Source of the DNA: a virus
Virus record (IMG/VR): IMGVR_UViG_3300043410_001024
Coordinates: 35,682 to 99,681 of that record
DNA length: 64,000 nucleotides
Strand: one strand, 5' to 3'
The translations under genes and the position numbers were made by a program. Position 1 is the first letter of the stretch. Each line of letters opens with the position of its first letter. Positions 1-64,000 of the stretch are shown piece after piece. The notes below the pieces were generated by a model. It ran no database searches. It saw nothing but the letters and a program-made list of their open reading frames with translations, and was not told the DNA's origin.

Positions 1-168
1 TCGTATATGAATAATAATGTTGCTAAATTACAAATAACCTTACCACTAATTAACAATGAACAAGTGGTAATCCCATATGCTGGTAAATGGGATGTAACAT
101 TATATACACATAGAGAAGCACAACGTCAAAGTATCTCTAAAGTATTAAAACCACGTGCAGATTTATAA
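1..168 (+). CDS. C-terminal end of an unrecognised phage protein (partial)
   Basis: An open frame runs from the first base of the window to a TAA at 166-168 and gives 55 residues ending in KPRADL. It contains no family motif that I recognise. It lies directly upstream of the gp15-like gene, on the same strand, so by T4 gene order (13-14-15) a neck protein is possible, but I could not match the residues to gp13 or gp14. The start is outside the window. It is real coding sequence on the basis of an uninterrupted frame, codon use like its neighbours and its position in an operon. Confidence 0.6.
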   Translation, partial: SYMNNNVAKLQITLPLINNEQVVIPYAGKWDVTLYTHREAQRQSISKVLKPRADL

Positions 169-180
169 CCAAACTTTTAT

Positions 181-214
181 GGAGGCAACGGTTTGACACC
201 GTTGAAATATTATT
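181..214 (+). promoter_or_regulatory. Split ribosome-binding site: Shine-Dalgarno, hairpin, ATT start
   Basis: GGAGG at 181-185 is followed immediately by a perfect 7-bp hairpin (CAACGGT 186-192, loop TTGAC, ACCGTTG 198-204). Seven nucleotides after the hairpin is an in-frame ATT (212-214) that begins the gp15-like protein. If the hairpin is folded, the SD-to-start spacing becomes normal; unfolded it would be 26 nt. In T4, genes 25 and 38 have RBSs split by hairpins in this way. A competing hairpin (GTTGAA 201-206 with TTCAAC 213-218) would instead bury the ATT, so the site could switch. Confidence 0.55.
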
Positions 215-1678
215 CAACATTTTTATGATGGGCAAATACGAAGATATATTACCCAAACAATACGTATTTTAAGTAATTTCACTGTTAGATACAACGATGG
301 AACTTTGTCTAGGGTTCCTGTAATGTACGGTGATATGGATAGACAAGCCGCTAATATTCTTCGCCAAAATAGTGAAAATAAAATCAATTCAGTTCCCCGT
401 ATGTCGGTATATATTAAAGAATTAGAATTAGATAAAACACGACTTGCGGATCAAACCTTCATTGGTAGAAAAAATATTAGAGAGCGTGGCGTTTCAAATG
501 GTCGATATAATAGCTCAACTGGTAGAAATTACACAATCGAACGTATAATGCCAACACCATTTAATCTTACAATGAACGTTGATATATGGACCGCAAATAC
601 AGACCAAAAGTTACAATTATTAGAACAAATTTTAGTGTTGTTCAATCCTAGTTTAGAGATTCAAACCAACGATAACTATATTGATTGGTCTAATATATCT
701 GTGTTAAACTTGAAAAATATTGTATGGTCTAGTAAAAGTGTACCGGTTGGCACTGATTCACCAATTGATATAGGGACACTGACCTTAGATACCCCGATAT
801 GGATTAACCCACCTGTTAAGGTAAAACAACTTGGTATTGTTACCAATATTATTACATCATTATATTCGAGTGCATATACAAGCAAGACTGGATATATTGA
901 GGGTCTTGGTACAGATGCCGCACATCCAACTGTTACTATGCAGTCACTTATGGAAAAGATTGTTACAACTATCACTGATTATAAAATAGAAGTGTATAAT
1001 GGTGTTGTTATGTTACTAGAAAGTTCATTACAGGCCAATAACATAAGCGAGTTACCAACTCGTCATGGTTCGGCAATAAGTTGGTTAGATGTATTTAATA
1101 AGTATCCAGACCAATTTCACGCTGGTGTCAGTCGATTATATTTGGTTCAGCAAGATGGGAATGAAATAGTTGGTACAGTTAGTTTAAATGAATCAGATCA
1201 AACACAACTACTAGTTGAGTGGGACCCAGATTCACTTATACTAGACACATTGATTGATACAAATGGATATATGTATGGCGACTCGCAATTTGACCAAACC
1301 ACCGCTCGTAGTAAAGTTGATGCAATCATTGATCCAACCACTTACAATCCTAAACGACCATTAAAAGAATCAGCTGACCAACCAATTCCACTTGGTATTA
1401 GATATTTAATCATAGAAGACATTGGTAATGAATCAAATGTCGATGGCGCGGATGCGTGGAAATCCTTAAATGGTGATGATTTAGTTGCACATGCGAATGA
1501 CTTAATTGAATGGGATGGGGAACGCTGGAAAGTAATCTTTGATTCTATAAACGAAAATGATACAATGGTATGGCAAACCAACATATATACAGGTGTACAG
1601 TATCTATGGAATGGTGCCGCATGGGTGATATCATTTGAAGGAATTTATGATGTTGGATATTGGCGTTTAGAATTATAA
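212..1678 (+). CDS. 15: Tail completion and sheath stabiliser protein, gp15-like
   Basis: gp15 of T4 forms the ring that caps the finished tail tube and sheath and joins it to the head. Here the N-terminal part reads QHFYDGQIRRYITQ, then a conserved VPVMYGD segment, and a block with PTPFNLTMNVDIWTAN and LLEQILVLFNPSLE, which matches the layout of T4 gp15 (arginine-rich start, then PSPIKMIYELSIFTRYEDD and a proline/phenylalanine motif). The product is about 488 residues, much longer than T4 gp15 (272), with an extra C-terminal domain. The homologous N terminus extends upstream of every ATG, GTG or TTG in frame except a TTG at 305, which would cut away the conserved start. The frame closes at a TGA at 203-205, so initiation is placed at ATT 212. 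Family call confident, start codon inferred. Confidence 0.75.
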   Translation: MQHFYDGQIRRYITQTIRILSNFTVRYNDGTLSRVPVMYGDMDRQAANILRQNSENKINSVPRMSVYIKELELDKTRLADQTFIGRKNIRERGVSNGRYNSSTGRNYTIERIMPTPFNLTMNVDIWTANTDQKLQLLEQILVLFNPSLEIQTNDNYIDWSNISVLNLKNIVWSSKSVPVGTDSPIDIGTLTLDTPIWINPPVKVKQLGIVTNIITSLYSSAYTSKTGYIEGLGTDAAHPTVTMQSLMEKIVTTITDYKIEVYNGVVMLLESSLQANNISELPTRHGSAISWLDVFNKYPDQFHAGVSRLYLVQQDGNEIVGTVSLNESDQTQLLVEWDPDSLILDTLIDTNGYMYGDSQFDQTTARSKVDAIIDPTTYNPKRPLKESADQPIPLGIRYLIIEDIGNESNVDGADAWKSLNGDDLVAHANDLIEWDGERWKVIFDSINENDTMVWQTNIYTGVQYLWNGAAWVISFEGIYDVGYWRLEL

Positions 1679-1683
1679 AAACA

Positions 1684-2142
1684 ATGGAAAATATAGCTAA
1701 AGATAAAATAGTATGCAGTGGTGCGTTAATTTATTCAATTTCAACAAGTAGGGTATTATTGATTCAAAAAGCCGCTGGTAAACATCAAGGTTCTTGGGGT
1801 TTAGTTGGCGGTACTAATTTGATTCATGAAAATCCGTGGCAAGGATTACATCGTGAGATAGAGGAAGAAATTGGGTTTTTTCCAGAGTTTATTAAAGTAC
1901 TACCATTAGAAAAATTTGTGTCCAATGATAGTATTTTTAATTTCCATACTTACTTTTGTTTAGTTGAGAATGAGTTCATACCAATTTTAAGTGATGAACA
2001 TTGTGGGTGGGCTTGGTCCACTATTAATTCAGCACCAAAACCATTGCATCATGGTTTGCGAACTAGTTTTTCAAATAAAATAATTAAAGCAAAATTGCAA
2101 ACCATTTTCGAGTTATGTACCATAATAAACGCTAGTGAATAA
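1684..2142 (+). CDS. Nudix hydrolase
   Basis: A 152-residue enzyme that would hydrolyse a nucleoside diphosphate linked to another group; the substrate cannot be read from the sequence. A perfect Nudix box lies at residues 43-65: Gly43, five residues, Glu49, seven residues, then REIEEEIG from Arg57, followed by Phe. The two glutamates of EExG bind the metal. A start at ATG 1684 is chosen five bases after the gp15 stop; an earlier TTG would overlap gp15. T4 NudE and similar phage Nudix proteins act on sugar or dinucleoside phosphates (established for those proteins, not shown here). It is the last gene of the + strand operon, followed directly by a terminator. Its placement behind a tail gene is unusual. 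Confidence 0.88.
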   Translation: MENIAKDKIVCSGALIYSISTSRVLLIQKAAGKHQGSWGLVGGTNLIHENPWQGLHREIEEEIGFFPEFIKVLPLEKFVSNDSIFNFHTYFCLVENEFIPILSDEHCGWAWSTINSAPKPLHHGLRTSFSNKIIKAKLQTIFELCTIINASE

Positions 2143-2167
2143 AAAAGGCCCGGTTAAGGGCCTTTTT
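2142..2167. terminator. Bidirectional terminator between convergent genes
   Basis: AAAAAGGCCC (2142-2151), loop GGTTAA, GGGCCTTTTT (2158-2167): a perfect 10-bp stem with an A tract before and a T tract after, so it can work on both strands. It separates the + strand Nudix gene from the - strand structural gene ending at 2169. Confidence 0.9.
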
Positions 2168-2168
2168 G

Positions 2169-5100
2169 TTATGCTTGGGCTTCACCCCATCTTAATACTA
2201 AGTTACACGGAATAGTACCAGAACCTGATGCACGATATATGTTAATTGCAAGTACGTCTGGTCCATTTGGGTAACACCCTCTACCACCTAATACTGTATT
2301 AGTTAACTCTTTCAATTGACTTAAATCTAATACACTTTGTGAGCCAGGTGCAGCAATAAATGAGAAAATCTGTTCTCCCGGTTGCGCATACGGTGGCTGT
2401 CCAAATTTAAAGGTAACTTGTGTTGTTCCTGGAACAATAGTTGTAACACTATCAGATGATTGGTTAAAACTTACTTTATAATACTGTGTTCCAAAAAATG
2501 AAACTAGTTGCACACTGTTGGTATATGTACTACCAGGGAAAATTCCTCCACTCGCAACCTCGGTACCAGTTGTCGCATTGGTGCTTTCCCAACTTGACTT
2601 TTGGAAGAAAATTTGGCTGGTTTTAACCGTTTGATAACTGTTCGTGACAGTGGCGGTTGTTGTTCCAGACACAGTGGCATTAGTATTTTTACTTAATGTA
2701 ATATAATAGTAACTTACTGAATTGTAAGTACCCCAAAAGGTTATAGCATTAATAACAGTTCCCGATTGGATACCTGATGCAGCTGTGATTGCTTGGCCAG
2801 TCGTTAACCCTTGACTAATATAAGATGCATAATTGGCCGATGTAATATAAATGTATGGTGAATTATTTTGAATTGATCTTGAGTCACCAGGAACAAGTTC
2901 AATAGCAATTGAGCCAGTTAAAAATGCCGCAGTTGTAATAGATGCGGTTGATTGTGTTGCACCACCAGCCCATACAACCGACCCACCTGATACCACCTGA
3001 CTAAAACTAGGTAAACCACCGGCACCGGATGATTGCAAACCATTCCACGCTACGTCCGTCACGTTAGACGGATAGTTTTGGGGATTTAATACTCCTTCAA
3101 CAATGATACCACCAGTACCACTATCTGCGGTAATTTCAAGCGCTTGAAGCAATAATTGGGCACGATTAATTAAATCTCTATCTCCCAGATCACCAATCAA
3201 TGAATTACTTACACTAGGGGCAAGACGAATCATAAACGCGGTTTGTTTAGTGGTAGATACTGGGATGTTTGTACTTTGATAGTTAAACAAGTAACCACGA
3301 TCGGAATCAAATCCACCATCTTGGATAAATGCACTACCCCAATGGCTGATATTTGGCGTGGCTGTTTGTGCAACTTGGATTACACCAGTAGTTGAAATAT
3401 GAGATGATGCGGAACCTGCTGAAAACACACGATTAGCCCCGGCTACATAATGTGTAATAGTTGCAGCACGCACACACCCGGTCAAATTACCTGGTCCGGT
3501 CGATGCACTTTTTCCGGTATATCTAATAAACTCGTTATCTAAATATACGGTACCGGCGGATGGGAATAATGTTAAATCTGAAATTGGCAATGATGTGTCT
3601 GATGCTGATACGGCAGCAGTTAACTGGCTTCTTGCACCTTCGTTAATTACTTCATATCGTACTGGACTATTACCCGATCTTTGATACGCTTCTCTATTTA
3701 AGTTATTATTACGCATTCTATGGGCGAGTATATAATTACCCTCATTTCCACGTAACATCCAATCAATAAACCCGGCACCATACCAAGTCCATTGCAAACC
3801 AATCATTTGCATTTTACTTACATCAATTTGATATCCGCTTGGATTAAATGGGCCATTAGAACCATCACATCTGTCAACATTCCATTTAGATTGTGGGACA
3901 ATTGTTTCTAAGGTTTTTGCAATCTTAATACCACTACTAATGTTGGTACCACGGTAATCAGGCGAAATTGTTAAACTTGTGTCCGACACTAATTGTGTTA
4001 CCACATGCGTCATCCCACGAATAACTATTCTATCACCTTCGATTAATTGTGACAAGAATCTAGTTGATATACCTGATACAACATTGCTATCAGGGGTTAC
4101 TGTTACCGTACCTGATAATTGAAACGTACTTGATCTACGACCAAGACTAAATGTTTGCCCATCATACTGGAAAAATTGTCCATTTTGGTCATCAAAAGTA
4201 CCAGCACGAACGATAGCACCAGTCCAATTCTTGACACACATATAACACGGGCCTTCTAATAATGCGGTCGTTGCACCAAGAACTGACGTTGCGGTTACAG
4301 TTAACGATCTTTCATCAATAATACTAACTACTTGGTATGTTCCAACATACCCTGATGTTATAATACCAAATAATTGCACAGTTGCACCAACTTGGCAGCT
4401 ATGATCGACGTCATCCGTAACAATAGTAATTGTGCTACCGATAGATGTACCACTTGCGGTGACACTTTTTAAATCGTAGTTTGGGGCGAATAATGCACCG
4501 GTGTTATAGTTAACTGCTTTACCAGATTGGTAACGAATATATTTTTTACTCATACGTATTGCGTGTGCACCATACGAGGGACCACCGGTACCTAAAATAA
4601 CACCGCCATCGATTGGACGATGTTGGAAAAATGCATCCGGGCGAGCATAAATAGTTGCGCCAATAGTACCAGTGATAACAGCGGCACCTCTACAAGTGTA
4701 AGTGAAGGTGGTCAAACTAGGCGTTGTTTCAACAAAGATTGGACCGCCAGCAATTGCATGATTTTGTGTATTACTTGAATCACTTGTTATTACAACCATA
4801 AGTGTGGTACCTGGTAGAAATCCATGCGCCGCTGGAAAGGTAACTGTAATAATTGGGGTCGCATCCGCAGAATAAGTAAACAATGGGGCACTCACTGAAG
4901 CACCTGTATAAAATCCGGCTTTACGTAATTGCAAATATGACGAATACAACGAATCACCATTTGTTGTTCCAACTTTTGCTTTAGCATAGTATGTAAAAGT
5001 TGTGGTGGATGCAGTTGTATTAATGATAAAACTACCTTCTGCACGACTGAAACCAGAAATCCCAGAGTTAAGACCTTTAATAGTAAACGGTTGACCAGCA

Positions 5101-5663
5101 GTCATTCCATGAACAGCACTAGTGGTAACTGTAATTAAACTTTCACCATTACTAGCATCAGTGGTAATAGCACTAACATTCATATCCGTACCGGGAATCT
5201 CGAAAACACTTGGATAGCCTCTCATCATACTAACTGCTTGCCATTTAGTAGGCTGTAGTCCGTATTCAAAGTCAGCATCAAGCATACTAACAGGTTGTGC
5301 AATACGAGTACGTTCAAATGCATCAGTACCCATTGGCCAGGGCCGAACTGTCATTTCAGGTTTTTCGTAAAAAATTTGTATAGCATCGGTGCTGCTATGT
5401 GTTGCAGTATTAACTGCTAATGTTATAGTCGTAATCCCATCATGATTTTCAAGTACATTCGTAAAATTAGTATCAGCTGCTCTACTAAAGGTTACAGTGG
5501 TACTTGCATTTGTTGTATCCGCAAAATTGTATAGTATAATGTTGCGTGTGGTATTAGTGATAACTAATAGTTGATTCAGGTCGTACTTTCCTGGTATTTT
5601 TATCGTGCCTACACCAGCATTTCCTGGGGTAAAAACATATTGTCTAATCTGACTTTTAGCCAT
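2169..5663 (-). CDS. Large virion structural protein, 1164 aa
   Basis: The N terminus (residues 1-110) is a compact domain rich in Asn and Thr, followed by a conserved core with DADFEYGLQPTKWQAV and MRGYPSVFEIPG, then many beta-rich repeats of the type seen in phage fibres (segments with TTFTY and HGMTAGQPF). From memory, similar large proteins occur in cyanophage and other environmental T4-like virions. I read it as a baseplate-, neck- or fibre-associated structural protein; no enzymatic motif is visible. It is the last gene of the - strand fibre region and has its own late-type promoter (5691-5698). Start ATG at 5663 with a weak purine-rich RBS (TGGAGAC) upstream. Confidence 0.7.
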   Translation of the reverse strand: MAKSQIRQYVFTPGNAGVGTIKIPGKYDLNQLLVITNTTRNIILYNFADTTNASTTVTFSRAADTNFTNVLENHDGITTITLAVNTATHSSTDAIQIFYEKPEMTVRPWPMGTDAFERTRIAQPVSMLDADFEYGLQPTKWQAVSMMRGYPSVFEIPGTDMNVSAITTDASNGESLITVTTSAVHGMTAGQPFTIKGLNSGISGFSRAEGSFIINTTASTTTFTYYAKAKVGTTNGDSLYSSYLQLRKAGFYTGASVSAPLFTYSADATPIITVTFPAAHGFLPGTTLMVVITSDSSNTQNHAIAGGPIFVETTPSLTTFTYTCRGAAVITGTIGATIYARPDAFFQHRPIDGGVILGTGGPSYGAHAIRMSKKYIRYQSGKAVNYNTGALFAPNYDLKSVTASGTSIGSTITIVTDDVDHSCQVGATVQLFGIITSGYVGTYQVVSIIDERSLTVTATSVLGATTALLEGPCYMCVKNWTGAIVRAGTFDDQNGQFFQYDGQTFSLGRRSSTFQLSGTVTVTPDSNVVSGISTRFLSQLIEGDRIVIRGMTHVVTQLVSDTSLTISPDYRGTNISSGIKIAKTLETIVPQSKWNVDRCDGSNGPFNPSGYQIDVSKMQMIGLQWTWYGAGFIDWMLRGNEGNYILAHRMRNNNLNREAYQRSGNSPVRYEVINEGARSQLTAAVSASDTSLPISDLTLFPSAGTVYLDNEFIRYTGKSASTGPGNLTGCVRAATITHYVAGANRVFSAGSASSHISTTGVIQVAQTATPNISHWGSAFIQDGGFDSDRGYLFNYQSTNIPVSTTKQTAFMIRLAPSVSNSLIGDLGDRDLINRAQLLLQALEITADSGTGGIIVEGVLNPQNYPSNVTDVAWNGLQSSGAGGLPSFSQVVSGGSVVWAGGATQSTASITTAAFLTGSIAIELVPGDSRSIQNNSPYIYITSANYASYISQGLTTGQAITAASGIQSGTVINAITFWGTYNSVSYYYITLSKNTNATVSGTTTATVTNSYQTVKTSQIFFQKSSWESTNATTGTEVASGGIFPGSTYTNSVQLVSFFGTQYYKVSFNQSSDSVTTIVPGTTQVTFKFGQPPYAQPGEQIFSFIAAPGSQSVLDLSQLKELTNTVLGGRGCYPNGPDVLAINIYRASGSGTIPCNLVLRWGEAQA

Positions 5664-5690
5664 TTAAAATGTCTCCATTTGTATTTTATA

Positions 5691-5698
5691 TATTTATT
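5691..5698 (-). promoter_or_regulatory. Late promoter, AATAAATA
   Basis: On the minus strand the octamer AATAAATA differs at one base from the T4 late consensus TATAAATA. It lies 28 bp upstream of the ATG of the 1164-aa gene, in one of the few intergenic gaps of the region. Confidence 0.5.
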
Positions 5699-5704
5699 GC
5701 GTCA

Positions 5705-6481
5705 TCATCCACAACTTGCAAAAAATGATAGCATTCTTACTTGTTCTACATATCGTTTAGTAGATAACTCGTTTCGATTACTATTCCAATTTTCATCAGG
5801 GGTTGTAACGGATGCAGATGTAAATCGCCCAGGCGCGGCGGTTAATACACCAATTGATACGTTGTTTATTGAGCCAAGCGCGGTTGGTGTTATTGTTATT
5901 GTTCCAGTACCGGTTGGACTAAAGTTTATAGTTTGATTAATTGCGGTCGCATTAATACTGGTTGAATTTAAATATAAGGTACCAGAACCACCAAATGTTA
6001 CATTACCATTAGGCGAAACCGTTACATTACCAGTTGGGGAAACGGTCACACTTCCAGTTGGGGAAACCGTTACATTACCAGTTGGTGACAACGATACTAG
6101 CCCAGTAGATGTACAAGTCAATGATGTAAAGTTACCAGATGCCGCCACGGTTCCACCAATTGCCACGTTGTTAATCACCGATGTATTGGATGGATTTAAG
6201 TTAACCGTACCAGTTACCATTTGCAAAGTACCAGATAACGCTACCGTTCCAGCGACGGTCAAACCAGATAGTGTACCAGGTATAGAGGTAATACTAGCCC
6301 CTAGCGCAGTATGGGTGAGCAATGGGTCACCGTTATAACTAATATACGCACTACTAGTTAACTCAAGTCTATTACCAGTAACTGTAACTGTTTGAGTTAA
6401 TAAATTGCCGTCAGCATCAACTATAAAATATGGACTAACGTATCCTGATGCCGATCTAAATAATTCCGAAACTGTAACCAT
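5705..6481 (-). CDS. Repeat-type tail fibre protein, 258 aa
   Basis: Residues ~80-235 are a collagen-like or beta-repeat fibre shaft: units of the form INNVxIGxxxAAxGxFTSL alternate with SPTGNVTV octapeptides. The N terminus (MVTVSELFRSASGYV) is a short attachment-like domain and the C terminus (ELSTKRYVEQVRM) resembles the ends of other phage fibre segments. It is the first of three adjacent genes with the same repeats (5705, 6491 and 7168), so they may be segments of one fibre. Four 24-bp tandem repeats lie inside it. RBS AAGGAATATT before ATG 6481. Function as fibre is inferred from repeats and context. Confidence 0.7.
   Translation of the reverse strand: MVTVSELFRSASGYVSPYFIVDADGNLLTQTVTVTGNRLELTSSAYISYNGDPLLTHTALGASITSIPGTLSGLTVAGTVALSGTLQMVTGTVNLNPSNTSVINNVAIGGTVAASGNFTSLTCTSTGLVSLSPTGNVTVSPTGSVTVSPTGNVTVSPNGNVTFGGSGTLYLNSTSINATAINQTINFSPTGTGTITITPTALGSINNVSIGVLTAAPGRFTSASVTTPDENWNSNRNELSTKRYVEQVRMLSFFASCG
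5993..6088 (-). repeat. Four tandem 24-bp repeats in a fibre gene
   Basis: Units at 5993-6016, 6017-6040, 6041-6064 and 6065-6088 encode the octapeptides SPNGNVTF, SPTGNVTV, SPTGSVTV and SPTGNVTV. They keep the reading frame, so copy-number change would lengthen or shorten the fibre shaft by 8 residues. Confidence 0.9.
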
Positions 6482-6490
6482 AATATTCCT

Positions 6491-7171
6491 TTAGCACATT
6501 ATCATACCGTATGCAGCGGCAAGCGTAGCCGCATATCCGATAGTTAACGGACTATTTGCACCGGATGGTTGTGTTGTCAAAGTGACAGTTGTAAATGTTC
6601 CAACTGCCGGTGTTATACTACCAATTGTCATGTTGTTAATCGAACCCGTAATAGTCGGGTTGATTGATAATACACCAGAACCAGTTGGACTAAGAGTAAT
6701 AGTTGAATTATTTCCAGTACATGACAAATTACCAGTAACGGTCAGTGAGGTAAATGTTCCAGCGGCCGGAACGTTTGCACCAATTGTTACATTATCTATA
6801 CTACCAGTTGTCGCTGGATTAATAGCAACGGTTCCTGATCCGGTTGGCGAAATTGTTACATTTCCAGTACTTGGACTTAATGAAACCGAGGTGGTTGCTG
6901 TCAATGTGGTAAATTGTCCACTTCTTGGAGTTGTTAGTCCAATAGTGGTATTGTTAATAGAACCAGTGGTTGATGGGTTTGCGGTTAACTGGTCGGTAAC
7001 TGTTAAACTTGCTAATGAAATTACACTACTAGCATTAAAAGTAACCGTATTCGTTGTACTATTAGTGGTAATAGAAATCCCATTTCCGCCCACAAGTGTT
7101 AATGTATTGTTAATTGGAGTTAAACTGATAGTTGGTTGCCCAGCCACTCCCAAGTATGTATAACTGTTCAT
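6491..7171 (-). CDS. Repeat-type tail fibre protein, 226 aa
   Basis: Begins MNSYTYLGVAGQPTISL, then about five repeats of INNTTIGLTTPRSGQFTTL type, each followed by SPTGSGTV or similar. The C terminus (SPLTIGYAATLAAAYGMIMC) differs from the neighbours. The same repeat grammar is present in the 258-aa and 388-aa genes on either side. Its ATG overlaps the stop of the upstream gene (ATGA at 7168-7171), so translation is probably coupled. RBS TTGGAG. I infer a fibre shaft segment; no catalytic residue is apparent. Confidence 0.7.
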   Translation of the reverse strand: MNSYTYLGVAGQPTISLTPINNTLTLVGGNGISITTNSTTNTVTFNASSVISLASLTVTDQLTANPSTTGSINNTTIGLTTPRSGQFTTLTATTSVSLSPSTGNVTISPTGSGTVAINPATTGSIDNVTIGANVPAAGTFTSLTVTGNLSCTGNNSTITLSPTGSGVLSINPTITGSINNMTIGSITPAVGTFTTVTLTTQPSGANSPLTIGYAATLAAAYGMIMC

Positions 7172-8334
7172 ACGCCTGCTCCAAGCAAAATAGAAGTTAG
7201 TTGTTGTTGTTTAATAAGAGAATTACCCGTATTTGCTATTTGGGTAATAGTCATTGATGAAAATCTTCCAGATGCCGGTACAGTATTACCTATAATAGTG
7301 TTATCTATAAATCCAACGACTGGAGATATCAAAACAGTATTGGTACCTGTTATAGAAATATTTTGATTTCCATTTAATATTAAATTAGAATTATTGGTTA
7401 TTGATGAAAATTTACCAGTTTTTGGTACATTTGCACCTATTATCATTTTATCACAATCACCAGTATTGGCTGGGGAAATAGTCAAGGTCCCGGTTGGTGC
7501 TATTGATACATTTTGTGATGTGTTTAATATCGTTGTATCGGTGGACGTCAATGACGTAAAAGTACCACTCACCCGTTGAGTATTTCCAATAGTAATATTA
7601 TTAATTTGGCTTGTGATCGCCGGTGATATTACAAAATTATTTGAAACAGAAATACTTCCATAGTTTGATATATTAAATGTTAAACTAGATAATGATGAGG
7701 CAAATGACAGATTATTATCAGAATTAGCAAAATTTAATTTAGTTAAAATAAAATCTGCGGAAAGTGTTGATTGTCCTGGCGATGCTATATTACTAATACT
7801 GGTAATAGATACTGTCCCAAACTCATTTACAGCAATATAATTGTCTGGTAAATTACTATACCAATTTCTATACGTACCTAGTTCACCACCTAAGCTATCA
7901 CTTCTTCCAGTGATGTCTGGAATTTGTAATGTGTTAATTCTTTCAGAATAAGTTGCTTTGTATGTTAATATAATATTGACTAATGGGGTGATTGTATCAG
8001 AATTGTTGTATGGTGTTGCAATCACTGAAACTGCGGATTCATTAACTGTTGCTGAGAACTTAACCAAATCACGCCCAGAGTTAGTTCTACCATATACTAA
8101 TACACTGGCAAAATTTACTCTAGCGGTAATTGTTACATTAACATGCTCAATGTCATTAGGGCCATATTCAATAACTATTTTATAGTCTGCACTTGAAAAA
8201 TCACCTACATTCCATTTATCAAATACAGTAGCTTCTGGGATTTTTACTACAGTACCTGTATACGATAAGTTTAACCCTCGTTTGAGTTTAAGAGTATTTT
8301 TCAACCCTGTTAAAAAAAAATTAGAAAACGTCAT
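7168..8334 (-). CDS. Repeat-type tail fibre protein with distinct N-terminal domain, 388 aa
   Basis: Residues 1-215 form a non-repetitive domain (MTFSNFFLTGLKNTLKLKRG, then a segment with DITGRSDSLGGELGTYRNWYSN). From ~215 onward the same repeats as the two downstream genes appear (QINNITIGNTQRVSGTFTSL, CDKMIIGANVPKTGKFSS). It is first in the three-gene block and has a long N-terminal domain, so it could be the virion-proximal fibre part (inference). A degenerate late promoter (ACTAAATA) lies about 20 bp upstream, after a terminator. Confidence 0.7.
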   Translation of the reverse strand: MTFSNFFLTGLKNTLKLKRGLNLSYTGTVVKIPEATVFDKWNVGDFSSADYKIVIEYGPNDIEHVNVTITARVNFASVLVYGRTNSGRDLVKFSATVNESAVSVIATPYNNSDTITPLVNIILTYKATYSERINTLQIPDITGRSDSLGGELGTYRNWYSNLPDNYIAVNEFGTVSITSISNIASPGQSTLSADFILTKLNFANSDNNLSFASSLSSLTFNISNYGSISVSNNFVISPAITSQINNITIGNTQRVSGTFTSLTSTDTTILNTSQNVSIAPTGTLTISPANTGDCDKMIIGANVPKTGKFSSITNNSNLILNGNQNISITGTNTVLISPVVGFIDNTIIGNTVPASGRFSSMTITQIANTGNSLIKQQQLTSILLGAGV

Positions 8335-8381
8335 AATATCTCATTGTTGTACTGTATTTAGTCAGTTTTTAAGCTGATAAA

Positions 8382-8411
8382 AATCCCGCATACTACTAAA
8401 TATGCGGGATT
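8382..8411 (-). terminator. Rho-independent terminator behind the 193-aa gene
   Basis: AATCCCGCATA (8382-8392), 8-nt loop, TATGCGGGATT (8401-8411): a perfect 11-bp stem. On the minus strand it is followed by TTTTATCAG. It isolates the 7168 fibre block from the adhesin block upstream. Confidence 0.85.
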
Positions 8412-8423
8412 GATTTTAAACTA

Positions 8424-9005
8424 CTATTCCGCAGCTGGTGTATCAGTTACTACAGTATCATCAACTGATACCTCGTCAACTGGTTCGTTGACAATTGTTG
8501 GTTCAATCTCGGTTGGTAATGTACCGTTTTCAATCATCTCAGTAACTATTTCATTGTTTACAATAGTTAATGGGATTACAGATGCAGGATCATAGATTTT
8601 CCAATTTACTGTTAATTCATCCCACTCATACAATTTACCATCAGTTGGGTACGGAATTGGTGCTTCAAAACAACAATTTTTGGGATTAAATTTCCAACTT
8701 TTAAATGCAAGAGGATTAGATTTCCATCTTTCTTTTGTATCCTCTTGCATTTTCTTCATTTCAGTTTTTGTCAGTTTGGAAATGTTGTGAACATCATGAA
8801 CAACACCATCTATAAACTCATAGGTGGTCCCTTCCAATTTTTCATAAACTCCCAATTCAGGAACATCATTTCTTTGAAATTTTGCACAACCTTCTGGAAT
8901 ATTATTTTCTAAATTAATACCTGGAAAAATATATTGTAAATTACTACCAGCGATTGGATGGCCAACTGGTTCACCGTTTTCTAATCTAATATATAAATTA
9001 ATCAT
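8424..9005 (-). CDS. Putative fibre-associated or fibre-chaperone protein, 193 aa
   Basis: Acidic protein. Residues ~1-60 hold a small domain (GEPVGHPIAGSNLQYIFPG), residues ~85-150 a segment with WKSNPLAFKSWKFN and EAPIPYPTDGKLYEWDE, and the C-terminal 40 residues are a Glu/Val/Thr-rich tail. The PYPTDGKxYxWDE pattern is, from memory, common in small phage proteins encoded next to fibres and in some fibre chaperones. Its ATG overlaps the stop of the glycine-rich adhesin (9002-9005, ATGA), which suggests a partner or chaperone of that protein. I cannot name the family; the role is inferred from coupling and position. Confidence 0.55.
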   Translation of the reverse strand: MINLYIRLENGEPVGHPIAGSNLQYIFPGINLENNIPEGCAKFQRNDVPELGVYEKLEGTTYEFIDGVVHDVHNISKLTKTEMKKMQEDTKERWKSNPLAFKSWKFNPKNCCFEAPIPYPTDGKLYEWDELTVNWKIYDPASVIPLTIVNNEIVTEMIENGTLPTEIEPTIVNEPVDEVSVDDTVVTDTPAAE

Positions 9006-9994
9006 GATATATCTGCCGTGTATGTTGAAGGGAATAATCTTCCTGGATTATTAACATCGATCGGTACAGTTGTCCATATTAGCTTAACAGCACCCCAGCC
9101 TGCCTTTCCAGGGTTACCTGGCCAGGATGTACCAGGACCGCCACTGCCACCGCCATATAATCCTCCCCAGCAATTACTATTTCCACCTTCACCACTGCTT
9201 GTTGCTGGGTTCTCACCACTCATTCCTCTAGAACCTCCACTTCCGCCTGCACCACCACCACCGTAACCCGCAGTAGTTGTAAAATTAATAGTATTGCCAC
9301 CAGTATATTGATTACCGTGCCACCAGCCGCTAGCTGTATCACCTTTACCATGTATACCGGTACCACCACCCGCACCTGTGCCGTATGTCGAACTATAGGA
9401 TCCGCCGCCGCACGAGCCGCCTGAGTTTGCCGCAGGCAACGAATTAGTATCGCCACCATTCCCTGTATAGCCACCCGCGCCACCGCCGCCATTCCAACTT
9501 GATGATGTGCCGCCAGCGCCGCCCCCGTCACCGTACCAGCCACCGCCGTAACCGTTCTTGTTTGGCCCGGATGAATCGGATCCGGAGGTGGCGTTTCCGC
9601 CGCCGTATCCAGCAACGGTAGTTGTAGATATAAAATAGCTATTTCCGCCTAGTCCGCCATTCTTAGCTCCTCCGTCACCAACAACAACAGTATATGATGT
9701 TCCTGGTATAACTGGGATATTATTCTTCCAACCTAGGCCGCCACCTGCGCCAGAACAATTTGACCAACCGGTATATCCACCACCACCTCCACCGATACAT
9801 ACAACCGAAACTACCGTTACTGAACCTGGGCAAACCCAAGTATACGATCCTGGTCTAGAATAGGTTATTTGGCCACAGTTATCTTTGGTTAATGGGATTA
9901 CACCACTGGTAGTACCAGCGGTGCTTGTAAGCTGTGTAAAACCAGTGGTAGTATTAGTCAAACCAAAAGAATTAGAAAATTGTTTAAAAAACAT
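9002..9994 (-). CDS. Glycine-rich adhesin / receptor-binding protein, 330 aa
   Basis: The N terminus is a short attachment region, then SRPGSYTWVCPGSVTVVSVV leads into a long glycine-rich domain (residues ~70-300) with many GGGG and GGxGG runs separated by Ser, Asn, Tyr and Trp. The PGSYTWxxPxxVTxVxVxxxGGGGG pattern is a known phage and bacterial glycine-rich module. Polyglycine-II sandwich tips such as that of gp38 in S16-like phages bind host receptors (established for those proteins); I infer the same general role. The segment 9100-9650 is clearly richer in G+C than its surroundings because of glycine codons. RBS AAGGAG. Followed by a translationally coupled 193-aa gene. Confidence 0.7.
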   Translation of the reverse strand: MFFKQFSNSFGLTNTTTGFTQLTSTAGTTSGVIPLTKDNCGQITYSRPGSYTWVCPGSVTVVSVVCIGGGGGGYTGWSNCSGAGGGLGWKNNIPVIPGTSYTVVVGDGGAKNGGLGGNSYFISTTTVAGYGGGNATSGSDSSGPNKNGYGGGWYGDGGGAGGTSSSWNGGGGAGGYTGNGGDTNSLPAANSGGSCGGGSYSSTYGTGAGGGTGIHGKGDTASGWWHGNQYTGGNTINFTTTAGYGGGGAGGSGGSRGMSGENPATSSGEGGNSNCWGGLYGGGSGGPGTSWPGNPGKAGWGAVKLIWTTVPIDVNNPGRLFPSTYTADIS

Positions 9995-9996
9995 AA

Positions 9997-12900
9997 TTAT
10001 TGACTCTCCTTGATAGTTAATAACACTGCAATAACATTTGGGGTATCACATGATGCTTTAATACTATAACCATTTGGAACTTGATAAACAGTTTCACTAC
10101 GGAATAACCCAGTTGTGGTATCGCTTGGACTAAGTGTCTGACCATTGTTTAAATAAAATACGTTACCAGCATTATCATCTAATGTTAAATAGAATTTGAC
10201 ATCGTCTGGTAATCCGTATGCGGTGTAAGTATTATTAAGTGATGCGGTTGAGTTATATAACTGCCATGAATTTTTACCAGTTCTGTATAATACAATCCAT
10301 CCACTACCAATTGTCGCAACTTGGGTTGATTGATAAGTGGTCGAATCAACGGTGTTAAAATTATAGTTAAATGCTTGTTGGTCAATTTGTGCTGTGTTTT
10401 GTAAAGTAACAGCATATCCCATTTTACTGGCAACGATTTGTGCCCATCTATGGCTAGTATATAACGATACGGTCATCAAACTACCCGTTGCTGATGATAA
10501 TGTTAATGCACTTCCACCGACTGACGTACTTACTGAAAACGTGGTAGAGGTAAATCCAGATAATACATAGTACGTTGTACCAGCGCCTATACCACCGTAT
10601 GCAGTACCATTAAATCTAACCGCCATATTAGTATACATACCAGTTGTACTTGCAACGGTGATTAAATTTCCAGTAGAATTAGTTGATAAAACTGATTGTG
10701 GCGCCCATTGGGTGTAATATCCTTGCCAATCATTTAAACGACCATTAATTGACGCATATATTCTTGGGGTTCCGAGATATTCATCATACATCATTGCAAC
10801 TTGCGTACCAGATTTAGAACCACAATGAACATGCATTGGTGTACCCCATCCTTGAGTAACTTGGCTTTCACCACCGGTTTTTCCATTTAATGGGTAGGCC
10901 GTTGTGGTAAAACTACTTAAGTTGGTGGCAACCGCATATGCAGCACTCATACCATGCAGTGCATAGTTAGCGGCACTACTAGGGAAGTATGATCCAATTA
11001 TTCTCCATAGCCCTCTTGAGAAAGTTAACGAGCACGGGGTATCTTGAATCAATTTGAAATTTGGCCGATAACCGATAGTCCAGGTACCGTCACCGAAATT
11101 CATACCAGTGTTACCCAAATCACTCCATGTAGAACCATTAAACAACCCCATACGCATAAAGGTTCCACTGCTACCCATGTACAACAAATACGCCATTTCT
11201 GTGGTGGCTGTTGCACTCGTTTGTTCACTAAAGTATACCATGTTACATAGTGCACCGCCACTCATACCTACTAAATTTTGTTGTGATTTTAAAGTTGGTA
11301 ATTGGGTATAAGATGTCATTGCTTCAGTAACTAACGCGAGACAGTTGTTACCAAATGTGCCATTAGTGTTATGTGGCCCGTAGCTTGTATGTGGATACAC
11401 TCTATTCCCATATTCAATACCGATTAGTAATCTACCGGTTGGTGTTACTTGGATTTGGGTTGCGGCATAAATGTAATTTAATGATGCATTCATTGAGCTG
11501 AGAAGTACTTCACTCAATACAACACCAGATGTATTCATTGCGTAAATTCTACCACCTTGGCATACCATCCAGCATCCTGCCGGTTCATTCCACGCATATC
11601 CCTCACCGTAGTCATATCCCCATGGCAAGTAGTTACCAGTGTGGGCGGTTTGGCCAACGCTTGTGGTACTACCAGTCGAATTAATACGTGCTTTGTAATT
11701 GCCAGATGCGTTTGCATTAATAGTTGCAGGATCATAATATATGTATAATGGGCGACTATTAAATGGATACCATTTAGTCGAATAGCGAACAGTGTTAACA
11801 CTTTCACTTAATCCATTGATTAAATTAGTTGCCACACCTGCACTATCATAACATACTAAACACCCGTATTCACCAACAAATACAACTCTTTCATCACCCC
11901 ATTGGTAATGTTCAGATATACTCTTCATAGTAGTGTGTTGTGTCGTAAGCTGGGTTCTGGTGTTAGATAATGTCGTTGAGCTGGTTTGACGATAGAAAGT
12001 CACTAATCCGTCAGACGCGCCAGTTCCAGTGGTGGCTGCAATAACTGCGTTAACGTTGGTTCCTGTCGATAAACACGCACATTCTAATCCAGAGTGGGCG
12101 GAACTGACAGCGGTTAATGATACAGCGGTGGCTGCACTGGTCCATGCGTTAGTACTTGAGTTAAAGTTGAATGCAATTGCTTGGCTAGCGGTGGCAGAGG
12201 TTGTTACTGCAAACAAGTAAGGGGTAACGTTTGCTGTTGCAGTTTTTACCATTTTACACATACCAATATTGTATGTTGATTGTGCAATACCAAGACTTTG
12301 TATAGAACCTGCAGTAGAAATTGCGCCAGTGTTTGCCATGTTAAATGCCTGCGCACTCCAGTTACCAACCGCCGTACCTGATGCAACAATTACTTTATCA
12401 GTATTGTCTGGGACGATTTCAAGTGCAAATGGATATGCATTGGCGTTCCCAAATGCGGTTGACATATCTAAACTGGTAACAAGGTGGTCAACAGTGTTAC
12501 CCGTAATAGTAAATCTCATTAAATATTTAGTAGTACGTTGTTGGCAAACAACTGCCACTTTAGTTGCGGTAAGTGCAATTGCTCTCCAGCAAGGTTGTTG
12601 CCAGGAGGTTGAACTACCGTTAGGTGCAGACCATAAGTTATAGCTAAAATCACTAAACCAAGCAACTGGTAACGTGTGGTTTTGGATTGGTCCAGCCACG
12701 TATTTGTTAGTTTGATATTCAACAATTTGTGTGTGGATCATATTTCCACCAAAGAAATCTAAACTTCCACAACGGTGATGTGAATGAGGAAGGAAAAATA
12801 ACAATACACGATTTGCACTTAATTGTACTTGATACGGTTCACCCCATCCGTATGTGCTTGCGCCACTATAACTAATAATAGGATTAACATTTGAACCAAA

Positions 12901-13089
12901 TGGTGTCCATTCTTGTGCACCGCTAGCGGTTGAGTTAATTGTTGCATTATTTTGCACACCATTGATATTAACTGCACGTAACTCTGCGCCTGCACCAGTG
13001 GCGTTTGTGTAAACAGATGATAATGTACTAGTAATTGTATTATTAATTACTGATTTGTTAATTGTTGGTGCTGTATATATTCTACCCAT
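9997..13089 (-). CDS. Large tail fibre / host-recognition protein, 1030 aa
   Basis: Starts MGRIYTAPTINKSVINN, an attachment-like head, then a segment with LSANRVLLFFLPHSHH and many repeated strands with Trp, Tyr and Gly spaced like a beta-propeller. Around residues 800-876 there is an inserted module of the type LITVASTTGMYTNMAVRF...TTYYVLSGFTSTTFSVS, which also occurs twice in the 2132-aa fibre. No enzymatic residues can be recognised. It has a perfect late promoter (13114-13121), 25 bp before its ATG. I read it as a surface fibre or spike protein; the propeller is suggested by pattern only. Confidence 0.65.
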   Translation of the reverse strand: MGRIYTAPTINKSVINNTITSTLSSVYTNATGAGAELRAVNINGVQNNATINSTASGAQEWTPFGSNVNPIISYSGASTYGWGEPYQVQLSANRVLLFFLPHSHHRCGSLDFFGGNMIHTQIVEYQTNKYVAGPIQNHTLPVAWFSDFSYNLWSAPNGSSTSWQQPCWRAIALTATKVAVVCQQRTTKYLMRFTITGNTVDHLVTSLDMSTAFGNANAYPFALEIVPDNTDKVIVASGTAVGNWSAQAFNMANTGAISTAGSIQSLGIAQSTYNIGMCKMVKTATANVTPYLFAVTTSATASQAIAFNFNSSTNAWTSAATAVSLTAVSSAHSGLECACLSTGTNVNAVIAATTGTGASDGLVTFYRQTSSTTLSNTRTQLTTQHTTMKSISEHYQWGDERVVFVGEYGCLVCYDSAGVATNLINGLSESVNTVRYSTKWYPFNSRPLYIYYDPATINANASGNYKARINSTGSTTSVGQTAHTGNYLPWGYDYGEGYAWNEPAGCWMVCQGGRIYAMNTSGVVLSEVLLSSMNASLNYIYAATQIQVTPTGRLLIGIEYGNRVYPHTSYGPHNTNGTFGNNCLALVTEAMTSYTQLPTLKSQQNLVGMSGGALCNMVYFSEQTSATATTEMAYLLYMGSSGTFMRMGLFNGSTWSDLGNTGMNFGDGTWTIGYRPNFKLIQDTPCSLTFSRGLWRIIGSYFPSSAANYALHGMSAAYAVATNLSSFTTTAYPLNGKTGGESQVTQGWGTPMHVHCGSKSGTQVAMMYDEYLGTPRIYASINGRLNDWQGYYTQWAPQSVLSTNSTGNLITVASTTGMYTNMAVRFNGTAYGGIGAGTTYYVLSGFTSTTFSVSTSVGGSALTLSSATGSLMTVSLYTSHRWAQIVASKMGYAVTLQNTAQIDQQAFNYNFNTVDSTTYQSTQVATIGSGWIVLYRTGKNSWQLYNSTASLNNTYTAYGLPDDVKFYLTLDDNAGNVFYLNNGQTLSPSDTTTGLFRSETVYQVPNGYSIKASCDTPNVIAVLLTIKESQ

Positions 13090-13113
13090 TTAAAAAAATT
13101 CCTTGTTATCTAT

Positions 13114-13121
13114 TATTTATA
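13114..13121 (-). promoter_or_regulatory. Late promoter, TATAAATA
   Basis: Perfect T4-type late octamer on the minus strand. The TAA stop codon of the 106-aa gene (13117-13119) is part of the octamer. Transcription would begin near 13108 and give a leader of about 18 nt for the 1030-aa gene. Confidence 0.8.
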
Positions 13122-13437
13122 CAGTTGATGTTTCGATTCCATACACAACCGCAGAAACAGATGTTGCACTTGAGTATGCTACAATTCGTTTAGTTGCATC
13201 TAGTACTAAACCGGTTCTTTCAACCACGCCTTTAGGTGGTATCGTTACATCGTATTCAATATATTCATTAGCGGCGGGTGATGCTGATGTCGCAAGTGCT
13301 AAACGAACTAATACTGAAGATGAACCTCTGTTGCAAATTGAAACTGTTACCACAGCAAATGTTGTTGCAGGAACGGTATACAAGGTTGTATTTGTTGTTG
13401 CTGCTAGATCAGATGATCCTAAAATTCCTGATGCCAT
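13117..13437 (-). CDS. Small virion-type protein, 106 aa
   Basis: All-beta, Ser/Thr/Val-rich protein: MASGILGSSDLAATT, YTVPATTFAVVTVSICNRG, then a VxIPPKG segment. It resembles two other small proteins of the window (26717-27046 and 31827-32174) that share the scheme start, YTVP-like strand, xICN or xFCN strand, IPPKG or IPAGE turn and a final strand with a terminal Val. Each sits next to a large fibre gene. They are probably small beta-sandwich structural proteins; role not known. RBS ATGGAG before ATG 13437. Confidence 0.65.
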   Translation of the reverse strand: MASGILGSSDLAATTNTTLYTVPATTFAVVTVSICNRGSSSVLVRLALATSASPAANEYIEYDVTIPPKGVVERTGLVLDATKRIVAYSSATSVSAVVYGIETSTV

Positions 13438-13467
13438 TATATTTCTCCATATTTTATAATTTTGGCT

Positions 13468-13495
13468 ATATTGCTACTCCGAAGAGTAGCAATAT
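13468..13495 (-). terminator. Strong hairpin with UUCG tetraloop, terminator or RNA stabiliser
   Basis: ATATTGCTACTC (13468-13479) and GAGTAGCAATAT (13484-13495) form a perfect 12-bp stem. On the minus strand the loop is TTCG closed by C-G, an extra-stable cUUCGg tetraloop. No T tract follows on that strand (AGCCAAAATT), so it may protect the 3' end of the 2132-aa fibre mRNA rather than terminate. On the plus strand a T tract follows, but no plus gene precedes it. Confidence 0.7.
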
Positions 13496-13502
13496 CTATT
13501 TT

Positions 13503-16500
13503 TTATACTAAAAAGTATGATAATGATAAAGGTGAACCATCGACCCCACCTATAAAATTAAATTTACTTGTTGCATTAATCTGTACACCTGTTGTGGTCG
13601 ATATAGTGTTACCTGAAACAAACACAGTACCAGCGGTTAATGTATTTACATTTAATGAACTACCGCCACCACCAATTTGACTATTAATGTATGATTTAAT
13701 TGCCTTTTGTGTCGGTACTATACTATCACTATTTAATGTAAAGTATGGGTCAGTTGAGAACGATGTAATCGTTGCACTTGTACCACCTAATGTTACCGAA
13801 CCAATAGTTAATTGATTTAACCCAGCAATGTTAAATGCATCAGCATTCAATGTTGCAACCCCAGTTGACTGTTGAACTGAGAATAAGTTCCCAACGTTAA
13901 AGTTACCATCTTGGTCAGTACTAGTAAAGAATACGCGTCCACCACCAAATTGTACAGTTTGTTTAGTACTATCAACCGCTAAATTTGGTGTACCTGGGTA
14001 ATTTGTATTTGCAATATTACCTGTACCAATGTTCAAGAAGTCATGACCAGTTAATCTAACTTGGCTATATTTAATACGCATTGTTGCAGCTGTCGTATGA
14101 GTAGGTGCAAGTGCGGTTGTCATAGCCGGACTAACTTGTATTGTTGCATTATATGGTGCGATTCCACCGCCTGAACTTAAATAGTTTGTGATAGCAACGA
14201 CTTTATATACGGTTGAATTACCAGCGAATACAACATTTGAACCTGCAATTGGTTGACTTGTTAATCCTGATACGTTAATATAACTGCCAATTTGGTACAT
14301 ATCAGCATATCCATTACCGGTTACGGTGGCGGTTGATGATGCATATTGTGTTCCTCTATTGGTAAATGTTGGATTAGCTAATACACCAGTCCCAGTTCTA
14401 ACTGTATATGTAAATGCTGTTGTTGCGTTTGGATCAGTAATAGTTAATGTTGGCGTTGAACCATAACTACTTCCTGGTTCAATAATTCTAAATTCACTAA
14501 TAGCACCATTTGCTACTTTTACACGTCCTCTAGTTGTTGTACCAATATTTAAATAATATCCAGTTGTTGACGATTGTGGTAATAAAACCCATCTTGGTAT
14601 ATTATTAGGATTTCCAAATACAATCACAGAATTAGTTGAGCTTGGAATTGTTCTAGAAGTCCAAAATACCCCATCTTCGGATGTTTGAAAACTGGTTACT
14701 GCTCCTGTATAATTAATCCCTGCAAATATTCCTTGACCATATCCAAGTTTGTATGCACTGTCAGGATGTCTAGAATCGTACCAAGTAATACCATCAAAAG
14801 AGTATGCTGACCGTTCCGGTGCTACCGCTACAAATCGGCCATTACCGTATGTAACAGTTGACCAGTTAGCAACGCTAATAGTAGTCGCAGTCCAAGTTGC
14901 GCCGTCATTTGTTGAATACGCTGCATAAGTTGAACTAAGTGCCATAGTGACCCATATTCCTGCACCGTAAGCTGGTGCTATCCAGTTAGCCGATACTACT
15001 GGTAAAGCGCCACCTGCTGTCCATGATACACCACCATTTGTTGAAATGTTGGTGGTTCCTGCGTATGCTACACCAACAAATATACCATTTCCGCTACCAA
15101 ATGCATGTGATGTACCTGTTGTAAATGCACCACCTGCTGTCCACGATGTACCACCGTTTGTTGAATAACTTGTGATATTACCTGACCGTGCAATCCATGT
15201 GCCTACACCACTAACAACGCCATATTTAATATCCTGCCAAATAGCTGAAGAAGTTAACGCACCTCCTGCTGTCCAAGTAATACCGTCGGAACTAACTAAT
15301 GTTGCCGTACCGGATGTTTCTGATACCGCTACATATTTTCCGCCTGCACCAACACCACTATATGTAAAGTTATTAATTACGCCAGTACCGCTAACTACGT
15401 TGGTTACTGTAATTGTAATATTATTAGTTGCGGTTCCACCTAAACTTGTTCCTGCAATTGTTAATGTATTACCAATTGCATATCCGGTACCACCAGAAAC
15501 CAATGTTACTGCATATGCAACACCAGTTCTTACAACTGTAAATGTTGCACTAGAACCCGCGCCACCTGTTACACCTACCGCTGCGTAAGTTCCATTTATA
15601 TCCCCATATGCGGCGCTTGACCAAGCGTTTGATGTAATGGTTGTTGCAGTTGCGGAATACGCAGGAGCACTAAATTTAATTCTTGGTTCAATGGTATAAG
15701 TGGTTGTAACATCTAACGCGGATGCAATAGATGTACCAGAAACAGCATGATCCCATCCTGCTGCGTGTACTGTTACAGTTTGTGATGATGTATCACTTGA
15801 AATATCAAATACTGTTCCAGCAGCAATTGTACTAATACTAAATTGTGTGGTACTTGAAATAGTTTTAACGTAATATAAAGTATTCGCTGAAATATTAGCA
15901 AGTGCTGCACCAAAATAAATCGGCATGTTTGCGGTTAACGTACTCGTACTTGCAACTGTGATTAAGTCCGAACTTGCAGTTGTAGCAGTTGCGGTCATAT
16001 CAGGGAAACTTTCTTTCGCAACTAACGCAATTTTTGAACCTGAGTTGTAACTTACAATGTAACCACTTTGTCCAGCACCAGCGCCACCATTTAACTGAAT
16101 TCTCATACCGGTATATGCAGAACTAATTGCACTATCAGTTGCCGCAATGGTGATTTGTGTTGTATTACCAGCTTGTCCAGTATTTGATGTTGTTACATAG
16201 TTTGCACCATTTGTTAATAAACGAGTTTCATATACAGCATTATCTCTAAATTCATTACCAACTGTTGTAACGCCGTAACCAGTACCAACGAATGAGTAAG
16301 TTGCGGTATTATATCCGGTACCAGCATTTAAGTATTCAACACGATAAATTTTATCAACCGCATTAGTTACAACATTTGAAATAATTGCTTGACTAGAACG
16401 ATTGTTAACGGTCGCGGTCAATGCTGTTTCAGATGAATCAACTCCCTCCGCAACAGTACCGTATGTACCGTAAGAACTATTACCATTTGTTGCACGAATT

Positions 16501-19500
16501 TTACCACCATTTTCAGCTAGGTAACCAATATGTCCGTAGTATGAAAATACCGATACCAATTCAGTCAATGCATTCGTACCTGTACACCACACACCGATAC
16601 CATCACTTATAATTTGTGTAAAATCATTAGCAACAATTGAACGATTTCCACCGTTATGCAAAGTACCGTCAATTTTTAATCCAGTACAAGCAGTACCAAA
16701 AGTGGTTACATTTTGAATATATGGACTGCGAGACGTAATCCAAGCACGCGAATCTGCGGTACCCCATCCTGGGTCTAAACTAACATAAGCACCAGCGGTT
16801 GGACGTTGTGTTCCATATGCATTAGCAGTTCCTAAAGTTCCAGATAATCCTTGTACAGTTAAGTTACGAATACCAGTTGCATTACGCACATAGAACATAT
16901 CTTCTAATACTGATGTTTGTACGCTCCGTCTATAATAACGAGCCGCCAATAATGTTCTATAGTTTCCAGTATAAACTAGATCGTATTTCATTGCGTTAAC
17001 TAATTCTCTAACGTCACGCGCACAAGCGGTGGAATCATATGATAATTTTATAGTAAACGACATTCCAGAGGTTGCTGACCATGTCAACGCTGTACCACCA
17101 GAGGTTGCCGCAACAGTGATAACATTAGCTGCCGAGGTTTTAACATAGTATACAGTTCCGACCACGATACCTGATGCGCCAACGGTTCCGCTAAACACAA
17201 CTGGCATACCGACCGCAAAGTTAGTTGAACTTGCAACGGTAATATTACCATTAGTCGCGGTTGCTGACACGGTTGTGCTGTATGTATAATTTGTATACGC
17301 AACAGCTTCTTGAGCCAAGAATTCTTTATTTGCTTCTAATACTTCAACCGCGTCATAGTATGCTTGTGTTGCGGTTGGTGTGACAGTACCAGTTAAAGAT
17401 GGTGCTGAACCAGAACTATTAATGTAATAGTTAATATAATCTTTATAATTAGTAAATAACGCAACAGCTGCCGTACCCACAGTTGAATTACTTGCTGGGC
17501 GGGTGGTAACTGGTGTTAACGCATTTCCAGAGGTTGGGGTCACTGTTAAATTTTGTACCAAATTTGAGATAATAGCACTTAATCTGGTTACTGCGGCTAA
17601 ACTATATGTTGTATCAGTTGTTGCAATTGCTGTACTTTTTGGTCTAATATTTGATGAACGTAATTCGTCACCAACTAACGCGGTGTTAGCAGGTACAATA
17701 ATTGGCAATGTTTCATAGTAGATACCAGTTTTTACAAAAATTGTATAAGTTGTATTAACAACCGCTGGAATATTAGTATTAACACCTGCAGTAATTGCAT
17801 CGGTGATAACTTTAACTAAGTTTGTTACTAATGTGGTAACACCAGATTCCAATGTTTTTGTCGAATCACTAACACGAGTTACAGTTGCTTGATATGTTGT
17901 ACCAGGTGCAGTGTTTGCAATAACGGCATTAATTACTGATACCATTTGATTGTATCCAGCAACGTCTTGTGTTTTTTGGTTAGTCAACTGTGTATATGTT
18001 CCACCAACATAAGCTTGGGCGGCGGCCACTGAACGAGCATTACCACCGTGTGATAAGTCGTAAACTAATGCATCGATTACATAACCAATATCTCGTTCAC
18101 AAGTTGCTTGAACGTAAGAGAATCCTGCAAATGGTGCGATACTATTTGTAACTTGATAGTTAATCCATGCGATTACTTCTTTTTGGATATAACTTCTGTT
18201 TCTTGCCAGTAAATAAGAACCATTTGGATTTAATGCCCCTCTTTCAACTTGTTCGGTTGCATAACGTACAGTTAACCAAGGACGATCTAGGGTAACACCA
18301 TAATCTGGTGCTGGGTTATTTACACCGGCGGGACTAACATAATATACTTGGTCAATAACACCAAAGTAGCTCCACGATGGAACTAATGATGACGAAACTT
18401 TTAAAATTTGTCCAGCGGCACCAACAGCTAATCTTGCTGGTCCAGATTGACTCATATAAGGAATATCACCAGTGGTGGTTAACACAGAGGTTGATGAACC
18501 AGCTGATAATACGTTCCAATATGTACCAGTTGAATCGTTATCTGGTCTGTTTATAGTAGCACCGGTATGCGCCAAAATACAAATATAAGAGTTTGCACCA
18601 AATGATACTGAGTCGCCAGCAACATATCCAGTCGAGGTTGCCCAAGTTGCAGCATACCCAGTCGCGGTAATAGTTGCAATTGCACTACCAGAAATTGTGG
18701 CAATTGTAATTAAGATATCGTTAAATGGACTTAACCCACCAACTTGTGTACCTAAAATTTTAATAGTGGTCGATGCGCTATAGCCAGTACCGGGTGCATT
18801 CAAGGTAACTGAATACGATGTACCGACAGTGCTTACGTTAAATGTGGCACTGTTACCTGTTGCTGTTACGTTAGTTCCAGCCACAGCGGTATATGATTTA
18901 TTAACGTTTGCCCATTTAATACCAGAATTCAATCGTGACCAATATGTTAAATTAGGAGGTGTATTACCTGAACTTGATGTATGGTCTAAAACGGCAACAT
19001 AAGTGTATCCACCTAGTCTTGTAACATTACCAACTTGATAAGATTGTGCGGCTGCCCAATCACCAATAAAGTTAAATCCAGTGGTAAATAATCCCCAGTT
19101 CGAGGTGCTTGTAGACGGAATTGCGTTGCTGTTTATTGTTTTACTAATATAAGAATACCCGCCATACCCAACGATGTCACCTGGTTGATAAGTTGTAGCA
19201 CTCGACCATGTATTCTCGTAAGTCAACCCTTCGATAAATCTTGCCCAGTTTGCCTCAATAAATGATGCACTTGACGTATGATAGGTTGTACAAATCCAAA
19301 CATCTGCGCCAAAATTAACTAAGTCATTAGCTTTATATCTAACAGAGCTACCACTCCATTGACCTAAGTAATCAAACCCTTTGTGGTATACATCCCAGTA
19401 CCCAATATTAGTTTCTAATCCCAATGTTGCGGTTGCAGCTGAAACGTGATTGGTGTTACAAACGTATACAATACCCCCATATTTTACTACTTCATTTACT

Positions 19501-19901
19501 CTGTATTTTGTTGACGTTGTCCACGTTGATTGCCATTTAAATCCGGTGGCATATACATCCCAACTACTTGCATTGGCGTCTAAACCTAATGCGGTGGTTG
19601 CAGCTGATGTATGTGTTGATGTACAAATATATAATTTTCCACCATATTTCACTACATCATTTAATCGATAGTATGTATTAATAGTCCAATCTGACATCCA
19701 TGCAGTACCATCAGATACCTGGTTCCATCGTGTTGGAACGTTACTAATATCTGTAGTAAAATCTGCAGAGCTGGTATGCCCAACGATACATACGTATGTT
19801 TTACCACCATTTCTAACAATATCGTCTTTTAAATATGCGGTTGAAGCTGCCCAAGCGCCCTTCCATATAAAACGTATTCTACCTAATTTAAATTCAGCCA
19901 T
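13503..19901 (-). CDS. Giant modular tail fibre A, 2132 aa
   Basis: Residues 1-470 hold about seven repeats of the form W...W..ST.Y..ND.V.YGG..YVC...H.S, like carbohydrate-binding CBM5/12 modules. One repeat is split by a ~65-residue insertion (~347-414). Residues ~525-970 hold helical segments with CERDIGYVIDALVYDL and CARDVRELVNAMKYDL. Residues ~1000-1235 are a beta-helix-like core (IRNLTVQGLSGTLGTAN, FSYYGHIGYLAENGGKIRAT). Residues ~1415-1775 are propeller-like repeats with STNGGTSWTAGG. Residues ~1940-2132 form a conserved C-terminal domain (RLTGHDFLNIGTGN, FFTSTDQDGNFNVGN). It is a clear paralogue of the 2128-aa gene upstream. Sugar binding is inferred from the modules. Confidence 0.85.
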   Translation of the reverse strand: MAEFKLGRIRFIWKGAWAASTAYLKDDIVRNGGKTYVCIVGHTSSADFTTDISNVPTRWNQVSDGTAWMSDWTINTYYRLNDVVKYGGKLYICTSTHTSAATTALGLDANASSWDVYATGFKWQSTWTTSTKYRVNEVVKYGGIVYVCNTNHVSAATATLGLETNIGYWDVYHKGFDYLGQWSGSSVRYKANDLVNFGADVWICTTYHTSSASFIEANWARFIEGLTYENTWSSATTYQPGDIVGYGGYSYISKTINSNAIPSTSTSNWGLFTTGFNFIGDWAAAQSYQVGNVTRLGGYTYVAVLDHTSSSGNTPPNLTYWSRLNSGIKWANVNKSYTAVAGTNVTATGNSATFNVSTVGTSYSVTLNAPGTGYSASTTIKILGTQVGGLSPFNDILITIATISGSAIATITATGYAATWATSTGYVAGDSVSFGANSYICILAHTGATINRPDNDSTGTYWNVLSAGSSTSVLTTTGDIPYMSQSGPARLAVGAAGQILKVSSSLVPSWSYFGVIDQVYYVSPAGVNNPAPDYGVTLDRPWLTVRYATEQVERGALNPNGSYLLARNRSYIQKEVIAWINYQVTNSIAPFAGFSYVQATCERDIGYVIDALVYDLSHGGNARSVAAAQAYVGGTYTQLTNQKTQDVAGYNQMVSVINAVIANTAPGTTYQATVTRVSDSTKTLESGVTTLVTNLVKVITDAITAGVNTNIPAVVNTTYTIFVKTGIYYETLPIIVPANTALVGDELRSSNIRPKSTAIATTDTTYSLAAVTRLSAIISNLVQNLTVTPTSGNALTPVTTRPASNSTVGTAAVALFTNYKDYINYYINSSGSAPSLTGTVTPTATQAYYDAVEVLEANKEFLAQEAVAYTNYTYSTTVSATATNGNITVASSTNFAVGMPVVFSGTVGASGIVVGTVYYVKTSAANVITVAATSGGTALTWSATSGMSFTIKLSYDSTACARDVRELVNAMKYDLVYTGNYRTLLAARYYRRSVQTSVLEDMFYVRNATGIRNLTVQGLSGTLGTANAYGTQRPTAGAYVSLDPGWGTADSRAWITSRSPYIQNVTTFGTACTGLKIDGTLHNGGNRSIVANDFTQIISDGIGVWCTGTNALTELVSVFSYYGHIGYLAENGGKIRATNGNSSYGTYGTVAEGVDSSETALTATVNNRSSQAIISNVVTNAVDKIYRVEYLNAGTGYNTATYSFVGTGYGVTTVGNEFRDNAVYETRLLTNGANYVTTSNTGQAGNTTQITIAATDSAISSAYTGMRIQLNGGAGAGQSGYIVSYNSGSKIALVAKESFPDMTATATTASSDLITVASTSTLTANMPIYFGAALANISANTLYYVKTISSTTQFSISTIAAGTVFDISSDTSSQTVTVHAAGWDHAVSGTSIASALDVTTTYTIEPRIKFSAPAYSATATTITSNAWSSAAYGDINGTYAAVGVTGGAGSSATFTVVRTGVAYAVTLVSGGTGYAIGNTLTIAGTSLGGTATNNITITVTNVVSGTGVINNFTYSGVGAGGKYVAVSETSGTATLVSSDGITWTAGGALTSSAIWQDIKYGVVSGVGTWIARSGNITSYSTNGGTSWTAGGAFTTGTSHAFGSGNGIFVGVAYAGTTNISTNGGVSWTAGGALPVVSANWIAPAYGAGIWVTMALSSTYAAYSTNDGATWTATTISVANWSTVTYGNGRFVAVAPERSAYSFDGITWYDSRHPDSAYKLGYGQGIFAGINYTGAVTSFQTSEDGVFWTSRTIPSSTNSVIVFGNPNNIPRWVLLPQSSTTGYYLNIGTTTRGRVKVANGAISEFRIIEPGSSYGSTPTLTITDPNATTAFTYTVRTGTGVLANPTFTNRGTQYASSTATVTGNGYADMYQIGSYINVSGLTSQPIAGSNVVFAGNSTVYKVVAITNYLSSGGGIAPYNATIQVSPAMTTALAPTHTTAATMRIKYSQVRLTGHDFLNIGTGNIANTNYPGTPNLAVDSTKQTVQFGGGRVFFTSTDQDGNFNVGNLFSVQQSTGVATLNADAFNIAGLNQLTIGSVTLGGTSATITSFSTDPYFTLNSDSIVPTQKAIKSYINSQIGGGGSSLNVNTLTAGTVFVSGNTISTTTGVQINATSKFNFIGGVDGSPLSLSYFLV

Positions 19902-19932
19902 TTAGCTACTCCAAAAATCTTTGTTGTTTTTA

Positions 19933-19940
19933 TATTTATC
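19933..19940 (-). promoter_or_regulatory. Late promoter, GATAAATA
   Basis: GATAAATA on the minus strand, one base from TATAAATA, 31 bp upstream of the ATG of giant fibre A and in the 50-bp gap between the two giant fibre genes. Confidence 0.6.
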
Positions 19941-19951
19941 TGTTATCATAA

Positions 19952-22900
19952 TTACGTCCAGCTTTGCTTAAAATAATTCATTGCTAACATGGTACCAGTA
20001 ACACCGTTTTTGAAATTCATTTTATTGTTAATCTTAACGGCACCAGAGGTAGTTGAACCAATTTTATATGGTCCAATTTGAACAGTACCTGCGGTAAGAA
20101 CTGATGTTTGTGCGTTAGCGCCGCCAGCACTAATCGCTCTAGCAACATATGTTTTAATCGCACGTTCAGTTGGAACAATACTATCACTATTTGCAACAAA
20201 ATAGGAATCAGTTGAAAATTGGGAAATTGATACTTGGTTTACACCAACTTGTACTCCACCTAATGATAAAGATGTTATTCCATTTAAGTTAAATAAATCA
20301 GCTGAAACAGTAACAATACCAGTTGCCTGTTGTACACCAAACAATCCACCAACATTAAAGTTACCATCTTGGTCAGTTGAGGTTACGAATACTCGACCTA
20401 GGTTATTTTCTTGAACTTGCTTAAATGATGCGGCGGTTGTAACATCAACATTTGGATAATTAGTGGTTGTTTTATTACCAGTACCAATTAATAAAAAGTC
20501 ATGACCAGTTAATCTTACTTGGCTGTATTTCTGTCTAATAGATACCGATGTACCGTGAACCGGTGTTAATGCACGATCAATAGCTGGGCTAATCTGAAGT
20601 GTGTATGATGAGAATATATCAGTAGGTGGGGTGAAATTCTTGGTATATCTTGCAAAATTTGATATTCTCAAATTATCCATATAACCAACAAATCCTAAAC
20701 TTGTACCACCGACTCTATCAAGTTTTAATGAGGTGGTTGATAATGCCCCCATACTTCCATATTCTATACCGTTTACAAACACACGAATCGTATTACCATA
20801 TTTAACAACAGCATAATGCGCCCATTGGTTGATGGTATCCGGTATTGTAAACATACCAGTAACATCAGCTAATTGTACCCGCCAAGTTGTACTATTTCCA
20901 TACCATCCGATAGCTTCTGAACCAGCAACTTGGGTAACCATAGTATAACTACCGCCAGCCACAGCTGTTCTTTTTAACCACACCTCCCAAGTAAAATCAC
21001 TAGAAATAGTAATTTGTGTAAATGCAAAATTGCCACCAATCGGTGGGAAATATAAAGATCCCGAACCAGTGTATTTTTCGGCATTACTAACAGTCACTCG
21101 ATCAACAATATTACTCATTGATACTTGCGATAATGAATGATCAAGTAAATCATCGCCAGTTAAAAATAGCACAACATTACTAAAATATGGGTCAGGGGGT
21201 GTTGCCGACACGCTAACGACTTTATATTTTGTTGAATCATTAGCAACCACTAAACTTGAACCCAAACTAGGTTGATAAGTTAGATTACTAACGGTTAAGT
21301 ATTTTGATGTTTGATTTATGTCCGCATACCCACTTCCACCGATAATTTTACAAGTGGTGGTCGATGTTTGATATTTGGACCCACGCGAGATAAACGACGG
21401 GTTGCCTAAAACACCGTTACCCGTGCGACAAGTTAGCACCGCTGCGGTTGTTGCATTTGGATCTGTAATTGTTACCACTGCTGAACCAGCTGTATATCCT
21501 TGCATATAAACTGATGCAACTGTTTGAGATACATTAACCGTGTAACTATTCCCAGCTATACCGGTTGCGGCAGCAGTTTGACTGATATTAATGGTATATC
21601 TTATTCCAGAAATAATTGTCGAAGTTTGGGTAACTGATGCACTTACAGTCCAAGTACTGTTAATACCAGCCCCACTAATATTTGAAACTATATACGTTCC
21701 AGTTGGGATAGCACCGCCGGTGAGTGTCATACCTGCATATATAACCCCGGACGTCATTGCTGATACTGTAAGTGTGGTACCAGATATAGAACCTGTAAAT
21801 ATAGCTGAATCAGAACCAGTAATTGTAGAACCAGACACAATCCCGTTTCCAGATAGTACAAGTCCAGTTGTAATGATTCCACTAGTAATATTTGTAATAG
21901 TTAAACTAAAATTAGATATGAAACCAACGAAAGTTGCACTATTCTGAGCTGTTATTGATGTATTTGCTGAAATATTACCATACGCACCACCCAATAACAT
22001 TCCAACAAGCGGATTGGTTAACGAGCTAACCGATGTTACTGATAACGTTGTTCCGGTAATACTTCCTGTAAATTGTGATATTGACGGATCAGATAGATAT
22101 CCACTACCAGGATTCCATAGTTTAATACCACCAATCTTTCCTGATGCGGTAATTACTCTACCAACAGCTGGGGTTCCCAACGTAATAGCTTGGGTATTAC
22201 CAGTCGTATCAATAACAATGGCGGTTGGTACATTTGAAATAGAACCAATGGCGACATTATTCCATAGGTTATTTGGTAATGTTTGTAATACCCATACAAT
22301 ACCGTCCGTACTGGTTGCTGAATTAACTGAATTAGATATAGCAAAGAACATACCGTGATTATAGGTGATATTCGTCCATGCTGCACTAATAGGCAATGTT
22401 GACGCAACCCATGTAATTCCATCTAATGAGTATACAGCATTGGTTCCACTATTTGCGATTGCAACAAATCTACCGTTACCATATATTAAACTTGCCCAAG
22501 TTGCGGTCGTTGGTAATGTTACTGTGTCCCATGTTATTTCAGTTGCCGAATATGAAACTTGGTTTGTATTCCCAGATGCGAATGAAACATATATACCAGC
22601 ACCATACGCAATAGGACCGCCAGCAACGGATGGTGAACCCAACGCGGTCCATGTTATTCCATTAGTCGATGTAAGCAATTCAGTGGTACTGTTGGTTGAT
22701 GAATATCCTAGTGACTGAATATACGCGGATGCAGATGAACCTATTTCAAGCTGTACACCCCAGAAATATATACCAGATACACCATCTCCTAAAAATCCAT
22801 AATTACCGTTTGACAGATATAATGCAATATAAGTGGCTGTGACATTTAACGTAAAGGTAAAAGAGCATCTATACCAACCATTATCAAGTGGCGTTACCGA

Positions 22901-25900
22901 ATAAGAAAGCGGTGTTCCTTCACCAGGATTAAAGTCCATCGTTGCTGTTAACGACGATAAATTAAAATCAGCAACAACCGAACCATTAACACTCAATCTA
23001 AAACGTTTTGATGCATAATCATCACTTTTTACAAATACCGATGCGGTATATGGGACGTTATCAGTAATAGAATAGTATCCAGATTGAATGTAGTGAGTAG
23101 ATGTAACTGCGGTAGCAACAACTTTATCAGCGGTCATATTACCATCAGGTGCGATAGCAGCATTTGAGACAACCGTGGTCTGTGATAGGGTTGGCCATCT
23201 AGTGGCGTTGGCCAAATCCTCAGATCTTCCTGTTATATTAGTTCTGGTTGCATTAAAACTGACAAATGCAACTTTAGATCCTGCAGCAATAATTGGCGTG
23301 TTTGAACCCGACGGCCGCAACGTTCCACTGGTCCATACCATCCCATCCGTTGAATATCCGTATACATTTCCAGAATTATTGATGGCAACGAATGTGTTAG
23401 ATGCACCCGCAAATGCGACCGTTGGCGAATTGAATCCCACTGTTCCAGTCCCAGTTGCCCACGAACTACCAGTGGTTGAGTATGCCATAACCCCAGAAGC
23501 GATTCCGCCAACCGTGACAAATTTACCATTACCATATGCAATTGCCGAGGTATTAGCAGCAGAACTAGTTGCGGTTAATGTAATTGGTGGTGTTGAGAAA
23601 GTAACACGCGGTTCGATACTGTATACAGTTGTTGAATCCAATACGGATGCAATAGTTGTTCCAGGAATAACATGATCCCATCCAGCAATACCAGTGCTTT
23701 CTTTATAAATAGTTGCAACTTTACTAACAGAATTATATGATTGAATATATCCATATTGTCCCACCCCAGTACCGCTGGTTATAATAATTCTCATACCAAC
23801 GTAATTCGCTGAGGTTCTTTGATCATTGGATGCAATAGTAATAGTTGTTGATGTACCGCTTTGTGCTTGGTTCCCACCAGTAAGGTACCCATTACCACCT
23901 GCACTATATGTGGAACCAGTAACAAATGCTTCGAATATTGCATTATCTCTAAATTCATCAAACAGAACCGATACACCAGTACCAGCACCGCTAAATGTTG
24001 CATATGGCTGCGATTGTAATGAATATCCTTGTCCAGCATTTGAATATTCTAACACTAAAATTTTATCTTGTGCCTGTCCTGCAAAGGATGACGCAACTTG
24101 TGCATTTTGGGTTCTATTGTTAACCGCACCAATTAATGGGCTTTCATTTGGGTCATATCCTTCAGCAACTGTACCGTAAGTACCATAAGAACTATTACCG
24201 TTAGTTGCACGAATTTTCCCACCATTTTCAGACAAGTAACCAATGTGGCCATAATACGAAAATACGGATACCAATTCGGTCAAGGCTCCACTACCGGTAC
24301 ACCAAACACCAATCCCATCACTTAAAATTTGTGTAAAATCGTTTGCAACAACTGAACGATTACCACCATTGTGTAATGTACTATCGACTTTTAAACCAAC
24401 ACATCCTGACCCAAATGTAGATACATTTTGAACATATGGTGATTTCGTGGTAATCCAAACTGATGAATCAGTCGGTCCTGTACCTGGGTCTAAACTAACA
24501 TATGCACCAGCGGTTGGGCGGCTTGTGCCATATGAATTGGCTGCACCTAATGTTCCTGATAAACCAGATAAGGTCATATTTCTAATTCCAGAACCATTTC
24601 TAACATAGAACATATTTGATGTTGTGTATCCACTTGCTGGCTGGACTACTGTGCTTCTAATTTCATCGCCAACTAATTCTAATCCAGCAACCACCGTAAT
24701 TGGTAATATTTCACTGTAAGTACCAGTTTTAATAAACAAGGTTGCACTTGGTACATTTAAACTTGCAATATAATCACACGCATATTTTATTGTTTTAAAC
24801 GGTTGGTCTAAAGTGGTTCCTTTTGTTGTTGCATCGGTACCAGTTGGTGCCACGTAAAATACATTAGAGGTTACACCAAATTTTTCCCAATATGGCAATG
24901 TATTTGATTTATAAGTGGTTCCATCCGCACCTATATGAACTGGAATATATGTACTTTGGTATGTTATCGTGTCACCAGTTGCCGTCATTGGTTCATTAAC
25001 CGCACCACTAATCAATAAATTCCAATATGTGTTAGTCGTATCGGCAATCGGGTTATTACTAGAACTTGAGGTGTGCTTTAAAATACATCTATAGGTCGAT
25101 GTATTATACGAGACTAAATCACCAAGTACATATGTATTATTAGCGAGCCACGCGCCATGCCATTCATTACCGGATATAACTAAAGTCCAAAAGCCAGTAT
25201 TAGTTGTTTCTGTATTTAAATTATCTAAAATACAAACATATAGCTGTCCATTACGTCTTACCACATCACCAACATAATACTGAATGGATGATACCCAATC
25301 CCCTTTAATTCTAAACCCGGTGGTTAATAATGTCCAGTCAGATGGGCTAGCACTCGGAACTGCATCAGTATTATGAGTTTTACTAATATAATTGTAGCCG
25401 CCGTAACCAACGATATCACCGGGAGCATAATTGTATGTTATAATTTCAATAAACTGTATTTGTATCAATGATGCTATAGTTGTTGCATTAATAGTGTTTA
25501 ACCTAATATCAATACCTTCTTCTATTATAAATTTATAGATAGTACCATTGAATTGTACAATATCATTATGTCTATACCATACACTTGGTAACCACTCACT
25601 AGGAGAAAGTGAGGTAGAAGAAAGCCAGGCGTCTCTAAATTTTACACCTGGTACATATAACGTCCAGTTAATTGTTTGAAATGTTGCAATAGAGGTGTGG
25701 TCGGTTGTACATAACCAAATATCAGCACCGTACTTTACAATGTCTTTAGCTTTATAAACAGTTGATGCAGTCCAAGTGTATTTGTAATCTATACCTTGAG
25801 TAACAATTTCCCATCCCCAACTTGGAAACCCAATTAGTGGGTCTGCCTGATGCGTAACTATACATCTATAAATAGTTCCGCCATATCTTGTAATATCGCC

Positions 25901-26338
25901 TTTTTGGTATGCAGTAGTAACCAACCATTCGCCTCTCCAATTATCAGTTTTAAGATAAACTGACCATTTTGATGAATCGGTGGTTAATCCTGAGAGATCA
26001 TCAATATGTGCGGTAGAAGTATGCGAGGTAAGACAAATGTACAAGAAACCATTATATCTAACTATATCACCTTGGTTATAAAACGTCGAAAAATTCCAAC
26101 TACTTTTCCATGCATACCCATCAAACCACAAAGTCCAATATGGTTGGGCGGTATCTGGTTCTGTCAAAGTATTAATATGATTCAAATCTGTGTAAAAATT
26201 TGGGCTAGCGGTGTGACCTACTAAACAAACGTATGATTTCCCACCATAACGAACGATATCGTCTTTTATATATAATGTACTAGCAGTCCAGTCACCTTTC
26301 CAGGTAAATCTTATTCTATCTAATTTAAATTCAGCCAT
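19952..26338 (-). CDS. Giant modular tail fibre B, 2128 aa
   Basis: The same plan as fibre A: N-terminal CBM5/12-like repeats (WKGDWTASTLYIKDDIVRYG and about seven more, to ~470), a beta-helix-like core (~570-780) and a conserved C-terminal domain (~1925-2128, RLTGHDFLLIGTGN, VFVTSTDQDGNFNVGG). It lacks the helical block of fibre A but has two domains not seen there: a carbohydrate-binding-like insert (~1030-1215, beginning NITGRSEDLANATRWP and ending GVQLEIGSSASAYI) placed inside the propeller-like repeats, and a LamG/concanavalin-type domain (~1725-1900, with FTWEVWLKR and VNGIEYGSMG). Fibre B probably has different ligand specificity. Start ATG 26338. Confidence 0.85.
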   Translation of the reverse strand: MAEFKLDRIRFTWKGDWTASTLYIKDDIVRYGGKSYVCLVGHTASPNFYTDLNHINTLTEPDTAQPYWTLWFDGYAWKSSWNFSTFYNQGDIVRYNGFLYICLTSHTSTAHIDDLSGLTTDSSKWSVYLKTDNWRGEWLVTTAYQKGDITRYGGTIYRCIVTHQADPLIGFPSWGWEIVTQGIDYKYTWTASTVYKAKDIVKYGADIWLCTTDHTSIATFQTINWTLYVPGVKFRDAWLSSTSLSPSEWLPSVWYRHNDIVQFNGTIYKFIIEEGIDIRLNTINATTIASLIQIQFIEIITYNYAPGDIVGYGGYNYISKTHNTDAVPSASPSDWTLLTTGFRIKGDWVSSIQYYVGDVVRRNGQLYVCILDNLNTETTNTGFWTLVISGNEWHGAWLANNTYVLGDLVSYNTSTYRCILKHTSSSSNNPIADTTNTYWNLLISGAVNEPMTATGDTITYQSTYIPVHIGADGTTYKSNTLPYWEKFGVTSNVFYVAPTGTDATTKGTTLDQPFKTIKYACDYIASLNVPSATLFIKTGTYSEILPITVVAGLELVGDEIRSTVVQPASGYTTSNMFYVRNGSGIRNMTLSGLSGTLGAANSYGTSRPTAGAYVSLDPGTGPTDSSVWITTKSPYVQNVSTFGSGCVGLKVDSTLHNGGNRSVVANDFTQILSDGIGVWCTGSGALTELVSVFSYYGHIGYLSENGGKIRATNGNSSYGTYGTVAEGYDPNESPLIGAVNNRTQNAQVASSFAGQAQDKILVLEYSNAGQGYSLQSQPYATFSGAGTGVSVLFDEFRDNAIFEAFVTGSTYSAGGNGYLTGGNQAQSGTSTTITIASNDQRTSANYVGMRIIITSGTGVGQYGYIQSYNSVSKVATIYKESTGIAGWDHVIPGTTIASVLDSTTVYSIEPRVTFSTPPITLTATSSAANTSAIAYGNGKFVTVGGIASGVMAYSTTGSSWATGTGTVGFNSPTVAFAGASNTFVAINNSGNVYGYSTDGMVWTSGTLRPSGSNTPIIAAGSKVAFVSFNATRTNITGRSEDLANATRWPTLSQTTVVSNAAIAPDGNMTADKVVATAVTSTHYIQSGYYSITDNVPYTASVFVKSDDYASKRFRLSVNGSVVADFNLSSLTATMDFNPGEGTPLSYSVTPLDNGWYRCSFTFTLNVTATYIALYLSNGNYGFLGDGVSGIYFWGVQLEIGSSASAYIQSLGYSSTNSTTELLTSTNGITWTALGSPSVAGGPIAYGAGIYVSFASGNTNQVSYSATEITWDTVTLPTTATWASLIYGNGRFVAIANSGTNAVYSLDGITWVASTLPISAAWTNITYNHGMFFAISNSVNSATSTDGIVWVLQTLPNNLWNNVAIGSISNVPTAIVIDTTGNTQAITLGTPAVGRVITASGKIGGIKLWNPGSGYLSDPSISQFTGSITGTTLSVTSVSSLTNPLVGMLLGGAYGNISANTSITAQNSATFVGFISNFSLTITNITSGIITTGLVLSGNGIVSGSTITGSDSAIFTGSISGTTLTVSAMTSGVIYAGMTLTGGAIPTGTYIVSNISGAGINSTWTVSASVTQTSTIISGIRYTINISQTAAATGIAGNSYTVNVSQTVASVYMQGYTAGSAVVTITDPNATTAAVLTCRTGNGVLGNPSFISRGSKYQTSTTTCKIIGGSGYADINQTSKYLTVSNLTYQPSLGSSLVVANDSTKYKVVSVSATPPDPYFSNVVLFLTGDDLLDHSLSQVSMSNIVDRVTVSNAEKYTGSGSLYFPPIGGNFAFTQITISSDFTWEVWLKRTAVAGGSYTMVTQVAGSEAIGWYGNSTTWRVQLADVTGMFTIPDTINQWAHYAVVKYGNTIRVFVNGIEYGSMGALSTTSLKLDRVGGTSLGFVGYMDNLRISNFARYTKNFTPPTDIFSSYTLQISPAIDRALTPVHGTSVSIRQKYSQVRLTGHDFLLIGTGNKTTTNYPNVDVTTAASFKQVQENNLGRVFVTSTDQDGNFNVGGLFGVQQATGIVTVSADLFNLNGITSLSLGGVQVGVNQVSISQFSTDSYFVANSDSIVPTERAIKTYVARAISAGGANAQTSVLTAGTVQIGPYKIGSTTSGAVKINNKMNFKNGVTGTMLAMNYFKQSWT

Positions 26339-26349
26339 GTATTATCTCA

Positions 26350-26706
26350 TTATATTCCACTTGGGTACTGATATTTCATATCAGTACGTATTACTAAATT
26401 TCCAGAACTGTCAATATAGTAATATATGTTTCTGTCATCCCAACGATATTGTTCATAATTTAAATTTTCATATGTTAAATTATGATATACGTCTCTACCT
26501 TCAAAAAAATCAACACCAGTTTCAAACTCGGTGAAATTATCGGCTGGGTCACCTTCATTGTTAATTGTAATCGAATCAACTCTGCTTAATTGATTGATTT
26601 TAGCTAGGTAAAGTTCACCATCATCAGTTCTGCGAAATGCATAAAGGTAGTTAGGACTATCCCCTTTCAAATCTGATTTTTCATTACCTAAAAAATAATT
26701 ACTCAT
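26350..26706 (-). CDS. Hypothetical protein, 118 aa
   Basis: Start ATG 26706 (MSNYFLGNEK) is preferred because it has AAGGATA upstream, while an earlier TTG would overlap the previous gene by 17 bp. The protein is acidic and rich in Tyr, Asp and Asn (YAFRRTDDGELYLAKI, then RWDDRNIYYYIDSSGNL). A short hairpin-type beta protein is likely. From memory, similar small proteins accompany virion genes in cyanophage-like genomes. It sits between fibre B and a small beta protein and probably belongs to the virion. No family recognised. Confidence 0.6.
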   Translation of the reverse strand: MSNYFLGNEKSDLKGDSPNYLYAFRRTDDGELYLAKINQLSRVDSITINNEGDPADNFTEFETGVDFFEGRDVYHNLTYENLNYEQYRWDDRNIYYYIDSSGNLVIRTDMKYQYPSGI

Positions 26707-26716
26707 TGTATTATCC

Positions 26717-27046
26717 TTATACGATTTCAGCATAACTGATAATTACATCAACACTTGATGTGGTATCACTTACGATTTTGAATAGACAGTTTTCTGCTAT
26801 CACTAGTTTTTCACCATTAGTAACAAGTTTTGCACTATTATATGGTGATATTTTTAATTGTTTTATAAAATATACTTCATTTAAACTTGGATCAACCATA
26901 GTTACGTCGATGAATACATCATCATCGGTAACATTTGCAACGTTGCATCCAATCACGGTATATCTGGTAATTCCAGTTGGGCTTAATAATGTAACTGCCG
27001 ATGTCCCAATTGATTTTTGTATTTTTGTTCTTAAAAAAGTTGCCAT
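26717..27046 (-). CDS. Small virion-type protein, 109 aa
   Basis: MATFLRTKIQKSIGTS, then alternating strands with YTVIGCNVANVTDDDVFI, IKQLKISPYNSAKL and a final ISYAEIV. It has the same strand order as the 106-aa (13117) and 115-aa (31827) proteins: short N terminus, xxGCNV or xICN strand, proline turn, and a final strand. It lies four bases after the 596-aa fibre gene, so it is in the same operon. Probable small beta-sandwich virion protein; the specific role is unknown. Confidence 0.6.
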   Translation of the reverse strand: MATFLRTKIQKSIGTSAVTLLSPTGITRYTVIGCNVANVTDDDVFIDVTMVDPSLNEVYFIKQLKISPYNSAKLVTNGEKLVIAENCLFKIVSDTTSSVDVIISYAEIV

Positions 27047-27050
27047 TTTG

Positions 27051-28841
27051 TTATCCGAAAATTAGTGCCGATGCTAATCCCATGTCTTCGGCGGTTGAAG
27101 CGGATATCCCGCCAGAGTTACCAGCAATACTAATCCATGAAACACCATCAAATATTTCAACCATCACCGATTGGGTATTGAAACGTATCATTCCAGTTTC
27201 AGTTACGGTTGGCCGATCATGTAAAGTATCACCACTTGGTATCACCACCCCGTTCACCCCAGTAAATTTTACATATCCAGTACCAGTTTGTAAAAATTCT
27301 GTGATAGCATTTGATGCAACATTAGTTATTGTGTTGGTGTTAACGGCTAGATTTCCAAATCTAACTCTACCAGTACCAGTCGTGGTTAAATTTATATCAG
27401 TGTTAGTTGCAATGGTACTAATGGTATTACCATTAATGTCCAAACTAGATGTTTGTATTTTTTGTGCAAACAATTTTGTACTATCAATAGTCGCGGTTAA
27501 GTTATTATTTGCATAAAAATATAAGGTATTATCATTTGCACCAGGGGTTGCTTCGGCTAATATTCTAGTATTACCACTATTATCAATTACCCCACTTAGT
27601 TGTAACCAATATCCATTATTATACCCTTCATATCTTGATAAGGTGGTATTATAGCGTATCATACCATTAGCTGGTGTCAATGGGCGTTGGACGGTCGTGC
27701 CAACTGGTATTGTTATACTGCGAGTACTGTTTATTACAACACCACCAGTTCCCTGTGTGGTTAATGTGATATTAGTATCAGTTGCAATACTTTGAATAGT
27801 ATTGTCCTGAACTTTTAATCCTTCTATTATTACGTTACCAGTACCATTTGCATATAATTCTAAATCAGTATTAGTTGGTGTGGTGTATATCGAATTACCA
27901 GTTATTGTTATTTGTGGTAATTGTAAATACCCGGTAGCTGTTATGTTGCCAGTAACGGTAGCAGTGCCACTAGTGGTGAAATTACCAGTTTGGTTAATGT
28001 TACCAGTTTGGCCGATATTTCCAGTTATGTTGACACTTTTTAATGATGAGGTACCAGTTGTTACGGTTAAGTCATTTGTTACAGTAAGACTTTGATCGAT
28101 TTGTACATTGTTACTAGGTATATAAATCCGGCCAGTACCATTGGCAATAAGTTGTAAATCATCATTTGCGTTGGTGGTACTAATCGTGTTACTGTCAATC
28201 ACCAATGTATCAACTTCAGCACGACTTACATAAACATTATTCCATCTATAAGTTGGGGTTCCCAAATCATAAGTTGCAGTAACTGATGGCACAATATCAC
28301 TGTTAATACCAGCCACAAACGTAACGGTGTCACTAGATTGATCGCCGATTGTAATGTTACCACCAATATGAACGTCGCCTGAAACATCCAAATTTCCAGT
28401 TGTGTATAAGTTTCCATTTACCAAGACTGGGGCATTTACAATAACAGTACCAGTCCCAGATGTACCCATAGTTAAATCTGAATTAGTGACAGTTGTCTGA
28501 ATTGCATTAGTTGAAATCTGTAAGTTATCATTTACTTTTAGTAAACTTTGATATACAACTGGATTCGGGGACGAAGGTGAAAATACAATAGTACTATCAG
28601 TACTAGAAATAACATTTGTCGCAAAGTTAAATGTTGCGATAGTTGATTGGGACGTGGCTTGGATATTTGTTGAGCGAGTGGTCCCGTTAATGGTTAAGTC
28701 ATTACTTGGGGTCGTTGTTTTTATGCCCACACGACCATTTTTAACATCTAAATATAATAAGTCGGTCTCAAAAGCAAGATCAATCCCATCCCTTAACAGG
28801 TTTGCTTTCAAGAGCGGACCTGAAATTCGACCAACGGCCAT
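27051..28841 (-). CDS. Tail fibre-like structural protein, 596 aa
   Basis: The N terminus MAVGRISGPLLKANLLRDGIDLAFETDLLYLDV is shared almost word for word with the neighbouring 604-aa protein, so the two are tandem paralogues. The middle is a fibre shaft with repeats of ISTxxTNTDLxLxxxGTGxVxI. Two modules of the type IPVGTTVQRP...GMIRYNT...EGYxxGxW, a known phage fibre motif, occur at ~385 and ~545. The C terminus is short and acidic (STAEDMGLASALIFG). It has a late promoter (28943-28950) and a leader of about 100 nt. No enzyme motif. Confidence 0.75.
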   Translation of the reverse strand: MAVGRISGPLLKANLLRDGIDLAFETDLLYLDVKNGRVGIKTTTPSNDLTINGTTRSTNIQATSQSTIATFNFATNVISSTDSTIVFSPSSPNPVVYQSLLKVNDNLQISTNAIQTTVTNSDLTMGTSGTGTVIVNAPVLVNGNLYTTGNLDVSGDVHIGGNITIGDQSSDTVTFVAGINSDIVPSVTATYDLGTPTYRWNNVYVSRAEVDTLVIDSNTISTTNANDDLQLIANGTGRIYIPSNNVQIDQSLTVTNDLTVTTGTSSLKSVNITGNIGQTGNINQTGNFTTSGTATVTGNITATGYLQLPQITITGNSIYTTPTNTDLELYANGTGNVIIEGLKVQDNTIQSIATDTNITLTTQGTGGVVINSTRSITIPVGTTVQRPLTPANGMIRYNTTLSRYEGYNNGYWLQLSGVIDNSGNTRILAEATPGANDNTLYFYANNNLTATIDSTKLFAQKIQTSSLDINGNTISTIATNTDINLTTTGTGRVRFGNLAVNTNTITNVASNAITEFLQTGTGYVKFTGVNGVVIPSGDTLHDRPTVTETGMIRFNTQSVMVEIFDGVSWISIAGNSGGISASTAEDMGLASALIFG

Positions 28842-28942
28842 ATGCTCTCCTTATCCACCGAGTTTCACGGCTAACCACCTTACATTGCGGGTATACACAG
28901 TTTCGTATCGTAGGATTTTTGGTCAAATCCCAACAGTATATG

Positions 28943-28950
28943 TATTTATG
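28943..28950 (-). promoter_or_regulatory. Late promoter, CATAAATA
   Basis: CATAAATA on the minus strand, one base from consensus, in the 121-bp gap between the two paralogous fibre genes. The leader to the ATG at 28841 would be about 95 nt, the longest in the region, and contains a small hairpin (GGATTT...AAATCC). Confidence 0.6.
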
Positions 28951-28962
28951 TTTTTTTGTGGT

Positions 28963-30777
28963 TTAACCGAAAATTAGGCTCATGAAGTTCATCGCGCTGT
29001 CAACCTCTTCCTCTGATGCGAGGCCAGCCCCGCCAATGGCGGGAATCCATATGGTACCATCGTACACTTCAGCATATCCAACTTGGGTATTGTATCTAAA
29101 TTCACCAACCTCCGGTGTAAGTCGTCGTTGGAAATTGTTACCGTATGGGATAACAATACCACCAGTTCCACCAAATTTAACATATCCGGTACCGGTGGAT
29201 GTCAAGTATAACGGAGTATTAAGTTGATTTATGACCTTTGAATTTTGAAATAGAACACCAGTTACGTTAACGTTACCAGTACCAGATGGTGTGAAATTTA
29301 AATCAGTTGCATCTTGTATGTTTGAAATAGTATTAGACGTTATTTGAATATTATCGACCACTATATTAGTCGATGATAACTTAGAAGAATCTATCGTGTT
29401 GTTGATAATATTGTTTGTACTAAATCTAATGATTTTATCATTCGCGGCGGGCGTTAATTCCGCCGTGATATAAGTGTTTCGGTCGGTGTCGTATAAATTA
29501 GAAAAACTTGCAAGGCCATTGTTTAAATAACCTTCAAATAGATTTGTTGATGAATTTAATCGGATTTCACCAACATTTGTTAAGGTTGAATTAGATTCAG
29601 ACGCATAAGGAATTGTTAAAAACAGTGTGTTTATTACCATCGCGCCCGTACCAGTCATATTGAAATTAATTCCTTGCTGGGCGGAGGTAACGGCATTTAA
29701 CCATCTATTGCTAATAGTGGTGTCCGTAAATTTAACCATATTGTCTAGTACAACACCACCAGTACCATTTGCTGAAAATACAAAATCAGAATTAGTTGCG
29801 GTTACAGAAATACGATTATTTAATATTTTTATATCGGGGACTTGTATATAAGATGAGGCATTTGTTACAACTATATTATTGTTAGCAAATGTACCAGTGA
29901 TATCAATTGAACCAGTTTGAGTTATATCACCAACTAGTGTCGTGGTACCATTGATATTAGTTGTCTTTAACGTTGTCAATCCGTTAACTGTAATTCCACC
30001 AATTGTCGTCAAACTATTGTTAACTTGAACGTCCGTGGTTTTCACAACTATTTTACCAGTACCTGATGCAACAAGTCTTATATCAGTATTGGTGGTAAGG
30101 GTTGATATGGTATTGTTGTATATCTGGGTAACGCCATCAACATCAACTAATTTTACATATGCAACATCCCAATATCGTGGGTCAGTACCTGAGTGGCCAA
30201 GAGTGTATGAACTATTTGCATTTGGTTTTATTGTTTGGGTCAAGCTCTGAGCCAGAGTAACCATATCAAATACATCATTGCCTAGGTATACATTACCATG
30301 TATTACAGCATCTTGTGTAATATCAACTAATCCGGTAACCCGTATATTATTATTGATATGAACACTGGTTGTATTGACGTTGAGTTTACCAGTTCCTAGC
30401 GTTGATATGGTGATATCATTATTTTGAACAGTGTTTAAAATATTATTACTAGTAATTTTTAAATTTGCTGTTTGCAACTCTGGGACAGTAACTAACGGGT
30501 TGGATGCCTGATTTGGTGTAACGTATATTCTACCAGTGGTATTCTGAATTGTATTTCCAAATATGGAGATACTTGCAAAATCCGCTTGGGTATCAACTAA
30601 TAAATTAGTCGTTACAATAGTAGAGTTAATGTTGAGTGTTCTGGTTGGGATATCTGTTCTAATACCCACGTACCCATTTATTACATCTAAAAAAAGTAAC
30701 GATGTGTCAAATGCTAAATTTTCACCGTTTCGTAATAAATTTTCTGATAATAATGGTCCACTAACTCTACCTGTCAT
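28963..30777 (-). CDS. Tail fibre-like structural protein, 604 aa
   Basis: Paralogue of the 596-aa gene: begins MTGRVSGPLLSENLLRNGEN, with the same LAFDTSLLFLDVxNGYVGI segment, the same TNTDIxLxxxGTGKI shaft repeats, one IPYGNNFQRR...GEFRYNT...VYDGTIW module near the end and the same short C terminus (MNFMSLIFG). The pair could form a hetero-oligomer or be alternative fibres. Upstream it is preceded by a 345-aa gene, with RBS AAGGAATATAA. Function as fibre or structural protein is inferred from the repeats. Confidence 0.75.
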   Translation of the reverse strand: MTGRVSGPLLSENLLRNGENLAFDTSLLFLDVINGYVGIRTDIPTRTLNINSTIVTTNLLVDTQADFASISIFGNTIQNTTGRIYVTPNQASNPLVTVPELQTANLKITSNNILNTVQNNDITISTLGTGKLNVNTTSVHINNNIRVTGLVDITQDAVIHGNVYLGNDVFDMVTLAQSLTQTIKPNANSSYTLGHSGTDPRYWDVAYVKLVDVDGVTQIYNNTISTLTTNTDIRLVASGTGKIVVKTTDVQVNNSLTTIGGITVNGLTTLKTTNINGTTTLVGDITQTGSIDITGTFANNNIVVTNASSYIQVPDIKILNNRISVTATNSDFVFSANGTGGVVLDNMVKFTDTTISNRWLNAVTSAQQGINFNMTGTGAMVINTLFLTIPYASESNSTLTNVGEIRLNSSTNLFEGYLNNGLASFSNLYDTDRNTYITAELTPAANDKIIRFSTNNIINNTIDSSKLSSTNIVVDNIQITSNTISNIQDATDLNFTPSGTGNVNVTGVLFQNSKVINQLNTPLYLTSTGTGYVKFGGTGGIVIPYGNNFQRRLTPEVGEFRYNTQVGYAEVYDGTIWIPAIGGAGLASEEEVDSAMNFMSLIFG

Positions 30778-30786
30778 TTATATTCC

Positions 30787-31824
30787 TTATTTGTCAAACC
30801 CGTGTAATACAGTAACCGGTTTACCTAGTGGCACAGGCGAACTAAACATTAAGTAATATCCAGTACCAGTTTGTGAACTTTCAGTTATAGTAATAGTTTG
30901 AGTTGTTGCAACAACACCAGTCAATGATTTGTTGATCGTTACACTAATTAAAGCATCCGTGATTGGGTCGGTGGTATAACTACTAATCAATGTACTTGCT
31001 TGAAATGAACCATTTCCTGTAATAGTTGCGCCAACGATGTTTACAGCTGGATAAATTGCATTAGCACTTTTTATGTTTCCAGCAACCGATGCAGTTCCAG
31101 CGGTTGTGGTATTAGCATAACTTACTGTTGTTGTACTTGATGCTGTAACCACATATGTTCCATTATATCCAGATGGTGTGAATCCTGTTACAGTAATAGT
31201 CGAACCAACTGCAAATGGTATTGCGGTGGCGGTGGCATACGATAATGTAACGGTTGTACCATTTGCTGTACCACCAGTTGCATTTAAATGCGTATTAAAA
31301 TACAGGGTGGTATTACCATTAGCACCAGCAACACTAAGATTACCAGTATAGGTTTCAGCGGCAATTGTTGGATTCTGTACAACTGTATAGTTAGTTGTAA
31401 ACACTTGAATAACATTTTCAACAATTACTAATAGGTTTTGACCGCCAAAACTAGTAACATCACTAGAAATATTTAATGGGTCATACACTCCATTAAGTGG
31501 TCCAAAGTATACTGTTGTACCATCACCAGCACCTAGATTCTGTTGTGTGATTTGGCTGGCTTCTTTGAATTTAAATGAACGCCATTTACCAGCTTGATAA
31601 CCTTCTAGTTGGCTAGTGGTTGTATTGTACCGAATCATACCAGACAAGTCTGATGATACATTCGTACCATATCGATTACCGGTGATCGGACGTTGGACAG
31701 TTGTACCAGCAGGTACTTGAACCGCAGCTGGGCTAGACATTAATACATTATCATTAATATCAACTTGTAAGCGTTGGTCGTATGGGGCGCGTCTATTTAA
31801 AACTTGTTTGCGTAAATATCTCAT
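30787..31824 (-). CDS. Structural protein with fibre module, 345 aa
   Basis: Begins MRYLRKQVLNRRAPYDQR, basic. Around residues 35-80 is the VPAGTTVQRPI...SGMIRYNT...EGYQAGKWRSF module also present in the two 600-aa fibres. It is followed by beta-rich segments (FGGQNLLVIVENVIQVFTTN, then TATAIPFAVGSTITVTGFTP). No catalytic motif. It is translated immediately after the 115-aa gene (stop and start nearly touch), so the pair is probably co-produced. A fibre- or baseplate-associated role is inferred. Confidence 0.65.
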   Translation of the reverse strand: MRYLRKQVLNRRAPYDQRLQVDINDNVLMSSPAAVQVPAGTTVQRPITGNRYGTNVSSDLSGMIRYNTTTSQLEGYQAGKWRSFKFKEASQITQQNLGAGDGTTVYFGPLNGVYDPLNISSDVTSFGGQNLLVIVENVIQVFTTNYTVVQNPTIAAETYTGNLSVAGANGNTTLYFNTHLNATGGTANGTTVTLSYATATAIPFAVGSTITVTGFTPSGYNGTYVVTASSTTTVSYANTTTAGTASVAGNIKSANAIYPAVNIVGATITGNGSFQASTLISSYTTDPITDALISVTINKSLTGVVATTQTITITESSQTGTGYYLMFSSPVPLGKPVTVLHGFDK

Positions 31825-31826
31825 GA

Positions 31827-32174
31827 TTAAACCGCCAATGTACTAATTGTTGCTGTAATATTTGATAAGCTATCTGTCGATGCGTATATTTTATCGCCAT
31901 CGCCCAGAACTAATTTCTCATGGTCAAATGTAACAGTTTCACCGGCAGGAATCGGTAATTTATTAACAATCATAGTTGAGTTCCCGGCGGAACCACCAGA
32001 AGGAACAGCATAGACTGTTAGTAAAGATTGACCAGTTGTTGGGTTTGCGCTATCGTATACTGTTGTATTACAAAAAATCATAGTGGTAATAGCGTTACCA
32101 ATAGTACTTGTGGTAACAGTACTTGTATAAATTGCTGATGTTGTTGAAGTTAAAGTTGCGTTAGTAATAGCCAT
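31827..32174 (-). CDS. Small virion-type protein, 115 aa
   Basis: Ser/Thr-rich beta protein: MAITNATLTSTTSAIYTSTV, then TTMIFCNTTVYD, VNKLPIPAGETVTFDHEKL, DKIYASTDSLSNITATISTLAV. The strand order matches the 106-aa and 109-aa proteins elsewhere in the window. From memory, similar small proteins are common beside fibre genes in cyanophage-type myoviruses. RBS AAGGATAAAAC. Role unknown. Confidence 0.62.
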   Translation of the reverse strand: MAITNATLTSTTSAIYTSTVTTSTIGNAITTMIFCNTTVYDSANPTTGQSLLTVYAVPSGGSAGNSTMIVNKLPIPAGETVTFDHEKLVLGDGDKIYASTDSLSNITATISTLAV

Positions 32175-32183
32175 GTTTTATCC

Positions 32184-33182
32184 TTAAAATAGCATGCTCA
32201 GTAGCAATGCTCTATTTTTTGCAACAAGTTCATCTTGCAGCGTTGTATTTCTAAAATATATCCCACTTCTACCAGGACCAATTGTTGGTAACGGAAATAT
32301 TTTTGTTTTTCCAGACGATGCGGCTGGCGCTGATACTTGTGTTTGTAAGGCCAGTGCTGCATCAACCTCAACTAAACTATTGGATGCGGTTAAAATAAGT
32401 GGATTTGTTGGTGAGGTGTTAGTAATAGTATCACCATATAAATTCATATTATTAACAGTAACACCTGTTCCTGACACTCTCATTTTTATTAGGGTATCGA
32501 CTTGGAAATCTATAGTTGTGGTATATGCTTGCACTGAGGTTTTTAAAACCCCATAGATGTCATTCTTATATATTTTATCGACATCCGCCATACCAGACGT
32601 ATTGATACCAGATTGAATATAATCACCCACAAACTTTTTAGTTGTAAGTGCATTGGCGAACAAATCACCAGTATTACTCATTAGATAGCTTGAGTAGACA
32701 TCTGGTGCAATATTTGCTATACGAACGAGCTTGTTAGATGAATGTACATCAAATACAAAATCCGTGGTTCCTAGCACAATTGAATTTAATTGCATTCCAC
32801 CTAATGTGGTGCTACTATCGCTTTGTTTTACCATTCGTAAAACATATGTTCCAGCAATTGTGGTGTTTGTTGCTGGGTTATAGTGAGAAACCGATTCGTC
32901 AAATACCAATTGTGCGGTATCAACGGTTGGTCCTCTATCTATCTGAATACCAGATGTGCCAAGACTTATCCCCAAGTTACTTGATTCACCATTATTAAGC
33001 ACTAAAATGTTGTCTTTAATAGTGGTATTAACAGATTCAATAGTTGTCATATTACCTTGTACATCAAGGTTACCAGTGATATAAACGCTACCACTCAATT
33101 CACCAGTATCGAGGACGATAGATCCACCTGGTTGTACTTGAATTCTGTAATCACTTTGGCTGATTTTTAATATTCTTGACAT
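32184..33182 (-). CDS. Tail fibre-like structural protein, 332 aa
   Basis: Starts MSRILKISQSDYRIQVQPGG, then VYITGNLDVQGNMTTIESV, a segment very common in phage fibre and shaft proteins (ITGNLDVxGxxTTI), followed by KDNILVLNNGE and a C-terminal block ending FRNTTLQDELVAKNRALLLSMLF. The C-terminal NTxxxDELVAKxxALL segment is, from memory, typical of such cyanophage proteins. It is the most upstream gene of the fibre block on the minus strand, preceded by a hairpin and the 359-aa gene. Structural role confident, exact location in the virion unknown. Confidence 0.7.
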   Translation of the reverse strand: MSRILKISQSDYRIQVQPGGSIVLDTGELSGSVYITGNLDVQGNMTTIESVNTTIKDNILVLNNGESSNLGISLGTSGIQIDRGPTVDTAQLVFDESVSHYNPATNTTIAGTYVLRMVKQSDSSTTLGGMQLNSIVLGTTDFVFDVHSSNKLVRIANIAPDVYSSYLMSNTGDLFANALTTKKFVGDYIQSGINTSGMADVDKIYKNDIYGVLKTSVQAYTTTIDFQVDTLIKMRVSGTGVTVNNMNLYGDTITNTSPTNPLILTASNSLVEVDAALALQTQVSAPAASSGKTKIFPLPTIGPGRSGIYFRNTTLQDELVAKNRALLLSMLF

Positions 33183-33197
33183 GTATTATCCTCAGAA

Positions 33198-33222
33198 TGG
33201 GGGACTGAACGACAGTCCCCCA
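33198..33222 (-). terminator. Strong hairpin between the decoration candidate and the fibre block
   Basis: TGGGGGACTG (33198-33207), loop AACGA, CAGTCCCCCA (33213-33222), a perfect 10-bp GC-rich stem. A T tract is nearly absent on the minus strand (TTCTGAGG follows), so it may attenuate or stabilise RNA instead of acting as a classical terminator. Confidence 0.7.
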
Positions 33223-33230
33223 ACAGTAAA

Positions 33231-34310
33231 TTAAGCGTTTTCGATTTGAACTTTTGTGTTTAATACAGCAGAATCAAATGACCAAGCTATTTGTTGAGCA
33301 GAACCATCCGCGTTCAATGGGAATTCTGTTCCAGCAGATGAACTTAAACGTGTAATCGCAGCAGGTACGATAGCAGCTTTGTGTGCAGTTAATTTTTTAA
33401 CCAAATATGTTCCACCAGCTGAGTCTTTTGCAACAATGTTCATTTCAACACCGGTACCATTTGGCCATGAACCAGTTGCAGCTGTTGTTTTCAATTTAGC
33501 ATAAACTGACGTTGCTAATGTTGAACCAGTTGACGCAGCATTGACTCTGTAACGGTCAGTTTGAACTTGTTTCACAATATCAACAGCAACTAATGAACCG
33601 CCAACAAATGCATATGCAACAATACCGGGTTCCGAACTGGTGGTAGATGAAACTGCGGTGCTAGCCGCTGTTAAGTTAACAGTTGTTGTTAATGTACCTT
33701 TTGTACCAGTTGTCAATGTCAATGTTGGTGCAGCTGTATAACCAGAACCTTGTTCTGTGATTGTAATACTTTTGATAGTACCAGTTGTTGCAACAAATGT
33801 AGCAATAGCAAATGTTAAGTCATTAGTTACGTTAGTACCACCCAACGCACTACCAAGAATTTTGACACCGTCTGTTAACGCATAACCAGAACCAGCATCA
33901 ACCAAAGTAATAGTAACAGTTGATGAGTACGCTGTACCAGATGTTTTAGTTACGATAAATGTTGCACCAGTTCCAGTACCAGAAGTTGCGGTTGATGCCA
34001 ATGGTGCTGATGTTGTACCATAAGTCGCCGCAGCTGTTAAACCTGTACCAGCGATAGTACCATATGTGGTTTTGTCTGTTAATGCACCAGCCGCATAGGT
34101 TACGATAGTACCAGTTGCGGTAACACCATTTGGTGTTGATGGTGCGCTGAATGTTGCTTGTGTTGTTGAACCGTTAGTGAAACCTGTTGAGTTATTAACA
34201 GCTAATGTTACGCTTGCTACGCCTTTACCGACAATTCCATCGTCAGCAGCAGTGCTTGTTGAACCGATATTACGGTTACCGAAATATTTTTTATTTAATG
34301 GTCTTCCCAT
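33231..34310 (-). CDS. Virion structural protein, possible head decoration protein, 359 aa
   Basis: ATG 34310 (MGRPLNKKYFGNRNIG) is chosen because AAAGGAG stands seven bases upstream. The MGRPLNKKYFG start is, from memory, conserved in small structural proteins of environmental T4-like phages. Residues ~107-190 contain the module GATFIVTKTSGTAYSSTVT...GSGYALTDGVKILGSALGG, which also occurs twice in giant fibre A. The C-terminal half is a compact domain (VDIVKQVQTDRYRVN, YLVKKLTAHKAA). It lies just downstream of the capsid gene and has its own perfect late promoter, as expected for an abundant virion protein. Decoration of the capsid is inferred from position only. Confidence 0.55.
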   Translation of the reverse strand: MGRPLNKKYFGNRNIGSTSTAADDGIVGKGVASVTLAVNNSTGFTNGSTTQATFSAPSTPNGVTATGTIVTYAAGALTDKTTYGTIAGTGLTAAATYGTTSAPLASTATSGTGTGATFIVTKTSGTAYSSTVTITLVDAGSGYALTDGVKILGSALGGTNVTNDLTFAIATFVATTGTIKSITITEQGSGYTAAPTLTLTTGTKGTLTTTVNLTAASTAVSSTTSSEPGIVAYAFVGGSLVAVDIVKQVQTDRYRVNAASTGSTLATSVYAKLKTTAATGSWPNGTGVEMNIVAKDSAGGTYLVKKLTAHKAAIVPAAITRLSSSAGTEFPLNADGSAQQIAWSFDSAVLNTKVQIENA

Positions 34311-34372
34311 TGTTTTCTCCTTTGACGTTCTAGGTCTACGTGGTGGGATACCACATAACAAACTAGATACTG

Positions 34373-34380
34373 TATTTATA
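34373..34380 (-). promoter_or_regulatory. Late promoter, TATAAATA
   Basis: Perfect late octamer on the minus strand, 62 bp upstream of the ATG of the 359-aa gene and downstream of the gp23 terminator, so that gene forms a separate strong late unit. Confidence 0.8.
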
Positions 34381-34426
34381 CCTATTGACTATTTTATATT
34401 TGAGGTGTATAATTATAGGCAATAAA

Positions 34427-34448
34427 AAAGGGAACCGAAGTTCCCTTT
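34427..34448 (-). terminator. Terminator behind the major capsid gene
   Basis: AAAGGGAAC (34427-34435), loop, GTTCCCTTT (34440-34448). On the minus strand the loop is TTCG and the stem is followed by TTTTTTATT, a classical strong terminator just after the gp23 stop at 34474. Confidence 0.92.
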
Positions 34449-34473
34449 CTCAACTATTATATAAGGTAATAGA

Positions 34474-35643
34474 TTAGCTAAATTTAACGTTTGCGCTAGT
34501 AATAGCAACTTTACCTAAGTAGTCAGCAGCGTTACCCAAAGATGATGCTGTGTTTGACAATTCAACATAACCATAACGTGTCATGAAAGAAACGGTTGGT
34601 TCGAATGTTGATGGGTCAAGAACCACACCAGATGACATCAATGGGATGTATGGACAATAGAATGCAGCAGCATCTGATTCTGAACCACCTTTGTAGCCGA
34701 TCAAAATGTCTGTTGTATCGTTTGCATAGCTGTTAACATAAACTTTTAATGCGTTGTTTAATGTACCAACGAATTTTGTGTTTGTTGGAGCTTCAAATGT
34801 ACCTTCTGTTGTACGAGCAAAAGCTGAAGTTGTAGCTGATTGCAAAATTGTTAATGCAAATGGAGATACAACAGCCCAGTTACCAGCACCACGACGTGTA
34901 CGTTGAGCAATCAAGTTGCTTACACGGTTGATTTGGATAGCCAATGCAGCGTGTTCGTCACCTACGAATGTAGCTGTACCAGAAACGTTTGCTTGGTCAT
35001 ATGTTTGTGTAGCAGCACCAGCCAATGAAGCCAAAGACGCCAAAATTTCTTGGTCGATCTCAGCTGTAATTTCTTGTGCTAAAGCAGCCATAATTTCTGC
35101 TTCAACGTCAATACCTTGTTGAGCTTGAGCATCTTGAGCAGCTTCAAATGTCCAACGAGCACTCAATTTACGAGTTTTCGCTTCAACAGTTTGTTTCAAG
35201 ATTTGGATGCTCATTCTGTTTCCAGCTTGGCCCTCTAAAGTAGCTGTTGATGCTGCTTTACCAGTTGAAGTGTTACCAGAATATGCTTCCGCAATTTTGA
35301 ATGGGCTTAATGCTTCCTCACCAGCAACAACACCTGCAGCAGATGATGTGTCTGAATAACGAACACGTAATGTATGAATTTGGCCAACTGGACCTGTTAA
35401 TGGTTGTACACCAACTAATTCATTAGCGATAACTGTAGGCATTACACGACGGATTACAGGTAAAATTACACGGTTTAATGTTGCAACGTTACCAGCAGAA
35501 GTTGCACCAGCTGTCGGTGACTCTACCAAATATTTACGTGTATTTTCTAATGTTACACCCATTACTGATTTTTTTGTACCCTGTAGACCTTCTAAAAGGG
35601 CTTCTTTTGTTTCCGCCCAACGGCCATTAAGTAGTTCTGACAT
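34474..35643 (-). CDS. 23: Major capsid protein gp23
   Basis: The protein forms the hexamers of the head shell. Recognised by LNRVILPVIRRVMPTVIANELVGVQPLTGPVGQIHTLR (seen in residues ~55-92) and by ARWTFEAAQDAQAQQGID, both typical of gp23. It has 389 residues against 521 in T4, so it lacks part of the insertion found in T4. Candidate gp21 cleavage sites are LLE18-G19 and LVE41-S42; the second stands at the position equivalent to the T4 maturation site IAE-A just before the NRVILPVIRRVMP helix. It follows gp22 directly (RBS AAGGAG) and ends in a strong terminator. Confidence 0.97.
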   Translation of the reverse strand: MSELLNGRWAETKEALLEGLQGTKKSVMGVTLENTRKYLVESPTAGATSAGNVATLNRVILPVIRRVMPTVIANELVGVQPLTGPVGQIHTLRVRYSDTSSAAGVVAGEEALSPFKIAEAYSGNTSTGKAASTATLEGQAGNRMSIQILKQTVEAKTRKLSARWTFEAAQDAQAQQGIDVEAEIMAALAQEITAEIDQEILASLASLAGAATQTYDQANVSGTATFVGDEHAALAIQINRVSNLIAQRTRRGAGNWAVVSPFALTILQSATTSAFARTTEGTFEAPTNTKFVGTLNNALKVYVNSYANDTTDILIGYKGGSESDAAAFYCPYIPLMSSGVVLDPSTFEPTVSFMTRYGYVELSNTASSLGNAADYLGKVAITSANVKFS

Positions 35644-35660
35644 TTAATTTCTCCTTAAAT

Positions 35661-36749
35661 TTAAAGCCCAGCGAGTCTACGGATATCTACGATATTTGAT
35701 TCCGCTTCGCTGCTACGATTATTGTTGGAAATTTTATTTCCGGTGATTTCCTTAGCCTCTACTAGTGCCTGTCTCTTTTTAGGAGCGTTGCCAGCAATAA
35801 CAGCTGGTAGATACTTTTCGAAACTTTCGTTTAATTTGGAAGTTTTTACACTTTCCATTAATTCGCCCATGATTGAACGTTGATCTGCACTCAATGGTGC
35901 CAGTAATTCGCCCATGATTTCTTTTCTTTGTTGCGATTCTTTCAGCGCACGGATTGTAGCATCTTTACTTTCTAAGATTTTTTCGGCAGCGACAACTGCT
36001 GATGCAGCTTCTTGCATTGCCATATCTTTCATGTCTATGACCTTGAGTAATTTTGCAGTTTCCGATTTTTCATTCAAGTAACTCGTTTGATATTCAGCGG
36101 CAAATGCTTCGAATAATTTACGTCCGAACTCTTGACGACGAGCCGCTTCGATGTCTTCTTTAAGTGATGTAATTTCAGTACGAAGACCTTTGTTAACAAC
36201 ACTTTCAACCATCACCGCAGCACGCTTAACGAATTGTTCTTTTACTTTCGTGATTTCTTTACGACCTTCTCTAATCAATTTAACTTTTGTTTCAACAAGG
36301 TCTTGTTTATCTTTGTAAAATTCTGTAATTTCTTGAGCAAGAGCTTCAACTACGAAATTTTCCAAAGTACCAAATTTATTTACCATTTGTTTTTGGTCTT
36401 CGTGCAATTCTTTAACTTCAGATGCAAGTTGACGTGTGACAAATGATTTCATAACATTAGCACTTTCGGTAATTTTTTTAGCGTATTTAACTTTCATTTC
36501 CGCTAATTGTCTGCGATCTTCCGCAAATTCACCAATCTCTTGTGTTAATTGATCAGTGATCATACGATCAACGGCTTCAACCATTACTGATTTATCGTGT
36601 TCGTATTTTTGTGCGAATTCTTCACGTAGTTGTTGAGAAACTTGTTCGCGGTGCTCAGTGAGCTTACGGTCCCAAGCTTGTTCAATGGACTCTTTTATCT
36701 CGCCAGAAATCACATTGTTTTCAAATAATTTATTTAATGCATCCAACAT
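35661..36749 (-). CDS. 22: Prohead core scaffolding protein gp22
   Basis: 362 residues, almost all charged helix: MLDALNKLFENNVISGEIKESIEQAWDRKL at the start, then long coiled-coil repeats rich in Glu, Lys and Gln (LTQEIGEFAEDRRQLAEMKV, KELHEDQKQ, ITEFYKDKQDL). A short C-terminal domain has IMGELLAPLSADQRSIMGELMESV, the conserved gp22 ending, followed by LVE-AKEITG, a good site for gp21. gp22 forms the inner core around which gp23 assembles and is then degraded. Its position between gp21 and gp23 is the same as in T4. Confidence 0.93.
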   Translation of the reverse strand: MLDALNKLFENNVISGEIKESIEQAWDRKLTEHREQVSQQLREEFAQKYEHDKSVMVEAVDRMITDQLTQEIGEFAEDRRQLAEMKVKYAKKITESANVMKSFVTRQLASEVKELHEDQKQMVNKFGTLENFVVEALAQEITEFYKDKQDLVETKVKLIREGRKEITKVKEQFVKRAAVMVESVVNKGLRTEITSLKEDIEAARRQEFGRKLFEAFAAEYQTSYLNEKSETAKLLKVIDMKDMAMQEAASAVVAAEKILESKDATIRALKESQQRKEIMGELLAPLSADQRSIMGELMESVKTSKLNESFEKYLPAVIAGNAPKKRQALVEAKEITGNKISNNNRSSEAESNIVDIRRLAGL

Positions 36750-36760
36750 TGTGTTTCTCC

Positions 36761-37387
36761 TTATGATAGATTGCTTATTATTCCTAATAAGCTTTCTTTG
36801 AGATATTTTTGCGCCTGCGGGTCACCCTGAACCTCTTTAGCTAACAACATTGATTTATAACCATTTCTGGTATTCAATAAATGTTCGTAAATTGGTGTAG
36901 GATAAGCACCAGGTGCAGATGGTTGTGCTACCATATCTACCGTGATGATTTCAAAATCTGAAACTTCATTTGAACCATCGTTGCTGACATTTCCAGAACC
37001 CCTCGACGACACACCTAATTTAACGCCGCTTTCCAGCATTGTTTTAATTAGTTGCCCCATTGGTGTGGGAAGTATTTTCAACTTCCCATATCCATTTGGT
37101 CCGTCCATCCACATTTTAGTTATCATATGTGATACACGGTCTAGGTTAATTTTAAGATCATCTGGGTGATCCACTTCTCCAAGAACTGAATAACCATTTT
37201 GAATCTGATCGTTAAGGGTCTTAACAGCCTTGCTAATCTCACTTACAGGATAAACACGTTGGTTGGCATTACGGATTCCACCTTGAATGCAGATACCCGT
37301 CATGTGCAACTCTTTGCCTTCTCTGTCATCAGATTCCAGTATCATTTCTGCTTCACTGAAACTGAGGTTTTCTCGGAGATATAACAT
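36761..37387 (-). CDS. 21: Prohead core protease gp21
   Basis: 208-residue serine protease that matures the T4-type prohead. Residues 29-45 have TGICIQGGIRNANQRVYP, then GEVDHPDD with the likely catalytic His74, and GVKLGVSSRGSG with the likely nucleophile Ser127 or Ser128. The motif VDMVAQPSAPGAY follows. ILE18-S19 is a probable self-cleavage site. It is encoded between the acidic core protein and gp22, the usual T4 order. Start ATG 37387, four bases from the previous stop. Confidence 0.95.
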   Translation of the reverse strand: MLYLRENLSFSEAEMILESDDREGKELHMTGICIQGGIRNANQRVYPVSEISKAVKTLNDQIQNGYSVLGEVDHPDDLKINLDRVSHMITKMWMDGPNGYGKLKILPTPMGQLIKTMLESGVKLGVSSRGSGNVSNDGSNEVSDFEIITVDMVAQPSAPGAYPTPIYEHLLNTRNGYKSMLLAKEVQGDPQAQKYLKESLLGIISNLS

Positions 37388-37390
37388 ATA

Positions 37391-38329
37391 TTATTTTTTC
37401 CCGCCAATTAAGCTTTTGTGGGTTGTATTAGCTTTTTGTGGTTTGCCTGTTCCAGCACCAGCTAAACTACCTTCGCCTGAACCTTTACGTTCTGTGCCAT
37501 GGCCTTTTTTAACTGAATGCAATTTTGTTGCTGATTTAGCACCAGGAACGTTTACATTTCCACCTGTTTGTGGTGATGTTTTAGGGGCCAATAAGCCACC
37601 TTGTGTTCCACCAGTTGTTACTTCAGATGAACGACCAATTACTTTACCACCCATGTTGTTAGGCATGTTGTCGATAACACTTTTGTTATTCACGCCGTTG
37701 TCACCATGTTTTGGTAATGCAACTTTATTGATGTATTCCATGAATTGGTTGAATTCTTGATCGCCTTCGTCCATTTCTTGGTCATCATTGTGGATATAGT
37801 GGTGAATTTCTTTAACTTCTGAATCATCATCAGCCATATCAGCGCCGAAATCATCTTCGCCACCCATATCATCCATACCACCAAATTCATCACCTTCTTC
37901 GCCTTCTTCGCCTTCTTCACCGCCGAACATATCGTCGTGTTCTGGTTCACTTTCTTCACCAGCTAAAAGTTCATCGAATTCAGCTTTTAATTCTTCTAAT
38001 GCATCTTCAAGGTCCATAACACGATCTTCTAAGTCGCCTTCGCCACCCATATCGTCGTCATCATCTTCACCACCGAATGCATCATCATCTTCTGCGTCGT
38101 CTGTTTCATCATCTTCACCGCCGAATGCATCATCATCTTCTGCGTCATCGGCGGGTTCTGATTCTTCTTCTTCCTCTTCCTCAGCGGGTGGGAAATCAGA
38201 TTCTAATAATTCTTCGTAAATTTCACGTGATTTTCCAACAACGATGTTGTGGAAAATGTCTTTTGCTGTTTCTTGATCTTCGTTGATCAAAGCTTCAAGC
38301 ATTGCTTCAAATTTTGCTCTATCAGTCAT
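37391..38329 (-). CDS. Acidic prohead core protein, gp67/gp68-like position
   Basis: 312 residues. The N-terminal ~50 residues are a helical domain (MTDRAKFEAMLEALINEDQE, then SREIYEELLESD) like those of small prohead core proteins; LLE43-S44 is a gp21-type cleavage site. Residues ~48-190 are extremely acidic, made of DDAEDDDAFGGE-type repeats, and the C-terminal 100 residues are basic and Gly-rich (KSATKLHSVKKGHGTERKGS). T4 encodes gp67 and gp68 between portal and gp21, both core proteins that are cut up on maturation; position and acidity suggest the same role. Low-complexity composition makes homology hard to judge. A late promoter precedes it. Confidence 0.65.
   Translation of the reverse strand: MTDRAKFEAMLEALINEDQETAKDIFHNIVVGKSREIYEELLESDFPPAEEEEEEESEPADDAEDDDAFGGEDDETDDAEDDDAFGGEDDDDDMGGEGDLEDRVMDLEDALEELKAEFDELLAGEESEPEHDDMFGGEEGEEGEEGDEFGGMDDMGGEDDFGADMADDDSEVKEIHHYIHNDDQEMDEGDQEFNQFMEYINKVALPKHGDNGVNNKSVIDNMPNNMGGKVIGRSSEVTTGGTQGGLLAPKTSPQTGGNVNVPGAKSATKLHSVKKGHGTERKGSGEGSLAGAGTGKPQKANTTHKSLIGGKK
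38058..38153 (-). repeat. Two tandem 48-bp repeats in the acidic core gene
   Basis: Units beginning at 38058 and 38106 (TCATCATCTTCACC...) encode two copies of a 16-residue unit containing DDAEDDDAFGGE. The repeat keeps the frame and can change length without loss of charge. Confidence 0.8.
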
Positions 38330-38424
38330 GTTAGTCTCCTGTGATATAAAAATGTCAAGGCTGTAATATATTTACATTTATTTAAAAAAAAGGTGCTATA
38401 ATAGCTATAAAAACGCCAATTTTA

Positions 38425-38432
38425 TATTTATC
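38425..38432 (-). promoter_or_regulatory. Late promoter, GATAAATA
   Basis: GATAAATA on the minus strand within the 116-bp gap upstream of the acidic core gene (ATG 38329). The leader would be about 90 nt and contains an 8-base run of T on the minus strand. Confidence 0.6.
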
Positions 38433-38445
38433 ATTTATGTAATAT

Positions 38446-38685
38446 TTAAGCTGCTGGTGGTGGCGGTGCTGCATACATAGTATGAATAAATGCCAACTCA
38501 CGTTCTTGGTCTAAAATGTGTGCTTCACTATTTTTACGTAGTTCGTTTAATTGGCCTAATGTTAACCGTGTCTTTCTTGTATCTGACCGATGCATAGTTT
38601 CGGTATCACGTGATGGGCTATAACGTAAGTCATTAGCCTGTTCTCTTGTATCCGGGTCAATGTAAAATAATTCTCTTAAAATCAT
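38446..38685 (-). CDS. Small conserved T4-like head-region protein, 79 aa
   Basis: Starts MILRELFYIDPDTREQ at ATG 38685. A longer frame extending upstream into the portal gene is not needed, because MxLRELFYxDPxT is, from memory, the conserved beginning of this family. Further residues: DTRKTRLTLGQLNELRKNSEAH, FIHTMYAAPPPPAA. It lies between portal and core genes, where T4 has gp67 and gp68. The function is not known to me. It has no Shine-Dalgarno, and a late promoter ends five bases before the ATG, so a leaderless transcript is possible. The last 9 codons of the portal gene lie just upstream. Confidence 0.7.
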   Translation of the reverse strand: MILRELFYIDPDTREQANDLRYSPSRDTETMHRSDTRKTRLTLGQLNELRKNSEAHILDQERELAFIHTMYAAPPPPAA

Positions 38686-38689
38686 AATG

Positions 38690-38697
38690 TATTTATA
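38690..38697 (-). promoter_or_regulatory. Late promoter, TATAAATA, abutting a start codon
   Basis: Perfect late octamer on the minus strand, located at the end of the portal gene. Only CATT separates it from the ATG of the 79-aa gene. With usual T4 spacing the transcript would start at about 38684, on the start codon itself. Confidence 0.65.
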
Positions 38698-40432
38698 CTG
38701 TCGGTGGGGTTGCGGGTGCAGATGCAACAGGCGGAACCTGTCCAGTATCCCCTAGCGACTGTAAATCTCCTTCCATATCATCTGGTGCAGTTAAGTCACC
38801 AGCCATTCCTAAATCACCCTCAATACCAGCCGCCGATAATCCAGCACTACGCAATTCACCAGCCGCATCAGTGGTTGTTGGTTGACCTTTTCCATTTTCT
38901 TCAGCCCATAATTTTTCATTATCAGCCAATTCTTCCTCTGTAAGACCAAGGAATCTTTTTAATGCAAATCTATTACTAATAAATGGTATTTGTTGAATTG
39001 TATTAAATGTGTTGATTCGTTCAGTATCCAATGCACTTTGTCTAGTACTTGCAAAGTTTGTTGGTGGATTGAAATTTAATTCAAATAAATTTGAATCAAT
39101 ATTAACACCACGAGTATTCATATACATTTTGAACTCAGTATCAAAAACCTCGGTCATCAACCATTGTAATCTCTCACAGTATTTATTAAATCTTAGTTCT
39201 TGAATGTATGCAGTTCCGACACGGCCATCATTGAAACTAGCTTGACTATCATCAGCACCAGTTGGTAAGTAACTACTTGGGATACGTAAACCACGGAATA
39301 ATTTATTGGTGAAATATTTCAAATCATCAATTTCACCTAAATTAGTACCGCCAGGCAAAGTATCAACTTTACTACCACGACCATCAGCGGTCATAGGGAA
39401 AAAGTAATCCTCATTAATACTCAAAGGGTTATATGCACTATCAATTACATTTTGCCCACCACCAGTTTGACTAGGTATTCTGCGTTGGTGAATTTCGTTT
39501 TTTACACGCTCAACGAATGCCATAGCCATATGTGATGGCATGTTACCGGTGTCAATATGGAAAATACGGCGTTCTGGCGCACGTTGAATACGATAAATTA
39601 AGATAGCATCTTCTAATAATTCTTTTTGCTTATAGACTTTATAGATATTTTCTAGTAAACTATTACCCAATGGGTAATTATTATCTAATCCTTCGGATAA
39701 AGATATATGCACAATGTGTTCAGCATCAATTGCATATTCAGTTTCAGTTAGCCCAAATCTTGAGCCAGAACTTGCACTAGAAACGCCACCAGAATTACCA
39801 TTAGAACCTTGCGCACCCATGTAACCAGCACCAGAGCCAATCCCACCACCGACTTGGCGAGCATTAATATTTGGTGTGATTTGTGTAACAACAAGTTTTT
39901 CAAAATTAGGTGCTAAATCTTTAATGATATACTGTAATGGTTTCTTTCCATCGCTTTCATTTACGATAATCTTAACAACTTTACTATTGTCAACCCAACA
40001 CCATTTCTGAGTTTCTGGGTCACGAATAAAGAAAGCATCGCCGTATTTGTATACATTCCTAACAATTCTAAAAATTCTGGTATCAAATTGTTGTAACTTA
40101 TTCCATTGTTGTAAGTATTCACTTAAAATTCTAACTTCTGAATTTGTGGCTTGACTACGCCATTTAACAGCAAATGGACTTTTACCATCTTTTAATTTTT
40201 GTGTACAAAATTCAGCTAAGATATCTAACGCAGCATTAACCTCTGGGTCGCTATCCATTACCTCATATTGTTGGTATCGTTCAACACGATTTGGACTACC
40301 AGAATAGACATCTGGTAAGTAACTAGAATAATTCTTTCTAGCTGGGCCAGCCTTTGACGTACCACTAGCCCCATTGATAGGACTTAGGTCGTTTGTTACT
40401 GGGACTGGGGTGAAATATTTCTTCCATGACAT
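38693..40432 (-). CDS. 20: Portal vertex protein gp20
   Basis: 579 residues. Portal dodecamer through which DNA enters and leaves the head. Recognised by RVERYQQYEVMDSDPEVNAALDILAEFCTQ near residue 50, FRIVRNVYKYGDAFF, HIVHISLSEGLDNNYPLGNSLLE, APERRIFHIDTGNMP and the C-terminal region FNDGRVGTAYIQELRFNKYCERLQ, all typical of T4-like portals. Length close to T4 gp20 (524). The C-terminal tail is acidic and Pro/Ala-rich. RBS AAGGAATTTAAAAT before ATG 40432. Confidence 0.96.
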   Translation of the reverse strand: MSWKKYFTPVPVTNDLSPINGASGTSKAGPARKNYSSYLPDVYSGSPNRVERYQQYEVMDSDPEVNAALDILAEFCTQKLKDGKSPFAVKWRSQATNSEVRILSEYLQQWNKLQQFDTRIFRIVRNVYKYGDAFFIRDPETQKWCWVDNSKVVKIIVNESDGKKPLQYIIKDLAPNFEKLVVTQITPNINARQVGGGIGSGAGYMGAQGSNGNSGGVSSASSGSRFGLTETEYAIDAEHIVHISLSEGLDNNYPLGNSLLENIYKVYKQKELLEDAILIYRIQRAPERRIFHIDTGNMPSHMAMAFVERVKNEIHQRRIPSQTGGGQNVIDSAYNPLSINEDYFFPMTADGRGSKVDTLPGGTNLGEIDDLKYFTNKLFRGLRIPSSYLPTGADDSQASFNDGRVGTAYIQELRFNKYCERLQWLMTEVFDTEFKMYMNTRGVNIDSNLFELNFNPPTNFASTRQSALDTERINTFNTIQQIPFISNRFALKRFLGLTEEELADNEKLWAEENGKGQPTTTDAAGELRSAGLSAAGIEGDLGMAGDLTAPDDMEGDLQSLGDTGQVPPVASAPATPPTV

Positions 40433-40444
40433 ATTTTAAATTCC

Positions 40445-43156
40445 TTATGCGATTCTGTTTCCAGATAATCCTTTTGTAGCTTTGACCTGACGTTTGGTAT
40501 CATTTGATATTTCAGCATTTGATGTTGCAATTTTACTCATTACCGCATGTATACCTGCTAACTCATCTAATAAATCTTTTAATGTTACCGCACGTTCACT
40601 AGATGCAACTGGTAATGGCACGGGTGGTGTTGTGGGTGCCGGTGGTGTTGTAGGTGCTGGTGGTGGTGCAGCGGGTTTCTCAGGTTCTTTTATTACTTTA
40701 GATGTATTTAACTTTTGTAAGTCGTTATATGACTTAATTTGACCAAAATTCTGCAAAGGATTATTTGATGATGTATCAGCATTTGGCTTAGTAAAGTCTT
40801 TATTAAACATATCAAAAATACCTTTGAATAACCCCGTTTTTGGTGTTTCAAGATTTGCCATTGGCTTTGGTTTGATATCTTTTAAAACATCAGCAGATGC
40901 GGTTTTTGTTTCCTTTTCATCAGGCATAATTTTCTTTTGCAAATCAGAAAAGGTATTACCAATATCATTAAAAATACCAGTAATATCGGGTGGTTCAAAT
41001 TCATCCGCCATGTTTGAAAAACTATCACCGATACCAGAAAACATCTCACCAACATCAGGTAATTCAAAATCATCAGACATATCTGAAAAAGTGTCCTCTA
41101 TATTAGAAAACATATCATCAAAATCAGGAATTTCAAATTTTTCAAACACATTGTTAAAGTTATTATCTATATTTTTGAATGTTTCATCATAATTAGGTGG
41201 TGTTATTTCTTTAGTAATATCTTCAAATTGTGAGGCTATAATGGTTGGATCTAACGGCGCCATTGAATTTTGCAAATTGGTAGCAATACCTGATAAATCT
41301 GGGAGTTTTTCCTCAGTTTTAGATACAGGTAACTCCTCGGTAACTTTCAATATTTCATTTGATATTTCTTCGTATGGATTTTTATCCGCACCAATACCGT
41401 TGATTATTGAACCAATGTGGTTAGTGAGTTGCGATCTAAATTCATTCATTTGCGACTTATTAGCAACCATTTCGTCACCGTGTAACAGTGCTAATTCACC
41501 ACCAGAATTAAACTTTTGAAATAAATTATCAAATGAACCGCCACCTTTTAAGAAATCTCTAATACCAGGGGTTCCGTCTGCAAAACTATTTTTTGGTTCG
41601 ACTTTTTGTTCAGTTGGTTTTGGTACGCCACGCACTAATTCTTCTGGAGTTTTAGTCGATGTGGTCGTTGGTGTTATAGATTTTATTATATCTTTTGGTA
41701 TTTCTTGTGCTTGTTCGGCGGTTCTTGGTTTTAGAATGGTATTATTAAATTTAGTTAATTCCTCACCAAATGTGTGTAACGATGATACCGCAGAATTTAC
41801 ACTTTTGGCCAGCCCAGCAGATGCATCACCTAATGTTCTATCCACATTGTTCAATGTTTGACCAATTTTAGTTCCAACATCTTTTAATGGTGCGCCAGTT
41901 TTTTCATCTAAGCCAGCAATATCACTTCTAACAGATTTTTTCTGGTCAGCTGCAACAGCGGCTAGACTAGCATCTTTTCCGGCGGTTTTTGCTTCAGCTT
42001 GACCAGCCATCATTGGCCCTAATAATTGACTACCAGTTTCTATACTAGATACAGCTTCACCATATCCACCTTTAACATATTGGACACTATCTATAAAATC
42101 TTCTTCATTTTGACGTCTAACAACAGCAAGTTTTGCGGCTTCCATTGCTTCATCAGCTTGACGTTTTAAATTAAGATCAGTTGAATTTTTTGCGGATTCT
42201 TGCTGTAATTTAATAGCTTTTTCTAATACAGGACCAGCATCTTTAAGTGCAGAAAACATCGTTGCACCTTCTTTGGTTTTGATACCGCCAGTCCAAACCT
42301 CGTCAGCGAATTTTTGAACACCAGGACCAAGCGTTGCAAATGCTGTTCGCATAGCATCATACCGTTCAGTACCACCTGGACCTAATTTACGATTTGTTAC
42401 ACTAACTTTAGCATCTTTTTTAGCGGCTTTTAGATCATCTAGTTGTTGTTGGCGACTGATACCAGTAATTCTAGTATTTTCTTCCATCGCACCGGCTAAT
42501 TCAATCGCGGAGGTGATAGCACGTCTTTTTGCCGTTTCATCAGCTAAATCAATCCCGCGTTTATGGACCATTGAGGCTTCACCAATCTCAGCGACCTCAG
42601 CTGCACTCACCCCAGCTTGGCGCATTAAGTTGACAAATTCTGTTTCACGCAATCCTTTCTCAAACGCCAATAAATTAGATTGAGATTTGTTCATGGTTGA
42701 ACCAATACCATTCAATTCCGTTGAACTACGACGCATCATTTCGGTATATTGCTGTTGGGTCATACCTGCCGATGCTAGTTTATCAGCGTAATCAGTGACG
42801 TTATTTCTTAAATTAACACCATATTTCCCAACTTCATTAAGACTATCATTAGTATTAATTAAGGTTTTACCCAACATTTCGGCGGATGAACCAACCAAAT
42901 TAGATAAAACTGGAATTTTTAATGGTAATGCATTAAACGCAGTTGTAACGACATCTAAAACGTCTTTTGTTTTCAATGAACTATTATATAAAGCGTTCAA
43001 TCCAGTTGCAGCAGTATTAGCAATAGCACCAATAGTACCTAAACCACCACTGCCACCGCCTCCACCGCCGCCCCCAGAGCTAACAATACCTCCACCACCG
43101 CCCCCGCGTAATGAACTTCTTATGTCACGAAGGATGTCTTCTACTGATTCTGCCAT
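40445..43156 (-). CDS. Tail tape-measure-like protein, 903 aa
   Basis: The N terminus is charged, then glycine-rich (runs of G at ~18-42), then long helices (AELAGAMEENTRIT, AMRTAFATLGPG). Around residue 530-570 is FADGTPGIRDFLKGGG and GGELALLHGDEMV, the type of Gly-turn segment found in phage tape-measure proteins. Residues ~650-750 contain five spaced repeats of the form EPPDxxxMFxxIxxxFSxM. The end has a Pro-rich linker and a coil (LKDLLDELAGIHAVMSK). Tape-measure proteins set tail length and enter the cell. It is divergently paired with gp26 and a gp51-like frame, which fits, because tail chaperones commonly adjoin tape-measure genes. It is not close in sequence to T4 gp29. Confidence 0.65.
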   Translation of the reverse strand: MAESVEDILRDIRSSLRGGGGGGIVSSGGGGGGGGSGGLGTIGAIANTAATGLNALYNSSLKTKDVLDVVTTAFNALPLKIPVLSNLVGSSAEMLGKTLINTNDSLNEVGKYGVNLRNNVTDYADKLASAGMTQQQYTEMMRRSSTELNGIGSTMNKSQSNLLAFEKGLRETEFVNLMRQAGVSAAEVAEIGEASMVHKRGIDLADETAKRRAITSAIELAGAMEENTRITGISRQQQLDDLKAAKKDAKVSVTNRKLGPGGTERYDAMRTAFATLGPGVQKFADEVWTGGIKTKEGATMFSALKDAGPVLEKAIKLQQESAKNSTDLNLKRQADEAMEAAKLAVVRRQNEEDFIDSVQYVKGGYGEAVSSIETGSQLLGPMMAGQAEAKTAGKDASLAAVAADQKKSVRSDIAGLDEKTGAPLKDVGTKIGQTLNNVDRTLGDASAGLAKSVNSAVSSLHTFGEELTKFNNTILKPRTAEQAQEIPKDIIKSITPTTTSTKTPEELVRGVPKPTEQKVEPKNSFADGTPGIRDFLKGGGSFDNLFQKFNSGGELALLHGDEMVANKSQMNEFRSQLTNHIGSIINGIGADKNPYEEISNEILKVTEELPVSKTEEKLPDLSGIATNLQNSMAPLDPTIIASQFEDITKEITPPNYDETFKNIDNNFNNVFEKFEIPDFDDMFSNIEDTFSDMSDDFELPDVGEMFSGIGDSFSNMADEFEPPDITGIFNDIGNTFSDLQKKIMPDEKETKTASADVLKDIKPKPMANLETPKTGLFKGIFDMFNKDFTKPNADTSSNNPLQNFGQIKSYNDLQKLNTSKVIKEPEKPAAPPPAPTTPPAPTTPPVPLPVASSERAVTLKDLLDELAGIHAVMSKIATSNAEISNDTKRQVKATKGLSGNRIA

Positions 43157-43182
43157 ATCTTAAAACCTCAAAAATGTACGTA

Positions 43183-43190
43183 TATAAATA
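43183..43190 (+). promoter_or_regulatory. Late promoter for gp26, TATAAATA
   Basis: Perfect late octamer on the plus strand. Transcription would start near 43196, a leader of about 22 nt containing TAGGAG before ATG 43218. Confidence 0.8.
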
Positions 43191-43196
43191 CTCTTA

Positions 43197-43204
43197 TATT
43201 TATA
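43197..43204 (-). promoter_or_regulatory. Late promoter for the tape-measure gene, TATAAATA
   Basis: Perfect late octamer on the minus strand, seven bases from the plus-strand octamer at 43183-43190. The two divergent late promoters would have overlapping initiation complexes. Confidence 0.75.
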
Positions 43205-43217
43205 TTAGGAGTAATTC

Positions 43218-44045
43218 ATGTCGCAAAACCCATTGCAATCGTTTTTTAGACAACCAAAAATCTATGTTTCTTTACCAAGTAAAGGAATTTACAACAAGTT
43301 AGGTTCATTTCAAGGTGATCCAACTAATGTTCCAATTTTTAGTATGACTGGGGCTGATGAAATATTAATGAAAACTCCGGATGCGTTATATTCTGGGGAG
43401 GCAACTGTAAAATTATTTGAAAGTTGTTGCCCAGCTATAAAAGATGGGTGGGAAATTTCTTCATTAGATTCAGAACTATTATTAACAGCGATTAGAATAG
43501 CAACAAATGGTAATAAATTAGCGTTGGTACACCAATGCCCACATTGCGGTGAATTAAATGATTACGATGCAGATTTAAGTATAATCGTTGATCACTATGC
43601 AAGCTGCAAATATGAAAATAAGATTGTTATGAAAGATTTCACTATAAAATTACAGCCATTAACTTATAGAGAAAATAATGATTTTTCTCAACGGAATTTT
43701 AAAATTCAGCAAAGATTGAGAAGTATTGAAAATCTTACGGATGAAGATAGAAAGAAAGAAATAATTAACAATGTTTATAAAGAATTGAGTATTATTCAAA
43801 ACGAAATTTATACAGCATGCATTGAATCAATTGATATTGGTACCGCTATGGTAACTGAGAAAGAATTTATTTTAGAATGGATTCAAAATAGTGATAAATC
43901 TATAATCGATGCTATTAAAGTTATCTTTAATAAAAATAAAGAACTATGGAAAGTACCAACTGTAAAAGTAAAATGTTTTGATTGTAACAAAGATTCTGAA
44001 CTTTTGATAGAATTGGATCAGTCAAATTTTTTCGGGAACGCCTGA
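43218..44045 (+). CDS. 26: Baseplate hub assembly protein gp26-like
   Basis: 275 residues. The beginning (LPSKGIYNKLGSF, PIFSMTGADEILMKTPDALYSG) and the CPHCG motif at ~105-109 with a second CFDC near the C terminus match the gp26/T4 baseplate hub family, where the cysteines may bind zinc. T4 gp26 is needed for hub assembly. It has a perfect late promoter and a good RBS (TAGGAGTAATTC). Its last codons hold a slippery heptamer (44024-44030), and a second frame continues for 78 codons without a usual start, so a gp26-gp51-like fusion may be made by -1 frameshift, as for tail chaperones of lambda-like phages. Confidence 0.85.
   Translation: MSQNPLQSFFRQPKIYVSLPSKGIYNKLGSFQGDPTNVPIFSMTGADEILMKTPDALYSGEATVKLFESCCPAIKDGWEISSLDSELLLTAIRIATNGNKLALVHQCPHCGELNDYDADLSIIVDHYASCKYENKIVMKDFTIKLQPLTYRENNDFSQRNFKIQQRLRSIENLTDEDRKKEIINNVYKELSIIQNEIYTACIESIDIGTAMVTEKEFILEWIQNSDKSIIDAIKVIFNKNKELWKVPTVKVKCFDCNKDSELLIELDQSNFFGNA
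44024..44030 (+). other. Putative -1 programmed ribosomal frameshift site
   Basis: In the gp26 frame the sequence is TCA AAT TTT TTC, i.e. the heptamer A-AAT-TTT, which fits the X-XXY-YYZ rule for a -1 slip. It lies 12 nt before the gp26 stop. The -1 frame then reads FRERLIRLSTEG and stays open to 44266. No ATG, GTG or TTG occurs in that frame between the slip and 44141. Confidence 0.6.
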
Positions 44046-44266
44046 TTAGATTATCCACAGAGGGTATAGCTGAATATCTAGTTAGGCTAGACGACGAGGT
44101 AAAACAATTTAAGCTAGAATTAGCTAAAATTTGTTGGTTTATGAGAGGTGGTGTTTCTTATGCGGATCTGCTCGATCGTTTTAGTGTTGACGATCGAGCA
44201 GCAATGTATGAAGTAATAAAAGAAAATATCGATAATACTAAAGCGGCAAAGATGCCACTGCTCTAA
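44030..44266 (+). CDS. gp51-like / tail-chaperone frame reached by frameshift from gp26
   Basis: Open -1 frame of 78 residues: FRERLIRLSTEGIAEYLV, then KICWFMRGGVSYADLLDRFS and a C terminus of ENIDNTKAAKMPLL. In T4, gene 26 is followed by gene 51, a hub assembly factor; the position suggests an equivalent, though the sequence identity is uncertain. There is no conventional start codon in frame upstream of ATG 44141, which would remove half the frame; CTG 44042 or ATT 44045 would be the alternatives. Its TAA (44264-44266) overlaps the stop of the convergent 299-aa gene. The fusion protein would be about 349 residues. Real coding is likely from the codon pattern and exact termination. Confidence 0.6.
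   Translation, partial: FRERLIRLSTEGIAEYLVRLDDEVKQFKLELAKICWFMRGGVSYADLLDRFSVDDRAAMYEVIKENIDNTKAAKMPLL
44168..44201 (+). other. 12-bp perfect hairpin inside the gp51-like frame
   Basis: CTGCTCGATCGT (44168-44179) and ACGATCGAGCAG (44190-44201) are perfect inverted repeats with a 10-nt loop. It lies about 140 nt after the slip site, too far to be a usual stimulator. It might attenuate convergent transcription or block antisense RNA. Confidence 0.7.
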
Positions 44267-45162
44267 ATTCTCATTTTTAATTGACCTGTTTCTGGGTCTC
44301 TATAGAACATATCACTAACGTACTCACCTTCTTTACCAGATGGTGTGGTACTACCAGCAGCTGCACCAGTGGCTTGAGTCGCTGGGGCGGTTGATGACTT
44401 CTTAAAATCTTTTAAATTAGGTGGTTCCACAGCTGGGGTCGTTGGGGCGGCATCGGTTTTACCATTCATATGATTATCTAATGCAGTTCCAGCTTTTTCA
44501 GCTGTTTCTTTTGCAAGTTCATATAATGATGTCATTTGTTTTAATGCCCAATTAGCCGCACCACCAGTTCCTTCTATTACTGGAACTGTTAGGAATTTTG
44601 CCAATGTTAATTGACCTTCTTTTGATGCCAAGATATTTAAATAAGCGGCTTGTACAGCTGGGGTGGCTGATAAAATAAGATCGCCAATGGGTGAACCTAT
44701 TTTCGGAACTAATCTTACAACTTGTGTTAAAATGGATGCAGTTCTTATGATACCGCTACCAACAATACCAGCAGCAACCGTTGTAATAAGTTCACCAGTT
44801 TGCTCTCTATCAGTTTGTTCATAGTCAGCTTGGGTCATTTGCCCCATCTGTAATGCCTCTTTAGCATTAGCCATATTATTATAGTAATCCATAAATGGTG
44901 TAGCTAATCCATATAATTTCAAACCTGATATCAGAGCGGAAACCGCAGGTGTAATATTTTTAAATAATTTTTTTAACTCAGCTAAATCTCGTTTGAACTG
45001 TCTTTCAGCAGCTGTTGGAGGTCTAGTTCTAGTCATTCTTCTTAAAGCAATATTGGCACGTCTAGCTCCACGAGCGGCAGATTTGGCAATACCACCGAAC
45101 ATGGTTGACAATATACTTTCATCTAATAATTCATCATCAGATATTAATTCGTTAATTTTCAT
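44263..45162 (-). CDS. Probable internal head protein, 299 aa
   Basis: N terminus MKINELISDDELLDESILST: a short amphipathic segment ending in LDE15-S16, a gp21-type cleavage site. T4 internal proteins carry a similar capsid-targeting leader that is removed by gp21. The middle (residues ~30-200) is basic, then hydrophobic with several helices (ITPAVSALISGLKLYGLA, LITTVAAGIVGSGIIRTA), some long enough to cross a membrane. The C terminus is Ala/Thr/Pro-rich and ends YRDPETGQLKMRI. A late promoter precedes it (45184-45191). It may be packaged with DNA and injected; this role is an inference. No enzyme motif. Confidence 0.55.
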   Translation of the reverse strand: MKINELISDDELLDESILSTMFGGIAKSAARGARRANIALRRMTRTRPPTAAERQFKRDLAELKKLFKNITPAVSALISGLKLYGLATPFMDYYNNMANAKEALQMGQMTQADYEQTDREQTGELITTVAAGIVGSGIIRTASILTQVVRLVPKIGSPIGDLILSATPAVQAAYLNILASKEGQLTLAKFLTVPVIEGTGGAANWALKQMTSLYELAKETAEKAGTALDNHMNGKTDAAPTTPAVEPPNLKDFKKSSTAPATQATGAAAGSTTPSGKEGEYVSDMFYRDPETGQLKMRI

Positions 45163-45183
45163 GATTTAAATCTCGTTTTAATA

Positions 45184-45191
45184 TATTTATG
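45184..45191 (-). promoter_or_regulatory. Late promoter, CATAAATA
   Basis: On the minus strand, 21 bp before ATG 45162 and overlapping the stop of the upstream 91-aa gene. One base from the consensus. Confidence 0.6.
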
Positions 45192-45462
45192 ATTTAATTT
45201 TAGAACGTCTTTTTAGTTCTTCTTTAAACCCGCATACAATATTCATATTAGATGAGTTAGAACTAAACCACTCCAAATAATTACTAGGAATATTTTTATA
45301 TTTTGTGCCTTTGAATTTACCGAAATTCATGATAGTATTTTCAAAATCATATTCGATATGATTTTTATCAAATGAACTAATTGATCTCTCTGAATGTCTT
45401 AATCTAATGCCTTTATTATAATCGCTATCTTTTCTTTTTAAATAATATGCCTCAAGTGTCAT
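45187..45462 (-). CDS. Small DUF3820-like protein, 91 aa
   Basis: Residues ~46-68 read NFGKFKGTKYKNIPSNYLEWF, which fits the FGKYKGxxxxxIPxxYLxWF motif of the DUF3820 family, found alone or next to DnaQ-type exonuclease domains. No exonuclease residues are present. The N terminus is basic (LKRKDSDYNKGIRLRHSERS). Function unknown. Its RBS (TAGGACAT) is inside a 9-bp hairpin that also contains a late promoter, so it may be translated from late transcripts only. Start ATG 45462. Confidence 0.65.
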   Translation of the reverse strand: MTLEAYYLKRKDSDYNKGIRLRHSERSISSFDKNHIEYDFENTIMNFGKFKGTKYKNIPSNYLEWFSSNSSNMNIVCGFKEELKRRSKIKS

Positions 45463-45466
45463 CTGT

Positions 45467-45500
45467 ATGTCCTATGAATGTAACATTATTTATAGGACAT
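45467..45500 (-). promoter_or_regulatory. RBS-sequestering hairpin with internal late promoter
   Basis: On the minus strand ATGTCCTAT (45500-45492) pairs perfectly with ATAGGACAT (45475-45467), which contains the AGGA of the 91-aa gene. A perfect TATAAATA lies at 45494-45487, overlapping the end of the first arm; transcripts from it start near 45481, in the loop, and lack the first arm. The same arrangement regulates T4 genes e, soc and I-TevI. Confidence 0.65.
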
Positions 45501-45529
45501 GACAACTAATAATATTTAAAAATGAAAAA

Positions 45530-45546
45530 GGGGAACGATGTTCCCC
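45530..45546 (-). terminator. Rho-independent terminator on the minus strand
   Basis: GGGGAAC (45530-45536), loop GAT, GTTCCCC (45540-45546). On the minus strand it is followed by TTTTTCATTTTT. It ends transcripts that cross the non-coding region from the homing endonuclease side. Confidence 0.9.
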
Positions 45547-45655
45547 AGTTCGTCACTTACGTTCCTCACAATCTTTTTTAATTAATTATAGAACCATTAT
45601 AGTTTAATAATCGCTTTTGATTGCAAGTTCATCTAGATTACGAGATTGGAGGACA

Positions 45656-45707
45656 TTTTTGCCCCCTTACGGGAGCAAAAAAAATTTTTGAAAATACTTT
45701 CAAAAAT
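45656..45707 (-). terminator. Pair of hairpins, one terminator-like
   Basis: ATTTTTGAAA (45684-45693) and TTTCAAAAAT (45698-45707) form a 10-bp stem with a 4-nt loop, followed on the minus strand by seven more T. Directly downstream, 45656-45681 forms a second hairpin of 11 bp with one C-A mismatch and a TTAC loop on the plus strand. Confidence 0.65.
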
Positions 45708-45739
45708 CGATGTTTCATCTGAGTTGACTTCAATCATCG

Positions 45740-45847
45740 GATTAGTGTTACACTGTTACAGAGGCGGTCAGCCGGTACCTCGAAGTGCGTTTTTGTTTCT
45801 TATGTCTGACGGTGGCATTACGAAAATACACTAATCATCTTCGTAAT
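45740..45847 (-). ncRNA. Candidate structured RNA with H-type pseudoknot
   Basis: Two perfect interleaved stems: 8 bp between 45847-45840 (ATTACGAA on the minus strand) and 45824-45817, and 9 bp between 45836-45828 (GATTAGTGT) and 45748-45740. They have the order of an H-type pseudoknot with 3-nt loops 1 and 2. Loop 3 contains a further hairpin (45761-45781: GAGG and CGG pairing with CCG and CCTC around TCAG, with a 3-nt bulge). The whole 45463-46161 interval (~700 nt) has no convincing gene; I saw no core motif of a group I or II intron, tmRNA or RNase P. Strand is assigned from the terminators at 45684 and 45530. Confidence 0.4.
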
Positions 45848-46047
45848 ACGTGGGTAATTAACCCTCTTTAGCCTTTATTATTCCTGTTAAAATAGCAAAA
45901 TTGGTTATATGGGAAGGCATGTCCAATCATCATCCTTTCGGGTAGTTGCTAAGTGCCGCGCTGTTGTCACGTAGGTGTCATTCTCATTCAAGTGTGGAAT
46001 TTTTACCGCTCAATACGATCCCTGAGCTGGGTTAATCAACAGTGTAG

Positions 46048-46152
46048 TGCCTGTGATTGCCTGAAGAAATGCCTAAGATGTGCCTGAATTATAATAGTAG
46101 TTATTAAAACTAAAATTACGGATGCCTAAAAATGAAATTATTTTTTGCCTAA
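46048..46152 (-). repeat. Six TGCCTRA heptamer repeats, partly helically phased
   Basis: TGCCTG(T) 46048, TGCCTGA 46058, TGCCTAA 46070, TGCCTGA 46081, TGCCTAA 46123 and TGCCTAA 46146. The first four are spaced 10, 12 and 11 bp, about one helical turn each. They follow the stop of the homing endonuclease gene. Could be protein-binding iterons or RNA motifs; no function can be assigned. Confidence 0.6.
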
Positions 46153-46155
46153 AAT

Positions 46156-46176
46156 GATGGGTTATTCCAACCCATC
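46156..46176 (-). terminator. Terminator overlapping the stop of the homing endonuclease
   Basis: GATGGGTT (46156-46163), loop ATTCC, AACCCATC (46169-46176), a perfect 8-bp stem followed on the minus strand by ATTTTAGG. The stop codon (46162-46164) lies in the stem. The T tract is short, so it may be leaky. Confidence 0.65.
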
Positions 46177-47346
46177 TGTTATATCTTTTATTATTGCTGT
46201 ATAATACTCAATATTTTTAGAAATTCTCCATACCGCTTGGTATGATAATTGTGTTTTTAATGAAATTTCTTTAAGTGTCAAGTTATTGTTTATATCTTGG
46301 ATGATAGATGTATACAGTGGTAAATCATTTGAAATAGTTTTCTTTGTTTTGTCATACCCCCGTTTGATATTTGATTGCCTAGTTGCATTTTTGTGTGCAT
46401 CACTAAGTGATTTATTCAGTTCGGAACGTATTTTTGAACATTTAGCTTTTCTGTCTGGGTTTTCATCCCAGTTTTTTTTCATTGCTGCAACATGGTCGGA
46501 TGATAATGTTTTGCCCTTAGTTGCTTTGCTTATATTATCTTTCCAAATTTGTTTTTGTGTTTCATCCATTTTGTAATAACATGGTTTGCCATACATATTA
46601 TTGTTTTCACCAGTATGTTTTCCAGTGTTTATCTTTCTTAATTTTTCTTTTGTTTCAGTGGTGTGTTGAACTTTTTTTGTTTTTCCAGATAAATGTTGTT
46701 GTTTTGTATATTCGCTCAACATTTTTTTTATTTTAGTAGCTCGTTCAATCCCATATAATTCCTCGTATGATTTATTTTTGTTAAATGGTTCTTTACCATA
46801 CATTGGATTATTGTCGCCCCGATGATACGTATCTAACCATTCTTCATAATCTTCACGAGTCATTTTTTTAATCACCGTGGCATCGCCTGTAACAATTTTA
46901 CTAATACTAATTCTAAGTTCATCAGCAGTTTGTGATGGTGGTATAAATTTCACACCCGCTACTGCTCTATTGTAATATTTTTTTGTTATACCATCATCTA
47001 AGAGTTCACGTAATACATTATGTGTTATTTGATATTCCACCTCTGCATAATGCAGAGAACCTTTTGAACTATGTAATGACAGTATATCAAATTTGTAATT
47101 ATCTTTGCCATTGTTAGTAATGGCAAGATTTAGATGCTCTGATGAACCAGTATATGTTTTCCAATTTGATTCGGAAATTACTTTTTTTCTATTCTTTTTA
47201 CCTTTTATGATTTTTCTGGTAGTATTAAAAAATTGTTTTTTTCCAATATATTCCCGCCCAGTATTAATTTCAGTAATTTTGTATATAAAACCAAACCAGT
47301 CATTTGGTTCAAATTCTATGTTAAATCCCCAGTGCCCATAATCCAT
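46162..47346 (-). CDS. GIY-YIG homing endonuclease, free-standing
   Basis: 394 residues. GIY-YIG nuclease domain at residues ~16-140: FGFIYKITEINTGREYIGKKQF contains the F-I-Y and Y-I-G pairs; further on are KGKKNRKKV, ESNWKTYTGSS and an Ala-Glu-Val-Glu at ~122-125, which supplies the metal-binding glutamate. NUMOD3 DNA-binding motifs occur at ~177-186 (GDNNPMYGKE) and ~246-255 (GENNNMYGKP). The C terminus (LTLKEISLKTQLSYQAVWRIS) is a helix-turn-helix. It resembles the T4 Seg enzymes with added DNA-binding modules. No intron core was recognised around it. Its RBS is hidden in a 14-bp hairpin. Likely a mobile invader. Confidence 0.9.
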   Translation of the reverse strand: MDYGHWGFNIEFEPNDWFGFIYKITEINTGREYIGKKQFFNTTRKIIKGKKNRKKVISESNWKTYTGSSEHLNLAITNNGKDNYKFDILSLHSSKGSLHYAEVEYQITHNVLRELLDDGITKKYYNRAVAGVKFIPPSQTADELRISISKIVTGDATVIKKMTREDYEEWLDTYHRGDNNPMYGKEPFNKNKSYEELYGIERATKIKKMLSEYTKQQHLSGKTKKVQHTTETKEKLRKINTGKHTGENNNMYGKPCYYKMDETQKQIWKDNISKATKGKTLSSDHVAAMKKNWDENPDRKAKCSKIRSELNKSLSDAHKNATRQSNIKRGYDKTKKTISNDLPLYTSIIQDINNNLTLKEISLKTQLSYQAVWRISKNIEYYTAIIKDITDGLE

Positions 47347-47407
47347 TTTATCCTCCTATATAAATAATATATGTATTATCTATTATTTATCCTGGAAGAT
47401 AAAATGG
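47343..47407 (-). promoter_or_regulatory. RBS-sequestering hairpin with internal late promoter for the homing endonuclease
   Basis: On the minus strand CCATTTTATCTTCC (47407-47394) can pair over 14 bp, with one G-U, with GGAGGATAAAATGG (47356-47343), which holds the Shine-Dalgarno and the ATG. The 37-nt loop contains GATAAATA (47391-47384), whose transcript would begin near 47378, after the first arm. Read-through early RNA would be silent and late RNA translated, as shown for T4 I-TevI. Confidence 0.75.
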
Positions 47408-47420
47408 TGGGGTGTTATTG

Positions 47421-47771
47421 CTAATTATCTGAATTTTTATTTAATGCTTGAATTCGTTCTAATTTACGTTGTTTCTTAGTCGTTGATTTAAAGTTTCGCT
47501 CTTTGTTTGTTTTATCACTAATTTTCTTTTTCCATTCTAAAATGAACTTTCTTCTTTTTAGAGTTAGATGAGAAATTTCATTAAGCCAGAATCTAGCATC
47601 TTGTGCTGATTGTTTAGTTCCGGCTTGCATCCAATGTAAATTAGCTTTATAATACTGTTGGAATGCGTAAATTAGTTCATCATGCGTTGTATGGTCAGAT
47701 GGGATTTGTGATAACTGCCAAGAATATACTCTTGGTGCATATGCTTGTTCTGGGATTACTCTTTTAGCCAT
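47421..47771 (-). CDS. Hypothetical early protein, 116 aa
   Basis: MAKRVIPEQAYAPRVYSWQL, then HTTHDELIYAFQQYYKANLHW and a C-terminal basic helix (LKRRKFILEWKKKISDKTNK). A helical, basic protein that may bind DNA or RNA; no family recognised. A perfect sigma-70 promoter ends seven bases before the ATG and there is no Shine-Dalgarno, so the mRNA is probably leaderless. A longer frame upstream would start inside the promoter and is rejected. It is the only gene between gp46 and the homing endonuclease, and it shares a transcript with the latter. Confidence 0.7.
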   Translation of the reverse strand: MAKRVIPEQAYAPRVYSWQLSQIPSDHTTHDELIYAFQQYYKANLHWMQAGTKQSAQDARFWLNEISHLTLKRRKFILEWKKKISDKTNKERNFKSTTKKQRKLERIQALNKNSDN

Positions 47772-47778
47772 GTTGCGT

Positions 47779-47807
47779 ATTATACATAAAAAAATAGGGC
47801 TTGTCAA
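47779..47807 (-). promoter_or_regulatory. Consensus sigma-70 promoter within a terminator
   Basis: TTGACA (47807-47802), 17-bp spacer, TATAAT (47784-47779) on the minus strand. The -35 box is the loop and right arm of the gp46 terminator. The start site is predicted at about 47772, one base from the ATG of the 116-aa gene. Confidence 0.88.
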
Positions 47808-47817
47808 GCCCTATTTT
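47791..47817 (-). terminator. Terminator behind gp46
   Basis: AAAATAGGGCTTG (47791-47803) and CAAGCCCTATTTT (47805-47817): near-perfect palindrome, with a practical stem of about 10 bp. On the minus strand it is followed by TTTATG. Ends the gp47-gp46 transcript. Confidence 0.88.
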
Positions 47818-47822
47818 AAAAT

Positions 47823-49601
47823 TTATTCAGATATTTCTAAATCAACCGCGTATTCAGTAAATCCATTTTCTTTCACCACCCTAAGAACATTATTAACACG
47901 ACCAACAAGTTCTTCTTTATGACTGATTAGGAATACGTTTTTCTTACGTTCTCTGGCGATTTGTTTAAGAATCGATAATGCATTTTCAACGCCACTTGCA
48001 TCCAACCCGTTATCAATCAATTCGTCGATAAACAATAGATTAGTGGTGTTGTATAAACTTTCCCATACATCACGGAATGCCCACGACAATCCTAGAATTA
48101 GTCTATTACGTTCACCACGCGAAAGATTATCAAAGTCCAAATCTTGCCCCAATTGCGTAATTTCAACTGATAAATCATTTTGGAATACGACTGTATGTGG
48201 TAAACCCATTTTGTACAAATAATGGGATAATCTGCTATTCAAATACGATAGATTTTGGTTAATAATTGTTTTTCTAATAAAACTATCTTTATTTGTTAGT
48301 AATTTTAATAAAAATTCTTGGTGTTCTTTATATGAGGTTAATTCATTAATCACGGACCAATCTATTTCTTGAATAGCGGTACTTTGTAATTCTGTAATTT
48401 GTTCCGCATATGGGTCATTTTCATCAGCTTTTGATGTCAATTGGAATTCCAGGTTTTGTAATGAATTCTGGTGCGTTAATGCTTCCTCTAACGTATCATA
48501 ATAAGTGTCGGGTCTTACTTGATTTGTTCCAATACTTTCTAATTCATCACAAATTTTATTGTAATCCACCGATACGTTATCAAAGTATTTTTGTGATTCG
48601 GCTAAATGGGTACTAGCATCTTTGAGCAATTGTTCATGTTTGTGGTCATGAAGTTCTTGATCACACGCATGACATTTTTTATTACTTAATGATTCAAGTT
48701 CTTTAATATATTTGTCACGAGTTTTTACCGCTTGGGATATTGCGGATTCCAATGTTGCCTTTTCTTTATTAAGGCTTGTTACTTTAGCACGGCAATCCAA
48801 GTATTCTTTTAATAAACCATGGTTAGCTAATTCAGTTTCAATATTGACATTTTGTAATTCAACGATAGAGTTTGCAATTTTAACCATATTGTCATTTTTT
48901 TGCGACAACCAAAGTTTTTGCCGCATTACTAGTGTATCAATACTTTGTTGAATTTTGTCATTTGCCTTTCTTGTTGCTTCAATATTGGCATTTTCTTGAA
49001 CTAGTGCGTCTTTAGTTTGTTTAAGTTGTTTACTTAATGCCTCGGCTTTTTCACTTAATAAAGTGATACCCAATAATTGTTCAATTACAACTCGTTGATC
49101 CCCAGCTTTCATTGCTAAGAATGGTTCGGTATATGTGTTTAGTGCCAAAATGTGTTTGAACATCTCGTGACTAAACCCAAGCAATGTGGTAATGTCAGCT
49201 TGAGTATCCCTGGATTCACCTTGGCTATCACTTTCGTTAACTTTGTCTGGATTTGTGATATTAATAAAATTAAAGATAGCGGGTTTTCGGCCACGTTCAA
49301 TTTTATATTCCGTGTTATCTATTGAAAATGACAACGTGACCAACATATTTTTATTATTAATTTTGTTTATAAGATTGTCTTTCTTTATGTTGGTGAGTGC
49401 CACCCCAAATAATGCGAAACTAAGAGCATTGACTATGGTTGTTTTGCCAGTACCATTTCGATTGCCGCTGTCATCACCACCTTGGTCTAGGTTAGTACCT
49501 AAAACCAATGTTAGATGTTCTTTGTTGAAATCGACAGCTTGGGTTTGATTACCAACTGACATAAAGTTTTTTACTGTTAGTTCCTTAAATGTTATTTTCA
49601 T
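47823..49601 (-). CDS. 46: Recombination endonuclease subunit gp46 (Rad50/SbcC-like ATPase)
   Basis: 592 residues. Walker A GNRNGTGKT at 46-54, Q-loop region around LNTYTEPF, a coiled coil from ~185 to ~460 with a zinc-hook CHAC at 310-313, an ABC signature LSRGERNR near 500 and Walker B LLFIDELID near 530. It pairs with gp47 to process DNA ends during recombination-dependent replication (established for T4 gp46/gp47). It overlaps the gp47 stop by four bases (ATGA at 49598-49601), so translation is coupled. Length close to T4 gp46 (560). Confidence 0.97.
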   Translation of the reverse strand: MKITFKELTVKNFMSVGNQTQAVDFNKEHLTLVLGTNLDQGGDDSGNRNGTGKTTIVNALSFALFGVALTNIKKDNLINKINNKNMLVTLSFSIDNTEYKIERGRKPAIFNFINITNPDKVNESDSQGESRDTQADITTLLGFSHEMFKHILALNTYTEPFLAMKAGDQRVVIEQLLGITLLSEKAEALSKQLKQTKDALVQENANIEATRKANDKIQQSIDTLVMRQKLWLSQKNDNMVKIANSIVELQNVNIETELANHGLLKEYLDCRAKVTSLNKEKATLESAISQAVKTRDKYIKELESLSNKKCHACDQELHDHKHEQLLKDASTHLAESQKYFDNVSVDYNKICDELESIGTNQVRPDTYYDTLEEALTHQNSLQNLEFQLTSKADENDPYAEQITELQSTAIQEIDWSVINELTSYKEHQEFLLKLLTNKDSFIRKTIINQNLSYLNSRLSHYLYKMGLPHTVVFQNDLSVEITQLGQDLDFDNLSRGERNRLILGLSWAFRDVWESLYNTTNLLFIDELIDNGLDASGVENALSILKQIARERKKNVFLISHKEELVGRVNNVLRVVKENGFTEYAVDLEISE

Positions 49602-50611
49602 AATCCGTTATAAATTGATAGAAGGGTTGATTTGTTATAAGATTCGGATTCGATACTTACGATTTGGTTTGCTACTATTACGTCTATACTTTCAAATGCT
49701 GATGTATCAATTTCAGCAATAATTTCTGATGCTTTTTTCTCTGAAATAAGTGTTATTTCACGAAGGTTATATTGACTAATATAATTTTCTTTAATGAAAC
49801 CAGCTTCTTCAAAACTGATATCAATATCAAGGGTTACTCTAAGATGTTGATTTGGTTTAAGAATTTTGTCAGCATCATCAATCAACTGGCTCAGTTTTAC
49901 TGTACGAAATGTTGGTTGTTTATCCCACGTATGGAACGTTGGCTCACCGCCCCATTCTAACATCATCATTCCACGTTCATCATCCCACGCGTCTGCGTAG
50001 TTGTGCGGGAATGCATTGCCTAGGTAAATCATATTATTTCTACGTTGTCTTTTATGAAAATGGCCACTAAATCCCAATTCATAATTTTCAAATGCTTCTA
50101 ATGTTATAGAACCATGATCTGGCATCTGTACCATTGCATTCATAAAAAAATGTGGTAATTCAAAGTGTCCAAAGATATATTTTCCACCGCGTTTACTAAT
50201 CGATTTCCATTCATCGCCAACTAACCAAGGGCAAAGCGTAACATTTCCTATTGTGGTTGGTTTTTCGACGATAGTAATTCCTGGAATGTATTTTCCAAAT
50301 TCAGTTGAATGGATATCTCGTTTATCTTTGTAATAAAGGTCGTGATTTCCGGGAAAAAAGAAGAATTGGTCAAATGCCGCACCGAGTTTTTCTAATGACC
50401 GGATACTGGCGTCCATTGTTGTGATGTTTAGTGAGTTTCTATGATGATGCCAATCACCGCAGAAAATCCCAGTATCACATCCGGCGGCTTTAGCGGTATC
50501 AATGTACCAATCGATGAAGTCTTCGCAATCTTGATTGTGGATGCTGCTGTTGTTTTTGAGTCCAAAATGTATGTCTGTGAAGACAGCAGCTTTTTTAAAT
50601 AAATTGTGCAT
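49598..50611 (-). CDS. 47: Recombination nuclease subunit gp47 (Mre11/SbcD-like)
   Basis: 337 residues, calcineurin-like phosphoesterase. Metal-binding motifs: TDIHFG (Asp13, His15), GDWHHHR, GNHD, and GHFH. T4 gp47 has the same order and length (339). The protein resects DNA ends with gp46. Preceded by a perfect sigma-70 promoter (50639-50667). Its Shine-Dalgarno (AAGGA) is in a 7-bp hairpin at 50618-50636, whose first arm would be partly missing if transcription starts at the predicted +1. Confidence 0.97.
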   Translation of the reverse strand: MHNLFKKAAVFTDIHFGLKNNSSIHNQDCEDFIDWYIDTAKAAGCDTGIFCGDWHHHRNSLNITTMDASIRSLEKLGAAFDQFFFFPGNHDLYYKDKRDIHSTEFGKYIPGITIVEKPTTIGNVTLCPWLVGDEWKSISKRGGKYIFGHFELPHFFMNAMVQMPDHGSITLEAFENYELGFSGHFHKRQRRNNMIYLGNAFPHNYADAWDDERGMMMLEWGGEPTFHTWDKQPTFRTVKLSQLIDDADKILKPNQHLRVTLDIDISFEEAGFIKENYISQYNLREITLISEKKASEIIAEIDTSAFESIDVIVANQIVSIESESYNKSTLLSIYNGL

Positions 50612-50617
50612 TTAATA

Positions 50618-50636
50618 AATCCTTTTATTAAGGATT
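50618..50636 (-). promoter_or_regulatory. Hairpin covering the gp47 Shine-Dalgarno
   Basis: AATCCTT on the minus strand (50636-50630) pairs with AAGGATT (50624-50618), which holds the SD of gp47. Transcripts that read through from gp55 would contain both arms; those starting at the local promoter (near 50632) would lack part of the first. Confidence 0.5.
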
Positions 50637-50638
50637 GT

Positions 50639-50667
50639 ATTATACGATATAAAGTGGGGTGTGTCAA
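50639..50667 (-). promoter_or_regulatory. Consensus sigma-70 promoter for gp47-gp46
   Basis: TTGACA (50667-50662), 17-bp spacer, TATAAT (50644-50639) on the minus strand. Every hexamer base matches the consensus. Confidence 0.92.
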
Positions 50668-50670
50668 GTA

Positions 50671-51501
50671 TTAATTGTAATCGTCTTGGCGGCGTTCGGC
50701 ATTTTCATAGTCACCAGCGTTGGTTCTGGTATAGGATGGATTAAGACCATTCATTTCTAAAATATCGTCGCGGATGTTTTGATTACGTTTTTCGATGTTG
50801 ATAACTCGACAAAACGAGTTAATCACGGTGGAGGTAAAGTAGGCGAATGGATTATCAGATTTTGATTCATCAAACTGAAGTCCAATTTGTGTGAGTTGGA
50901 GAATTGCTTGTCCGCGCATCTCGTCGTTGTATGTGTATCCTCTGACATTTCCTCTTGTGGCATATCGTTCACAGAGTTTTAGCATCATTCTTGCTAAGTT
51001 ATCAGTAATATTTCCAGCGTTTTTATCAAATTGCCCGGTTGATAAGTCACCTTTCCAGTGGCTTTTTCCAACACAGACCAATTCGTTATTTTCAGTAAAT
51101 TTCCAATGTTGAAATGGTGGGAAATTCACTTTATCATGCTTATCAGCTTCTGATTTGGGATTTTTTTTACGTACTGTATTTGCCGGGATATGGTCGTATG
51201 ACATAACCCTAAAAATTAAATTTTGTTTATCGATCTTTTTATAATCAATCTCACATTCGGATTGTTTTACTTTCTCACCAGCTAGTTTTTTTGCTGCGTA
51301 ATTAATATCACCTAATCGTTTTGCTTGATTCCTTTTTGCTTGAGCTATTGTTCTAACATTTATCTTATCTAATCCGGGTAAAATAATATCATATTGATGA
51401 TATGATGGGTCCGTAAAACTGCAATAAGATGATTTTGATCGATGAATTTCTAATAAAATATCCTTGTTGTTTAGGTAGTTTCTAGGTGCATTGGTTGTCA
51501 T
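50671..51501 (-). CDS. 55: Late-transcription sigma factor gp55
   Basis: 276 residues. The C-terminal half is gp55-like: ARMMLKLCERYATRGNVRGY, EMRGQAILQLTQIGLQFDES, NPFAYFTSTVINSFCRVINIEKR, and a NIRDDIL segment, a reduced sigma region 2. In T4, gp55 replaces sigma-70 for late promoters with TATAAATA. The N-terminal ~130 residues are longer and different (T4 gp55 is 185 residues), with YDHIPANTVRKKNPKSEADK. Driven by a perfect sigma-70 promoter. The many TATAAATA-like sites in the window are its expected targets. Confidence 0.93.
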   Translation of the reverse strand: MTTNAPRNYLNNKDILLEIHRSKSSYCSFTDPSYHQYDIILPGLDKINVRTIAQAKRNQAKRLGDINYAAKKLAGEKVKQSECEIDYKKIDKQNLIFRVMSYDHIPANTVRKKNPKSEADKHDKVNFPPFQHWKFTENNELVCVGKSHWKGDLSTGQFDKNAGNITDNLARMMLKLCERYATRGNVRGYTYNDEMRGQAILQLTQIGLQFDESKSDNPFAYFTSTVINSFCRVINIEKRNQNIRDDILEMNGLNPSYTRTNAGDYENAERRQDDYN

Positions 51502-51524
51502 TCTTTTTCCTTAAAGATAACTCT

Positions 51525-51553
51525 ATTATAATATATATACTTAATTTTGTCAA
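51525..51553 (-). promoter_or_regulatory. Consensus sigma-70 promoter for gp55
   Basis: TTGACA (51553-51548), 17-bp spacer, TATAAT (51530-51525) on the minus strand. It overlaps the upstream region of the divergent baseplate operon. Confidence 0.92.
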
Positions 51554-51579
51554 CTAAATAGTATAAAAAGGAACAAAAA

Positions 51580-52557
51580 ATGTCAATAACAAATACGATT
51601 TCTGCTGTTGGTAATACTATTAATGCAGTTGATAATGGTGTTAATACAATGGTTAACATTGCTGATGCATTATCAAATGCATCATCTGATAATATTATGT
51701 CAATTTTGCGTGGTAGTGTAATTCCAGCAGGTGCTGAAGCGGTTGGTGACTTGGTTGGTGCTATTGCGTCGTTTACCGATGATTCAAGTGATGATTGGCG
51801 AGTAAGATTGAGTTTACCATCTTGGACTAGTTTTAAAACAAGTGCGGTATTAGGGCCATTAAAAAAAGCTGGTGGATTAGTATTCCCATATACACCAACA
51901 ATTAGTATAAACCAAACGGCAAAATACACATCGGTATCACCAATACATAGTAATTTTCAATTTAATGTATTTCAAAGTAGTGACCCAGGGAAAATAACAA
52001 TCACTGCACCGATGTATGTTGAGGATGCGGTACAAGCACAATATTGGATTGCAATGTTACATTATTTGCGTTCACTTACAAAGATGTTTTCTGGAAATGA
52101 TCCAAAAGCCGGTAATCCACCACCAATTGTATTTTTGAATGGATATGGTAATTATGTATTTAAAAATATTCCAGTAGTGGTTACTGGGTTTGATGTTCAA
52201 TTGGGTAACGAATGTGATTACATTGGTTGTAGTGTTGCCGGTAGTTTGATGGGTGAAATTGGTGACATCGCTGGCGCACTTGGTGGATTAGCTGGAACGG
52301 TTGGTAATACATTTTCCGCACTTGGTGAGGTTGCCGCCCAGGTGGTTGATTTAGCGGGTGGGGTTGAAGCAGCTGCTACTGTATTAAGCGGATTTGGATT
52401 AGGTGGAACCACTAATGCGGGTACGACACACGTTCCCACTAAAAGTTCATTTACCGTTAATTTACAAACCGCATACAGTAGAGATAGTGTGCGCAAATTT
52501 AGTTTAGATACTTTTGTAACCGGTGGGTATCTGAATGGACAATATGGGTATGTATAA
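51580..52557 (+). CDS. 48: Baseplate tail-tube initiator, gp48-like
   Basis: 325 residues. The N-terminal part is Ala/Ser/Asn-rich (NTISAVGNTINAVDNG); then FPYTPTISINQTAKYTSV, APMYVEDAVQAQYWIAMLHY, PPIVFLNGYGNYVFKNIPVV form a tube-like beta domain. The C terminus (SSFTVNLQTAYSRDSVRKFS) resembles the end of T4 gp48. gp48 with gp54 makes the platform on which the tail tube grows. It leads the + strand baseplate operon and overlaps the next gene by one base. gp54 is the alternative assignment. Confidence 0.7.
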   Translation: MSITNTISAVGNTINAVDNGVNTMVNIADALSNASSDNIMSILRGSVIPAGAEAVGDLVGAIASFTDDSSDDWRVRLSLPSWTSFKTSAVLGPLKKAGGLVFPYTPTISINQTAKYTSVSPIHSNFQFNVFQSSDPGKITITAPMYVEDAVQAQYWIAMLHYLRSLTKMFSGNDPKAGNPPPIVFLNGYGNYVFKNIPVVVTGFDVQLGNECDYIGCSVAGSLMGEIGDIAGALGGLAGTVGNTFSALGEVAAQVVDLAGGVEAAATVLSGFGLGGTTNAGTTHVPTKSSFTVNLQTAYSRDSVRKFSLDTFVTGGYLNGQYGYV

Positions 52558-52859
52558 TGGCAGCAAGATATAGTAATAGTAGTCCGTGGTTTAGAACCAC
52601 GATAAAGCAAGATTATTTGGATATTTTATCAATTAGACCAGTTGCAGCGGCGAATGATGATTTTGTATATACAATTCAGCCACAATATAATCACCGCCCA
52701 GATTTGTTAGCATTTGATTTATATGGGGATGCTGGATTATGGTGGGTGTTCATCCAACGTAACTTAGATGTGTTGCGTGATCCAATCTTTGATTTTGTAT
52801 CTGGTACCAAAATATTTTTACCACAAGGTAGTAAATTGAAATTAGCGTTGGGGTTATAA
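52557..52859 (+). CDS. 53: Baseplate wedge protein gp53
   Basis: 100 residues (T4 gp53 has 196). Recognised by YNHRPDLLAFDLYGDAGLWWVF and the C-terminal DFVSGTKIFLPQG, a LysM-like ending found in gp53. gp53 joins adjacent wedges around the hub. Start ATG 52557 overlaps the preceding TAA, and the next gene starts two bases after its stop, so all are co-translated. Confidence 0.9.
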   Translation: MAARYSNSSPWFRTTIKQDYLDILSIRPVAAANDDFVYTIQPQYNHRPDLLAFDLYGDAGLWWVFIQRNLDVLRDPIFDFVSGTKIFLPQGSKLKLALGL

Positions 52860-52860
52860 C

Positions 52861-55251
52861 ATGAATGTACTTTTTGATGCCGCAACGACGGCGGTAGAAT
52901 CTGCTGGTCATGTATTATCTGAGGTTGCCGAAGCAACCGGATTATCATCGGTTGCAAATGCAATTTCTGATACCATTTCATCGCTAGCCTCCGCGAGAGT
53001 GGATATTCCACCGATACCAATTCCATTTCCAAACCCATTACATTCATATGCCACTTATGATTATATTTTAAGCATTGGTATTTTAACAGTTGACCAGATG
53101 AATAATCCAGATACAACTTTTATGGCTGGCCAACAAATCCCACTTATCTGTAAATCAGCAAATGCTAACCCAGGTAATCGGATTGATATCCCATATGGTA
53201 GTGGAAAGTATGATTTTTTTGTTGATAATTTAGTATTAGATTCGGTAATTGGGCACACAGAAGGCGTTAATACAAATGTAACGACATTTACATTTGATAT
53301 AACTGAACCATATAGTATGGGTTTATTTGCAGTTGCTTGCCAAACGGCGGCATCAAATGCTGGATGGCCAAATTGGAGAGAAGCATGCTTTCTGTTAACA
53401 ATCCAGTTCAGAGGAAATAAAGAAGCTGGCCAGATGACCGCTATTCCTGGAACCACGCGTTATATCCCATTTAGATTTGTAACACAATCAATGGTGGTAA
53501 ATGCTGAAGGTGGAAAATATCACTGTGAATTAGTTGCATACAGCCACGAAGGTATTACGACACGAGCCGCTAATTTAAAAAATGATACCTCTATTGGTGG
53601 TACAACTGTCCAAGAAGCATTACAAACAGGTGAAAAGAGTTTACAAGCGGTTTTTAATAAACGATTACAACAATTAAAAAAAGATGGTCTTGTTGAAGAA
53701 CCAGACGAAATCGTTATTATTTTTCCGACAAATGTAGGCACAAATCCATCTAATATTTCCGCACCAGTTGAATCAGAGGACTCGTCAGGCGCGACCACCC
53801 GAACTATTGATACCGCTAATCCAGACGTATTGCAGAAATTAGGTGTTTCCAGAAGTGCTAAGAATGAAACATTAGTTCAAGCAATTGAGCAATGTAATGA
53901 TATGGGTAAGGCTAAACTTGGATTTAGTACTGACCGCCGCGCTGATGTCCCATTTGGACAAGAGAGTAAAGTGTGGGACCCAGACAAACAAGTTTGGGTG
54001 AGAATAAACAATAGTATTGATGTATCTAAAAGTGATTTTAGATTTAGACAAGATACAGATATTATGAATGCTATTAACCAAGTATTGCTGATGAGTGATT
54101 TCCCAGAAAAATCATTCGACCCAGCTAGGTTAACACCGGAAGGATATCGGCAGTGGTGGAAGATTGATGTCATGACATATGTGGTATCTAGTGATAAAAA
54201 TATGAAAACAACTGGTAAAAAACCCAGATTATTTGTGTATCGTGTAATACCTTACATGGTACATGTGAGTTCTGGCCCATTACCACCTAATTCAAAGCCA
54301 CCAGGATATGATAAGTTATATTCTCAAGTAATTAAACATTACAATTACATTTATACTGGTAAAAATACGGATGTATTGAATTTCCAGATAAAATTTGAGA
54401 ATACTTTTCAAACCATGATGTCTGCGGATGGTGTAAAAGGTTCAATGGACATTAAAACTGCTGCACAAAATGGTACAGATGTATCCACCAAGTCAAATAC
54501 GTTAAAGTTGACAGGTAATGCCCCAGATAAAGAATCAACGCCAACCCAAACCTCATACGCTGGAACCTCAACACCGTCTGACAAATTGGGTGGCGGTGGT
54601 ACAGAAAATGCAGCAACCCGTGCTGCTAGATTGTTCCACGATACTATCAATAATAGTCAGGCGGATATGACAGAATTGTCATTAGAGATATTAGGTGATC
54701 CATATTATATTACTCAAAGTGGTACCGGGAATTATACCTCAATGCCAACTCAATATATAAATTTGAATTTAGATGGCACCGCCAACTATCAAAGTGGTGA
54801 ACTTGATATTTTGGTTAAATTTAGAACACCGATTGATATAAAACAATCAACTGGTGTATATGATTTTTCTAGCCAAATCAATTCAACACCAATTATGCAG
54901 TATAGTGGGTTTTATCGAGTTTGGGGTGTTACCTCAACGTTTAAAGATGGTAAGTTTACACAGACATTACAAGGTACTCGCAGAATTCTGCAAGAATCTA
55001 AGATGCCTGAGAATAAAAATCAAACATTTAGTACATCGAACTTTCATATTACTAACGAAATCGGTGAGTTTCTCGATTCTGCAGGAAAAGTCGTTAGTGA
55101 TGTTTTCAATGATGTCACTGAGTTTTTAGGCACAGATTTGGTTAACGACATTACTGAGTTTGCTGGTGATGCAGCCACGTTTGTTGAAACAACCGGTAAA
55201 GATATTGGAAATATGGCAGCAAACATAACAAGATCCATAACAGACAAATAA
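52861..55251 (+). CDS. Large baseplate hub-type protein, gp27 position
   Basis: 796 residues. It stands directly before gp5, where T4-like phages may place the hub component that binds gp5. The N terminus is an Ala/Ser helix; residues ~60-230 form a beta domain (YDYILSIGILTVDQMN, PLICKSANANPGNRI), and later segments (FDPARLTPEGYRQWWKIDVM, RLFVYRVIPYMVHV) suggest a second domain. The C-terminal ~70 residues are charged amphipathic helices. It is twice the length of T4 gp27 (391), so homology is not certain. Structural hub role is inferred from position and beta-rich character. Confidence 0.6.
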   Translation: MNVLFDAATTAVESAGHVLSEVAEATGLSSVANAISDTISSLASARVDIPPIPIPFPNPLHSYATYDYILSIGILTVDQMNNPDTTFMAGQQIPLICKSANANPGNRIDIPYGSGKYDFFVDNLVLDSVIGHTEGVNTNVTTFTFDITEPYSMGLFAVACQTAASNAGWPNWREACFLLTIQFRGNKEAGQMTAIPGTTRYIPFRFVTQSMVVNAEGGKYHCELVAYSHEGITTRAANLKNDTSIGGTTVQEALQTGEKSLQAVFNKRLQQLKKDGLVEEPDEIVIIFPTNVGTNPSNISAPVESEDSSGATTRTIDTANPDVLQKLGVSRSAKNETLVQAIEQCNDMGKAKLGFSTDRRADVPFGQESKVWDPDKQVWVRINNSIDVSKSDFRFRQDTDIMNAINQVLLMSDFPEKSFDPARLTPEGYRQWWKIDVMTYVVSSDKNMKTTGKKPRLFVYRVIPYMVHVSSGPLPPNSKPPGYDKLYSQVIKHYNYIYTGKNTDVLNFQIKFENTFQTMMSADGVKGSMDIKTAAQNGTDVSTKSNTLKLTGNAPDKESTPTQTSYAGTSTPSDKLGGGGTENAATRAARLFHDTINNSQADMTELSLEILGDPYYITQSGTGNYTSMPTQYINLNLDGTANYQSGELDILVKFRTPIDIKQSTGVYDFSSQINSTPIMQYSGFYRVWGVTSTFKDGKFTQTLQGTRRILQESKMPENKNQTFSTSNFHITNEIGEFLDSAGKVVSDVFNDVTEFLGTDLVNDITEFAGDAATFVETTGKDIGNMAANITRSITDK

Positions 55252-55259
55252 GAGAAAAT

Positions 55260-56621
55260 ATGACAAATAGAGTAGATGAAGCAAAAACCTCCCAACCCAC
55301 ACCAACGCCTGGACCATTTTTAGCAAAAGTGGTGAGTCATTTGGACCCAACGTATATGGGTGGATTGGAAGTTGAGATATTACGACCAGTTGGGAATAAT
55401 GCATCTGAGGGACAGGTTCACCAAGTAAAATATATGAGTCCATTTTACGGTGTAACTGGCGTTGCTTATACAGCCGAAGATCCTGATGATTTCAATAATA
55501 CTCAAAAAAGTTATGGTATGTGGATGATCCCACCAGACCCAGGAACCCAGGTTGTTGTTATTTTTATAGATGGCGACCCTAAACGTGGATATTGGATAGG
55601 ATGCGTACAAGACGAAAATATGAATTTCATGATACCTGGTCTTGCAGCAACCCAATTTGCGGTTGGTGGTAAAGGTGAACGCTCGCCAGTTGCAGAATAC
55701 AATAAGAAAATTAACAGAACTGCTGGTGATACGACCCAATATAAAAAACCAAAACACCCATTTGCGACGGTACTAGAAAAACAAGGGTTAAATTTAGATG
55801 ATGTCCGTGGTACAACCACAAGTAGTGCAAGACGTGAGACCCCAAGTTCGGTATTTGGTATAAGCACGCCTGGTCCGTTAGATAAAAATTCTGGGTCAAA
55901 ACGCGGTGCAATTGGGAAAGCAGAACACGCTGTGGTAAATGCCCCGGTTAGTAGACTGGGTGGTGCAACATTTGTAATGGATGATGGCGATGATAAGTTT
56001 TTACGAAAAAAACCCGCCTCAGAAGCTGGACCAGATTACGCTTCAGTGGAACAAGGTGAAACTGGTGGAAATGTAAATATCCCACACAATGAACTAGTAC
56101 GAATTAGAACTAGAACTGGACATCAAATATTACTGCATAACAGCGAAGATTTAATTTATATCGGAAATGCGCGTGGGACCGCGTGGGTTGAATTGACTAG
56201 TAATGGAAAAATAGATGTGTATTCAGCCGATAGTATTAGTGTTTACACCGGTAATGATTTGAATATTAGTGCTGCAAGAGATATTAATTTTAATGCTGGT
56301 GGAAATATCAATATGAAATCAACCGGTTATACTAAAATTACGCCAACTGAAAACTTTGAAGTATTGGCAAAAAATACAAATATTGACGGTGGTAACATTC
56401 ATTTAAATTCAGGAAAAGCAACTAAGGCATTTGTCCCAGTTAGAGTTCCAACAGCTGAACCATGGGTCGGCCACGAAAATTTAGCACCGGACACAGTTGT
56501 CCCAGCTAAAACACGGGCGGTTGAAACGCCACCTAAAATTACACCGCCAAAACCATATAAACAACCAACAACTAAAACTGATACTTTTGCAAAGATAAAA
56601 GGGTCAGAGGGGAAGAAATAA
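55260..56621 (+). CDS. 5: Central spike protein gp5 without lysozyme domain
   Basis: 453 residues. An N-terminal OB-fold region (~18-130: LAKVVSHLDPTYMGGLEVEI, VIFIDGDPKRGYWIG) is followed by a linker of ~130 residues and a C-terminal triple-stranded beta-helix (~270-400, with repeats such as GNDLNISAARDINFNAGGNI), the plan of gp5 and VgrG spikes. The T4 protein has a lysozyme domain between OB and helix; here that stretch is Lys/Thr/Ser-rich, with no lysozyme motif. The motif AEPWVGHENLAP near 400-415 is typical of gp5 ends. Confidence 0.9.
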   Translation: MTNRVDEAKTSQPTPTPGPFLAKVVSHLDPTYMGGLEVEILRPVGNNASEGQVHQVKYMSPFYGVTGVAYTAEDPDDFNNTQKSYGMWMIPPDPGTQVVVIFIDGDPKRGYWIGCVQDENMNFMIPGLAATQFAVGGKGERSPVAEYNKKINRTAGDTTQYKKPKHPFATVLEKQGLNLDDVRGTTTSSARRETPSSVFGISTPGPLDKNSGSKRGAIGKAEHAVVNAPVSRLGGATFVMDDGDDKFLRKKPASEAGPDYASVEQGETGGNVNIPHNELVRIRTRTGHQILLHNSEDLIYIGNARGTAWVELTSNGKIDVYSADSISVYTGNDLNISAARDINFNAGGNINMKSTGYTKITPTENFEVLAKNTNIDGGNIHLNSGKATKAFVPVRVPTAEPWVGHENLAPDTVVPAKTRAVETPPKITPPKPYKQPTTKTDTFAKIKGSEGKK

Positions 56622-56622
56622 A

Positions 56623-57066
56623 ATGAGTTCAAATTCAAAGCTGTATACAAAAACAGTTGTTAGTACATCAAAAAGTACGGATCAAATTAGATCCAAAATG
56701 TATAAAGGGTTTAGTACACTTAGTTCGGCGTCTGAAAATTTTAATTTATATGATTTTGATTTAATTAAACAAGATTTGTTAAATCATTTTCATGTAAGAC
56801 AAGGTGAGCGATTGATGCAGCCAACTTTTGGTACAGTTATATGGGATTTATTGTATGAACCAATGACTGAGCAAATGAAAAATATAATAGTACAAAATGT
56901 AAACAAAATCATTAACCATGACCCACGCGTGAAGCCTGAAAAGGTAACCGTTTCCGCATATGAACACGGAATTCAAATTGATTGCGTTCTAACATTTTTA
57001 CCATACAACATTTCACAACAAATGCAAATTAAATTTGACCAAGCCAACGGCATGTTAGTGCAATAA
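56623..57066 (+). CDS. 25: Baseplate wedge protein gp25
   Basis: 147 residues. The gp25-like core contains RQGERLMQPTFGTVIWDLLYEP, including the EPR-type motif region that binds gp6 and sheath. gp25 starts sheath assembly on the baseplate. It follows gp5 closely (AAATGAG) and precedes gp6, as in many T4-like phages. Confidence 0.95.
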   Translation: MSSNSKLYTKTVVSTSKSTDQIRSKMYKGFSTLSSASENFNLYDFDLIKQDLLNHFHVRQGERLMQPTFGTVIWDLLYEPMTEQMKNIIVQNVNKIINHDPRVKPEKVTVSAYEHGIQIDCVLTFLPYNISQQMQIKFDQANGMLVQ

Positions 57067-57087
57067 ACTATAGACATAACTTTAATC

Positions 57088-57095
57088 AATAAATA
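57088..57095 (+). promoter_or_regulatory. Late promoter for gp6, AATAAATA
   Basis: One base from TATAAATA, in the 49-bp gap between gp25 and gp6, 21 bp before ATG 57116. Confidence 0.55.
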
Positions 57096-57115
57096 CGAGT
57101 ATTAGGATAACAATT

Positions 57116-60100
57116 ATGAGTGCAATAAACAGACAGAATAGATTGCTAGTAGCAGAAGATTGGAAAAAAATATATCAATCTTTTAGAAATGCGGATTTTC
57201 AAAGTTATGATTTTGAGAATTTAAGACGAACAATGATTGATTATATTCGTCAAAATTACCCAGAAGATTTTAATGATTACATTGAAAGTTCTGAATACTT
57301 GGCGTTAGTTGATGTAATTGCATTTTTAGGACAGAGTATTGCATTCCGTGTAGACTTGAATGCTCGTGAAAATTTTTTAGAGCTTGCCGAACGCCGTGAT
57401 AGTGTCTTACGACTGGCCAGAATGGTAAGTTATAATGCTAAACGTAATATTGCAGCAAAAGGATTATTGAAATTTTCAACAATTCAGACCACTCAGAGTG
57501 TAATAGATAGCACAGGAAGAAATCTATCAGGTCAGGTGATAACTTGGAATGATCCATCTAACACTAATTGGTATGACCAATTTATTTCTATTTTAAATGC
57601 GGCATTCCCAACTACTCAACAATTTGGAAGTCCCTCAGATAAAGCAACTATTTACAATATTCCAACAGAACAATATCGGTTTAATTCTGTCAACACCGAT
57701 GTTCCGGTTTATAGTTTCTCAAAAAATGTATCCGGTCGTTCAATGACGTTCGAAATTACTAGTACCACTTTTTCTGGTAAAGAGTTTATCTATGAAGAAG
57801 CCCCAAAACTGAATAATAGAATTGCGTGTGTGTATCGTGATGATGGCCGTGGATACGGTAGTGCTGGTTCAGGATTCTTTTTTAATTTTACCCAAGGTAT
57901 CTTGAATACTGGTACATTTTCAATAGAACAACCTAGTAATAACGAATCGGTGGATATTGATTCTCAAAGTATTAACAATACTGACGTATGGTTATACAAA
58001 TTAGACCAAAATGGGTTAGAATCGACTTTGTGGACACCAGTTCCAAGTCTTGAAGGAAACAATATCATTTATAATAGTTTGAATAAAAATATTAGATCTA
58101 TTTACACTATTACAACTAGAGCTGGGGATGCGGTTAGTTTGGGATTTAGCGATGGTACATTTGGTAATAAGCCATCGGGTAAATTTAGAACATATTATCG
58201 TGTGAGCAACGGATTATCATATTCAATTAACACTAAAGATATACGAAATATTGCAATTTCCATCCCATATCTATCAGCCACAAATCAGCAAGAGGTATTA
58301 AGTTTAACATTAAGTTTAGCATCGTCTGTTGCCAACTCAGAAATGACTGAAACCAACGCATCGATTAAGGCAAATGCACCAGCAAATTATTATACACAGA
58401 ATAGAATGGTAACTGGTGAGGATTACAACATTAGTCCATTAAGTGTTAACCAACAAGTGTTGAAAGTAAAGTCAATAAATCGAGCTGCGAGTGGAATTAG
58501 TAGATATTTCGATTTGGTTGACCCAACGGGAAAATACAGTTCAACTAACTTGTTTGCTGATGATGGTGTATTGTATAAAGAAGAATTTGTAAACACAACT
58601 AAGTTCTCGTACCAGAATAAGACTGATATTGAAGGAATTATTACTAACGTAATTTATGAATTAATAAAAAAACAATCAATTCGTGATTACTATTATTCTA
58701 GATTTGTTAAATTCATATCACAAAGTCTTAATATATCGTGGAATACAGTAACATTAGATGTTACATCATCAACTGGGTACATTGGAAGTGATGCAAATGA
58801 TGGCCAAATCTATGCGGTTGGATCTTATGCTAGTACTGATCTGAAATATTTCAAGCAAGGTGCCTTAGTAAGATTTGCAGCACCAGAAGGGTATTATTTT
58901 GATACTAATAACTCAAATGCATTGGTACTTGGTACTGGTGATGCTGCAGGTGCATCATCATATATTTGGGCTGAAATAGTAAAAGTTACCGATGATGGTA
59001 GAGCACTTGGGAAAGGGGTGTTATCAACTGGGGATGGCCCAATATTGATGAATGTTCCAGTACCGTCTAAGTCTATTATTACACAAATAATACCATCTTG
59101 GAGAACAATAATACCATCTAGTGTTATAACAACAATGGTTGATTTAATTTTTTCAAATAAGCCGTTTGGATTGCGATATGATTCTGACAACCAAGCGTGG
59201 TCATTGATTTTTGAACAAAATTTAAATATCTCGGCTGAATTTAGCTTAGGTAATCAGGGCGATTTGACAAACAAACAAAAGGATGCCAGTTGGTTGTTAT
59301 TGTTTACAACTGATAATGAATTTTACACTGTAACTAGTCGTGAGTTACGCTATGTGTTTGAGAGTGATAAGCAGATTAGGTTTTATTTCGACTCAAATAG
59401 TAGAGTATATGATTCAAGAACTAATACATTAGTTAAGGATTCTATTAGAGTTTTAGGAATTAACACATTACCAGATTCAACCACACCAATGAACCATGAT
59501 TTAGTATGGGAGATTGCTGAACCATATATTGGGTTAGATGGATATGTTGATACTAAAAAAGTTATCGTAACTTTTTCAGATTTTGATAATAACGGTGTTG
59601 TTGATAATCCAGAACTGTTTATCAGCTTAGTTGCGCCCAGTGACAATCCATTAAGTAAGTATATTGTTGAAGAAAAATATGCAATCACGTATGGGCAAGA
59701 TGATTACAGATATATATCTAATAGTTCGTCAACTATAATCGTATTGGATTCAGTACCAGACGATATGTCTAGTTTTACTGATGGGCAATATTTTTATTTC
59801 ACTAATTTAGACACCGTAAAACGCTTGGATAAATCAACCGCTGACTTAGTTCCAACGTTGGATTATCTAGTATATTCTGGTCGAGATTTGCTAAAGTTCC
59901 AATATATTCATAATGCGGACCATGAATCACGTATTGATCCTGGGGTTAGCAATATTATCGATGTATATATTTTAACCAAACAGTACGACATTTCGATGAG
60001 ACAGTGGGTAAACGGTTCATTGACCTCAAAACCGTTGCCACCAAGTACTGATGAACTTTATAACACAATGTCACCATCATTAAGTTTGATAAAAACTATG

Positions 60101-60568
60101 TCAGATGAGATAGTATATCATCCAGTAAAATATAAAATATTATTTGGGACAAATGCCACCCCAGAATTACAAGCCACATTTAAAATTACAAAAACACCGG
60201 GTGTGGTTCTATCCGATAATGACATAAAATCACAAGTGATCACTGCAGTTAACCAATTTTTCGTTTTAGATAATTGGGATTTTGGTGATACTTTCTACTT
60301 TTCTGAATTATCAGCATACATTATGAATAAATTAGCACCAAACATTGCTAATTTTGTAATAGTTCCAGTTAAATCTGGACTATCTTTTGGAAGTTTATTT
60401 GAAATTAAATCAGCTAACAATGAAATATTTATTAGTGGCGCAACCGTAGATGATATTCAAATCATTTCTGGTATTACCGCAAGTAACATTAAATCAGGTG
60501 TTAGCACAAACGCAACAACTGTATCATCACAGCAAGCTATAACAAGTTCATCATATGGGAGTATCTAA
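57116..60568 (+). CDS. 6: Baseplate wedge protein gp6
   Basis: 1150 residues. The N-terminal part is diagnostic: RTMIDYIRQNYPEDFNDYIE, LALVDVIAFLGQSIAFRVDLN, NARENFLELAERRDSVLRLA, then ARMVSYNAKRN. The C-terminal region has a baseplate J-like fold with FYFSELSAYIMNKLAPNIAN. T4 gp6 has 660 residues; the additional ~490 are mostly beta-rich segments of the middle. gp6 dimers form the iris that joins wedges. The last base of its TAA is the first base of the next ATG. Confidence 0.95.
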   Translation: MSAINRQNRLLVAEDWKKIYQSFRNADFQSYDFENLRRTMIDYIRQNYPEDFNDYIESSEYLALVDVIAFLGQSIAFRVDLNARENFLELAERRDSVLRLARMVSYNAKRNIAAKGLLKFSTIQTTQSVIDSTGRNLSGQVITWNDPSNTNWYDQFISILNAAFPTTQQFGSPSDKATIYNIPTEQYRFNSVNTDVPVYSFSKNVSGRSMTFEITSTTFSGKEFIYEEAPKLNNRIACVYRDDGRGYGSAGSGFFFNFTQGILNTGTFSIEQPSNNESVDIDSQSINNTDVWLYKLDQNGLESTLWTPVPSLEGNNIIYNSLNKNIRSIYTITTRAGDAVSLGFSDGTFGNKPSGKFRTYYRVSNGLSYSINTKDIRNIAISIPYLSATNQQEVLSLTLSLASSVANSEMTETNASIKANAPANYYTQNRMVTGEDYNISPLSVNQQVLKVKSINRAASGISRYFDLVDPTGKYSSTNLFADDGVLYKEEFVNTTKFSYQNKTDIEGIITNVIYELIKKQSIRDYYYSRFVKFISQSLNISWNTVTLDVTSSTGYIGSDANDGQIYAVGSYASTDLKYFKQGALVRFAAPEGYYFDTNNSNALVLGTGDAAGASSYIWAEIVKVTDDGRALGKGVLSTGDGPILMNVPVPSKSIITQIIPSWRTIIPSSVITTMVDLIFSNKPFGLRYDSDNQAWSLIFEQNLNISAEFSLGNQGDLTNKQKDASWLLLFTTDNEFYTVTSRELRYVFESDKQIRFYFDSNSRVYDSRTNTLVKDSIRVLGINTLPDSTTPMNHDLVWEIAEPYIGLDGYVDTKKVIVTFSDFDNNGVVDNPELFISLVAPSDNPLSKYIVEEKYAITYGQDDYRYISNSSSTIIVLDSVPDDMSSFTDGQYFYFTNLDTVKRLDKSTADLVPTLDYLVYSGRDLLKFQYIHNADHESRIDPGVSNIIDVYILTKQYDISMRQWVNGSLTSKPLPPSTDELYNTMSPSLSLIKTMSDEIVYHPVKYKILFGTNATPELQATFKITKTPGVVLSDNDIKSQVITAVNQFFVLDNWDFGDTFYFSELSAYIMNKLAPNIANFVIVPVKSGLSFGSLFEIKSANNEIFISGATVDDIQIISGITASNIKSGVSTNATTVSSQQAITSSSYGSI

Positions 60569-63500
60569 TGGCTGACAGCATCAATCCAAATGCAAATAAC
60601 ATCATCGGTGCAGGTTTTTTACCAAAAATATACCAAACTGAAAGTAATAAAAAGTTTCTACAATCAACTATAGATCAATTATTACAACCAGGAACCGTTA
60701 AGAAAGTTAATGGATATATTGGGCGACAAAATGCCAAGGCATCGACTAGTGATGATATTTTTATTTCAGCGGCAGATGTTACAAGACAAAATTATCAATT
60801 AGAACCGGGCTTTGTTGTAAAAGATACCAGTAATAATATCACATTTTTAAAAGATTACCAAGATTATATCAACCAACTTCAAGTATTTGGTGCAAATGTT
60901 TCAAACCATGAAAGATTGAATACACAAGAGTTTTATAGTTGGAATCCACATATAGATTGGGATAAATTTGTCAATTTTCAAAATTATTATTGGCTACCAG
61001 ATGGTCCAGATATTATTGTGGTTAGAGGACACGAGTTAAATACGGTCACGGAAATGTCGGTGTCGTTGGTAGCTAATTCTGGTAGTAATGTATATGTTTT
61101 CACACCAGATGGAATTACAAGTAATCCAGTGTTGACATTATATAGAGGCCAAACTTATGTAATAAATGTTGATAGCCCAAACAATCCATTTAGTGTAAAA
61201 ACTGAGCGGGTTACTGGTCCATATTCAAGATATTATTCAGATACATTTGATAATGCTGGCATTGAATCTGGACAATTAATTTTTCCAGTCCCATTGGATG
61301 CGCCTGACATATTGTATTACCAAAGTGAGACAGATGTTGATATTGGTGGTGTTATTCATATTTTAGATATTACTGAAAATACAGAGATGGATGTTGCAAA
61401 ATCCATCATCGGTAAGAAATCATATGTATTAAGTGACGGAACCGCTTTTAGTAATGGAATGAAAGTTACGTTTGAAGGAAATATTACTCCAGTAGAGTAT
61501 GCATCTGGTTCATTCTATGTTGAAGGTGTTGGGTCATCTATTAAATTAATTTCTTCTGACATACTTGAGGTGGTTGGGTCGTATACGACCGCTGAAAACA
61601 TATTGTTTGATTCTATACCATTTGACTCAAAACCATTTGCAGATGCGACCTCGTATGCGGGTACACCTGATTATATTGTAATTAACCGTTCTAGCGATGA
61701 CCATAACTATTGGACTAGATATAACCGTTGGGTGCATAAGGATGTAATTGCAAAAAGTGCAAGTAGAAATGGAAAAGTTTCTGTTGAGGATCAATCCGCC
61801 CGTGCGATTCGTCCTATTATTGAGTTTGATGCTAATTTAAAGTTATATAATTTTGGTACTAGCGCAATCCAAGATATTAACATGATTGATACATCAACAA
61901 CCGATGTATTTTCCACGATTGAAGGTGCGTATGGATACAATGTTGATGGTATCCAATTGGCAAATGGCCATAGAATTTTATTCACAGCGGATACTGATAA
62001 GTTAGTACATAATAAAATTTACCAAGTTGAGTTTGTGGATGTATTGCATGAAACCGCAACTCGTACTATTAACACTTACGCAACGAGTACTATCTCAGAT
62101 GGTGATTTAGTTGTGGTTGAAACATCTGAAAATATGATTTTATGGCAACGTATCGTATTTTCTGGCGAAGGGATTGGTAATATCATCCCAGAAAAAGAAT
62201 ATTTTGTGTCATCAATTGTTGATTTAAACACCATTACTATTTCTGAAAAAATAAACACCCCATCGGTTGTTCAACGTAATGATACTGGAAATATGACAGT
62301 TAATGCTGTTTATAGAAAGACATCGCGTCAGATACATTTGAATGAGGTTGCCACTCCAGTTATCAATCAAGTTACGTTAATAAAAGATGGTATCAAGAAT
62401 AAAGGGAAAATGGTATGGTATAATGGTTCAGAATGGGTATTTACACAGGAAAAAACCCATGTGAATCAACCACCGATGTTTGATATCGTTGACGAATTAG
62501 GTATCTCATATGGTGATACCACCAGTTATGTTGCTAGTTCATTTGAAGGTACCAAATTATTTTCATATAAAGTCGGGTCTGGAGCGAATGATACGGTATT
62601 GGGATTCCCGTTGGCGTATAAAAATATTAACAATATTGGTGATATTGTTTTTAATTTTGATTTAGTTACCGATAGTTTTCAATATAATTCACCCACTGTA
62701 AAAACCAAATATACTGATATTGGATTTTTAGTAAAAACAGAGAATAATTCAACCAATTATGTAAATGGTTGGATTAAAAATACTGTTGATATGGTTCAAG
62801 GTGTAGTTAGAATATACAAAAATGCGGAGGTTTCGACCACTGTTGATAGTATTATTACTGATAGATTGTATACGATATATGATTATGTTGATACTGATTT
62901 TTCTGACGCTGGTATTTGGTATTCTGACAACCGAGCTATGTTCATTGGTACTGCCGGTAAGCTTACCGGGTCTGGTATTGTAATACATAATGATTACGTA
63001 TTAGATATGTTTGATGATATCACAATGTTATCTGATTTACGTATCAAAGTATTTGTAAATGGTATATGGATTGCTGATTCTAATTGGACGACTTATGATT
63101 TGCATATGTATAAAGTTGTTAGAATTAACTATGCGTTATCACCAACCGATGTGGTTACGATACGCGCGTACACACAGCAACCGACGAATAGTAAAGGGTT
63201 CTATGAAATCCCAAATAATTTGCAAAATAACCCATTAAACGAAGTTTTAGTTGATTTTACACTTGGTGAAGTAATCGATCACGTAGGGTCTATTGTTCAG
63301 AATATTCAAAATTTTACCGGTATATATCCAGGTGTCAGTAATTTACGAGATGCGGGTAATGTATCATCGTTAGGTACCAAATTTGTACAACATAGTGGCC
63401 CATTTGGATTGTCATTATATCATATTACAACCGAAGTTAATAATATCATTCGAGCTATTGAAAAGAGTCGTGATGATTATGTAAAGTTTAAAAAATTATT

Positions 63501-64000
63501 CATGACAGTCGCAGAAACACTAGGTGTTGAAACTGACCCAGCCAAAATGGTTGATTTAATTTTACAAAAAATTAACAAAGATAAACAAAAGTCGTCACCT
63601 TATTATTTTAGTGATATGGTTCCGTATGGGGCAAAAGTAAAACGTGATTTCACAGTAATCGATGTACGTAACACATTATTCCCATTACTTACTGATTTTA
63701 ATTTATCATCATTGTCAAATAAGGCGGTTGGTGTATATAGAAATGGTGTTCAATTGTTGCGCGAGCATGACTATGAATTTAGTACTGGTGGTTTTGTTAA
63801 CATATTTACACCATTGGTATTAGATGATGTTATAACAATTTATGAATATGACAGTACAGATGGGTGTTATATCCCAGAAACCCCTGCTAAATTAGGTATT
63901 TTACCAGACTATGACCCTAAAATTTACTTGGATACAACATATGTAACACCAAGAACAATGATTCAAGGGCATGATGGAAGCTTAGTCTTAGCATACGGTG
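60568..64000 (+). CDS. Giant baseplate-region protein in the gp7 position (partial)
   Basis: At least 1144 codons, open to the window end. Begins MADSINPNANNIIGAGFLPK, then IYQTESNKKFLQSTIDQLLQ and FYSWNPHIDWDKFVNFQNYYW. From memory, this FLPKxYQTxxNKKFLxSTIDQL start is typical of very large structural proteins after gp6 in cyanophage- and pelagiphage-type myoviruses. Long stretches have beta repeats, with helical parts near IIRAIEKSRDDYVKFKKLF. T4 gp7 (1032 residues) stands in the same place, but sequence identity with it cannot be judged. Start overlaps the gp6 stop (TAATG). Confidence 0.8.
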   Translation, partial: MADSINPNANNIIGAGFLPKIYQTESNKKFLQSTIDQLLQPGTVKKVNGYIGRQNAKASTSDDIFISAADVTRQNYQLEPGFVVKDTSNNITFLKDYQDYINQLQVFGANVSNHERLNTQEFYSWNPHIDWDKFVNFQNYYWLPDGPDIIVVRGHELNTVTEMSVSLVANSGSNVYVFTPDGITSNPVLTLYRGQTYVINVDSPNNPFSVKTERVTGPYSRYYSDTFDNAGIESGQLIFPVPLDAPDILYYQSETDVDIGGVIHILDITENTEMDVAKSIIGKKSYVLSDGTAFSNGMKVTFEGNITPVEYASGSFYVEGVGSSIKLISSDILEVVGSYTTAENILFDSIPFDSKPFADATSYAGTPDYIVINRSSDDHNYWTRYNRWVHKDVIAKSASRNGKVSVEDQSARAIRPIIEFDANLKLYNFGTSAIQDINMIDTSTTDVFSTIEGAYGYNVDGIQLANGHRILFTADTDKLVHNKIYQVEFVDVLHETATRTINTYATSTISDGDLVVVETSENMILWQRIVFSGEGIGNIIPEKEYFVSSIVDLNTITISEKINTPSVVQRNDTGNMTVNAVYRKTSRQIHLNEVATPVINQVTLIKDGIKNKGKMVWYNGSEWVFTQEKTHVNQPPMFDIVDELGISYGDTTSYVASSFEGTKLFSYKVGSGANDTVLGFPLAYKNINNIGDIVFNFDLVTDSFQYNSPTVKTKYTDIGFLVKTENNSTNYVNGWIKNTVDMVQGVVRIYKNAEVSTTVDSIITDRLYTIYDYVDTDFSDAGIWYSDNRAMFIGTAGKLTGSGIVIHNDYVLDMFDDITMLSDLRIKVFVNGIWIADSNWTTYDLHMYKVVRINYALSPTDVVTIRAYTQQPTNSKGFYEIPNNLQNNPLNEVLVDFTLGEVIDHVGSIVQNIQNFTGIYPGVSNLRDAGNVSSLGTKFVQHSGPFGLSLYHITTEVNNIIRAIEKSRDDYVKFKKLFMTVAETLGVETDPAKMVDLILQKINKDKQKSSPYYFSDMVPYGAKVKRDFTVIDVRNTLFPLLTDFNLSSLSNKAVGVYRNGVQLLREHDYEFSTGGFVNIFTPLVLDDVITIYEYDSTDGCYIPETPAKLGILPDYDPKIYLDTTYVTPRTMIQGHDGSLVLAYG

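Follow-up and report, generated by a model that had tools for sequence, protein, structure and literature searches.

A conserved T TTT TTC heptamer at the end of a T4-like gp26 gene and its predicted −1 frameshift product

The window, that is, the whole 64,000-nt stretch of DNA analyzed here, is part of the 99.7-kb virus record IMGVR_UViG_3300043410_001024, which is itself a fragment, and the region concerned is T4-like and structural. It carries a gp26-like gene whose product belongs to the PF12322 family (44.2 bits against a cut-off of 24.5, E 2.4e-11), matches phrog_150 (E 4.7e-15), and is overlapped at its 3′ end by an open frame in the −1 register (Table 1). The AlphaFold2 model of the gp26-like protein (mean pLDDT 89.1) has a predicted mixed alpha/beta fold; none of its 123 structure matches reached E ≤ 0.001, and the best VIA-align match, with Z 8.2 across 55 residues, consists of a helical segment. 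The gene diverges from a 903-aa ORF that the earlier note took to be tape-measure-like, a reading that phrog and Pfam profile searches did not bear out, as they returned neither a confident family nor a tape-measure profile match; nor did they return a confident family for the convergent 299-aa ORF. Near the 903-aa ORF lie T4-like portal (PF07230) and prohead protease (PF03420) genes (36761–40432, − strand), and the gene order of phage 121Q, portal, structural protein, divergent gp26, equals that of the window. Elsewhere in the window, a 394-aa ORF (46162–47346, − strand) has a SegE-type GIY-YIG endonuclease domain (PF19835, E 4e-34) and is likely a homing endonuclease within the structural region, and a 91-aa ORF (45187–45462, − strand) matches PF12843 (QSregVF_b, E 1.7e-6), a family named for a quorum-sensing-regulated factor and odd for a phage tail region. 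The neighboring ORFs at 13503–19901 and 19952–26338 (− strand; 2132 and 2128 aa) have N-terminal repeats that are similar by eye in the ORF list and look like a duplicated tail fibre or adhesin gene, and a NUDIX-domain ORF (PF00293; 1660–2142, + strand) stands beside long tail-fibre-like ORFs.

Table 1. Features of the gp26-like locus and its immediate context, in window coordinates
Feature	Position	Strand	Remarks
gp26-like 0-frame gene, short form	43218–44045	+	275 aa, from the ORF list; PF12322 (T4_baseplate) / phrog_150
Conserved slippery heptamer T TTT TTC	44027–44033	+	0-frame codons TTT TTC; −1 codons TTT TTT
Heptamer of the earlier note, A AAT TTT	44024–44030	+	Overlaps the conserved site; itself unconserved
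6-nt spacer, slippery site to stem	44034–44039	+	
Putative stimulatory stem, 5′ arm (12 bp)	44040–44051	+	Includes the gp26 stop TGA, 44043–44045
Putative stimulatory stem, 3′ arm	44076–44087	+	
Inner hairpin in the loop of the main stem	44052–44066	+	44052–44056 pairing with 44062–44066; predicted fold
−1 frame extension	44033–44266	+	77 residues and stop
Predicted fusion protein			gp26 residues 1–272 + 77 = 349 aa; junction peptide ..DQSNFF/RERL.. (slash at the junction)
Predicted window peptides			Fusion DSELLIELDQSNFFR; 0-frame end DSELLIELDQSNFFGNA; counterparts predicted for the relative 121Q: YDPSHFFR (tryptic, fusion) and YDPSHFFE (0-frame end)
Convergent ORF, 299 aa	44263–45162	−	4-base overlap with the end of the extension; context only
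Divergent ORF, 903 aa	40445–43156	−	Adjoins the T4-like portal gene; context only

Relatives of the locus were taken from virus contigs, by patterns that avoid the junction (73 loci, then the best 80 of at least 595), and from named phages. The 80-locus set leans towards S-PM2 because only the best 80 of at least 595 relatives were kept; the heptamer is no part of the patterns by which the virus-contig loci were found. There are 174 loci in which gp26 reaches its stop, or 135 after dereplication; L050, L069, and L072 were dropped because gp26 is cut off, and L074 to L076 were not counted, L074 being IMGVR_UViG_3300047560_001190 over again (already present as L002). The dereplicated loci that bear the site described below comprise 38 jumbo phage, 73 cyanophage-like, and 22 named loci, and for the tests of stems and Shine-Dalgarno (SD)-like motifs two loci with a cut-off extension (L143 and L160) were excluded, leaving 71 cyanophage-like loci.

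The earlier note had proposed slippage on A AAT TTT, and the window letters do hold this heptamer at 44024–44030, in phase and 12 nt before the TGA. A second heptamer, T TTT TTC, overlaps it and begins three bases further on, and this is the one that is conserved. T TTT TTN closes the gp26 frame at the same place and in the same phase in 172 of the 174 loci (133 of the 135 after dereplication), in jumbo phages, cyanophages, and others, with TTTTTTCG in 163 of the 172; it was seen likewise in a 70-locus subset of the relatives, and it is carried also by the uncounted L075 and L076 and by P-SSM4, which lies outside the 174. A heptamer of the XXXTTTT type, as in the earlier note, occurs in just 14 of the 133 dereplicated loci with the T TTT TTN site (jumbo 10/38, cyanophage-like 4/73, named 0/22) because the three bases that precede T TTT TTN vary, and A AAT TTT was rejected as the slip site for this want of conservation. 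A tandem slip at either heptamer gives the identical predicted junction peptide. We assign the slip site to T TTT TTC since it is conserved in place and phase and is absent from other pairs of phenylalanine codons: xxT TTT TTC stands at the site in 126 of the 135 dereplicated loci and at none of the 115 other Phe-Phe pairs in the same genes. As a bare string TTTTTTCG is common enough, with three occurrences in the window against 3.7 expected from shuffles, and the departure from chance lies in where it stands, in its phase, and in its conservation, not in the string itself. A binomial estimate for the conservation gives a log10 P of −90.6, which is overstated because related loci are taken as independent. 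The two loci that lack T TTT TTN are those of Klebsiella phage May (Ackermannviridae, L096, near 2304) and Vibrio phage K471 (L099, near 2172), each of which has a single PF12322 gene and keeps the −1 extension open.

In the window, then, an X XXY YYZ heptamer lies in phase before an open −1 frame. As the earlier note stated, that frame stays open over 78 codons, the slip Phe included (44030–44263), and ends in MPLL, and its first half is free of start codons, ATG, GTG, or TTG occurring after the heptamer only at 44141, 44204, and 44252. Among the relatives, the extension is open in all 131 dereplicated loci in which it is not cut off, and its length, with loci cut by a contig end excluded, is 75–77 codons in jumbo, 57–69 in cyanophage-like, and 56–80 in named dereplicated loci. 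Differences between jumbo extensions fall on codon positions 1, 2, and 3 in proportions of 30, 16, and 53% (63 pairs), compared with 26, 17, and 57% (27 pairs) for gp26 in its own frame, and the −1 frame thus evolves as coding sequence. The mean column identity of 33 aligned jumbo extensions is 59%, and an Arg directly after the slip site is conserved. The window extension is predicted by AlphaFold2 (pLDDT 89.9) to form helices at residues 9–38, 43–49, and 52–72. Its model gave 13 matches in the PDB, none at E ≤ 0.001, and no known tail-chaperone fold is among the structure matches listed for either the gp26 or the extension model.

The site is accompanied by candidate stimulatory elements that differ between lineages. 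In the window, a stem of 12 bp begins 6 nt past the heptamer (MFE −18.9 kcal/mol, z −2.48), within the distance of about 5–9 nt downstream expected of such an element, and the DNA of locus L002, identical to that of the window here, gave p 0.005 in the synonymous-codon control. An offset of 6 nt is the commonest in the jumbo set (19/38), and 31 of the 38 jumbo loci have a stem at p ≤ 0.05, with codon-shuffle and synonymous-codon controls alike, where 1.9 would be expected. Under the synonymous-codon control the cyanophage-like loci pass at this threshold in 41 of 71 cases and the named loci in 11 of 22; no significant simple stem was found in 7 jumbo, 30 cyanophage-like, and 11 named loci, the last being RaK2, 121Q, GAP32, CBB, Munch, SCTP-2, RAS14, KVP40, AS-szw, BUCT608, and Ci1. 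We therefore rejected the stem as a universal element, these counts being for simple stems only. The arms diverge between jumbo subgroups and yet pair (GCCTGATTAGAT with ATCTAGTTAGGC, GGCTTTCGAC with GTCGAAAGCC, and AGGATCTTAAC with GTTAAGATCCT). In an alignment of 39 rows, paired cells make up 70.9% against 59.2% when shuffled, cells changed on both sides number 60 against 33.9, and the covariation score is 0.385 against 0.239, values that none of 500 shuffles reached although the scores are inflated by related rows; the percentage paired and the covariation score peak in the true register. Double changes occur in 10 of the 12 pairs, a number within the range of shuffles (184 of 500 attain it) and exceeded in one slid register, with 11. 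A second subgroup of jumbo loci (10 rows) has its 3′ partner at a greater distance, columns 8–17 pairing with 60–69, and the covariation is weak, with 81.0% of cells paired against 74.8% shuffled and a score reached by 9 of 500 shuffles. An SD-like motif stands upstream of the site in 58 of 71 cyanophage-like loci, against a background of 7.4%, and in 7 of 22 named loci; none was found in the 38 jumbo loci.

The family relationships of the two frames are best read against T4, whose gp26 (E 8.8e-64) and gp51 (E 3.9e-52) both match PF12322, gp51 consisting of this domain and a C-terminal tail of about 48 residues. The earlier note had called the second frame gp51-like, which is right in substance, as T4 gp51 is a gp26 paralogue with a C-terminal extension; for the window lineage itself, the homology of the extension to the gp51 tail is weak (E 7.7e-5, probability 62%, above 100 of 100 column shuffles). 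The window-lineage extension is strongly related to those of the RaK2/121Q type (E 1.7e-20), very weakly to those of cyanophages (probability 8%; none of 100 shuffles as high, though close), and has no phrog match. The cyanophage extensions match T4-type gp51 tails at E 1.3e-11, and the −1 extensions of cyanophages, KVP40, and Cr30 match phrog_634, baseplate hub assembly catalyst. When the two frames are fused in silico, the alignment with T4-type gp51 runs through the junction ungapped. PF12322 copies were counted in the 35 records behind the loci and in the 99.7-kb record of the window, which, fragment as it is, has one. Of the 35, five have two copies, 29 have one, and SCTP-2, in which the site is present, has none over threshold. 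The two-copy phages (T4, RB43, Aeromonas 31, FL15, and phiP4-3) have no site at the end of either gene, and 27 of the 29 one-copy records, P-SSM4 among those checked, have the site, the exceptions being May and K471. From this pattern we conclude that the frameshift probably yields a gp26-like form of 275 aa and a gp51-like form of 349 aa, as lambda makes G and GT. Genes 26 and 51 of T4 are indeed separate, as the earlier note had said, and are divergently transcribed, so that gp51 as a same-strand neighbor was rejected; a −1 extension on T4 gene 26 was likewise rejected, its −1 frame being gene 25.

We propose that T TTT TTC and the stem constitute a functional programmed −1 ribosomal frameshift that makes short and long tail-chaperone forms, which we regard as highly probable on this comparative evidence. 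Specifically, most ribosomes would stop at the end of gp26 (44045), and a fraction, aided by the mRNA stem, would slip back by one base on the heptamer and read 77 further residues, to give a protein in which the gp26 domain is joined to a helical C-terminal domain. T4 and some relatives instead carry a pair of paralogues, of which one is short and the other long and fused. The suggestion of the earlier note that a −1 frameshift may join gp26 to the second frame is strongly supported by the comparison, namely by the site in 172 of 174 loci, the open frame, and the stem.

Other routes to the same observations have to be weighed. That the frame is open by chance next to an A/T-rich repeat and is biologically meaningless is scarcely credible: the count of TTTTTTCG in the window, about equal to that of shuffles, is what chance would give, but conservation, coding pattern, and structure tests are all contrary. 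RNA polymerase might instead stutter on the T run, a minority of mRNAs then carrying the −1 fusion, and this would give the same protein products from a conserved core that is indeed a run of six T, longer in a few loci; however, six T is short for slippage by a bacterial polymerase, and a stem at a spacing of about 6 nt and an upstream SD-like motif are stimulators of ribosomal slippage, so we give transcriptional slippage only a slim chance. It is most improbable, in our estimate, that the second frame is a short gene in its own right, on which ribosomes reinitiate after terminating gp26, whether at an overlapping ATG or at a non-canonical start. Such a gene would fit the ATG found within the first 25 extension codons of 68 of the 71 cyanophage-like loci, the ATG that overlaps the gp26 stop in KVP40, BUCT608, Cr30, phiN3, AF3, and K471, and the annotation in GenBank, where 19 of the 24 named records among the 174 loci list the extension as a CDS of its own (hypothetical or gp51), five leave it unannotated (RaK2, PA5oct, AS-szw, May, and K471), and none joins it at the junction. 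It would account neither for the slip site and the conserved Arg that follows nor for the stem, and it sits poorly with the T4-type phages, which encode the fused long form as one gene, with the window, where the first start codon comes at residue 37 of 77, and with the jumbo loci, of which just 4 of 38 have an ATG in the first 25 codons. The lack of an early start codon to which the earlier note pointed recurs in 26 of the 38 jumbo loci, which have no ATG, GTG, or TTG in these 25 codons. Relatives with a start codon and ribosome-binding site but no heptamer, which by that note would tell against the frameshift, are scarce, as 172 of 174 loci keep the heptamer; of the two that lack it, K471 has the overlapping ATG, and in May the first in-frame ATG is about 35 nt past the stop.

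A further possibility accepts the frameshift and concerns only its product, the long form being a low-copy structural variant of a hub protein and not a chaperone isoform, which we consider rather unlikely. A review of T4 assembly describes gp26 and gp51 both as hub assembly chaperones, reports gp26 also in the T4 hub, and has gp51, the long paralogue, as needed for assembly yet absent from the particle (PMC3004832). The last of these statements argues against a structural variant and the second for it, and as gp26 is also described as a hub component, its role may go beyond that of a chaperone. Gene context likewise points both ways: in the window, RaK2, 121Q, GAP32, and CBB the gene diverges from a large neighbor and does not lie upstream of a recognized tape-measure gene, whereas in Cr30 the gene pair is one small ORF upstream of an annotated tape measure. 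When eight downstream genes were scanned, with ends clipped, S-PM2 alone gave a weak tape-measure match (E 0.003). We infer from the homology to T4 gp26 and gp51, and from the analogy to lambda G and GT, that the short and long forms would be a tail or hub assembly chaperone pair needed in a set ratio.

The proposed frameshift resembles those of lambda G/GT, P2 E/E+E′, and other phage tail chaperones in that the ribosome slips by −1 shortly before the first frame ends, and the P2 slip site is T TTT TTG. The gp26 protein here, at 275 aa and with its predicted mixed alpha/beta fold, is likened to these systems by scheme and differs from them in that no recognized tape-measure gene follows it in the window lineage. 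The tail assembly chaperones of T4-like phages, reportedly identified by Vladimirov, Gautam and Davidson (2022, Virology 566:9–15), are very probably of the same protein family as gp26 here, and the concept is already known for T4-like phages since the two-gene case of T4 was published in that work. Systems of the G/GT type make a majority of a short and a minority of a long form with a common N-terminus (PMC5009743), and a short and a longer form with a common N-terminus are what is predicted for the window. T4 gp51 has the domain and extension collinear with the fusion and shares PF12322 with it, but T4 differs in its separate, divergent genes without a slip site at their ends. In the TAC of phage Adele (Vandenendeviridae/Andersonviridae), too, TAC-N ends in a conserved T-rich slip site and the −1 frame runs on uninterrupted; that system differs in phage family, in its GTTTTT motif, and in the tape measure gene downstream, and the same paper treats poly-T slippery signals as known in T4-like TAC-N genes (PMC12846349). 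Some T4-like phages are described in the PRFect paper as having a short gene and a longer fused gene without frameshifting (PMC10885494). The literature searched yielded no description of the RaK2/121Q-like jumbo lineage, the T4-like concept having surfaced via papers citing the 2022 work, and the jumbo lineage, the exact T TTT TTC site, and the stems may or may not be new relative to it.

We think it likely that jumbo phages, cyanophages, a Pelagibacter phage, and part of the Straboviridae have all retained T TTT TTC while its helpers changed, with an SD-like motif in cyanophages, a divergent, covarying stem in the jumbo lineage, and loss of the site accompanied by a second paralogue in T4 and some relatives. 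This would account for cyanophage gp51 seeming to lack its first 200 residues and perhaps for the reported absence of gp51 from Aeh1, which we take to be a relative of Aeromonas phage AS-szw. In AS-szw (L097) the −1 extension is present at 2199–2369 and unannotated, and in KVP40 the record annotates the short ORF as matching the T4 gp51 C-terminus. Sullivan et al. (2010) reported cyanophage gp51 at about 20% of full length, without the first ~200 residues, and gp51 as missing in Aeh1, and their account of the short gp51 gives no cause (PMC3037559); the frameshift would be a concrete reason for the former, and the latter may be an annotation gap, judging from AS-szw. The finding also bears on the statement of a 2016 recoding review that G-T frameshifting is widespread except in T4 (PMC5009743). 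The proposed frameshift would mean that in large phage groups a core tail-assembly gene is misannotated, its two frames being joined in none of the 24 named records, and the replacement of a frameshift by a pair of paralogues could be studied in these phages as a natural series.
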